Below the pieces are notes generated by a model. It worked only from the letters and a program-made list of their open reading frames with translations. It was not told where the DNA came from and searched no databases. Made by a program: the position numbers and the translations under genes. From assembly GCA_017536635.1 (NCBI GenBank), contig JAFXHA010000090.1, positions 1 to 34,799 of the forward strand: a stretch of 34,799 bases of DNA, in the 5' to 3' direction. Positions 1 through 34,799 of this stretch are shown one piece after another. This DNA is from Clostridia bacterium (GTDB taxonomy: Bacteria > Bacillota > Clostridia > Oscillospirales > CAG-272). Each line of letters starts with the position of its first letter. Positions within the stretch are counted from its first letter, which is position 1.

Positions 1-625
1 CGGAAAACTGCGATATAGGCATATACGCGCCGCAGATAAATCCGTAGCCTGAGCTTACGATCGTTCCGACCGCAGATATCTGCCCCTGCGTGGAAAGGAA
101 GAAATTGATTATGCTTGAGAGCGCAGTTCCGAACATTACGAGCAAAAATACGTCAAGCAGTAAAAGCAATACGTCAGCTACACTCATATACCAGCCGACT
201 GTAGCCATATAGATAAGGCAGGCAGCGGTCGCGACAAAGCAGATGATAAGCGTTGACACAAGCGTAGCGCAGTAGTAACCGAGCGCAAGCGCAGAGGGCC
301 GCACGGGACTGATCGTCAAATCCTTGATGGTTCTGTTTGCCTTATCCTGAACCATAAGCATATTCGAGCAGAACGCAACGGTTACGCAGGATACGGCAAG
401 TATCGAGGAGATGAGCTGTCCGCCGACACACGCGTCGATAAGCTCCTTTGCCATGGGTATACCCGCAGGAAGATTTGACGTAAAGCTGTCTCTGTATACG
501 TTTCCGAGGAAGGTCGCGTAAAGGACCAGAAGTATGGCGGGTGTGATGAGTGCCGTGAAGAACATTCCCTTGTCCTTGAAAAACAGCTTGATATTTCGTT
601 TTATAAGCATTCTTACAGTTTTCAT
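1..625 (-). CDS. ABC-2 type transporter permease, DrrB-like (partial, C-terminus beyond the window)
   Basis: Membrane subunit of an ABC exporter. Reading leftwards from an ATG at 625 gives MKTVRMLIKRNIKLFFKD, then hydrophobic segments around residues 22-40, 75-95 and 115-175. This is the usual start of ABC-2 permeases: a short cytoplasmic N-terminus with basic residues, a first helix, then an extracytoplasmic loop. The frame is open to the window edge, so about 208 N-terminal residues are seen and the C-terminus is missing. The ATG overlaps the stop of the upstream ATPase by four bases (ATGA at 622-625), which indicates translational coupling. The substrate is unknown; relatives of this type export drugs, antibiotics or lipids. 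The ABC-2 permease class is well supported, the DrrB-like label less so. Confidence 0.85.
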   Translation of the reverse strand, partial: MKTVRMLIKRNIKLFFKDKGMFFTALITPAILLVLYATFLGNVYRDSFTSNLPAGIPMAKELIDACVGGQLISSILAVSCVTVAFCSNMLMVQDKANRTIKDLTISPVRPSALALGYYCATLVSTLIICFVATAACLIYMATVGWYMSVADVLLLLLDVFLLVMFGTALSSIINFFLSTQGQISAVGTIVSSGYGFICGAYMPISQFS

Positions 626-1542
626 TTTTGCTCCTCCCCAAGTCTCTTTCCCGTAACGGCAAGGAACACGTCGTCCATCCTGCCCTTGGTTATCTCATAG
701 TCGCGAAAGATATCGGGATGACCGATGATAAGCTCGGTCGCCGCCGCGGTATTGGGAACTGCAAGACGGTAGGCATCTCTTATACGCTGAGCATCAACCC
801 GGAGCTCCTTTACCTGCTCCTCGCTCACACCGTAAAGCGTTATAAAGTCGCCTGTGTATGCGTTTTTAAGCTCAAGCGGCGTGCCTTTTGCCGATATTTT
901 TCCGCTGTCTATGATAACGACGTAATCCGCCTCTGCCGCTTCTTCCATATAATGAGTGGTAAGAAATACGGTCATATTCTCGCTCTTGCGAAGTCCGTCG
1001 ACGGTCTCCCAGATGAGCTTTCTTGTCTGAGGATCAAGTCCCGTTGTAGGCTCGTCGAGGATAAGTATCTTAGGTCTATGCAAAAGCGCGCGCGCAATAT
1101 CTATTCTGCGGCGCTGACCGCCCGAAAGCTTACCGAGCGTGCGACCGAGAAGATCGCTAAAGCCGAGCAGCTCCGAAAGCTCGGCAAGTCGCTCCTTGAA
1201 CTCTTTACCAACTATGCCGTAGAGCGCCGCACGGCTCTCAAGATTATCTCTTACCGTCAGCGCCTTGTCGAGCACCGAGTCCTGAAAAACTACGCCGATC
1301 CGGCTCTTGATGTCCGTAGTACCCGCGTCAAGATCGCAGCCGTCGATAACGACGCTTCCCGCATCCTTGCTAAGCTGTGCGCACATAACGTTTATGGTCG
1401 TGGATTTGCCCGCTCCGTTGACACCGAGGAAGGCAAAAAGCTCACCCTCGCGCACCTCAAAGCTGAGATCCTGCACCGCCTTGACATCTCCAAAGCTCTT
1501 GCACAGCCCTTTGATCTCGATTATATTTTTGATCTTTTCCAT
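622..1542 (-). CDS. ABC transporter ATP-binding protein, DrrA family
   Basis: ATPase subunit of the exporter, 306 residues. It shows Walker A (GVNGAGKSTT, near residue 40), a Q-loop (VVFQDSVLD), the signature LSGGQRRRIDIARAL, Walker B (ILILDEPTTGLDP) and the H-loop (TTHYMEEA). The C-terminus has GRMDDVFLAVTGK, the pattern typical of the DrrA/daunorubicin-resistance class that works with ABC-2 permeases. The ATG is preceded by AAGGAGTG, which lies in the last codons of the tetR gene, so the two cistrons are tightly coupled (4 bp between stop and start). It overlaps the permease start downstream by 4 bp. Export is expected from the class; the substrate cannot be read from the sequence. Confidence 0.95.
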   Translation of the reverse strand: MEKIKNIIEIKGLCKSFGDVKAVQDLSFEVREGELFAFLGVNGAGKSTTINVMCAQLSKDAGSVVIDGCDLDAGTTDIKSRIGVVFQDSVLDKALTVRDNLESRAALYGIVGKEFKERLAELSELLGFSDLLGRTLGKLSGGQRRRIDIARALLHRPKILILDEPTTGLDPQTRKLIWETVDGLRKSENMTVFLTTHYMEEAAEADYVVIIDSGKISAKGTPLELKNAYTGDFITLYGVSEEQVKELRVDAQRIRDAYRLAVPNTAAATELIIGHPDIFRDYEITKGRMDDVFLAVTGKRLGEEQK

Positions 1543-1546
1543 AACA

Positions 1547-2098
1547 TCACTCCTTTTTTAATGCAACAAAGACCTCGCTCAGCATTCGGCTAACGTCCTC
1601 GTCGCTGAAAACGCAATTACCTTGCGCGAAAAGCACCGCAAGTCCGTGCACGTAGACCGCCAGATGATTGTAGATGCGCTTCGCCTCGCTCTCGCTCATC
1701 TGATAAGCTTCCTGAACCGCGCCTCTGACCTCGGACTCGAATTCAAAATCGGACGGCAGATAATGCATGGGCGTCTCGGATCCTTCACGCATAAAAAGCA
1801 TCTTAAAAAGCTCGGGCTCGTCCTTGGCAAACTGAATATATTTCAGCCCCGCGCCCTTGAATGGGATATCCTGAGACAAGCCCTCGTCAAGATATCGTTT
1901 GTAAAGATCTCGCGCGCGAGCCGCTACCAACGCCGCGATCTCGTCGATGCTGTCAAACGCAGCAAATATCGGCGAGGTCGAGGTTCCGAGATCGGCGGCA
2001 AGATTGCGCGCGCTGAGCATATCCTCTCCGTACCTACGTACCATCTCATACGCCGCGTCGATTATTTGTTCTCCGGTGTATTTTGCTTTTGGGGGCAT
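1547..2098 (-). CDS. TetR/AcrR family transcriptional regulator
   Basis: First gene of a three-gene operon, 183 residues. The N-terminus has the TetR helix-turn-helix pattern: YTGEQIIDAAYEMVRRYG, then LSARNLAADLGTSTSPIFAAF at about residues 28-48, in the usual place. The C-terminal half is helical and variable, as expected of a ligand-binding domain. The start ATG at 2098 has a strong GGAGGG site just upstream. The gene sits directly behind a consensus promoter and a GTAAC-N4-GTTAC palindrome, so it probably represses its own operon and is relieved by a substrate of the downstream exporter. Family assignment is firm; the autoregulatory role and ligand are inference. Confidence 0.93.
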   Translation of the reverse strand: MPPKAKYTGEQIIDAAYEMVRRYGEDMLSARNLAADLGTSTSPIFAAFDSIDEIAALVAARARDLYKRYLDEGLSQDIPFKGAGLKYIQFAKDEPELFKMLFMREGSETPMHYLPSDFEFESEVRGAVQEAYQMSESEAKRIYNHLAVYVHGLAVLFAQGNCVFSDEDVSRMLSEVFVALKKE

Positions 2099-2113
2099 AT
2101 TCTCCCTCCTTTC

Positions 2114-2127
2114 GTAACATGCGTTAC
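2114..2127 (-). promoter_or_regulatory. Operator-like palindrome of the tetR-ABC exporter operon
   Basis: GTAAC-ATGC-GTTAC has perfect 5-bp arms around a 4-bp centre. It lies between the -10 box and the ribosome binding site of the tetR gene, just downstream of the predicted transcription start. That position suits a TetR-family operator. Binding by the adjacent TetR protein is inferred from position only. Confidence 0.5.
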
Positions 2128-2139
2128 ATTACACCTGTT

Positions 2140-2168
2140 ATTATACGCGTTTTTGAAGAAATTGTCAA
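2140..2168 (-). promoter_or_regulatory. SigA-type promoter of the tetR-ABC exporter operon
   Basis: On the minus strand a perfect TTGACA (2163-2168) is followed after exactly 17 bp by a perfect TATAAT (2140-2145). The start point should fall near 2133, giving a leader of about 35 nt. A full consensus promoter fits a gene set held down by a repressor. Confidence 0.85.
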
Positions 2169-2220
2169 TATAACAACGCGCATTTTCTCTATTGATTTTT
2201 TCTATAACGTTCCCTGCCGA

Positions 2221-2297
2221 GATATACGTTATCCTTAATACAATCAAAACCCGTCGGTACGTAGTGTCCGACTTACTTTTCTTGAAAGAAAAGTAAG
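2221..2297 (+). repeat. Dispersed intergenic repeat, copy 1, ending in a perfect inverted repeat
   Basis: A stretch containing TTATCCTTAATACAATC, then AAAACCCGTCGGTACG and a pyrimidine-rich tail. It matches the reverse complement of 7200-7262 over about 65 bp with scattered mismatches and small gaps. Part of it (AAAACCCGTCGGTACGTAG and the following TGTCCGAC) recurs at 2333-2359. The 3' end is a perfect inverted repeat, CTTACTTTTCTT (2272-2283) and its complement (2286-2297), separated by only two bases. No coding potential is seen. Confidence 0.7.
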
Positions 2298-2332
2298 CAA
2301 AAGAACTTCCGACTATAAAACACCTTTAAAAT

Positions 2333-2366
2333 AAAACCCGTCGGTACGTAGTGTCCGACGGGTTTT
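2333..2366 (-). terminator. Bidirectional intrinsic terminator between the deacetylase and tetR units
   Basis: A 12-bp perfect stem, AAAACCCGTCGG (2333-2344) pairing with 2355-2366, around a 10-nt loop. It is flanked by a T run on the plus strand and by TTTTATTTTA on the minus strand. It lies downstream of the minus-strand ftsK/deacetylase unit and upstream of the tetR promoter, so it would stop read-through into tetR. Its 5' arm and loop are a second copy of the core of the dispersed repeat. Confidence 0.75.
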
Positions 2367-2456
2367 TACCTTAGAAATTCAATAAATCATCGATAACGAT
2401 GCACGTTATTTCGGGTGGTATGTCCGCTGTGTTTTATCCAGCGGGAAGTTTCTTTG

Positions 2457-2514
2457 GTTACTTTCTTTTCAAAGAAAGTAACGAAAAAGAAAGTAACGAA
2501 AAAGAAAGTAAACG
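2457..2514 (+). repeat. Perfect inverted repeat plus 15-bp tandem repeat
   Basis: GTTACTTTCTTT (2457-2468) and its complement (2471-2482) are separated by only TC. The right arm is the first of three 15-bp tandem copies of AAAGAAAGTAACGAA (2471-2485, 2486-2500 and a partial copy at 2501-2514). The block ends exactly against the stop codon of the deacetylase-like gene. It belongs with the similar short-centre inverted repeats at 2272-2297 and 34504-34535. Confidence 0.7.
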
Positions 2515-3369
2515 TCAATCAACTTTTATCTGCTCGCCGGGATTGATAACGTACTGTTTGCCGGCGTGGGCGAACCAGATAGTAAAGCTTGTGGGGTTAT
2601 AGACGTATTTTGAATCGAGCGCCCAAACGAGACGGTTATACGCTTCGGTATATTCGAATATTTCCATATTCGTTGCGTACCAAATATCGTCCTTACCGCT
2701 TATCATAGCGCAGAATTTGTCAATAAGATCCCAGTTGTCGTTCTGCTCGAACTCATAGCTGTGTCCCCAGAGATAGAAAAGCTTGGGCGCGTGCGCACCG
2801 TCGCGAAGTTGCATATCAAGAAACTTTTCACCGAGCTCCATAAGCCTCGGATTTTTATGATGGCAGGTCGCAGGGAGTCTGAGCCAATCCTTAGGCATAT
2901 CAAAGCTTTCGGTAGAAACAACGGTTCTCGCGTAGACCACACCGCAGGCGCGGAGTGCGTCAACAACGGCGTCATTGTGAGTTCCGTATGGATATGCCAA
3001 GCCTCGAATCGGGCGTCCGAACATCTCCTCAAGCACCTCTCTGTCCTTCATTACCTGATAGACCACCTCAGAGCTTGTAAGGCACTCAAGGTGCGGATGA
3101 TTATGGGTGTGAAGCGCTACCTCGTGGTTGCCGCCCGAATATGTAGCAAGCGTTGCCGCCTTGGTAAGATGGCGGTGAACGTTGCCCGGCTCAAACACCG
3201 TTCCTTCTTCGGCAAACGAGCCGCTATTGAGGTTGAAGGTGCATTTCAGACCGTATTTATCAAAAATGCTCATGAGCCTGACATCCTGCTCCACTCCGTC
3301 ATCATAACTCAGAGTGAACGCCTTGGCGCGTCCGCCGGGAAATCTCATAAATGTGTTTTTTGTTGCCAT
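2515..3369 (-). CDS. Polysaccharide deacetylase-like (NodB/CE4 fold) protein
   Basis: Predicted carbohydrate-active protein of 284 residues. The N-terminal half has the NodB-type motif 1, AFTLSYDDGVEQD (double Asp near residue 22), and the metal-site motif ALHTHNHPHLE, matching H-x3-H. A later RGLAYPYGTHND fits motif 3. The C-terminal part, with FYLWGHSYEFEQNDNW, resembles the version found in clostridial DUF-type deacetylases. No signal peptide or membrane helix is seen, so cell-wall action is uncertain. The ATG at 3369 is chosen because AAGGAGATA lies 8 bases upstream; an in-frame TTG at 3393 lacks a ribosome site. It follows ftsK after 44 bp with no terminator, so it is probably co-transcribed. 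The substrate is unknown. Confidence 0.85.
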   Translation of the reverse strand: MATKNTFMRFPGGRAKAFTLSYDDGVEQDVRLMSIFDKYGLKCTFNLNSGSFAEEGTVFEPGNVHRHLTKAATLATYSGGNHEVALHTHNHPHLECLTSSEVVYQVMKDREVLEEMFGRPIRGLAYPYGTHNDAVVDALRACGVVYARTVVSTESFDMPKDWLRLPATCHHKNPRLMELGEKFLDMQLRDGAHAPKLFYLWGHSYEFEQNDNWDLIDKFCAMISGKDDIWYATNMEIFEYTEAYNRLVWALDSKYVYNPTSFTIWFAHAGKQYVINPGEQIKVD

Positions 3370-3413
3370 AACAGTATCTCCTTGATAAAGCAATATAAGT
3401 TAATGAGTTTGTA

Positions 3414-4880
3414 TTAGTCTTCCATTTCGCCGAGACTTCCCTCGGTTACACGGCGCATATATTCATCCATAGTAATAAGCACCTGACGCGGCTTGTTGCC
3501 GTCGGGGGCGCTGACATAGCCCATCTGCTCCATAGTATCGATTATCTTCGCGGCTCTTCCGTAGCCAACGCCGAGTCGACGCTGCATCAGCGAGGTGGAT
3601 ATCTTGCCCGTCTCAATAGCCAGCTTTACGGCGTCGCGGAATTTGGTGTTGCCGCCCTCGGGAGCATCTGCGGGATCCTCGATGGAAACTCCGCCCTTCT
3701 TGCTCTGACCGCATCTTGCCGCCTCTTCTTCCATGGTCTTTATAAAGTCGCTGTTGTACCTTGCCGCACCGTTATTCTTCTTGATAAAGTCGATGATCTG
3801 CTCGACCTCACCGTCGCTGACGAAAGCACACTGCACACGCATAGGCTTGGATGATCCAACGGGAGCAAAGAGCATATCTCCTCGTCCGATAAGGTTTTCC
3901 GCACCCGCCGTGTCAATAATGGTTCTCGAGTCTACCTGCGAGGTAACGGTACAAGCGATACGTGAAGGAACGTTAGCCTTGATAAGACCTGTGATAACGT
4001 CGACCGACGGACGCTGCGTACCGAGAATAACGTGAATACCCGCTGCTCTCGCCTTCTGCGCAAGTCGACAGATAGAAGTCTCAACGTCGTCGCGCGCCGT
4101 CATCATAAGATCGGCAAGCTCGTCGATGATAACGACCATCTTGGGAAGATATTCCTTTTCGGGATCGTTTACGGTGATCTCATTGTACGCCTCGATATTA
4201 CGCACACCGACCGAGCGGATAAGCTCGAAGCGGCGCTCCATCTCGTTTACCGCACTTGCGAGCGCACCCGCAGCCTTCTTGGGATCGCTGATAATAGGAC
4301 AGTACAGATGAGGAATGTTTTCGTAGACTGTAAACTCTACTTGCTTGGGGTCGATAAGTATGAGCTTGACCTCATCGGGACGGGTCTTGTAAAGGATACT
4401 AAGAATTATCGTATTGATACATACCGACTTACCCGAGCCCGTAGTACCTGCGATCAGCAGGTGAGGCATCTTTCCGATATCGAAATAAACGGGATTTCCG
4501 CCGACGTCCATTCCGAGACACGAGGTAAGCGTGCTCTTGGATTCGGTAAATTTAGGATTTTCAACGAGGTCGCGCAGATATACCGTCGCGCGCTCGCGGT
4601 TAGGAACCTCGATTCCGACCGCAGGCTTGTTCGGTATCGGCGCCTCAATACGTACGCCCGACGTTGCAAGGCTGAGCGCAATATCGTCAACGAGGTTCGC
4701 GATCGCTTTAACACGCGTGCCGACCTCGGGCTTGAGCTCGTATCTGGTGATCGTAGGTCCGCGGGAATAGCTGATGGACTGAATACCGACCTTGAAGCTC
4801 TTGAGCGTTTCAACCAGCCTCTTGGCGTTTTCCTGCAGCTCAGCAGTGTGATCGGCGTCTCCCTTGTCCTTATTACCGCA
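3414..4880 (-). CDS. ftsK: DNA translocase FtsK/SpoIIIE, C-terminal motor part (separated by a frameshift)
   Basis: C-terminal half of the hexameric double-stranded DNA translocase that clears chromosomes from the septum. The frame ending at 3414 continues upstream without a stop to about 4880. It carries the conserved alpha/beta segment (SISYSRGPTITRYELKPEVG), Walker A (GTTGSGKSVCIN), LILIDPKQVEFTVYE, Walker B (MVVIIDELADLMM), GTQRPSVDVITG, and the winged-helix gamma domain (RRLGVGYGRAAKIIDTMEQM). All motor motifs are intact. The first ATG in this frame is at 4511, inside the conserved region, so 4511 is unlikely to be a natural start. The frame joins the N-terminal part (4880-6238) only if one base is restored near 4878. 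A sequencing or assembly error is the simplest reading. Confidence 0.9.
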   Translation of the reverse strand, partial: CGNKDKGDADHTAELQENAKRLVETLKSFKVGIQSISYSRGPTITRYELKPEVGTRVKAIANLVDDIALSLATSGVRIEAPIPNKPAVGIEVPNRERATVYLRDLVENPKFTESKSTLTSCLGMDVGGNPVYFDIGKMPHLLIAGTTGSGKSVCINTIILSILYKTRPDEVKLILIDPKQVEFTVYENIPHLYCPIISDPKKAAGALASAVNEMERRFELIRSVGVRNIEAYNEITVNDPEKEYLPKMVVIIDELADLMMTARDDVETSICRLAQKARAAGIHVILGTQRPSVDVITGLIKANVPSRIACTVTSQVDSRTIIDTAGAENLIGRGDMLFAPVGSSKPMRVQCAFVSDGEVEQIIDFIKKNNGAARYNSDFIKTMEEEAARCGQSKKGGVSIEDPADAPEGGNTKFRDAVKLAIETGKISTSLMQRRLGVGYGRAAKIIDTMEQMGYVSAPDGNKPRQVLITMDEYMRRVTEGSLGEMED

Positions 4881-6238
4881 AGCAGATCAACGGGCGGGAA
4901 GATGTAAGGTGTGATCGCCTCGATCTCCTCTTCTTCTCTGTCGCCCTCGTCAAGCGCAACGTTTGCCATATCCGCCTGAACCTCGTCGTCGTCCATCTTG
5001 GTAAGATCGAGAGGCTTTGCGGGAGTTTCCTTGGGCTCGTCCTTTATCTCCTTCGCAGGCGCCGCTTCCTTGCGGACGGGCTCCTTATTAGAAGAATAAG
5101 GCACAGTCTTTATCGCATCAAATATCTCGTCGATACCCTTGTATTCATCGTTATCAAACGCACTGTCGCCGCCGAAATCAAGGATTTCTTCCTGCGGCTG
5201 TGATGCAGCAGAGGTGTTTGCGGCTTTCTTGGGAGTTGCCGCCGCTGCCTTGTCAGCACCTGTATTTTCAAAGAATATATCTGTCGCATCGGCGCTCTTG
5301 TCGGTATCGTTACCAAGCTCGAACACCTCGCCCGTCTCGGTATTGAGTCCCATTATCTCGTCAACAGAGGTCTCCTGCGCGCGCTTCTTTTCCTCGCGCT
5401 CCTGAGCCTCTCTTTGCGCCTTTGCCTCACGAGCCGCAATTGCCGCCGCCTTTTTGAGCTCTTCCTTGCGGATCTTTTCCTCTTCCTCGGCGTAGTATTG
5501 GTCGTACTCCTCCTCTTCTTCCTCGAGCTTCTTTTTCTCCTCTGCCTTTCTGTCGTGGCTTGCCTGGATCTTCTCAAGCACGTAGTTGGGCGTGATGCCA
5601 AAGGTAAGCATTACGAATACCACGAGCAGCGGTATGATTATAATAAGAGATATCGCCACCTCAAAGCAAAGCACGAACAGATATCCGAGCGACGATCCGA
5701 AGATACCTCCGCCGACCAAAGAAGCTCCATCCTCCCAGAAGCCCACAAGATCAAAGCTGCCGTAATCCTCGATAACGCCGATGATGGTTGCTATCATAAG
5801 CAAGGACAGACAGGACATTACCGCCTGAAGCACGAGACGGCGGCGAGCCTTTTTCTGCTCGTCCGAATTACCCTTGGTCTTGAATTTTACGTTATAAAAG
5901 CACCACTTCATGCCGACGTAGCCGAGCACCAGAGGCAGAATAAACGCCGCGATACCAAAAAGTCCGCAGAAGAACATCTGTATGTAGTATCCAACGATTC
6001 CCGCGCCATCGTCCATTCCGAGAAGCTGTACCGTAACGAAGCAAACGGCAAGCACAAGCGCGAATACCGACATTACGTACGGTGCAATTTTTGCAAATGC
6101 CGAGCGCTGACTCCTTGAAGGCGCACGCTTCTCCTGATTTTCGTAATCGGCAGCGCGCGTCTGCTTTGCAGGCGCTTTTTTATTGGTCGTCTTTGCGGTT
6201 GATTGAGTTGATTTGGTCGAGGATCTTTTCTTTGCCAT
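4454..6238 (-). CDS. ftsK: DNA translocase FtsK/SpoIIIE, N-terminal membrane part (frameshifted tail)
   Basis: N-terminal half of the same translocase. A Lys/Ala/Thr-rich cytoplasmic leader (residues 1-50) is followed by about four membrane segments (roughly residues 50-72, 84-106, 138-156 and 165-212). Then comes a long charged linker with Glu/Lys-rich runs (about 228-290) and acidic stretches, reaching AITPYIFPPVDLLA, the conserved entry to the motor. After that point this frame reads low-complexity Arg/Ser sequence down to 4454, with no resemblance to the family, while the neighbouring frame resumes correctly. True homology therefore ends near 4880. The ATG at 6238 has AAAGGAGAA upstream. 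The combined protein would be about 940 residues, in the range for clostridial FtsK. Confidence 0.88.
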   Translation of the reverse strand: MAKKRSSTKSTQSTAKTTNKKAPAKQTRAADYENQEKRAPSRSQRSAFAKIAPYVMSVFALVLAVCFVTVQLLGMDDGAGIVGYYIQMFFCGLFGIAAFILPLVLGYVGMKWCFYNVKFKTKGNSDEQKKARRRLVLQAVMSCLSLLMIATIIGVIEDYGSFDLVGFWEDGASLVGGGIFGSSLGYLFVLCFEVAISLIIIIPLLVVFVMLTFGITPNYVLEKIQASHDRKAEEKKKLEEEEEEYDQYYAEEEEKIRKEELKKAAAIAAREAKAQREAQEREEKKRAQETSVDEIMGLNTETGEVFELGNDTDKSADATDIFFENTGADKAAAATPKKAANTSAASQPQEEILDFGGDSAFDNDEYKGIDEIFDAIKTVPYSSNKEPVRKEAAPAKEIKDEPKETPAKPLDLTKMDDDEVQADMANVALDEGDREEEEIEAITPYIFPPVDLLAVIRTRETPITLLSCRKTPRGWLKRSRASRSVFSPSAIPADLRSPDTSSSPRSARVLKRSRTSLTILRSALQRRAYVLRRRYRTSLRSESRFLTASARRYICATSLKILNLPNPRARLPRVSEWTSAEIPFISISERCLTC

Positions 6239-6325
6239 GCGGCTTTTCTCCTTTGCTTTATCTTAATGTTGGTTTAATATACGAAAAAACGGAAATAATA
6301 TATTATCACATTTATCTATTATAAT

Positions 6326-6354
6326 AGTATATCACGAAATAAAGTTTCTTTCAA
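6326..6354 (-). promoter_or_regulatory. SigA-type promoter for ftsK
   Basis: On the minus strand TTGAAA (6349-6354) is followed after 17 bp by TATACT (6326-6331). The predicted start is near 6319, about 80 nt before the ATG. A perfect palindrome, CTATTATAATAG (6316-6327), overlaps the -10 and start site and could be a regulator site or simply AT-rich promoter sequence. Confidence 0.7.
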
Positions 6355-6402
6355 GAGCTTTTTGCACTTTTGATCGAGATTTGACGTGGGTAAGGAGAAA
6401 AG

Positions 6403-6789
6403 GTGGAAATAATAAAGAGTCAGCGGCGCGGAGCTTTGTATCTTGCCGTCGCCGGATTTATCGCAGGAGTGGTAAACGGACTGCTCGGTGCGGGCGGCGG
6501 TATACTGATAATTTCAGCTCTGTCGAGAATAATGAAGGACGAGTTACCCGAAAAAAAGGACGTTTTCGTCAACTCTCTGTGCGTCATGCTGCCGATATCG
6601 GCGCTATCCTGCTTTTTGTACGCGCTTCGCGGCGATCTGAGCACCGAGGGTTTTGGAATCTTCGCACTCCCTGCGATTGCGGGCGGAATCGTAGGCGGAC
6701 TTCTTATAGATAAAATAAGAAGCGGTGCTCTGAAGCGCTTGTTTGCGGCGCTCGTGATAATTTCGGGCGTCTTGCTGATCACAAAATAA
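6403..6789 (+). CDS. TauE/SafE family membrane protein, half-size (first of a pair)
   Basis: A 128-residue membrane protein with about four hydrophobic segments. Its glycine-rich signature, FIAGVVNGLLGAGGGILI (about residues 18-35), is the hallmark of the TauE/SafE (DUF81) family of putative anion/sulfonate exporters. Full-length members have eight helices and two such repeats; this protein has one. The start is a GTG at 6403 with AAGGAG six bases upstream; no better ATG exists. The second half-size gene begins 10 bp downstream, so the two likely form a heterodimer. The family is clear; the transported ion is not known. Confidence 0.88.
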   Translation: MEIIKSQRRGALYLAVAGFIAGVVNGLLGAGGGILIISALSRIMKDELPEKKDVFVNSLCVMLPISALSCFLYALRGDLSTEGFGIFALPAIAGGIVGGLLIDKIRSGALKRLFAALVIISGVLLITK

Positions 6790-6799
6790 GGGGGCTTTT

Positions 6800-7213
6800 A
6801 TGGACGCGATGATAATTTCTTTTCTCATTTCAGTGCTTTCGGGAATGGGCGTTGGCGGCGGCGGTCTGTTCGTCATATACCTCTCGGTATTTACCTCAAC
6901 GCCGCAGCTCGCGGCTCAGGGAATGAACCTGTTGTTTTTTCTCTTTTCATCATTCTCCTCGGTCGCCGTGCAGCTGACCAGGCGCAATATCCGCTTTGCC
7001 GCCGTTACATTTATGGCGGCCTTCGGCGTGATCGGCGCACTCGGGGGAGCTTACCTCACCCGATTTTTGCCCGAGGAATATCTGCGTAAAATATTCGGCA
7101 TTATGCTCGTCGCCGGCGGTATCCTCGCCTTCCGAAAAAGCTTTCCGAAGGATAAAAAGGATGCAGGCGACACGAAGGACACGAGTTCCTTTCCTTTTAA
7201 AAAAGAAAAATAA
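6800..7213 (+). CDS. TauE/SafE family membrane protein, half-size (second of a pair)
   Basis: A 137-residue membrane protein with about four hydrophobic segments and the family motif SVLSGMGVGGGGLFVIYL near residues 12-29, equivalent to one repeat of a full TauE/SafE transporter. It follows its partner by 10 bp with a GGGGGC ribosome site. The last 18 or so residues are hydrophilic (KDAGDTKDTSSFPFKKEK) and are encoded as the gene enters the dispersed intergenic repeat at 7200-7262, so the natural C-terminus appears to have been extended or replaced by repeat sequence. The partner arrangement suggests a split transporter; the substrate is unknown. Confidence 0.87.
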   Translation: MDAMIISFLISVLSGMGVGGGGLFVIYLSVFTSTPQLAAQGMNLLFFLFSSFSSVAVQLTRRNIRFAAVTFMAAFGVIGALGGAYLTRFLPEEYLRKIFGIMLVAGGILAFRKSFPKDKKDAGDTKDTSSFPFKKEK

Positions 7214-7262
7214 CTCGGATACGCGTACCAACGGGTTTTGATCGTATTGGGAATAACATATG
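7200..7262 (-). repeat. Dispersed intergenic repeat, copy 3 (inverted relative to copy 1)
   Basis: On the minus strand this reads TTATTCCCAATACGATC, then AAAACCCGTTGGTACGCG and a TTATTTTTC tail, aligning with copy 1 at 2221-2297. The hairpin tail is degenerate here. It begins inside the last codons of the second TauE/SafE gene. Confidence 0.65.
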
Positions 7263-7372
7263 GTTTGATTGTAAAGACTGATGTCAAAATGTTTTCGAGT
7301 AAGATCGAAGCCTTACGAAAAATGTTACTTTCTGCGATAAAAATTTTTAATTTTTTTCATTCACGCCCGAAA

Positions 7373-7405
7373 ACGACAAAGCTTTCAGCTCGCTTTTGGT
7401 ACAAT
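7373..7405 (+). promoter_or_regulatory. Possible spoIIE promoter with long spacing
   Basis: An extended -10 (TGGTACAAT, hexamer at 7400-7405) lies about 50 bp before the spoIIE start. At normal spacing there is no good -35. An ACGACA hexamer (7373-7378) sits 21 bp upstream, and its complement reads TTTGTCG, part of a Spo0A box (TTTGTCGAA). Spo0A-dependent SigA promoters such as Bacillus spoIIE and spoIIG have this long spacing. The match is weak and rests on analogy. Confidence 0.3.
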
Positions 7406-7456
7406 AAGAGCGGCAAAATCTTATTTTGAAAATCACAGATCAAGGACGGTAAAATT

Positions 7457-9820
7457 ATGGATATCAAAGACGTTAAAAATGAAGTTTTTTCGGGTACCGG
7501 TAAAAAAAGCTTTTGGGGAAGCGCCGCGCATCAGCTTGTGTTTTTGGGGATAGGCTATCTTTCGGGGCTTGCTCGGTTGCCATTCGGATCATCACCCTTT
7601 GGATTCGCGCTTCTCTGCTCCACTCGATCCTGCACGCTATCCGCGCTCGCGGGAGTGATACTGTCGAGCCTCGGCACGACACGCGCTCCGCTCTACATAG
7701 CGGCGTATCTTATGACCTTTGTAATGCGCATCTTGATCAGTGCGCTCACAGGAATGATCAAAAACGGTAAAAAGTCGGTCTCTATTGCCTCGTTTTTTAA
7801 GGAGCCGACCTATCTTTGCGCGCTCAACGCCTCGCTTTTTGCCTTTCTCTTTTCGCTGTATTTCTTCATCACGGGCGGATACCTACTCTATGACGGCTAT
7901 GCTCTCGCCATAAACACAGCCGTTGCTCCCATTGCGGTAATCCTTTGGAGGCGTTTTGTGCTGCAATCCGAGCGATTCTTCCCCATTGTCCGCTCAGATT
8001 GGGCAGATCTGCTTTATCTTTTCGGGCTTGTCAGCCTTTCGGCGATCGCGGCACGCGGAGCGGTCGACATCACGCTTTTAGGAATATCTCTGTCAGCTCT
8101 GCTTGCAATGACGCTGACCTTTGCAGCCGTCAGATACGGCTCTATTCTTCAAGGTGCGCTCGTAGGCGCGTTTTGCGGTCTTGCTATTGATCCTCTGCTC
8201 GCCCCAAGCTTTGTTTTCGGTGCAGTCGTGTTTGGATCACTTTCTCCGATCTCGGTTTTTCTCGGAACACTTGGAGCATTCGCCGTGTCGCTTTGGTGGG
8301 GATTCTATTCGACAGGACTCTCGGCGCTCACCTCTCTGCTCCCCGCAATGCTCGCATCAAGCCTTATTTTCACCGTGCTCGACGGACTTTTCGCACCGCG
8401 CAAAAGATCAAGCGAGGATGAGTCCGATAAGGCGTCGGACAAGCCGACAGACGACAAGCCGGATGCCAAGGATATCCTTTCAAATGAGCTTATCTCTCTT
8501 CGCTGGGACGGTGCGCACCGTTCGCTTCAAAGATTCAGCAAGGGACTCGGAGCGCTCTCGGACGAGCTATACTCTCTCTCAAAGGTATCGGACACCGACA
8601 AAAAGGACGTTTACGGAATATGCGAGAGCGCGTTCGACTCGGTCTGCTCAAGCTGCACCGAACGTGATGCCTGCCGCGCCGATTGTGAATTTTCCGAGGA
8701 GCTTGGGATAATCGGCGGAGAGCTTAGACGCGGCGAGATGGCACAAAGCTCGTCGGTGGGAGAAAAGCTACGCTCAAGATGTACGCGACTCCCCGATATT
8801 CTTGACGAAATAAATTACTCCGCGACGCTTTGGCGCGGCGTTGAAAAAGAGCGAGAGCAGACCGAGTTCTTTGCTTTCGATTACAAGATGCTCTCCTCGC
8901 TCATCGCATCCTGTGAGACCGAGCTTGGCGACGTCTGCATCTCGGACAACGCTCTCGCTGAACGAATCTCAAGTGCCCTTGAAGGTGCGGCGGTAGCGGT
9001 GCTCGGAAAGAGCAGACGCTCGATCATCGTTTCATTTAAAAAGGATTCTCTTACGGATAACGAAATTAGATCTTCCCTGCTCTCCGTGTGCGGCGCTGAT
9101 TTTACACTCACAGAAGAGCGCGAAGAAAACGGATTTACTACTCTTGTATACGAGCAAAGCCCAAAAATATCGGTAAGCTTTGATGCGCGCAGCGCGAACG
9201 CCGTAGGTGAAAGCGAGTTTTGCGGAGACAGCTACGGAGTGGTGCAAAGCGAGGACGGATCGAGATTTATCTCCTTTATCAGCGATGGAATGGGTTGCGG
9301 AAGAGAGGCGTCAGAGGCTTCAAGGACGGCGTCCGCATTCCTTAAAAATCTTATTCCTATCTCAACCGATTGCGAGCATACAGTAAGATTGCTCAATTCC
9401 TTTCTTCGCCGCCGAGGCAGCGACAGCTTAAAGGAGTGCTCGGTAAGCATTGATCTTGCCGATATCGACCTTGTTACCTCGCGTGCCGTCTTTTGCAAGA
9501 GCGGAGCCGCGCCGACCTATATACTTCGCGGCGATTCGGTGTTCAAGATCCGCGCCCGTACGATTCCCGTGGGTATCATCAGCGAGGTCGATATCAAGCG
9601 TGTAGAGCTTGATCTATACGTCGGGGATATCGTGGTTATGGTCAGCGACGGAGTTACTCAGGGCAAAGAGGAATGTCCGCGCCTTTTCGAGCTGCTTAAA
9701 AGCACCCGAAGCACCGATCCTAAACGCATCTGCGAGCTTGTCCTCAAATATGCGCTCGATTCGGGTGGAAAGGACGACATCTCTGTCCTCGTTCTCCGTA
9801 TGGATAATAAAAACAACTAG
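7457..9820 (+). CDS. spoIIE: Stage II sporulation protein E, PP2C-type serine phosphatase
   Basis: Membrane-anchored phosphatase that dephosphorylates SpoIIAA and so activates SigF in the forespore; 787 residues, close to the usual 800 or so. The N-terminal 315 residues are about ten hydrophobic segments. A charged central region follows, with a Cys cluster (CSSCTERDACRADC, near residues 397-410) seen in many clostridial SpoIIE proteins. The C-terminal PP2C domain (about 585-785) has GDSYG, FISDGMGCGREAS with the metal-binding Asp, VVMVSDGVT, and GGKDDISVLVLRM. All expected acidic residues are present. The start ATG has AAGGACGG upstream. The gene ends at a strong bidirectional terminator. 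Sporulation ability of the host is therefore likely, though one gene does not prove it. Confidence 0.95.
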   Translation: MDIKDVKNEVFSGTGKKSFWGSAAHQLVFLGIGYLSGLARLPFGSSPFGFALLCSTRSCTLSALAGVILSSLGTTRAPLYIAAYLMTFVMRILISALTGMIKNGKKSVSIASFFKEPTYLCALNASLFAFLFSLYFFITGGYLLYDGYALAINTAVAPIAVILWRRFVLQSERFFPIVRSDWADLLYLFGLVSLSAIAARGAVDITLLGISLSALLAMTLTFAAVRYGSILQGALVGAFCGLAIDPLLAPSFVFGAVVFGSLSPISVFLGTLGAFAVSLWWGFYSTGLSALTSLLPAMLASSLIFTVLDGLFAPRKRSSEDESDKASDKPTDDKPDAKDILSNELISLRWDGAHRSLQRFSKGLGALSDELYSLSKVSDTDKKDVYGICESAFDSVCSSCTERDACRADCEFSEELGIIGGELRRGEMAQSSSVGEKLRSRCTRLPDILDEINYSATLWRGVEKEREQTEFFAFDYKMLSSLIASCETELGDVCISDNALAERISSALEGAAVAVLGKSRRSIIVSFKKDSLTDNEIRSSLLSVCGADFTLTEEREENGFTTLVYEQSPKISVSFDARSANAVGESEFCGDSYGVVQSEDGSRFISFISDGMGCGREASEASRTASAFLKNLIPISTDCEHTVRLLNSFLRRRGSDSLKECSVSIDLADIDLVTSRAVFCKSGAAPTYILRGDSVFKIRARTIPVGIISEVDIKRVELDLYVGDIVVMVSDGVTQGKEECPRLFELLKSTRSTDPKRICELVLKYALDSGGKDDISVLVLRMDNKNN

Positions 9821-9844
9821 TAAATTTTGCGTACAAAATAAATC

Positions 9845-9875
9845 AAAAGGGTGTTGCAAAGCAACACCCTTTTTT
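9845..9875 (+). terminator. Bidirectional terminator between spoIIE and the glycan-type ABC operon
   Basis: A 13-bp perfect stem (AAAAGGGTGTTGC, 9845-9857, with 9861-9873) closes on AAA, with a T run on both strands. It ends spoIIE on the plus strand and the seven-gene operon on the minus strand, which converge here. Confidence 0.9.
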
Positions 9876-9902
9876 GTGCTTCCGAAGAAGCGAGTTGTTT
9901 TA

Positions 9903-11027
9903 TTAGTCTGCTGTAAGACCGGAACGCTCGATACCCTGAACGAGATACTTCTGACAGAACAGGTACATAATGATCAGAGGGATCATTATCATGATACCCG
10001 CAGTATTCTTAACTGCCGCGGTATACATTCCTTCATCGGTTCCGCCCGAATCAAGCGAAGAAGGTATCTTATTGAGGTCCTTCATAAAGATCTTCGAGCC
10101 GTTACCCGTAACACCGCCAAAGAACTGGAAGGTGTAGAAGTCATCGGTCCACTGCCACGAGAACGAGAACAGGAATACAGTTATCATCATCGGAACAGAG
10201 ATAGGAAGAATAATCTTGAAGAAGGTATGCATTATACCAGAACCGTCGATATATGCCGACTCCTCAAGCTCATCGGGCACGCCCTTGAAGAACTGACGGA
10301 GAAGGAAGATATACAGACCGTTCTTGAATGCAAGGCCGGTGATCGAAAGGATAACGAAGGGCCAATACGTACCAAGCAGGTTGATTCCGTCAGGCTCAAT
10401 TCTTTCGAAGAATTTACCCGTTTCGGGAATGATATCTACCACACCCTCAAGAAGCGAGGTTCCGAAGAGTCCGCCGCCGTCAAGGAATCCGATAATTCCG
10501 AGGATATCGAAATATCTGAATCCAAGTCTCATCGAGTATGCAAGAGTCTGGTGAGGAATTACAAGCGAAAGGATAACCGCCATAAAGACGAACTTATTTC
10601 CCTTGAACTTGAACTTTGCCAGACCGTAAGCGATAAAGCAGCATACAAATGTCTGCAATACAGCCGAGAGCACCGACAGGATAAGCGTGTTGGTAAATGC
10701 GCTGACGTAATTGTTTTCCGTCCAGATCGCCTTATAGATCTTAAGCGTAAAGTTCTTGGGGATAAGGTTTACCGTAGGGTCGGTAAAGTCCTTAGCGTCC
10801 ATGAGCGAGCTGGAGATCTGCGAGAAGAAGGGGAAAAGAACTATGTAAGCTATACCCAGAAGAAGTATAAATCTTACGATAAACCAAAGTACCTTTTTGA
10901 TAAAGAACATTGAAAGGAACTTAGCCTTCAGACGTTCTTTAAGAGGGGTTCTCTCAAAATCAACTTTAATTTTGTTTTTTGTTTCTTTAAGCGTTTTAGG
11001 CTTATTATCAAAATTCTGTGCGTTCAT
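9903..11027 (-). CDS. Carbohydrate ABC transporter permease, MalG-type (second pair)
   Basis: Inner-membrane permease, 374 residues, last gene of the operon. It has the binding-protein-dependent transport fold with the EAA loop ELEESAYIDGSGIMHTFFKI near residue 280, which contacts the ATPase. It is longer than the roughly 280 residues typical of MalG-like subunits. There is a charged cytoplasmic N-terminal extension of about 45 residues before the first helix, and an insert of about 45 residues (around 185-230, with GFLDGGGLFGTSLLEG) in an extracytoplasmic loop. AGGAGGGGA precedes the ATG; the gap to the upstream MalF-type partner is 12 bp. No ATPase gene is adjacent. The substrate is presumably an oligosaccharide, by family. 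Confidence 0.92.
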   Translation of the reverse strand: MNAQNFDNKPKTLKETKNKIKVDFERTPLKERLKAKFLSMFFIKKVLWFIVRFILLLGIAYIVLFPFFSQISSSLMDAKDFTDPTVNLIPKNFTLKIYKAIWTENNYVSAFTNTLILSVLSAVLQTFVCCFIAYGLAKFKFKGNKFVFMAVILSLVIPHQTLAYSMRLGFRYFDILGIIGFLDGGGLFGTSLLEGVVDIIPETGKFFERIEPDGINLLGTYWPFVILSITGLAFKNGLYIFLLRQFFKGVPDELEESAYIDGSGIMHTFFKIILPISVPMMITVFLFSFSWQWTDDFYTFQFFGGVTGNGSKIFMKDLNKIPSSLDSGGTDEGMYTAAVKNTAGIMIMIPLIIMYLFCQKYLVQGIERSGLTAD

Positions 11028-11039
11028 TTTATCCCCTCC

Positions 11040-11996
11040 TTAATCCTTTTTCTGGTAGAAGACAAATGCTGAGAAGATGCCGGCAACTACCGCTATAATA
11101 AGTATAACGACGAGGAAGTAGATCCACGACATTGCCGAGCTGACAACATTATCTGTCAACTGGTAATTGCTGATAAACGTCATAACCACGTTGGATTTTG
11201 ACGTAAACGAGTCAATAACCGTATACACCGCGTTAACCAGGATCATCGGGCTGATCATCGGGAAGGTGATCTTCCAGAAGGTCTCCCAAGCGGTAGCTCC
11301 GTCGATCTGTACCGACTCGTAAATTGCGGGAGAGATAGACTGAAGACCTGCAAGGAATATAAGCATCTGAACACCCGAACGGTTTACTATGTCGAAAATG
11401 TTGTTAATCGCCTCAGTAACGTAGGTAACGAGTCCCTGACCGACCGCCATGTTGGAGAACAGCATAGCTACGTCAAACGAGGATACCAGCTCCTCGGACG
11501 TGCTTGCGCCCGATCCGTCATCGATTCCGCCACCTTCCATGGCTGCTGCCATGTTGTTCGCTTCCTGAATACTGTCAAGAATACCGGTCGAGATAATAAC
11601 GGGGATAAAGAATATTGCTCTGAATGCCGCTCTTCCGGGCATCTTCTGGTTAAGAAGAACCGCCATAAAGAGCGAGAATATAAGTATCATCGGTATATCG
11701 AATACCATGTCAAGCAAACCGTTGACAAGTGTTTCGATAAAGTCTGCACCGACAACTCCGAAGAGGGCTTCTCTGTAGTTAGCCCAGCCTACGGGAGTAA
11801 GTATACGTCCTCCCTCATCTGCCTGCGATACATCACAGAACGTGTACTGTACCGATTCAATGAGTATGGGAAGATATATGAGAATAAAGCCGATAACGAA
11901 GGGGGCAACGAAAAGCCAACCGCCTCTCGCCTTCTTTTTATCAAGGGAGGAAGCTCTTCTTCTCTTTACGCTTTTAACTTTTACATCGTTAGTCAT
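11040..11996 (-). CDS. Sugar ABC transporter permease, MalF/UgpA-type (second pair)
   Basis: Inner-membrane permease, 318 residues and about six helices. A basic N-terminus (KVKSVKRRRASSLDKKKARG) leads into GWLFVAPFVIGFILIYL. The EAA loop, AIYESVQIDGATAWETFWKI, is near residue 235. A hydrophilic insert rich in Gly, Asp and Ser (EGGGIDDGSGASTSEE, about residues 155-170) lies in an extracytoplasmic loop where ordinary MalF-like permeases are shorter. Together with the following gene it forms a second permease pair in the same operon. GGGAGGT precedes the ATG, and 20 bp separate it from the DUF5696-like gene upstream. Transport of a sugar is inferred from family. Confidence 0.92.
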   Translation of the reverse strand: MTNDVKVKSVKRRRASSLDKKKARGGWLFVAPFVIGFILIYLPILIESVQYTFCDVSQADEGGRILTPVGWANYREALFGVVGADFIETLVNGLLDMVFDIPMILIFSLFMAVLLNQKMPGRAAFRAIFFIPVIISTGILDSIQEANNMAAAMEGGGIDDGSGASTSEELVSSFDVAMLFSNMAVGQGLVTYVTEAINNIFDIVNRSGVQMLIFLAGLQSISPAIYESVQIDGATAWETFWKITFPMISPMILVNAVYTVIDSFTSKSNVVMTFISNYQLTDNVVSSAMSWIYFLVVILIIAVVAGIFSAFVFYQKKD

Positions 11997-12016
11997 AAAT
12001 TTTTACCTCCCTTTCA

Positions 12017-15000
12017 TTATTCAGCCTCGCTTACGATAAGATATCCGTAAGCGTCAAGCGTGTAAGTAACGCCGTCAAGCGTAACTATTACCTTATAGTT
12101 GTTGAAGTTAAGCAGGAACGCCTTGCCGTTCTCGAATTCCTCGTAAACGACCTTGTTCTTGTCTGCTGCGTAACGGTCATCGGTATCAACGACAACCTCA
12201 TCAGGCTCCTCAACGACAGCCTCAACGTACTGATATTCCTCAACTGTAATATCATCTCCGAATGCTTCCTTAGCAACAGCGTAAAGCGCTGCAGCCTCAG
12301 CGAGCTTAGTTTCTTCAATGTCTGCATAGAGCGCCGAAGCAGCAACGATAGCATCAGCCTTAGCTATAAGCTCCTGCTTATAATCCTCATTGAGCTCAGA
12401 GGCGGTAATAACTGCCTTGTGAGCATCAACGGATGCTGCGAATGCGTTGATCTCTCTGAGTAACGTAATGTACTCATCGTAGAAGCTGTACGCCTCTTCG
12501 CCGATCAAAGCGTTAATATCTTCGATTGCCTTTGCGCGCGCATCCTTAGCCGCCTTATACTTAGCGTTTACCTCTTTGTTTTCGTTAAAGAAGTCCTTAA
12601 TATTGTTGGTAGCTGTGGTGAGCGCCTTCTTTGCTGCCTTGTACTCCTCGGATTCAGTGTCGGTGTTCTCGTCTGCATCCAATGCTTCAAGCGCCGCATT
12701 AGCATCCTTCCAAGCGGTAACGAGCTCTGCGCTTATTTCAGCCTCGAGTGCGTCGTAAGCCGTTGCATAAGCGTTAGCAAGCTCTGCGTACTTGGTAGCA
12801 AACTCGGTATTGAGCATTGCATCAAGAGTTCCATCCTCAAGCATTTCATTATACTTAATAATAGACTTTCTTGCATTAAGTATTGCCTGTCTCTCTGCCT
12901 CGGTAGCAGCGACGTTAGCAAGCTTTTCTGCCTCGATAGCAGCGTTTATAGCAGCCTGCGCATCACGCTCGAGCTCATCAGCATCGGGAACACGTGTTGC
13001 ACCGTTGATGAACTCGTGCTTTACGATCTTGCTTGTCTGAACGTCAGAAAGCGCATCGCTGATCTCGTTGTAAAGCGAGATGATATCGGGTGCCCATACG
13101 CTGTAATCGATAGAATAGTACTTGTTAAGGATCATATCGTTCTTGAGGTTATTTGAGTTACGGTATGCAAGGATAAACTTCAGAGCAGATCCGCTCTCAA
13201 TTGCCTTAAGCATAGCGTAATCAAGGTTACCTTCCATATTTACAGCAGTTCCCGAGATCTCTACGTATCCGTGCAATACGATTCCAAGGAAAGGAACCGA
13301 TGCAGAGGACTGAGCGTAACGGCTGGAGTCGGTTGCGATATTGGTAATATAGTCAACGTACTTCCAGGAATATGCATTTCCGGCAGAGGTCATTACCTTG
13401 TCGTAATGCTCGTCTAAGTATTCGAACGCTATCTTGGTGTAACCCTCAGAGTCGTCTCTGTTATAAGGCTCATCCTCATCAAAGTCGGAGCTGAGGTAAG
13501 AGCCGAGGGTGGATACCGAGATACCCATAGGATCTTCCTTGAGATAGGTCTCGGTGAACTTCTCGTAGAACTTGCTCATATAAGCTGCGGAGAAGATAAG
13601 ATCGTAGTAGCTGATGTAAGTCTGCTTTGTTGCGTTGTATTCCTGCAGGCTTGCATAACGGTTATCGATCGTTCTTGCCGCGTGCTTCATAAGCGAAAGT
13701 CCGTCAAAGAGTGTATTGCTGTGTATAAATACGAAATCTACGTCGGGATATACTCCAAAGCCTTTTTCCTTTGCGTATTCCATAAGCTCGTCGAAATCGA
13801 CTCCGCCTTCCTCAACAGCCTTTTCCCACTTGAGTCGGTAAGGCGTTGCGGGAGCAGTAAGACCGCCCTTTGTGAATCCGTTAAGGATAAAGTTTACGTT
13901 ATCTATTCCCTCTTCTGCAAGATCGTCGTAAATAGCCTGGATATCTGCAAAGGTAACGAGAGGAGTCATTACCTCAACAGGAATCGAAAGGATCTTTTCG
14001 GTGGTCTCAAGCGCACCGAGAGCTTCTATATATAAAGGAAGCTTTTCGGTGTCCGCAATAGTATCGTTGGTAAGAGGAGTAAGAACTCCGTTATTCTCAA
14101 GATACTCACGGTAAGCCTCTGCCATTCCGTAGTAGGAGCAAGGATAAGTATTATCAAGCTTCTTCTCTGCCGCAACGTCGGCATCGGTAAGCATAATATA
14201 TCTTATCTTATAAGTTCCGGTATACTTTCTGTTAGAAACAACGCTGTAAGACTTGTTTGCCGCGATGGAAACAGAGTCGCCAAGGTTGTAAGAATCCTTA
14301 GGTCTGGGAGTTACTGTTGCTCTGATGGTGTTCTTGCCCGTTGTCTTATCATGCTTGAGCATAAGAGATACGAGAGAAGCACCCTCTTCTACGATAGCAA
14401 CGAAGCCTCTGTCCTTAGAGTAAGACTCGGTTACCTCTTTGGTCGTAGGATCAACGGTTTCAAAGACCTCGGTCTCAACCAGACCGTATACAGGGTATCT
14501 GATAACCTGCTGATTGGTTCCCGAAATGGAGTGGTAAGCGTAATCCTGACCGTACACCTTACCGGAGACCTGAACGGTCTTACCGTAGGTCTTGCTTTCC
14601 TGGAAATCAAACAGTGTTCCCGATCCGTCCGGGAAGAAGGAATATCCTTCATTATTTGAGGAGCCCGCTCCCATAAAGGGAAGCATTTCAACGCCTTCAA
14701 GCTGGTAGTGCGTCTCGTCAAAGCGGATTCCGTTTGCGGGAAGTCTTACCGAAAGTCCCTGCTCATCGAGCGTGTACTCAAGAGCAAGCTTGAAGAGAGG
14801 AGGAGCGATCTCATCATCCTCATACTTTACTGCTGCGTGATCTGCGTCCATCTCCTCGTACGTATAGTCGGGAGCGTAGGTCTTGATATACCCCTCAAGC
14901 AAACGCTTGTTTCTCGTAGAAGTATTAGCAAGTGTGTATATAGCAACACCTTCCTTGGTGATCGGGAAGTTGTTGTACATTGCGTCGTTTCCGCCTGTTG

Positions 15001-15664
15001 CGGGATCGCGCAAGAAGTAGAATGCCGAGAGTGCTTCCTTAGCGCCTCTCTTATTAACGTTTTCCTTGAAGCCGTTTTCATCCATAGTAGCGCAAAGGTT
15101 TTCAAAGGATTCAACCTTGAGCCATACGGGAAGGAGCATTCTTGCTTCCTCAGTACCGATAGAATACTCTATGCGGATACCGTCCTTAATGTAGCTGACG
15201 TTAAGGTCGTTACCCATTGCGGAGTTATCGGTCTTGTTGCCCATCAAATTCTTATTCGCGCTGTAATAGGTCGCAGGGGAGCCTGTCGAGGGATCCAAGA
15301 AGGTGATAGCAAGCTGAGACATCATCTTTGCCTTTTCAGGCTCGGTGGTGTTGACCGATCCAACGTCATAAGGATTGGTGAAAAGCACTTCACCGCTCTC
15401 TATATTCTGAACCGCTACCTCTCCGGTATACTCGTCAACGTAAAGTCTGTATCCGTTCTGCTGAAGACGAAGGTCCATCTTTGCAAGCTTTGCTTCAGCC
15501 GTTTTGATTCCGTTGGTGCTCTTGATATACTCATAAGCCTTAGTAGTCGGCGACGTCTTAAATACGTATTTAGGAGCGTCATCCTCTGCAGCGGCTATCA
15601 GTGTAAACGTACCGACAAGCATCAGCGCAGCCAAGAGAAGCGATATTATTCTTTTTGTTTTCAT
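12017..15664 (-). CDS. DUF5696-like secreted protein with a long helical insert
   Basis: Large exported protein, 1215 residues. It has a signal peptide (MKTKRIISLLLAALMLVGTF, cleavage near AAA-ED at about 27). The region from about 60 to 880 resembles proteins annotated DUF5696, which occur beside sugar ABC transporters in Clostridia and Paenibacillus. Parts of 540-850 alternate strand and helix with scattered Asp/Glu (KGFGVYPDVDFVFIH, STLGSYLSSDFDEDEPYN), which could be a TIM-barrel hydrolase fold; that is inference. Residues 890-1160 are Ala/Glu/Lys-rich helix, then a beta-strand segment (AFLLNFNNYKVIVTLDG) closes the protein. It is the fifth gene of the operon, 14 bp after the NHL/YIP1 gene. 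It may cleave or hold a surface glycan. No catalytic residue can be assigned with confidence. Confidence 0.8.
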   Translation of the reverse strand: MKTKRIISLLLAALMLVGTFTLIAAAEDDAPKYVFKTSPTTKAYEYIKSTNGIKTAEAKLAKMDLRLQQNGYRLYVDEYTGEVAVQNIESGEVLFTNPYDVGSVNTTEPEKAKMMSQLAITFLDPSTGSPATYYSANKNLMGNKTDNSAMGNDLNVSYIKDGIRIEYSIGTEEARMLLPVWLKVESFENLCATMDENGFKENVNKRGAKEALSAFYFLRDPATGGNDAMYNNFPITKEGVAIYTLANTSTRNKRLLEGYIKTYAPDYTYEEMDADHAAVKYEDDEIAPPLFKLALEYTLDEQGLSVRLPANGIRFDETHYQLEGVEMLPFMGAGSSNNEGYSFFPDGSGTLFDFQESKTYGKTVQVSGKVYGQDYAYHSISGTNQQVIRYPVYGLVETEVFETVDPTTKEVTESYSKDRGFVAIVEEGASLVSLMLKHDKTTGKNTIRATVTPRPKDSYNLGDSVSIAANKSYSVVSNRKYTGTYKIRYIMLTDADVAAEKKLDNTYPCSYYGMAEAYREYLENNGVLTPLTNDTIADTEKLPLYIEALGALETTEKILSIPVEVMTPLVTFADIQAIYDDLAEEGIDNVNFILNGFTKGGLTAPATPYRLKWEKAVEEGGVDFDELMEYAKEKGFGVYPDVDFVFIHSNTLFDGLSLMKHAARTIDNRYASLQEYNATKQTYISYYDLIFSAAYMSKFYEKFTETYLKEDPMGISVSTLGSYLSSDFDEDEPYNRDDSEGYTKIAFEYLDEHYDKVMTSAGNAYSWKYVDYITNIATDSSRYAQSSASVPFLGIVLHGYVEISGTAVNMEGNLDYAMLKAIESGSALKFILAYRNSNNLKNDMILNKYYSIDYSVWAPDIISLYNEISDALSDVQTSKIVKHEFINGATRVPDADELERDAQAAINAAIEAEKLANVAATEAERQAILNARKSIIKYNEMLEDGTLDAMLNTEFATKYAELANAYATAYDALEAEISAELVTAWKDANAALEALDADENTDTESEEYKAAKKALTTATNNIKDFFNENKEVNAKYKAAKDARAKAIEDINALIGEEAYSFYDEYITLLREINAFAASVDAHKAVITASELNEDYKQELIAKADAIVAASALYADIEETKLAEAAALYAVAKEAFGDDITVEEYQYVEAVVEEPDEVVVDTDDRYAADKNKVVYEEFENGKAFLLNFNNYKVIVTLDGVTYTLDAYGYLIVSEAE

Positions 15665-15678
15665 CGTTTTCTTCCTCC

Positions 15679-17928
15679 TTACAATCTGAACTGAAGCTCG
15701 GTTACAATGTTCGTTACGAAGCTTACCATCTTGCCAAGCAGCGATGTGAAGAGTATCGCAATAAACATAATAATTATCATTGCCAACAGTGTTCCAAAAA
15801 TAGTAAGAATGTTCTTACCCATCGAGTAGTCGTGAGTTACCTGCATTCCGAAGAATATCAGCATACCTGACCAGATATACGACGCGGTAAGCACAACGTT
15901 TACTATATCGACCTCTTCTGCGACTACGAAGTTAGTAGCAATGGTTGCGGGGATCATTATGAGGATCATAGGAACCAATGCGTAGCAGGTCGCAATGAAG
16001 ATATCCTTAAGGCTTCCTTCGCCGTCGAAGAGCGTTGTGAGACACCAGTTACCGATTACCCAAAGTGCAAGCGGTACGCAAACACTCAATACGCTTCCAA
16101 AGAAGGTATTATAAAGCTCCTGAGGATTTACGATATATCCTCTACCGATACCATTGTAATAGAATGCGACCAGGAGCGCGCCGAGTATCGTTACTGCAGC
16201 TCTAAGCGAACCTCTCTTTTCGTGCTTGAGGTCCCAGAAGCCGTCAAAGGGATGGAATATTACGTGGAATGCGTACAGGATCTCCTGACCGTAGGTTCTC
16301 TTTTCACCCGCGGTAGCAACTCTCTTGTTTACCTTCTTTGCCCAGCCCAAGAACTTGGAGCAGCCTACGCAGATCGCGATAACCGCAACGGGTATAAGAA
16401 GAATGAACTTAGAGAGCCAATCCTTTCTGAGCTCCTTGAAAGCTACCGAGTAGTTCTCAGTATCGTATGCCGCCTGATAATACTCTATTGCCATCTCAAG
16501 CTCATCGTTCTGGTAATAAGATTTACCGATTCCGATATAAGCTGTATCGAAGTTAGCGTTTCTCTTGAGGATCTCCTTCCAGTCTTCGATCGCGAGGTCG
16601 TAACGTCTGTTGTTCTGATTGTTCAGAGCGCCTATAAGGACGTTTCCGTACTCGGTTCTCTCATAAACGGTAAAGGAGCGAGCATCCTTGTCAAGAAGAA
16701 GCATCTTGTCACCCTGGTAAACGATAGCCGAAAGCTTTTCGGACGTAATATTACCAAGCTGATTTCCCTTATCGCCGAAGGCGAACAGGAGGTTTCCTTC
16801 GAAGTCATAGGTAAATACCTTACTTCTCTTCTGGTCGATTACAGACCAGGTCTTTTCGGGACCAACCGCTACGTCAACAAGCGTCGACGGTCCAAACAGT
16901 GTGTCCGAAACTCTGAGTCGAGCAAAGTCTATTTCACCGGAAGGCGGAAAGAATCCGTTACGTCTCATGATCTCGTCGCCCGCCGCGTTAAGCATCTTAA
17001 CGGGAGCGTAATCGCCGGACTTGGATCTGGAGTTGATCGCACTTGTTACGTTTTTCTCGTCGATCGAGCTTGTGGTGGCGTAAATAAAGTCGCCGGAAAG
17101 AGTTACATTATTAAATTCAGTAGATACGTACTGACGAGCCGACTTTCTCTGCTCCTCGGACTGGAATCTTCTCCAGATTCTGTCCCAAGCCGAGATAACG
17201 ACCTTCTGTGCGCCGACGAAGGATGTGAACTCACCCTCATCGGTCATAACGATAATTCCCTGATAAGTAGAGGACGAAACGACGTAAAGTCTTCCGTACT
17301 GGTCTACCGCTACGGATACGGGCTTATAAGCCGCTCCGTTATCAAAGAGCTCGGACTGCGGTGCGGGAATTACCTTGCTGAAGCTTCCGTCAAGGTTAAA
17401 GGTTACGATTCTGCTCGCGTTGGTGTCGCAGATGTATATTTGTCCCTTAACGAAGTCGGTTCCGACCATTCTGTCGGAAGTAACGAAGATACCCTTAGGT
17501 GCAGTCAGATTATCCTGAACGCCCTCACCGTTGATGAAGTCGTCAATAATGTACTGTAGCTTGTAGTATCTGTCGAGTACTACGATTCTGTTATTATCCG
17601 TATCTGCGATATAAACGTTACCCTTGTCGTCAGTCTCAATATCCGACGGATTATTGAGCTGTGCGTATATCGAAAGCTGCTTGCCGTCGATAATATTGGT
17701 GGGGTCAAGCTCGGGATAGAAGCTTGCAAGCTTTTCCAGATCGGAAAGGCCCATCTTCTGTCCGTCGATAGCTTTTACGGGAGTATACGCCGCGGGAGAT
17801 CCGAGCGCCGTACCCGATATCGAGTAGGTATACGTCTGATACGGCTCGGAAGCGCTTACACTCATAGGAAGAGAGAGAAGCATAACTATCGCAAATACCA
17901 AACAGATGATTGCTGTTAATTTTTTCAT
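15679..17928 (-). CDS. NHL-repeat beta-propeller / TPR / YIP1 membrane protein
   Basis: Multi-domain membrane protein, 749 residues. After a signal peptide (about 1-27, ending VSASE) come NHL-type repeats in the extracytoplasmic region (about 85-440), for example NPSDIETDDKGNVYIADTDN and GQIYICDTNASRIVTFNLDG. Two TPR-like helical repeats follow (about 455-530: YDLAIEDWKEILKRNANFDT and YYQNDELEMAIEYYQAAYD). A membrane segment lies near 533-553, then a C-terminal YIP1-like domain of about five helices (575-745). The gene lies between the first permease pair and the DUF5696-like gene with 14-bp gaps, so it belongs to the transporter operon. A propeller joined to a membrane domain suggests a scaffold or sensor. 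Its function is not established. Confidence 0.8.
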   Translation of the reverse strand: MKKLTAIICLVFAIVMLLSLPMSVSASEPYQTYTYSISGTALGSPAAYTPVKAIDGQKMGLSDLEKLASFYPELDPTNIIDGKQLSIYAQLNNPSDIETDDKGNVYIADTDNNRIVVLDRYYKLQYIIDDFINGEGVQDNLTAPKGIFVTSDRMVGTDFVKGQIYICDTNASRIVTFNLDGSFSKVIPAPQSELFDNGAAYKPVSVAVDQYGRLYVVSSSTYQGIIVMTDEGEFTSFVGAQKVVISAWDRIWRRFQSEEQRKSARQYVSTEFNNVTLSGDFIYATTSSIDEKNVTSAINSRSKSGDYAPVKMLNAAGDEIMRRNGFFPPSGEIDFARLRVSDTLFGPSTLVDVAVGPEKTWSVIDQKRSKVFTYDFEGNLLFAFGDKGNQLGNITSEKLSAIVYQGDKMLLLDKDARSFTVYERTEYGNVLIGALNNQNNRRYDLAIEDWKEILKRNANFDTAYIGIGKSYYQNDELEMAIEYYQAAYDTENYSVAFKELRKDWLSKFILLIPVAVIAICVGCSKFLGWAKKVNKRVATAGEKRTYGQEILYAFHVIFHPFDGFWDLKHEKRGSLRAAVTILGALLVAFYYNGIGRGYIVNPQELYNTFFGSVLSVCVPLALWVIGNWCLTTLFDGEGSLKDIFIATCYALVPMILIMIPATIATNFVVAEEVDIVNVVLTASYIWSGMLIFFGMQVTHDYSMGKNILTIFGTLLAMIIIMFIAILFTSLLGKMVSFVTNIVTELQFRL

Positions 17929-17942
17929 ATTCTCCTCCTAAA

Positions 17943-18818
17943 TTAGTCTTTCATACCACTCGAGCCCATCGTTTCGATGATGTTCGACTGTGTGATTATA
18001 AATACCGAAATGGGCACGAGCATCATTATAACGGTTGCCGCTGCACTCGCACCTGCACGCTTGATACCGCCCGCCGTGATCTGCTGGATCGCGTAGTTGA
18101 GCGACTTGAGCTGCTCGGAGTGAATGTAGATAGATGCGCCGGCATTCCAGAGATCCTGGAACGAGTAAACGATAAGCGTGAGCCAACCGGGCTTAACCAT
18201 CGGCATTGCGATGACCCAGAAGGTCTTGAGCTCACTCGCACCGTCAAGACGCGAGCTCTCAAGCACCGCATCGGTAACGTTGGTCTCCATAAACTGCTTC
18301 ATAAGGTAGAGACCGAGGGTAGATCCCCATGCGGGAATAATAATTGCCCAATAAGTATCAATTATTTGTAATGCACTCATAAGAATGAAGCAGGTAACTG
18401 CCGTAACTGTCTTATGGAACATAAGAGAGGTTCTTACGAGCTTAAACATCGACTTTCCGCCGGGGAATTTGATCTTTGCGAAAGCATACGCTGCAAGAGA
18501 CGAGAAGAAGAGGTTTCCGATAACGCCCGCAACAGAGGTAAATACCGTGTTGAAGATGTATCTTGAGAAAGGAACCAAGCTTCCGCTCATCAACGTAAAC
18601 AGATCCTTAAAGTTATTAAACGTAGGTTTAGCAACGTAAAATCTCGGAGGGAACATCCAAAGCTCATCCAAAGGCTTCAAGGACTGAATAACAACGTAAT
18701 ACATAGGAAGGAACATAAATATTCCGAAAATTACAAGAATGAATGTAATTCCTGCGTCTCCGCCTCTCGAACGGGCGAGCACGACTTTATGATTTCTTGT
18801 TCTTAATTTCTTTGCCAT
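17943..18818 (-). CDS. Carbohydrate ABC transporter permease, MalG-type (first pair)
   Basis: Inner-membrane permease, 291 residues and about six helices, with the EAA loop VLESSRLDGASELKTFWVIA near residue 205. Length and helix spacing are ordinary for the family. The ATG at 18818 is preferred: it follows the upstream stop by one base (TGATATG) and has AAGGTGG about ten bases before it. An in-frame ATG at 18854 inside the upstream gene lacks a ribosome site. It pairs with the MalF-type gene just upstream and probably serves the large binding protein encoded first in the operon. Confidence 0.93.
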   Translation of the reverse strand: MAKKLRTRNHKVVLARSRGGDAGITFILVIFGIFMFLPMYYVVIQSLKPLDELWMFPPRFYVAKPTFNNFKDLFTLMSGSLVPFSRYIFNTVFTSVAGVIGNLFFSSLAAYAFAKIKFPGGKSMFKLVRTSLMFHKTVTAVTCFILMSALQIIDTYWAIIIPAWGSTLGLYLMKQFMETNVTDAVLESSRLDGASELKTFWVIAMPMVKPGWLTLIVYSFQDLWNAGASIYIHSEQLKSLNYAIQQITAGGIKRAGASAAATVIMMLVPISVFIITQSNIIETMGSSGMKD

Positions 18819-18819
18819 A

Positions 18820-19767
18820 TCACGAGCCCACCTTTGAAAGAACCTTTTTAACAAGCATATTCGAGCCGATCATGACTGCGAAAAGCACAACCGCGATCGT
18901 AGACGAATAACCTATTTCGAAACGCTGTCCGCCGTAGTCATCAAGGTGATGGACTATGGTGTGCGCCGCGTAGTCAACCGACGGGAATCCGCAAAGTGCG
19001 GTAACAACGCCTCCGAAGCCGAAGGAGTTGGTAATTGCCATAACCGCACCGAACATAAGCTGCGGCTTCATGTTCGGCAGGGTGATGAACCAGAATTCCT
19101 GCCATCTGTTTTTGATACCGTCAACCGCGCCCGCCTCAAACTGAGCCTTGTCGATTCCCTGCAAGCCCGCGATGAACGCGAGGAAGGAGGTTCCGAGCGA
19201 GGTCCAGAGTGCGACCACGATACAAAGCGGCATTACCCAATCCGCGTCCTCAAAGAACGCGATTTCCTTATTGATAACGCCAAGCTTCATCATCCAAGCG
19301 TTTGCCCAACCGTAAGCGTCACTCGAGAAGAGCGTCTGCCATACGAGGTAAACCTGACCCGAGATAGAGGGAGCGTAGAAGATAAGGGTTACGATCGCTC
19401 TGAGCTTGGGAGGCAGCTCGTTGATGAACCAAGCGATGATAAGTGACATAAAGTAGGATACAGGACCTACGATCGCCGCGAAGATAAGCGTATTCTTACA
19501 AGCGGTAATGAATATGTCATCATCAAGGAAAAGTCTTATGTAGTTGTCGAGCCAAACTATGTTCGGCATCTGAAGCATATTAAAATCCGTAAAGCTGATA
19601 AATATCGAAAGAACGACCGGCAAGACGGTAAAGCAGGTGAAGACCAGCATATAAGGGAGTATCATAAGATACGCTACCTTATTACGCTTCATCTCTTTCC
19701 AAGTCCACTGCCATTTCGTCATATCCTTACGAGCTACAGCCTTTTTTGTCGCTGTTTTCTGTGACAT
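18820..19767 (-). CDS. Sugar ABC transporter permease, MalF/LplB-type (first pair)
   Basis: Inner-membrane permease, 315 residues and about six helices. A basic N-terminus (residues 1-30) leads to VAYLMILPYMLVFTCF, then LSIFISFTDFNML, a classical first-loop motif. The EAA loop, AQFEAGAVDGIKNRWQEFWF, is near residue 220. AAAAGGAGAAAG precedes the ATG. It lies 35 bp after the binding-protein gene and one base ahead of its MalG-type partner. It transports a glycan by family inference. Confidence 0.93.
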   Translation of the reverse strand: MSQKTATKKAVARKDMTKWQWTWKEMKRNKVAYLMILPYMLVFTCFTVLPVVLSIFISFTDFNMLQMPNIVWLDNYIRLFLDDDIFITACKNTLIFAAIVGPVSYFMSLIIAWFINELPPKLRAIVTLIFYAPSISGQVYLVWQTLFSSDAYGWANAWMMKLGVINKEIAFFEDADWVMPLCIVVALWTSLGTSFLAFIAGLQGIDKAQFEAGAVDGIKNRWQEFWFITLPNMKPQLMFGAVMAITNSFGFGGVVTALCGFPSVDYAAHTIVHHLDDYGGQRFEIGYSSTIAVVLFAVMIGSNMLVKKVLSKVGS

Positions 19768-19802
19768 GTACTTCTCTTTCTCCTTTTTAGATTTTATCTA
19801 CA

Positions 19803-22800
19803 TCATTTATACGCTTCATACGTTTCAAGTGCATCAGCTGCGCTCTCAAGATCCGAAACGACGCCTGCGAACAGCGACGAATCAAGCTCTGCAAGTGCAT
19901 CCGACATACTTCTTATGGAAGCATAGTCCTCGGTCTCGTAGCCTTCGATCAACTTGAGCAGTCCGTTGCATACATCGTCATACGCTGCCTTGTAATCGTC
20001 GGACTCACGGATCTCAAGAAGCTTAGTTTCAGCCTCTTCCAAACGCTTCTCAGCGAGTGTCTGTCCGTCCTTGAGAGTTTCAAGTCCGAACTCCTCACGC
20101 TTACGTGTGATCTCAACGTTTATAGTTTTAATGTAGCTTTGAAGCTCGGTTACGGGATCAAGTCCGTCGTTGAAGGCGGAGAGGAACGCGAACTTCGTGT
20201 AACGGTCGATAATGTAGCTTCCGGGGTAGTTAGGAACTGCTGCGAGGTTGTTGAACTGAAGCTGGAGCTGTTCGTACTCCTCGTCGGTCCAAGGCAAGCT
20301 CTCAAGCGCTGCCTCGTTAGCAGTTGCGTGCTTTGCGGAAGGTCCAAGTATTGCAACCATCTCGTTAGAGTAATCTATCTGACACTGTGCGCCTACGTGC
20401 CACTTAAGGAACTTCCAAGCGCCCTCGAGGTCCTCACAGCCGTTGATGATCGAAATAGCGGTCGCGGTGGAAACCGAAACGTTGTTGATTCCGCCGTCCT
20501 CGGTAGCATATCCGGGCATCGGATAGAAGCTCCAGAGACCCTCGATCTCGGTAGCGAATACCTTGAGCTGGTTGTAGGTTGCGGTATATGTAGCAAATCC
20601 TATAGGCATCTCACCCGTTCTGAAACGGTTCGGGAAGTCATATTTATAGGGGAATGAATATTCGGTGAACATTGCGCACATCGTATCGAATGCATCAAGT
20701 GCGACGTTGGAGTCGAGGTTGATTCTCATACCGCCGTCAGCAAAGAGCTCACCGTCCATCTGATAGAGGAAGATCTTACAGTCGTTATGCATTGCGATCT
20801 GCATGTTATTTGCCTGGAGTATCGGAATTGCTTCCTTTACGTCTTCCCAGGTCTTAGGAATATCAATATTGAGGTCTGCGAGAATGTCCTCACGAACGAA
20901 CATCATATTAAAGTTCTGCGTCTCGGGCAAGCCGTAGGTGTGAAGCTGTCCGTGTCCGCATTTGTAATGCTCCTCGTAGTTTCCGTTCTCGCCCGCACAT
21001 TCGATCTGAAGAACCATCATAGCCGCCTCGTTGAATTCAGCGGTCGCAGCGTCGAGCTCTTCCGCACTTACGATCTCATCAAGAGGAGTAAGCGCGCCAC
21101 GAATCGCGTAGTTTATAACGTCTCCCTGTGCGATACCGATATAAACGTCAGGTCCCATTCCCGAAAGAATAGAGGGGAGAAGCGTTGCTCCTGCAACGAG
21201 CTTAAGGTTTACAGCTACGTTGTAGTGAGGGGTGAAATCGTCGTTGATAAGTCCGCGGATAACCTGAGACTGATCACGACCGTATGCAAGCCATACCTCG
21301 ACCGACTCGTTCTCGTCGATCTCCTCCATAGCACCCATTCTGTCATAGTTTCTGAAGAAGCTCTGGAAGAAGCTTCCCATCTCGTATGCAAAGGACTTGA
21401 AGAAGCCTGCCTTAGCCGCAGGAAGCTCATCGTCGTCTGCGGGCTGGATAACAAGGAAGTCAAGTGTAAGGGGCTGCGTCTTAGCATCGCCGACCCAGGT
21501 ACCGAGCGAACCGATATACGTCTTGAGCTGCTCGAGGTTCTTAGCGATAGCGTTATCATCCTTACCCATCGTGTCAAGAAGTCTTGATACCTGATCGAGA
21601 GTTGCGGTCATCGAGCTTCCCTTGATGTTCGAGCTTTCGTTAAGCTCCTTGGAAACTGCCTCGAGGACGCCCTTCTGCTTGATCATATCTCTCTTGGTGT
21701 CAGGCATTACTCTTGAGAATCCGTAGTCGCGGTACTCGTCGGGGGTGGTTCCCGTAAGCTTCAGTATGTTAAGGTAATCGGCGTTGATGTTGTCAAGCGA
21801 TTCCTGAACTCGTCTTACGATATCACCCATTTCACCGAGCGATACCTCAAGTCTCATCGTATAAACGACGCCTTCCTCAAAGTAGAACTTGAACTTGGTG
21901 TCGTTTGCATCGGTAAGCATTCCCGACTGCCAATCAGACGCGTAAGAGAACTGAAGTCTGGACGCTTCCTCAAAGGGAACGCCGTCGTAATATCCGTCCT
22001 CGCCCTCAGCAAGCGTTTCGTCGCTGTAAAGGTAAAGGATACGGGACGTATACATACCTTCGAGCGTGCTCTGCTTGAAGCGGGTAGCTATCTGATACAT
22101 ACCGCTCTTTTCAACAGAGAACTGATACTCTATCCACTGGCTGGCGTTCTGCCACTTATCACCGCCAACGGTGTTAAGCACGGTTCTGTCGTTAGCCGCG
22201 GGAGAGTTGATAGCGCTCGTGTTATCGGATGCGGGGTAAATGGTCTGGGAAGACACAGCCGAGAAATACTCAGCCTCGATCTTTATCTTGCCCTCGCCGT
22301 CTCCCTTGCCCTCATACTTTGCAAGGTAATCGTCGTAGCTCATTCTATCCTCGTGAGGAATGAGCTTGATATCCGAAATAACTATAGGCTCGTTAACAGA
22401 CTCGAGCGAGACAGTAACCTCGCCGGTTTCCTCATCAGGACCTATAACAAACTCAAAGGTATCCTGCATAAAGCCGTTGGAATCCTTGAAGTTGTAGGTG
22501 GTCCAGCTGGGAGCCTGCTGCAAGCTCGCGCGGATCTCGTTAAGGTCGATATCGATGGTAAAGAATCTTACCGTCTGCTCATCAACGAGCTCTGCGATAT
22601 CCGATGTCCAATATTCCGGCATCGTATAAGAAACGCACTCAACGGTCTTTCCCTTGACCGTCTTCTCTACCTTTTCTGCCTTGATGCCAAGCTTCTCGGC
22701 AGCGCTTATGTAGTCCTGTGCGCTCTCGCCATCGGGAACCTCAAACTGTCCGTCGGGATATTCGTTTTTCCAGATCTTCGAAATGGTAAGGTATCTCGCC

Positions 22801-23327
22801 TCCGCAAAGGGAACCGAGCCGTTGATCATAAAGATCCTTTCGATAGATGCAGACTTGTTGGCAATGGGATAATAGTCGATAGCCAAGCTATACTTCTTAG
22901 CCTCCTCAATGCCGTCGAGCGTCCACGTAACAACACCGGAGCTGGGTGTGTAAAGTCCGGTTTTGCCGTCGAATTCATCAACGTAAGCTATCGTGCTCTT
23001 GTCAACCTTGTCAAGCGCATCAGCCTCGGTTGAAAATTCGTTCTCAACGAGTCCTTCCTCGTTGTAAACGACGCCCTTCTTCGAGACGTACGTCCAATTT
23101 TTAACCGCCGAAAAGATAAGCTCCTCCTCGGCAGCCTCGACATCCTTGTTGTCATCGACGTAGTCGTTGTACGAAATCGCATTTAACAGCTCTTTAATAT
23201 CGCTCGTCGTGATATCAGTAATGGACGAGTCGCCGCTTGCAGCGCCTACGCCCAGCGTACCGCAGCCGATAAGCATTATCGCAGCAAGCAAAAAAGCCGT
23301 AATTTTTTGAAATTTCGCCTTTTTCAT
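19803..23327 (-). CDS. Very large extracellular solute-binding lipoprotein with carbohydrate-binding-like N-terminal regions
   Basis: Substrate-capture protein for the ABC importer, 1174 residues against 400-550 for ordinary members. The signal sequence ends in a lipobox (MLIGC, Cys22), so it is probably lipid-anchored. Residues 50-340 form a beta-rich region of unknown family. About 347-475 resembles a carbohydrate-binding module (IKIEAEYFSAV through WIEYQFSVEKSGMYQIATRF). A helical stretch follows (500-650). The MalE-type binding domain is at about 670-1040 (ESVEVWLAYGRDQSQ, LLPSILSGMGPDVYIG, YGLPETQNFNMMFVRED, WEDVKEAIPILQANN). A helical tail closes it. The ATG at 23327 has AGGAGGAAG upstream; a farther in-frame start lacks one. 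It is the first gene of the operon. Confidence 0.9.
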   Translation of the reverse strand: MKKAKFQKITAFLLAAIMLIGCGTLGVGAASGDSSITDITTSDIKELLNAISYNDYVDDNKDVEAAEEELIFSAVKNWTYVSKKGVVYNEEGLVENEFSTEADALDKVDKSTIAYVDEFDGKTGLYTPSSGVVTWTLDGIEEAKKYSLAIDYYPIANKSASIERIFMINGSVPFAEARYLTISKIWKNEYPDGQFEVPDGESAQDYISAAEKLGIKAEKVEKTVKGKTVECVSYTMPEYWTSDIAELVDEQTVRFFTIDIDLNEIRASLQQAPSWTTYNFKDSNGFMQDTFEFVIGPDEETGEVTVSLESVNEPIVISDIKLIPHEDRMSYDDYLAKYEGKGDGEGKIKIEAEYFSAVSSQTIYPASDNTSAINSPAANDRTVLNTVGGDKWQNASQWIEYQFSVEKSGMYQIATRFKQSTLEGMYTSRILYLYSDETLAEGEDGYYDGVPFEEASRLQFSYASDWQSGMLTDANDTKFKFYFEEGVVYTMRLEVSLGEMGDIVRRVQESLDNINADYLNILKLTGTTPDEYRDYGFSRVMPDTKRDMIKQKGVLEAVSKELNESSNIKGSSMTATLDQVSRLLDTMGKDDNAIAKNLEQLKTYIGSLGTWVGDAKTQPLTLDFLVIQPADDDELPAAKAGFFKSFAYEMGSFFQSFFRNYDRMGAMEEIDENESVEVWLAYGRDQSQVIRGLINDDFTPHYNVAVNLKLVAGATLLPSILSGMGPDVYIGIAQGDVINYAIRGALTPLDEIVSAEELDAATAEFNEAAMMVLQIECAGENGNYEEHYKCGHGQLHTYGLPETQNFNMMFVREDILADLNIDIPKTWEDVKEAIPILQANNMQIAMHNDCKIFLYQMDGELFADGGMRINLDSNVALDAFDTMCAMFTEYSFPYKYDFPNRFRTGEMPIGFATYTATYNQLKVFATEIEGLWSFYPMPGYATEDGGINNVSVSTATAISIINGCEDLEGAWKFLKWHVGAQCQIDYSNEMVAILGPSAKHATANEAALESLPWTDEEYEQLQLQFNNLAAVPNYPGSYIIDRYTKFAFLSAFNDGLDPVTELQSYIKTINVEITRKREEFGLETLKDGQTLAEKRLEEAETKLLEIRESDDYKAAYDDVCNGLLKLIEGYETEDYASIRSMSDALAELDSSLFAGVVSDLESAADALETYEAYK

Positions 23328-23619
23328 AAATCTTCCTCCTGAATTTTTTTGTTTTGAGAGGTAACCCCCTCCAAGACTTGATGTTGCCATCAATGTTTTG
23401 ATTTTCCTTGCAGTGTGCGTCGCGACGCCGATCTGCGTCGGACGCCGAAGACGGCTTTCGTTTCACCGAGCATAGCCGCCGGCAACACCAAACCTCACTA
23501 AAACAGTGCGTCAGTACGCACCGCAATAACATTTTCCGCTGCTTTTATCCGCGTACGCAACCGCTCACCCAATGCGCGCACACGCGAGCAAAAGCCTCGA
23601 AAAATGCTCGAAAATCATT
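23328..23619 (-). promoter_or_regulatory. Long 5' leader of the glycan-type ABC operon
   Basis: About 290 nt separate the predicted transcription start from the first ATG. The leader is much richer in G and C than the flanking AT-rich spacer. It contains a short hairpin with a GCAA tetraloop on the minus strand (TTGATG-GCAA-CATCAA, 23378-23393) and several imperfect stems around 23405-23470. No known riboswitch class is recognised, and there is no obvious terminator with a U run, so regulation could be at translation or RNA stability, or absent. Confidence 0.4.
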
Positions 23620-23625
23620 GCACAT

Positions 23626-23654
23626 ATTTTAACATATATTGAAGCAAAAGTCAA
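23626..23654 (-). promoter_or_regulatory. SigA-type promoter of the seven-gene glycan-type ABC operon
   Basis: On the minus strand TTGACT (23649-23654) is followed after 17 bp by TAAAAT (23626-23631), each one base off consensus. No other promoter of similar quality was seen in the operon, whose internal gaps are 1-35 bp. No clear catabolite-responsive element was found near it. Confidence 0.75.
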
Positions 23655-24149
23655 GACGCCCTTTGGGGCGGCGACCGTCTGAGCGAAGTTCCCGAACGAC
23701 AAAAAATATTCTTTTTTTGACTAAATTTCGTCGTTTTTTATATGATTTTTTTCGTTTTTTGATCACGGTAAATCACATTTACTCGTGTTAAAGTCTATTT
23801 TTACAATACGCCACGATTTTTGTACATTTTGACAAAAGAGCCTTGCCGCCAAAATTATTTCGGTCTCGAAAGTAATTTTTCTTTACTTTTACAAAAAGTG
23901 TAAAAACTTTCTTTGCGTCATTTTTAACCATTTTATTTGTCAAAAATGCACAAATTTGGGAGCTTATTTTCTACACCTCGAAATCACAATTTTTTCACGT
24001 TTTTTGCGTTTTCGGTCAAATCAAGGTCGCAAATTTACCTTCAATGCACTTTTAAACCCCGTTTTTTACATTTTATTGCACAAGTTCCATATTTTTACAT
24101 CAGGCAGTTTTTTGCGTTTTTCCGAGCTCAAAAATAGATCAAAAATAGA
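23655..24149. other. AT-rich non-coding spacer
   Basis: About 500 bp with no convincing gene on either strand. It is dominated by T and A runs, with several short self-complementary stretches (such as TTTTACA-AAAAG-TGTAAAA near 23895). At its right end an 11-bp unit, AAAATAGATCA, is repeated almost three times (24130-24159). Any promoter or small RNA in it is not visible by eye. Confidence 0.5.
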
Positions 24150-24188
24150 TCAAAAATAGGCTGCCGGACAATCGTCCGACAGCCTATT
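24150..24188 (-). terminator. Intrinsic terminator of the suf operon
   Basis: On the minus strand a 15-bp stem (AATAGGCTG at 24180-24188 pairing with 24155-24163, continuing as CGGAC/GTCCG with one G-U pair) closes on a GATT tetraloop and is followed by a T run. It lies about 30 bp after the SufB/SufD-like stop codon. Confidence 0.88.
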
Positions 24189-24219
24189 CGGCAATATATA
24201 CAAATTGCACGTCAAAAGA

Positions 24220-25137
24220 TCATCTGAGAAATCCGTTGACGATCTCCTCCTCAGCTTCCTTTTCGGTCAATCCGAGCGTCATGAGCTTGACGAGCTGCTC
24301 GCCCGCGATCTTTCCGATAGCCGCCTCGTGAATGAGTGATGCTTCGGGATGAACCGCGAGTATCTCGGGAATAGCTGAAACCACCGCGTCGTCCATGATA
24401 ATGGCATCACACTCGGTATGTCCCGTGCACTGCGCTTCGCCGCGAATACGCGATAAAAACTTCTGTTTGGAATTATCGCGCGCGACCGAGCGCGAGATGA
24501 CACGCGCGCCCGCACCTTCGCCCACAAGGCTTACGTCGAAGTCGGTCTCGGCATACTGTGAGCCATGCGTCATTATCTTTTCTCTCACTATAAGAGTTGC
24601 ATTTTTCATCACTTTTGCGGTAGTCTCTCGTCTCGTAGAATCAACGCCCTTTATCTGAGCTGTTTCCATCTCAAGATACGCGCCCTCTTCGAGTTCAACG
24701 TGCGTGGTAGGATTCATAAGATTCTTACCGTTTCCGTCGCCGCTTCCGTAATGCTTTTCAATATACTTGCATTTTGCATTTTTCCCCACAAAAAACGAGT
24801 GAACGCCGCTATGCTCGGAGTCGGATGCTCCGCCGTTATGAATGCCGCAACCCGCAACTATCGTAACGTCGCAATCCTCTCCAATATGGAAGTCATTATA
24901 AACAAGCTCCTTAAGTCCCGTCTGCGATATGATAACGGGAATATGAACGCTTTCGTTCTTTGTGCCGGGCTTTATATAAATATCGATCCCGGGCTTGTCC
25001 TCTTTTTTAACGATGCTGATGTTCTCGGAAGAATTTTTGCCGTGAAGGCTTCCGTTTATTCGAAGCGAGTACGCTCCCTCGGGGACCTCGTGAATACCCG
25101 CAACCGCTTCAAGCAGATCCTGTTGTATCTTATCCAT
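24220..25137 (-). CDS. SufB/SufD-like Fe-S cluster assembly scaffold
   Basis: Scaffold partner of SufC in Fe-S cluster assembly, 305 residues, shorter than SufB (about 470) or SufD (about 430) of full SUF systems. The core beta-helix signature is present: DCDVTIVAGCGIHNGG, then HVELEEGAYLEMETAQIKG, GARVISRSVARDNSKQKF, CTGHTECDAIIMDDAVVSAI and the C-terminal HEAAIGKIAGEQLVKLMTLGLTE with the conserved EA-IG-I pattern. Only this gene and sufC are present; sufS, sufU and a second scaffold are absent here, matching the reduced two-gene SUF-like systems of many anaerobes. The ATG at 25137 is preceded by AAGGAGGCG, 13 bp after the sufC stop. Whether it equals SufB or SufD cannot be decided, so no symbol is given. 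Confidence 0.88.
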   Translation of the reverse strand: MDKIQQDLLEAVAGIHEVPEGAYSLRINGSLHGKNSSENISIVKKEDKPGIDIYIKPGTKNESVHIPVIISQTGLKELVYNDFHIGEDCDVTIVAGCGIHNGGASDSEHSGVHSFFVGKNAKCKYIEKHYGSGDGNGKNLMNPTTHVELEEGAYLEMETAQIKGVDSTRRETTAKVMKNATLIVREKIMTHGSQYAETDFDVSLVGEGAGARVISRSVARDNSKQKFLSRIRGEAQCTGHTECDAIIMDDAVVSAIPEILAVHPEASLIHEAAIGKIAGEQLVKLMTLGLTEKEAEEEIVNGFLR

Positions 25138-25150
25138 CTTCAGCGCCTCC

Positions 25151-25861
25151 TTAGGTATTTTTGGTGAATTTACAGCCGGCACGAACGTCGATAAGCTTGG
25201 GGAAAATATCCTCACGCTTGCCGCATTCGGTTATCTCGCCGTCAGCAATAACCACTATCTTATCAGCTATATTAAGTATTCTTTCCTGGTGAGAAATAAT
25301 AACTATACTTCCCTTTGTACGCTCGTACATATTTTCAAAGACCTTGATAAGATTGTTAAAGCTCCAAAGGTCGATTCCCGCCTCGGGCTCGTCAAACACA
25401 GAGAGCGCGGTTCCGCGGGCATTTATCATAGCGATCTCGATCCTCTTGAGCTCACCGCCCGAAAGCGAAGCGTTCACCTCGCGATTTATATAATCCTTTG
25501 CGCAAAGCCCCACCTCAGAAAGATACGAGCACGCCTCGGAAACGCTGGTATCCTTACCTGCTGCAAGCGAGATAAGGTCGCGAACGGTTATGCCCTTAAA
25601 GCGAACCGGCTGCTGAAAAGCATAGCTGATGCCCATTTTTGCTCTTTCCGTAACGGACATATCGGTAATGTCAGTGCCATTGAAATATATTTTACCCTCG
25701 GTGGGCTGTATAATTCCCGCGATGAGCTTTGCCATCGTGGATTTTCCGCTGCCGTTTGGTCCGGTTATGGCAACGAATCTCTCGTTTATTTCGAGATTTA
25801 TATTCTTCAGAATATCCTTTCCGCCGGGTACGGAGAAGGATACGTTTTTAAATTCTAACAT
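25151..25861 (-). CDS. sufC: Fe-S cluster assembly ATPase SufC
   Basis: ABC-type ATPase that drives the SUF scaffold; 236 residues, cytoplasmic, with no membrane partner. It has Walker A (GPNGSGKST, near residue 32), the Q-loop SYAFQQPVRFKG, the signature LSGGELKRIEIA and Walker B ending FDEPEAGIDLWS, where classical SufC reads DETDSGLD. That difference is common in the clostridial two-gene version. The ATG at 25861 is used because GGAGAACC lies directly upstream; an earlier in-frame start at 25900 falls inside the predicted operator and has no ribosome site. It is first in the operon behind a strong promoter. Confidence 0.9.
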   Translation of the reverse strand: MLEFKNVSFSVPGGKDILKNINLEINERFVAITGPNGSGKSTMAKLIAGIIQPTEGKIYFNGTDITDMSVTERAKMGISYAFQQPVRFKGITVRDLISLAAGKDTSVSEACSYLSEVGLCAKDYINREVNASLSGGELKRIEIAMINARGTALSVFDEPEAGIDLWSFNNLIKVFENMYERTKGSIVIISHQERILNIADKIVVIADGEITECGKREDIFPKLIDVRAGCKFTKNT

Positions 25862-25879
25862 ATGGTTCTCCTTAATTAT

Positions 25880-25911
25880 AATATTGAAGGTGATTTTCAC
25901 CTCACAATATT
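25880..25911 (-). promoter_or_regulatory. 32-bp inverted repeat over the suf start site
   Basis: Outer arms AATATTG (25880-25886) and CAATATT (25905-25911) enclose inner arms AGGTGA and TCACCT around a 4-base centre. The repeat overlaps the -10 box and start point, where a repressor would block transcription. It could also fold as a hairpin at the very 5' end of the mRNA. The bound regulator, if any, is unknown. Confidence 0.55.
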
Positions 25912-25937
25912 ATACCCTAAAATTTCTGTTTTTGCAA
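25909..25937 (-). promoter_or_regulatory. SigA-type promoter of the suf operon
   Basis: On the minus strand TTGCAA (25932-25937), 17 bp, then a perfect TATAAT (25909-25914). The leader is about 40 nt and contains the inverted repeat. Confidence 0.75.
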
Positions 25938-25987
25938 TACGTTAACGACAATTTTTGATAAAAATTTCACATAGAAAATATTTTTGT

Positions 25988-26007
25988 GATGAATTTTACA
26001 ATTCATC
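25988..26007 (-). terminator. Possible weak terminator after rnc
   Basis: An 8-bp stem (GATGAATT with AATTCATC) around a four-base loop, followed on the minus strand by ACAAAAATATTTTC. The U run is poor. It lies about 60 bp after the rnc stop and is the only stem seen before the suf promoter. Confidence 0.3.
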
Positions 26008-26063
26008 TTCAAAAGTTCTCTGATTTCGCAATGCTTTTTGACTTTTGTGCCGTGTTGTTTTAT

Positions 26064-26783
26064 TTAATCGTTATCTACCCCAAAAAGCTTGAGAGCTTCC
26101 TTCGCCGCGTTCTGCTCAGCCTCTCTCTTGGATCTGCCTGTGCCGCGGCCGATAACGTTCGATCCGAGTCTCGCCTCGACCTCGAAGGTCTTATTATGAT
26201 CGGGACCCATCTCCCCCACCGTAAAATAAGAAGGCAAAATGCCATCAGCTCTCGTGGTGAGCTGCTGGAGCTCGGTCTTGGGATCGAGAGTTCCGAGCTT
26301 TACGTCATTTTTTTCGATGCTGTCCTTGATAAACGGAAGCACGAACGCTCTCGCGTTATCAAGTCCCTTTGCGCCCGAATCAAGATATATCGCGGCAACG
26401 AGTGCCTCAAAAGCATTCTCGAGTATAGACTGCTGTCCTCTGCCGCTTATATTTTCCTCGCCGCGTCCAAGCAGCAAAAAGCTGCCAAGCTCTATCTTTC
26501 TTGCGTAAGACGCAAGCGACTGCGACTGAACGAGCGACGCTCTTATATGAGAAAGGTCTCCCTCGGGAAGCCTATCGTATTTAGCAAAGAGATACTCGCT
26601 CGTTACCGTGCTGAGCACCGAGTCGCCGAGAAATTCAAGGCGCTCGTTACAGACCGCGTCCTTTTTCTTGGATTTCAGCTCATTTGCATACGACGAATGA
26701 GTCAAGGCTTCCTCAAGCAACGCTCTGTTATTAAAGCGGTATCCTATATTTTCTTCAAGAATACTCAAATCCTTCTTTTGCAT
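26064..26783 (-). CDS. rnc: Ribonuclease III
   Basis: Double-strand-specific endoribonuclease for rRNA processing and mRNA decay; 239 residues, typical length. The RNase III signature NERLEFLGDSVL (about residues 43-54) carries the catalytic acidic residues, and AFEALVAAIYLDSG (about 118-131) supplies the second set. The C-terminal double-stranded RNA-binding domain is at about 165-235 (DPKTELQQLTTRAD through REAEQNAAKEAL). The ATG has AGGAGAAG upstream. It lies 25 bp after trmFO. In many Firmicutes rnc stands with acpP and smc; here it ends the dprA-topA-trmFO cluster. Confidence 0.96.
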   Translation of the reverse strand: MQKKDLSILEENIGYRFNNRALLEEALTHSSYANELKSKKKDAVCNERLEFLGDSVLSTVTSEYLFAKYDRLPEGDLSHIRASLVQSQSLASYARKIELGSFLLLGRGEENISGRGQQSILENAFEALVAAIYLDSGAKGLDNARAFVLPFIKDSIEKNDVKLGTLDPKTELQQLTTRADGILPSYFTVGEMGPDHNKTFEVEARLGSNVIGRGTGRSKREAEQNAAKEALKLFGVDND

Positions 26784-26808
26784 TTCTTCTCCTGATGGCT
26801 TATCAGCC

Positions 26809-28134
26809 TTATAATTTTGCGCAAAGCTCCGCTATCTCGCCAAGCGCGCGCTCGGCGAGCTTTTCGTTTTTAGCGACCTTTCCGCCCTTTACTCTGTATC
26901 CGAGAGGCTCGATTATTCCGAAATTAGCGTTCATCGGCGCAAAGCTTGATACCCCGCCGTGTGCCACGTATTCAGCCATCGCGCCGAGCATCGTGGTCTT
27001 GGGAAAACGCACCTCCGGCTCTCCCTTTGCCTTTCTCGCCGCGCTGATGCCGGCGACAAGCCCCGAGCCCGCCGACTCCACGTAGCCCTCAACGCCCGTC
27101 ATCTGCCCCGCAAAATATACGTTAGGCGCTTTTTTGAGAGAATAGAGGCTATCAAGCTTGTCAGGCGACTGAAGATAGGTGTTTCTGTGCATCACGCCAT
27201 AGCGCAAGAACTCGGCGTTCTCAAGTCCGGGGATCATTCTGAACACACGTCTTTGCTCGTCAAAGGCGAGATGCGTCTGGAATCCAACGATATTATACAT
27301 CGTCCCTTCCTCGTTCTCCTTACGGAGCTGAACGACGGCGTGCGCCTGCTTGCCCACTCTCTTATCTATAAGTCCTACGGGCTTTAGCGGACCGAAAAGG
27401 AGCGTATCCTTGCCGCGTCTTGCCATGACCTCGACCGGCATACAGCCCTCAAAGACCTTCAGATCCTTCTGCTCTTCCCTATCAAACTCCTTGAGCTCCG
27501 CTTCTCTTGCAGTGATCAGCGCTTCCCAGAAGGCAGTATACTGCTCCTCGTCCATCGGGCAGTTGATATAGTCGGCATCACCCTTGTCGTAGCGCGACGC
27601 AAAAAAGGCTACGTCTGTATTGATGCTTGCCGCGTCAACTATCGGAGCGGCGGCATCAAAGAAATGAAGCTTTTCGCCGACAAGCTCACGGGATATAAAC
27701 TCTGACATCGGCTTCGAGGTGAGAGGACCCGTAGCGATGACCGATATCTCATCGGCATCAACCTTGTCCGCCTCGGCGTAAACGAGCTCAATATTCGGAT
27801 GATTACTTATTTTTTCTGTAATATATTCGGAAAATTTCTCTCTGTCGACCGCAAGCGCCGAGCCCGCAGGGACACGGGTGGCATCAGCCGCTTCCATTAT
27901 CAGCGAGCCGAGACGTCGCATCTCCTCCTTGAGAAGTCCGACCGCGTTTGATACGCTGTCCGAGCGCAGAGAGTTCGAGCACACAAGCTCGGCAAATTTT
28001 TCCGAATGATGCGCGGGAGTGAACTTTTGCGGCTTCATTTCAACAAGCCTTACCTTAACTCCGCGCTGCGCCGCCTGCCAAGCCGCCTCACAGCCCGCAA
28101 GTCCTGCGCCGTATACGGTAATATTTTCTTTCAT
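26809..28134 (-). CDS. trmFO: Methylenetetrahydrofolate-tRNA-(uracil-5-)-methyltransferase TrmFO
   Basis: FAD- and folate-dependent enzyme that makes 5-methyluridine at position 54 of tRNA; 441 residues, the usual length. It has the N-terminal FAD-binding motif VYGAGLAGCEAAWQ, then VRLVEMKPQKFTPAHHSE, LVCSNSLRSD and the FEGCMPVEVMARRG motif with the conserved Cys. It ends with NANFGIIEPLGYR and an FAD-contact region (GQMTGVEGYVESAGSGLVAG). It lies 11 bp after topA, the standard topA-trmFO order in Firmicutes. The ATG at 28134 has no ideal ribosome site close by; GAGGAAG in the end of topA about 20 bases upstream suggests coupling. Confidence 0.96.
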   Translation of the reverse strand: MKENITVYGAGLAGCEAAWQAAQRGVKVRLVEMKPQKFTPAHHSEKFAELVCSNSLRSDSVSNAVGLLKEEMRRLGSLIMEAADATRVPAGSALAVDREKFSEYITEKISNHPNIELVYAEADKVDADEISVIATGPLTSKPMSEFISRELVGEKLHFFDAAAPIVDAASINTDVAFFASRYDKGDADYINCPMDEEQYTAFWEALITAREAELKEFDREEQKDLKVFEGCMPVEVMARRGKDTLLFGPLKPVGLIDKRVGKQAHAVVQLRKENEEGTMYNIVGFQTHLAFDEQRRVFRMIPGLENAEFLRYGVMHRNTYLQSPDKLDSLYSLKKAPNVYFAGQMTGVEGYVESAGSGLVAGISAARKAKGEPEVRFPKTTMLGAMAEYVAHGGVSSFAPMNANFGIIEPLGYRVKGGKVAKNEKLAERALGEIAELCAKL

Positions 28135-28145
28135 CGTGAGCGTTT

Positions 28146-30434
28146 TTATTCTTCCTCTGCGGTATAAGGCTTCTTAAATCCGCAGGCTTCTGTATGACAG
28201 ATCAGCGTTGACTGTCCCTTCTTGCGATAGAGTATCTGTCCGCACTTGGGGCATTTTTCAGCCGTAGGCATATCCCACGAGGAGAAATCGCAGGCGGGAT
28301 ATTTCTCACAGCTGTAAAACACCGTCTTTCTTTTGCCGGTCTTCATAACTATCTTGGATCCGCACTTAGGGCAAGGAACGCCGATATCGCGCGTCTTCTG
28401 CTTTGTAAAATCACATTCGGGATAGCGGCTGCACGCAAAGAAGGTGCCGTATCTTCCGCTTCGCTGAACCATATCGGCTCCGCACTTTTCGCACTTGAAA
28501 TCAGCGACGACTATCTTCTTGGCAGCTTCTGCCTCTTCTCCGTCCTCTTCCTTGCTTGCCTTGGGAGCAACGAGCGGCTTTGTGCTACGGCACTGCGGAT
28601 AGTTGGGGCAAGCCGCAAACTTTCCGAATCTGCCGTTCTTGACTATCATCTTGCTTCCGCACTTGTCGCAGATGATATCGGTCTCCTCAACGGGAACCTC
28701 TATCTCGGTATTCTTCGCAGTCTCCTCCGCCTTAGCAAGCTCTACCTCAAAGTCCTTCCAGAACTCCGAGAGAACCTCGTTCATATCAACGTCTCCGTTC
28801 TCAATAGAGTCAAGCCTTGCTTCCATCTGTGCTGTGAACTTATAATCAACTATATCGGGGAAGCTCTCAAGCATAAGCTTGTTGGTAAGCTCGCCCGTGG
28901 GGGTAGCAACAAGGCTCTTGCCCTCTCGCTTTACGTAGTTTCTCGCAATTATCGTGGTGATAATGGTCGCAAAGGTGCTGGGACGTCCTATACCCATTTC
29001 CTCAAGGAACTTTATAAGCGTTGCGTCGTTATACCTTGCAGGAGGCTCCGTAAAGTGCTTCTGAGGAATTACGTCACAGAGCTTGACAGCTTCACCCTCC
29101 TTGACGTCGGGGAGCTTGATATTCTTCTGCACGCCGACCTCGTCCTGATTTACCTTGACCTCCTCCTCGCTCTCCTCGTATACCGCCATATATCCCTGGA
29201 ACTCAACGGTGTAGCCGCTGGTTCTGAAGATATATCCTGCCGACTCGAAGTCAGCCGTAACGGTAGCGAGAGACGCAGATTCCATCTGGCTCGCTACAAA
29301 GCGCTCCCAGATGAGCTTGTAAAGCTTAAACTGATCACTCGTAAGATATTTCTTGATCTTTGCGGGCTCAAGCGCAACTCTCGTAGGTCTTATTGCCTCG
29401 TGAGCATCCTGCGCGCCCGCCTTCGCCTTATAATCGCGCGCCTTTGCGGGCACGTACTTTTCGGAATACTTATCAACAATATATTCTCTCGCCTCAGCCT
29501 GCGCATCTGCGGAAATTCTGAGCGAGTCGGTACGCATATAGGTGATAAGACCCTGTACTCCGCCGTTCTCGGTGCCTACGTTTACTCCCTCGTAAAGCTC
29601 CTGAGCTATGCGCATTATGCGCTGCGACTGGAAGCCGAGCTTTCTTGAAGCCTCCTGCTGCATAGTAGAGGTCGTGAAGGGGGGCGCGGGCATCTTCTTT
29701 TTCTTGGATTTCTTGACCGACTTAACGGCGAAATCCCTGCCCGACACAGCATCAACTATCTTCTGCGCGTCAGACTCACAGGCAAGCTTTATTCTGCCCT
29801 TGGAGTTGCCGAAGAACTTGACCGTAAACTCCTTGCCGCCGTCCTCAAGTATTGCGTCGACCGTCCAATATTCGACGGGAGTGAAGTTTCTTATCTCCTC
29901 TTCTCTCTCAACGATCATTCTCGTTGCTACCGACTGAACTCTGCCTGCGGAAAGCCCGCTGCGAACGTTCTTCCAAAGAAACGGAGAGATCTTATATCCA
30001 ACGATTCTGTCGAGTATTCTTCTCGCCTGCTGAGAGTTTACGAGATCCATATCAATGGTTTTGGGCTCCTTGATAGCGCTCTTGACCGCACTCTTGGTAA
30101 TTTCGTTGAAGCTTACGCGAAGCGTCTTTTCAACGGGTATTCCGAGTGCTGTGGCAAGATGCCAGGAAATAGCCTCTCCCTCACGGTCAGGGTCGGTTGC
30201 AAGGAATACCTTGTTGGCAGCCTTTGCTTCCTTCTTGATCTCTTTTATAAGATCGCCCTTGCCGCGTATGTTTATATAGTGAGCCTCAAATCCGTTTTCG
30301 ATATCAATGCCGAGCTTGCTCTTGGGAAGGTCTCTGACGTGTCCCTTGGAAGCAACGACCTTGTAATTCGAGCCGAGATATCCCTTTATCGTGGACGCCT
30401 TTGAAGGCGACTCAACAATGACCAAATTTGCCAT
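28146..30434 (-). CDS. topA: DNA topoisomerase I
   Basis: Type IA topoisomerase that relaxes negative supercoils; 762 residues. The N-terminal Toprim domain (LVIVESPSKASTIKGYLG; FLATDPDREGEAISWHLA with the acidic metal site) is followed by the IA core with the active-site Tyr in GLITYMRTDSLRIS (near residue 300) and RPSTFATIITTI. The C-terminus holds four Cys4 zinc-ribbon repeats (starting CDKCGSKM, CEKCGADM, CPKCGSKI and CPKCGQIL), one more than the three of the E. coli enzyme. AAAGGAAAA precedes the ATG; dprA ends 48 bp upstream. Confidence 0.97.
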   Translation of the reverse strand: MANLVIVESPSKASTIKGYLGSNYKVVASKGHVRDLPKSKLGIDIENGFEAHYINIRGKGDLIKEIKKEAKAANKVFLATDPDREGEAISWHLATALGIPVEKTLRVSFNEITKSAVKSAIKEPKTIDMDLVNSQQARRILDRIVGYKISPFLWKNVRSGLSAGRVQSVATRMIVEREEEIRNFTPVEYWTVDAILEDGGKEFTVKFFGNSKGRIKLACESDAQKIVDAVSGRDFAVKSVKKSKKKKMPAPPFTTSTMQQEASRKLGFQSQRIMRIAQELYEGVNVGTENGGVQGLITYMRTDSLRISADAQAEAREYIVDKYSEKYVPAKARDYKAKAGAQDAHEAIRPTRVALEPAKIKKYLTSDQFKLYKLIWERFVASQMESASLATVTADFESAGYIFRTSGYTVEFQGYMAVYEESEEEVKVNQDEVGVQKNIKLPDVKEGEAVKLCDVIPQKHFTEPPARYNDATLIKFLEEMGIGRPSTFATIITTIIARNYVKREGKSLVATPTGELTNKLMLESFPDIVDYKFTAQMEARLDSIENGDVDMNEVLSEFWKDFEVELAKAEETAKNTEIEVPVEETDIICDKCGSKMIVKNGRFGKFAACPNYPQCRSTKPLVAPKASKEEDGEEAEAAKKIVVADFKCEKCGADMVQRSGRYGTFFACSRYPECDFTKQKTRDIGVPCPKCGSKIVMKTGKRKTVFYSCEKYPACDFSSWDMPTAEKCPKCGQILYRKKGQSTLICHTEACGFKKPYTAEEE

Positions 30435-30482
30435 ATCCGATATTTTCCTTTCGATATTAAGGTTTTATTTGAATTTTGTCGA

Positions 30483-31784
30483 TTATTTTCTGATGTAAAG
30501 TCCGCCGGGCAGCGAGCTTATAAGTCCGCTTATCTCCAGCATCGTAAGCGCGGTGATGACCTCACCGATATCCATTCCGTGCGCCGTCAGCGCATCGGGA
30601 GATACCGATTTGTCGATGGGAAGAAGCTCAAACACCTTTTTCGAGGTGTCGTCAAGCCCCTCAAGCAGCTTTGCCGAGTCGTCGCGACGCTCGGTCTGCT
30701 CACCCGCAAGCTTCTCTGCCGACGAGTCCTTGGCTTCAAATCCATCGTTATTGACGAACATAACCTCGGGAACGTCGGTCATAGCGCCCTGCTCCTCTTT
30801 CTTTTTGAAATACGCCGCGCCTATGCCGTATTTCTTGAGCATTCTGTCACTGTAAGCAAAGCTTTTCTTTGCCTTTGAATATTCTCTGTAATTTATGACG
30901 TCATGATACAAAAAATCGTAATGATCTATCACGTCCTCAGACGACAGCACAACGTTCGCCCCACTCTTGATAAGCTCATTGGGCCCTTCAGCGTTGACGC
31001 TATCTACGTTTCCGGGCAGCGCAAAAAGCTCTCTGCCCTGAGATATAGCCTTTGCCGCGGTGATAAGCGCTCCGCTTCTCTCCGAGCCCTCGACTATAAC
31101 GACTCCGCCCGAAAGTCCGCTGATTATGCGGTTCCTTTTCGGAAAGTTAAATGAATTCGGCGCTTCAAACGGCGGATATTCGCTGATGACCGCGCCTCTC
31201 TTGAGTATTGCCTTTTTGAGCTTTACGTGCTCCTTGGGATAGGTCCTTGCGATTCCGCAGCCGAGCACAGCGACCGTTACCCCGCCCGCCTCAAGCGCTC
31301 CTGCCGCGCTTACCGCATCAATACCGAGCGCCATTCCGCTCACTATTACCGCGTCTGCCGCCGCCAGCTCATAGGATATTCTGAACGCCGCTTCCTTGCC
31401 GTAATCGCTCATGCTTCTCGTGCCGACGACACCTATGCACAGGCGCTTATCGAAATCGGGAAGCTCACCGAGAACGTACAAAAGCACGGGAGGGTTCTCT
31501 ATGTCCTTGAGTCGTTTAGGATACCTCTCGTCGCGATAAGAAATGATATTTACTTTATTATCTTTACAGTATTTCAGCGTGGAATATGCATTTTCGAGCG
31601 ATTTGTCCGAAAGCTTGTTTTTTAGCCGCTCGGATATACCCTCGATGTGCTCTATCTCCTCAGTCTCAAGTCGGTAAAGCTCAAAGGGATCCTCAAACCT
31701 TTCGGCAAGAGATCTGAAATCCTTGGTGGCTATCGCGCATTTCTCGGACAACCAAAGCCAATACAAAATATTTTCGTCTTTCAT
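30483..31784 (-). CDS. dprA: DNA-processing protein DprA
   Basis: Single-stranded DNA-binding RecA loader for incoming DNA, 433 residues. An N-terminal helical domain (1-75) precedes the Rossmann-like DprA core with GVVGTRSMSDYGKEA, IVSGMALGIDAVSAAGAL, VAVLGCGIARTYPKEH, FPKRNRIISGLSGGVVIVEG and LFALPGNVDSVNAEGPNELI. A low-complexity linker (about 310-370) leads to a C-terminal winged helix ending LPGGLYIRK. The ATG at 31784 overlaps the stop of the upstream methyltransferase by four bases (ATGA) and has GGAGG upstream, so an earlier in-frame start inside the other gene is rejected. DprA is nearly universal and does not prove natural competence. Confidence 0.95.
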   Translation of the reverse strand: MKDENILYWLWLSEKCAIATKDFRSLAERFEDPFELYRLETEEIEHIEGISERLKNKLSDKSLENAYSTLKYCKDNKVNIISYRDERYPKRLKDIENPPVLLYVLGELPDFDKRLCIGVVGTRSMSDYGKEAAFRISYELAAADAVIVSGMALGIDAVSAAGALEAGGVTVAVLGCGIARTYPKEHVKLKKAILKRGAVISEYPPFEAPNSFNFPKRNRIISGLSGGVVIVEGSERSGALITAAKAISQGRELFALPGNVDSVNAEGPNELIKSGANVVLSSEDVIDHYDFLYHDVINYREYSKAKKSFAYSDRMLKKYGIGAAYFKKKEEQGAMTDVPEVMFVNNDGFEAKDSSAEKLAGEQTERRDDSAKLLEGLDDTSKKVFELLPIDKSVSPDALTAHGMDIGEVITALTMLEISGLISSLPGGLYIRK

Positions 31785-32617
31785 AATGCCTCCACTCTTA
31801 CCGTTTCCCAAATGCAGATCGCGGCAGCAGCCGCAGCGTTAAGCGACTCCGCATCCTCTCTCATCGGGATTATTACCGATGCGTCGCACGCTCTTACAGC
31901 ACTGTCGCTAAGTCCGTGCCCCTCGTTACCTATAACGAAGCAGTCGCACGCGCGAAGTTCAATATCTCCGAGCGTTTTGGAGTCCTCGTAAAGCGCCGTC
32001 GCGTACACGCGCCTGCCACTCTCCCTCAGAAGCCCGATAAACTCTGCGATCTCAGAGCCCTTGACCGTCAGCGTTGACATTCTGAACGCCGCGCCCATAG
32101 CCGCTCTTATGGTTTTAGGGCTGTATATCTCGGCGCAATCGTCGGTAAGCACCAGACGGTCAATGCCGAGAGCGTAAGCGCTTCTCATTATCGTTCCGAG
32201 ATTTGCGGGATCGCGCAAAGACTCTGCAACGAGTATCCTTTCGGCAGGGGACGGCAGATCGCTCCTCTGCGCATACGTGCGGCAAAGCTCGCGCGGTATC
32301 TCGGCAACGGTAACGATCCCCTCGGGAGATTTTTCCTCGCTTATCTTATCGAAAACAGATGCGCTGACGGCAACGACCTTAGCTCCGCCACGCTCAAGCT
32401 CATCGCGCACGCTACGGATATATTCCGGCGCTCTGCCGTCGGTCTCGGCGTTAAAAAACACCTGCCTGATAGCAATATTCGCGCTCATCGCCTCACCTAA
32501 GAGCTTGATACCGTCGAAGCGGAAAAGCCCGCTCTCGCGCCTCGTTTTTTTCTCGGAAAGGGCGCAAACGTTCCTTACCAAAGTATTCTGCCTTGAGGTT
32601 ATTATCTCTCCGTACAT
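31781..32617 (-). CDS. SpoU/TrmH-family RNA 2'-O-methyltransferase (23S rRNA type)
   Basis: SPOUT methyltransferase, 278 residues. An N-terminal RNA-substrate-binding domain (about 1-95, YGEIITSRQNTLVRNVCALS) is joined to the knotted SpoU domain. The three family motifs are in order: ILVAESLRDPANLGTIMRSA, DCFVIGNEGHGL and IPMREDAESLNAAAAAAICI. The pattern fits RlmB/YsgA-like rRNA enzymes rather than tRNA Gm18 methylases; the exact target nucleotide is not determined. The ATG at 32617 (MYGEII) is preferred over a farther TTG; AAGGACGGG lies about 11 bases upstream. It opens the closely spaced cluster that continues with dprA. Confidence 0.88.
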   Translation of the reverse strand: MYGEIITSRQNTLVRNVCALSEKKTRRESGLFRFDGIKLLGEAMSANIAIRQVFFNAETDGRAPEYIRSVRDELERGGAKVVAVSASVFDKISEEKSPEGIVTVAEIPRELCRTYAQRSDLPSPAERILVAESLRDPANLGTIMRSAYALGIDRLVLTDDCAEIYSPKTIRAAMGAAFRMSTLTVKGSEIAEFIGLLRESGRRVYATALYEDSKTLGDIELRACDCFVIGNEGHGLSDSAVRACDASVIIPMREDAESLNAAAAAAICIWETVRVEAL

Positions 32618-32667
32618 ACCGTTTTTACCCGTCCTTTCCTGTAATTTCAAAGCATTTAAAAATCAAA

Positions 32668-32693
32668 GAAAACCCTGTAAAAACAGGGTTTTC
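32668..32693 (-). terminator. Terminator of the infC-rpmI-rplT operon
   Basis: An 11-bp perfect stem (GAAAACCCTGT with its complement, loop of four) on the minus strand, followed by CTTTGATTTTT. It lies directly after the rplT stop. Its T run is interrupted, so some read-through into the methyltransferase gene is possible; no good separate promoter was seen for that gene. Confidence 0.75.
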
Positions 32694-32702
32694 AAGCTCT
32701 GA

Positions 32703-33056
32703 TTAAAGAGCAGCCTTTGCCTTAGCAACGAGCTCTGCAAATGCTTCCTTATCGGAAACTGCAAGCTCTGCAAGCATCTTACGGTTGAGGTCGATGCCAG
32801 CAACCTTGAGTCCGTGCATAAACGTGGAGTAGTTCATACCGTTAACCTTTGCCTGAGCGGAAATACGAGCGATCCAAAGCTTACGGAAATCTCTCTTCTT
32901 CATCTTTCTGCCGGCGAAAGCATAGTTACCGCTCTTGAGTACGGCTTGCTTTGCCATCTTGAAATGCTTGGACTTTGCGCCCCAGTATCCCTTAGCAGCC
33001 TTAAGAACTTTATTTCTTCTCTTGCGCGTCATCATTGCGCCCTTAATTCTTGCCAT
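32703..33056 (-). CDS. rplT: 50S ribosomal protein L20
   Basis: Large-subunit protein and early assembly factor, 117 residues. It has the canonical basic N-terminus ([20 protein letters not shown]), then [38 protein letters not shown] and the conserved C-terminal helix. In Firmicutes L20 represses its own operon through the leader. It lies 28 bp after rpmI. Confidence 0.98.
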
Positions 33057-33084
33057 TTTCTATATCCTCCTCTGTTAATCCGAC

Positions 33085-33279
33085 TTATTTCTGAATAAGG
33101 TTTCTGACGTTTGCCGTCATTGCTTCGCTGAGAATTGCGCTCGAACGAAGGTGTCTCTTTCTCTTCGCGGTCTTAAGTCCCGTGTTATGTCTGTGATGGC
33201 AGTGTCCCATCTTTACCTTACCGGATGCGGTAACGGAAAATCTTTTGGCAGATGCCTTATGTGTCTTGATCTTTCCCAT
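33085..33279 (-). CDS. rpmI: 50S ribosomal protein L35
   Basis: Small basic ribosomal protein, 64 residues. It shows the family pattern KIKTHKASAKRFSVTASGKV and HHRHNTGLKTAKRKRHLR. AAAAAGGAGAAA precedes the ATG. It lies between infC (89 bp upstream) and rplT, the standard order. Confidence 0.98.
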   Translation of the reverse strand: MGKIKTHKASAKRFSVTASGKVKMGHCHHRHNTGLKTAKRKRHLRSSAILSEAMTANVRNLIQK

Positions 33280-33368
33280 TTTTATTTCTCCTTTTTAAAT
33301 TATTACTTATTTAGGTTGCAGACCTCGTCTGCGAAATATATCAAAAATTGACCTGCAATTTAAGAATC

Positions 33369-33887
33369 TTATTTTGCTTTAACAGGCGATATTACCATGC
33401 TGAGCAGTCTGCCGTCAAGCACGGGCGGCTTGTCGACGCTTCCGAGCTCCTCGCAGGCTTCGCGGAATTTGTTCATTATCTCCTGACCGATCGCCATATG
33501 GCTCATCTCTCTGCCCTTGAATCTCATAACGACTCTTACCTTGTTTCCGTCGCCGAGGAATCTCTGCGCGTGGCGGACCTTGGTCTCAAAATCGTGAGTA
33601 TCGATGCGGCAGGAAAGCTGGATCTCCTTGAGCTCCATAGTCTGCTGCTTTTTCTTGGCTTCCTTTTCCTTTTTGTCTCTCTCAAATCTGAACTTTCCGT
33701 AGTCCATGATACGACAAACGGGCGGCTGAGCCTGCGGCGCCATGAGTACCAGGTCATATCCCTGATCGTACGCCATTTTAAGTGCCTGTTCGGACGACAT
33801 AATTCCTATCGCCTCTCCGTCAACTCCAACAACGCGAACCTGCGCGAAGTCTATATCCTCGTTGACTAACATTTCTTTTGTGCTAAT
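33369..33887 (-). CDS. infC: Translation initiation factor IF-3, probable AUU start
   Basis: Factor that keeps ribosomal subunits apart and checks the start codon; 172 residues. It has the N-terminal domain (LVNEDIDFAQVRVVGVDGEA), the lysine-rich linker (RDKKEKEAKKKQQ) and the C-terminal domain (RIDTHDFETKVRHAQRFL; RFKGREMSHMAIG). The start chosen is ATT at 33887, giving ISTKEMLVNEDI. A GGGGGTG ribosome site ends 7 bases before it, while the first ATG (33872) is 22 bases from that site and farther starts lie inside the leader terminator. An AUU start is the known self-control device of E. coli infC. ATG at 33872 is the alternative. Confidence 0.93.
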   Translation of the reverse strand: MSTKEMLVNEDIDFAQVRVVGVDGEAIGIMSSEQALKMAYDQGYDLVLMAPQAQPPVCRIMDYGKFRFERDKKEKEAKKKQQTMELKEIQLSCRIDTHDFETKVRHAQRFLGDGNKVRVVMRFKGREMSHMAIGQEIMNKFREACEELGSVDKPPVLDGRLLSMVISPVKAK

Positions 33888-33901
33888 ACTTAAACACCCC
33901 C

Positions 33902-33939
33902 AAAAAAATAATCGCGCGAAAGAGAAACTCTCCGCACGA
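33902..33939 (-). promoter_or_regulatory. Leader terminator (attenuator) of the infC operon
   Basis: Within the roughly 155-nt leader, TCGTGCGGAGAG (minus strand, 33939-33928) pairs with a CTCTT(T)CGCGCGA arm (33924-33912), with G-U pairs and one bulge, around a TTT loop. It is followed by TTATTTTTTT. This intrinsic terminator stands immediately before the infC ribosome site, so it must be regulated. By analogy with Bacillus, L20-dependent attenuation is the likely mechanism; a CCGAG/CTCGG pairing at about 33945-33975 could form the competing structure. Confidence 0.75.
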
Positions 33940-34049
33940 CACACACCGAGACGTATAGATAGATTAACACCTCGGGAATTTTCGTATTATACCGTACGCG
34001 CCCCTTGCGGCACGGTGAGAACGGATAGTTCTTCTTCATTTGCCTATGT

Positions 34050-34078
34050 ATTCTACCACAAGTATCAGCCGTTGTCAA
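34050..34078 (-). promoter_or_regulatory. SigA-type promoter of the infC-rpmI-rplT operon
   Basis: On the minus strand a perfect TTGACA (34073-34078), 17 bp, then TAGAAT (34050-34055). The start is near 34043, giving the regulated leader of about 155 nt. Confidence 0.85.
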
Positions 34079-34258
34079 TAGTTTTTTGAAAATTTTTTAA
34101 CTTTTTTGAGTCTCGTTTTTTGAGTCAACGACATACCTGCGACAATATGTCGCTCACTGTATTCAAAACTCACAATTTTTTCATCTTTTTGGTTATTTTT
34201 TTCTATTGTGTATCTTTTTTCACGAATTTATCATCAAAAAATCGTTCATTTTGCGGTA

Positions 34259-34287
34259 TTTACAAATCCCGCTTTTCGAGGTATAAT
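34259..34287 (+). promoter_or_regulatory. SigA-type promoter of a probable small RNA
   Basis: On the plus strand TTTACA (34259-34264), 17 bp, then a perfect TATAAT (34282-34287). No protein gene follows; the predicted start at about 34294 coincides with the first base of a hairpin. Confidence 0.7.
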
Positions 34288-34293
34288 AATAAA

Positions 34294-34403
34294 GCTATCG
34301 GCGGCACCAACTCCATAGCGTCACGCACAACGGTCATCGGCACATGCGGAATATCAATCTTATGATATCAAACGCGCACGTACGGTCTCGGTTGTGCTTT
34401 TTT
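34294..34403 (+). ncRNA. Probable structured small RNA of about 110 nt, unknown class
   Basis: A G+C-richer island inside AT-rich spacer, placed just behind a good promoter. It can fold as a 5' hairpin (GCTAT 34294-34298 with ATAGC 34315-34319) and a closing stem (GCACAAC 34325-34331 with GTTGTGC 34391-34397). Inside lie a TGCG/CGCA helix and an ATATCA/TGATAT hairpin. A TTTTTT run (34398-34403) follows as in an intrinsic terminator. It does not show the conserved cores of SRP RNA, 6S RNA, or common riboswitches. No reading frame of note is present. Expression is not shown. Confidence 0.5.
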
Positions 34404-34414
34404 ATTGCTTTTTT

Positions 34415-34500
34415 GCAGGGCTTCGCTATTATTTTCGCAGGGCTTTGCTATTATTTTCGCAGGGCTTTGCTATTATTTTCGCAGGGCTTTGCCCCGCACC
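34415..34500 (+). repeat. 22-bp tandem repeat
   Basis: Three full copies of GCAGGGCTTTGCTATTATTTTC (the first with one change), at 34415-34436, 34437-34458 and 34459-34480, plus a partial fourth running into GCCCCGCACC. Non-coding. Confidence 0.85.
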
Positions 34501-34503
34501 CCA

Positions 34504-34535
34504 CCAAAGAAACTTTTTGAAAAAAGTTTCTTTGG
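34504..34535 (+). repeat. Perfect inverted repeat, 15-bp arms and 2-nt centre
   Basis: CCAAAGAAACTTTTT (34504-34518) and its exact complement (34521-34535) are separated by GA. This is the same layout and similar wording (AAAGAAACTTT) as the repeats at 2272-2297 and 2457-2482. There is no clear T run after it, so it is not a standard terminator. Confidence 0.75.
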
Positions 34536-34564
34536 GATCTTCAAAAACTTGAAGGATAACTCAA

Positions 34565-34702
34565 ATAGCCTCCCTCTTGAGGGAGGTGGCAACGGCGAGA
34601 CATTGTCGAAGCCGTTGACGGAAGGAGTTAATATAACCCTGTGTAACTCAAACTCCTTCAGTCGCCGTTCGGCGACAGCTCCCTCAAGAGGGAGCCTAAT
34701 TT
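34565..34702 (+). mobile_element. MITE-like or REP-like element with terminal inverted repeats
   Basis: About 135 bp bounded by near-identical inverted ends (AGCCTCCCTCTTGAGGGAG on the left, CTCCCTCAAGAGGGAGCC on the right). Each end is itself palindromic. Inside are two further hairpins (AACGGC...GCCGTT, and GTCGCCG-TT-CGGCGAC) and an inner pair GGAGTT/AACTCC. No transposase is encoded. Elements with such CTCCCTC...GAGGGAG ends are frequent in gut Clostridia assemblies. Confidence 0.65.
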
Positions 34703-34799
34703 ACATTCGCGCTCGAAACGGACCGCCGACAACGTTCGCAAAGCGAACTTGGCAAGCTTGCCAAAAGCAAGCGTTAGGACGCACGGTCCCTACAATAGA
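34703..34799. other. Hairpin-rich non-coding tail
   Basis: It contains GTTCGC-AAA-GCGAAC and the palindrome TTGGCAAGCTTGCCAA (34749-34764), then GGACGCACGGTCCCTAC. No gene is visible up to the window edge. It may be part of a second short repeat element continuing beyond the window. Confidence 0.45.

Follow-up and report, generated by a model that had tools for sequence, protein, structure and literature searches.

A single ATPase, MsmK, is reported to be shared by CUT1 systems in Caldicellulosiruptor bescii, and these importers, like XuaABC of Ruminiclostridium cellulolyticum, are described as a binding protein plus a MalF/MalG permease pair with no local ATPase (PMC8579813, PMC12838199, PMC9675976). 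A YIP1-family membrane protein has likewise been tied to an ABC transporter in the Bacillus YknWXYZ system, where YknW is a reported modulator of ABC transporter assembly (PMC4887032). The operon analysed here, found in a 34,799-nucleotide contig of a Clostridia bacterium (the window), shares the first layout but has two permease pairs, additional YIP1 and DUF5696 proteins, and a binding protein that carries two CBM-like domains and is some two- to threefold larger than usual. It also departs from YknWXYZ, in that YknYZ is a MacB-like exporter whereas the partners here are CUT1-type importers, and in that its YIP1 domain is fused to, or encoded beside, an NHL-TPR protein. The term YIP1 is absent from the main texts of PMC8579813 and PMC9675976, as is NHL from those of PMC8579813 and PMC12838199. 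No description of the operon was found, and DUF5696 goes unnamed, in the open-access literature searched, so the original prediction of an undescribed system stands within the scope of that literature.

We consider it somewhat probable that the operon encodes two CUT1-type importers made together, which would share an unlinked UgpC/MsmX-type ATPase. Importer 1 would consist of the giant surface binding protein and the permeases F1 and G1, with the CBMs holding polysaccharide and oligosaccharides being handed over. Importer 2 would combine F2 and G2 with two accessory proteins of their own: NHL-TPR-YIP1 as a membrane-anchored scaffold, and DUF5696 as a secreted GH129-fold subunit that binds and positions glycan, its catalysis probably lost.

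Organization of the operon

The ORF listing of the window places seven ORFs on the minus strand, from 23327 down to 9903, with a promoter-like site and a terminator-like hairpin at the two ends:

23626..23654, minus strand: promoter-like site, TTGACT-17-TAAAAT with TG before the second hexamer; consensus match only
19803..23327, minus strand: giant binding protein (module 1), 1174 aa; signal peptide, two CBM35/CBM6-like domains, helical linker, oligosaccharide-SBP fold, helical tail
18820..19767, minus strand: F1, MalF/UgpA-type permease (module 1); BPD_transp_1, EAA loop
17943..18818, minus strand: G1, MalG/UgpE-type permease (module 1); BPD_transp_1, EAA loop; ORF open from 18854
15679..17928, minus strand: NHL-TPR-YIP1 protein (module 2); signal peptide, NHL propeller, TPR, transmembrane segment, YIP1 domain
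12017..15664, minus strand: DUF5696 protein (module 2); secreted, GH129/GH129-like/GH101-type fold, probably non-catalytic
11040..11996, minus strand: F2, MalF-type permease (module 2); BPD_transp_1, EAA loop
9903..11027, minus strand: G2, MalG-type permease (module 2), 374 aa; BPD_transp_1, EAA loop
9845..9873, minus strand: terminator-like hairpin, 13 pairs, readable in both directions; pattern match only

From the promoter-proximal end, the intergenic gaps are 35, 1, 14, 14, 20 and 12 bp, in agreement with the predicted range of 1-35 bp on one strand; the 1-bp gap assumes that G1 starts at the ATG at 18818, and the ORF opens at a TTG at 18854, use of which would make G1 overlap F1. The single promoter that had been predicted does have a consensus match at the end named for it (23654-23626), but this putative site is one of seven promoter-like matches in the 961-bp upstream region (two on the minus and five on the plus strand; 1.9 expected). 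The giant binding protein starts at an ATG behind an AGGAGG ribosome site; Pfam places SBP_bac_8 at residues 738-1025 of its 1196-aa ORF, the SBP part has fold matches to oligosaccharide SBPs, as expected of the extracellular binding protein of a CUT1 importer, and a CBM35/CBM6 signal is present. Scanning the window for Rfam families and tRNAs gave no matches. The glycoside hydrolases and regulator that accompany the transporter in a Gram-positive polysaccharide utilisation locus were found in none of the ten scanned window neighbours bordering or flanking the operon.

Permease pairs and ATPase

All four permeases contain BPD_transp_1, confirming two MalF/MalG pairs, with F1 and G1 falling just under the curated cut-off in the Pfam scan and over it in the whole-genome search. 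By a regular-expression test, EAA loops are present in 147/147 F1, 150/152 G1, 147/151 F2 and 133/147 G2 sequences, giving each pair the two permeases with coupling loops that characterize a CUT1 importer. The idea that F2/G2 arose by recent duplication of F1/G1 was dropped, since the F1 and F2 profiles match one another roughly as well as they match five further sugar permeases, and the same holds for the G1 and G2 profiles.

The operon itself contains no ATPase, as predicted, and a UgpC-type ATPase over its NCBIfam cut-off is encoded elsewhere in the genome, where its three scanned neighbours are tex, folD and lgt; a second MalK-type ATPase sits with another importer. These findings are consistent with the idea of a borrowed ATPase, and we infer that the one unlinked UgpC/MsmX-type protein could power both importers. 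Among 861 ORFs flanking the sampled loci, none matched the UgpC-type ATPase above 200 bits. The Paenibacillus cellulosilyticus plasmid copy has a UgpC-type ATPase upstream.

To our knowledge, importers do not normally include YIP1 or NHL proteins, and the Butyrivibrio fibrisolvens copy has a two-component system upstream; both observations would suit a role in nutrient sensing, not transport, for the permeases and the NHL-YIP1 protein. We regard such a role as very improbable, since the ATPase-coupling loops are kept in all four permeases at nearly all loci and a scan of the ten neighbour families that recur most often showed no evident regulator. One of these ten families is a ROK protein, found at 17 loci; the ROK family comprises kinases as well as regulators.

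Conservation and two separable modules

Among 161 loci, sampled through matches to DUF5696, YIP or the linker of the giant binding protein, 136 contain the complete set of seven genes; the order is the same in 133 of these and rotated in three, a degree of conservation that excludes a chance arrangement. The block also occurs in other orders of the phylum (Firmicutes) and is not peculiar to the window. Genome-level counts were made after removing weak matches (order: DUF5696 in 17/161 genomes, YIP in 7/148, linker in 3/144; phylum: DUF5696 in 9/46, linker in 17/56). Across 295 genomes of the order, the co-occurrence of DUF5696 and YIP, which had been proposed as a check, was nearly perfect, with strong matches to both in 140 genomes, to DUF5696 only in four, to YIP only in one and to neither in 150; close to half of the order genomes sampled thus carry the pair. 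DUF5696 and the linker gave a similar pattern in the order (138 both, six DUF5696 only, three linker only, 148 neither) and in a phylum sample of 398 (37, 0, two and 359, respectively). The giant binding protein lacked DUF5696 in two genomes, on contigs of 3.8-4.3 kb. Random loss of either protein, named beforehand as a pattern that would count against the prediction, was not seen: three loci had DUF5696 only and none YIP only.

The operon nevertheless makes more sense as a combination of two separable modules than as a single machine. Module 1 stands alone at four loci (L214, L222, L223 and L227) and module 2 at seven (L167, L168, L171 and L229-L232), L173 being left out because its YIP gene is cut by the contig end. 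Distance-matrix correlations, uncorrected for the species tree, were 0.919-0.967 within the giant binding protein, F1 and G1, 0.944-0.967 within YIP, DUF5696, F2 and G2, and 0.839-0.925 between the two sets, so that the ranges just touch (F1 with the binding protein, 0.919; G1 with YIP, 0.925). The NHL-TPR-YIP1 and DUF5696 proteins belong with the second permease pair, and this comparison frames them as partners dedicated to just one of the permease pairs. The prediction of a coordinated machine, possibly with two transport complexes, is partly supported: the two modules are conserved together, but each is found without the other at some loci. The occurrence of each module by itself and the two distance blocks make it improbable that the modules form one physical supercomplex, with the giant binding protein serving both pairs and the YIP1 and DUF5696 proteins as a bridge, despite the fixed gene order, a genome-level co-occurrence that holds even where some copies are unlinked, and the want of an ordinary binding protein near the source-family loci (see below).

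Within module 2, the NHL-TPR-YIP1 protein scored 62.3 bits for Yip1 (PF04893; cut-off 28.6), with NHL over and TPR under the Pfam cut-offs, and its hydropathy segments indicate a multi-span membrane protein, as in the YIP1 family. Many relatives encode it as two separate genes.

Fold and catalysis of the DUF5696 protein

The DUF5696 domain (425 bits, Pfam) has a predicted beta-sandwich, TIM barrel and C-terminal beta domain, the architecture of GH129 and GH129-like (DagB) enzymes, and is 9-15% identical to NagBb (GH129, 5wzn) and DagB (GH129-like, 5opq). It differs from both in lacking a conserved carboxylate pair in the barrel and in being accompanied by YIP and a permease pair at all judgeable loci but three. 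The barrel-only profile matched NagBb alone in the PDB and the alignment ends before the catalytic residues, so catalytic positions were assigned by strand order and spacing rather than by superposition. Among 157 homologues, the only barrel D or E conserved at 85% or more was E823, which lies where the helix preceding strand 8 ends, a position that faces away from the active site in such barrels. S, T or G predominates at the end of strand 4, and 147/157 have Asn at the end of strand 5. These residues suggest that DUF5696 has probably lost catalysis. They argue against the alternative, which we consider rather unlikely, that DUF5696 is still an active glycosidase whose catalytic residues have moved and which shortens captured glycans at the membrane ahead of import through F2/G2. 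A search of 199 phylum genomes for GH129 (PF11308), sought as an aligned active family, returned neither a match nor any control match and is uninformative on absence. Influenza haemagglutinins among the full-profile matches (E 0.013 and worse) were treated as chance.

Binding proteins and substrate supply

An ordinary binding protein was nearby at none of 23 source-family loci, whereas 19 of the 23 examined in other orders have one; the single binding protein of the original prediction is thus correct here but is a lineage trait. This raises the question of how substrate reaches a permease pair that no longer has a binding protein next to it. A tentative and unlikely reading is that F2/G2 lost its classical binding protein in this lineage and that DUF5696, held at the membrane by NHL-TPR-YIP1, acts as the substrate receptor, a GH129-fold pseudo-enzyme replacing a Venus-flytrap protein. 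If true, this would add a new mode of substrate delivery to ABC importers and would bear on glycan competition among fibre-degrading gut bacteria. Lipobox-like motifs occur in only 16/144 binding proteins, 23/162 DUF5696 proteins and 11/166 YIP proteins; therefore, lipid anchoring is not general.

Genomic neighbourhood and substrate

By analogy with relatives, the substrate of the two proposed importers may be plant hemicellulose or pectin fragments, hinting at an unstudied capture of plant-fibre fragments by many Firmicutes. Of the 140 families in own-order flanks, the 25 most frequent include no recurring CAZyme, and the substrate reading is therefore borrowed from loci elsewhere. This lack of recurrence, together with the presence of both DUF5696 and YIP in 24 of the 25 source-family genomes sampled, mostly with one YIP copy each, would fit lineage-specific housekeeping in which the system recovers glycans from the cell's own envelope instead of taking up plant fibre. 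That function seems quite improbable, given that copies in other orders adjoin xylan, mannan, galactan and pectin enzymes, that herbivore gut is named for many close relatives, and that GH10 and GH43 genes occur elsewhere in the source genome. Hydrolases lie beside many copies in other orders, the flanks outside the source order containing GH3 (4), GH10 (3), GH26, GH42 and GH8 (2 each), and GH30 and GH43 (1 each), as well as SBP_bac_1 in 23/123 flanking proteins. In own-order flanks, three dockerin-bearing proteins recur among the 25 most frequent families.

Organization of the operon and its surroundings

The operon and the features around it are located as follows:
23327 to 9903, minus strand: operon of seven ORFs
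23654-23626: promoter-like match with an extended -10
23340-24220: long AT-rich gap on the 5' side of the operon
7457-9820, plus strand: gene encoding a SpoIIE phosphatase-domain protein of 787 aa, convergent with the operon
9845-9873: hairpin
3414-4511 and 4454-6238, minus strand: FtsK/SpoIIIE gene split over two overlapping frames

ORF calling agreed with the original prediction of seven genes on one strand separated by 1-35 bp, provided that G1 starts at ATG 18818. Pfam matches across the operon were SBP_bac_8 (the giant binding protein, SBP), four BPD_transp_1 (the MalF/MalG-type permease pairs F1/G1 and F2/G2), Yip1 with NHL and a weak TPR (the YIP protein), and DUF5696. SBP starts at ATG 23327, preceded by an AGGAGG ribosome site, and is thus 1174 aa long. 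The predicted 5' end, 23654, coincides with the promoter-like match, although the promoter claimed there is a consensus match only. A terminator-like pattern match of 13 pairs lies 3' of G2, and the hairpin could serve as a shared terminator for the operon and the convergent SpoIIE-domain gene.

Pfam domains of the neighbours were SufBD, ABC ATPase, RNase III and GIDA on one side, and the SpoIIE phosphatase and FtsK parts on the other. The split FtsK/SpoIIIE gene, with the FtsK_4TM part on one ORF and the motor and gamma parts on the other, may reflect a true frameshift or an assembly error. Of seven promoter-like matches in the upstream gap (1.9 expected), five are on the plus strand, and no Rfam family was found there.

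Conservation of gene content and order

Comparison of 161 loci (the window included), each chosen through a DUF5696 or YIP match, indicates that the operon is real and conserved, encoding two importers of a known general kind together with an unstudied accessory pair. All seven genes were present in 136 loci, with the order SBP-F1-G1-YIP-DUF-F2-G2 in 133 and the rotated order YIP-DUF-F2-G2-SBP-F1-G1 in three (L174, L177 and L179). In 18 of the 25 incomplete loci, the locus stops within 453 bases and the absent genes would fall past that end; four had only YIP-DUF-F2-G2 (L167, L168, L171 and L173) and three only DUF5696 (L072, L181 and L182), L182 stopping 140 bases past that gene. These last three come from three genomes of a single family (f23), where the other six genes were not seen nearby. 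Many relatives have separate NHL-TPR and YIP1 genes in place of a single YIP gene. For two plasmid copies, from Butyrivibrio fibrisolvens and Paenibacillus cellulosilyticus, the annotation shows the same order of the operon genes.

Strong matches to DUF5696 and YIP coincided across the 295 order genomes (both, 140; DUF5696 only, 4; YIP only, 1; neither, 150), counts for which a Fisher test treats genomes as independent and ignores kinship. Overall, DUF5696 occurred in 161 of these genomes (144 strong) and YIP in 148 (141 strong), with both in 24 of the 25 sampled from the window's family; DUF5696 occurred in 46 of 398 phylum genomes (37 strong). A profile built from SBP's own helical linker (A10) followed DUF5696 similarly in the order (both, 138; DUF5696 only, 6; linker only, 3; neither, 148) and the phylum (37, 0, 2 and 359, respectively), with the linker on a 3.8-kb and a 4.3-kb contig in the two linker-only phylum genomes.

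Two modules

Both modules, SBP-F1-G1 and YIP-DUF-F2-G2, were found together in nine of 20 added loci, each centred on a giant binding protein or an additional DUF5696 copy; some of the nine were cut at their ends. SBP-F1-G1 stood alone within longer stretches in four (L214, L222, L223 and L227) and at a contig edge in L228, YIP-DUF-F2-G2 stood alone in four (L229-L232), and L218 and L219 were too short for a module call. The second module therefore lacked an adjoining first module in seven loci in total (L167, L168, L171 and L229-L232), leaving out L173, whose YIP gene is cut by the contig end. An ordinary binding protein lay in the fetched flank of six of these seven, the exception being L171 (with 4.6 kb of downstream flank), and in the fetched flanks of none of the four clear loci with the first module alone.

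Distance-matrix correlations among the 136 complete loci gave blocks that agree with the modules from gene order: 0.919-0.967 within SBP, F1 and G1, 0.944-0.967 within YIP, DUF, F2 and G2, and 0.839-0.925 between the two, values that are uncorrected for the species tree and whose within and between ranges just touch. By profile comparison, F1 and F2, like G1 and G2, are separate subfamilies rather than recent copies.

Receptors

Ordinary binding proteins were found in fetched flanks at 19 of 23 loci from other orders, five of 35 from other families of the same order, one of 80 named loci and none of 23 from the window's family, the flanks of most non-named loci spanning roughly 1 kb on the upstream side and 6-7 kb on the downstream side, and those of named loci up to about 4.5 kb per side. 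The window's own genome encodes four SBP_bac_1 proteins: the giant SBP, two that each come with a permease pair of their own, and one in an in-frame read-through with a permease. Since none is an orphan, no protein stands out here as a classical receptor dedicated to F2/G2, although one could have gone unseen in an assembly that is 88% complete. In the boldest reading, which seems to us rather improbable, DUF5696 would be a dead glycosidase that serves as the importer receptor.

Separately, DUF5696 had a median length of 1182 aa (n = 135) without an ordinary binding protein nearby versus 872 aa (n = 25) with one, and giant binding proteins were likewise longer without one, a contrast (161 loci) confounded by lineage and short flanks.

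In the predicted SBP model (pLDDT 86.5), fold matches identify the C-terminal part as an oligosaccharide-binding fold. N-terminal to it are two mutually homologous beta-sandwich domains (hhalign probability 99.7), whose profiles match carbohydrate-binding structures (best E 2.1e-9 and 2.3e-4), including entries named carbohydrate binding family 6 and several others that we take to be CBM35 domains. Golvesin_C matched 10, CBM_35 eight and CBM_6 four of the second domain's 37 members (E up to 0.1); none of the three families matched the copy in the window.

Energy supply, accessory proteins and substrate

Each of the four permeases retains its EAA coupling loop in almost every locus. The window's own genome encodes a UgpC-type ATPase (480 bits versus a cut-off of 432); the three neighbours scanned for it were tex, folD and lgt. 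A second MalK-type ATPase is located with another importer. No ORF among the 861 that flank the loci resembled the UgpC-type ATPase at >200 bits; in the P. cellulosilyticus plasmid copy, ugpC lies immediately upstream. Two reports describe genetic evidence that a single MsmK powers the CUT1 importers of Caldicellulosiruptor bescii (PMC8579813, PMC12838199). YknW of Bacillus, a YIP1 protein that reportedly modulates ABC transporter assembly, provides a precedent for the operon's YIP1 component (PMC4887032).

Neighbours in other orders include genes for binding proteins, GH3, GH10, GH26, GH42, GH8, GH30, GH43, GH35, GH106, GH28 and pectate lyase, and GH10 and GH43 genes are present elsewhere in the window's own genome. 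We infer that the substrate is plant hemicellulose or pectin oligosaccharides. The own-order flanks (107 proteins, 140 families) had no recurrent CAZyme among their 25 commonest families. On the P. cellulosilyticus plasmid (L202), the stretch immediately 3' of the operon encodes several LLM-class flavin-dependent oxidoreductases amid extra binding proteins. Dockerin type I domains occur in three of the 107 own-order neighbour proteins (flanks of L036-L071), a hint of cellulosome-like components.
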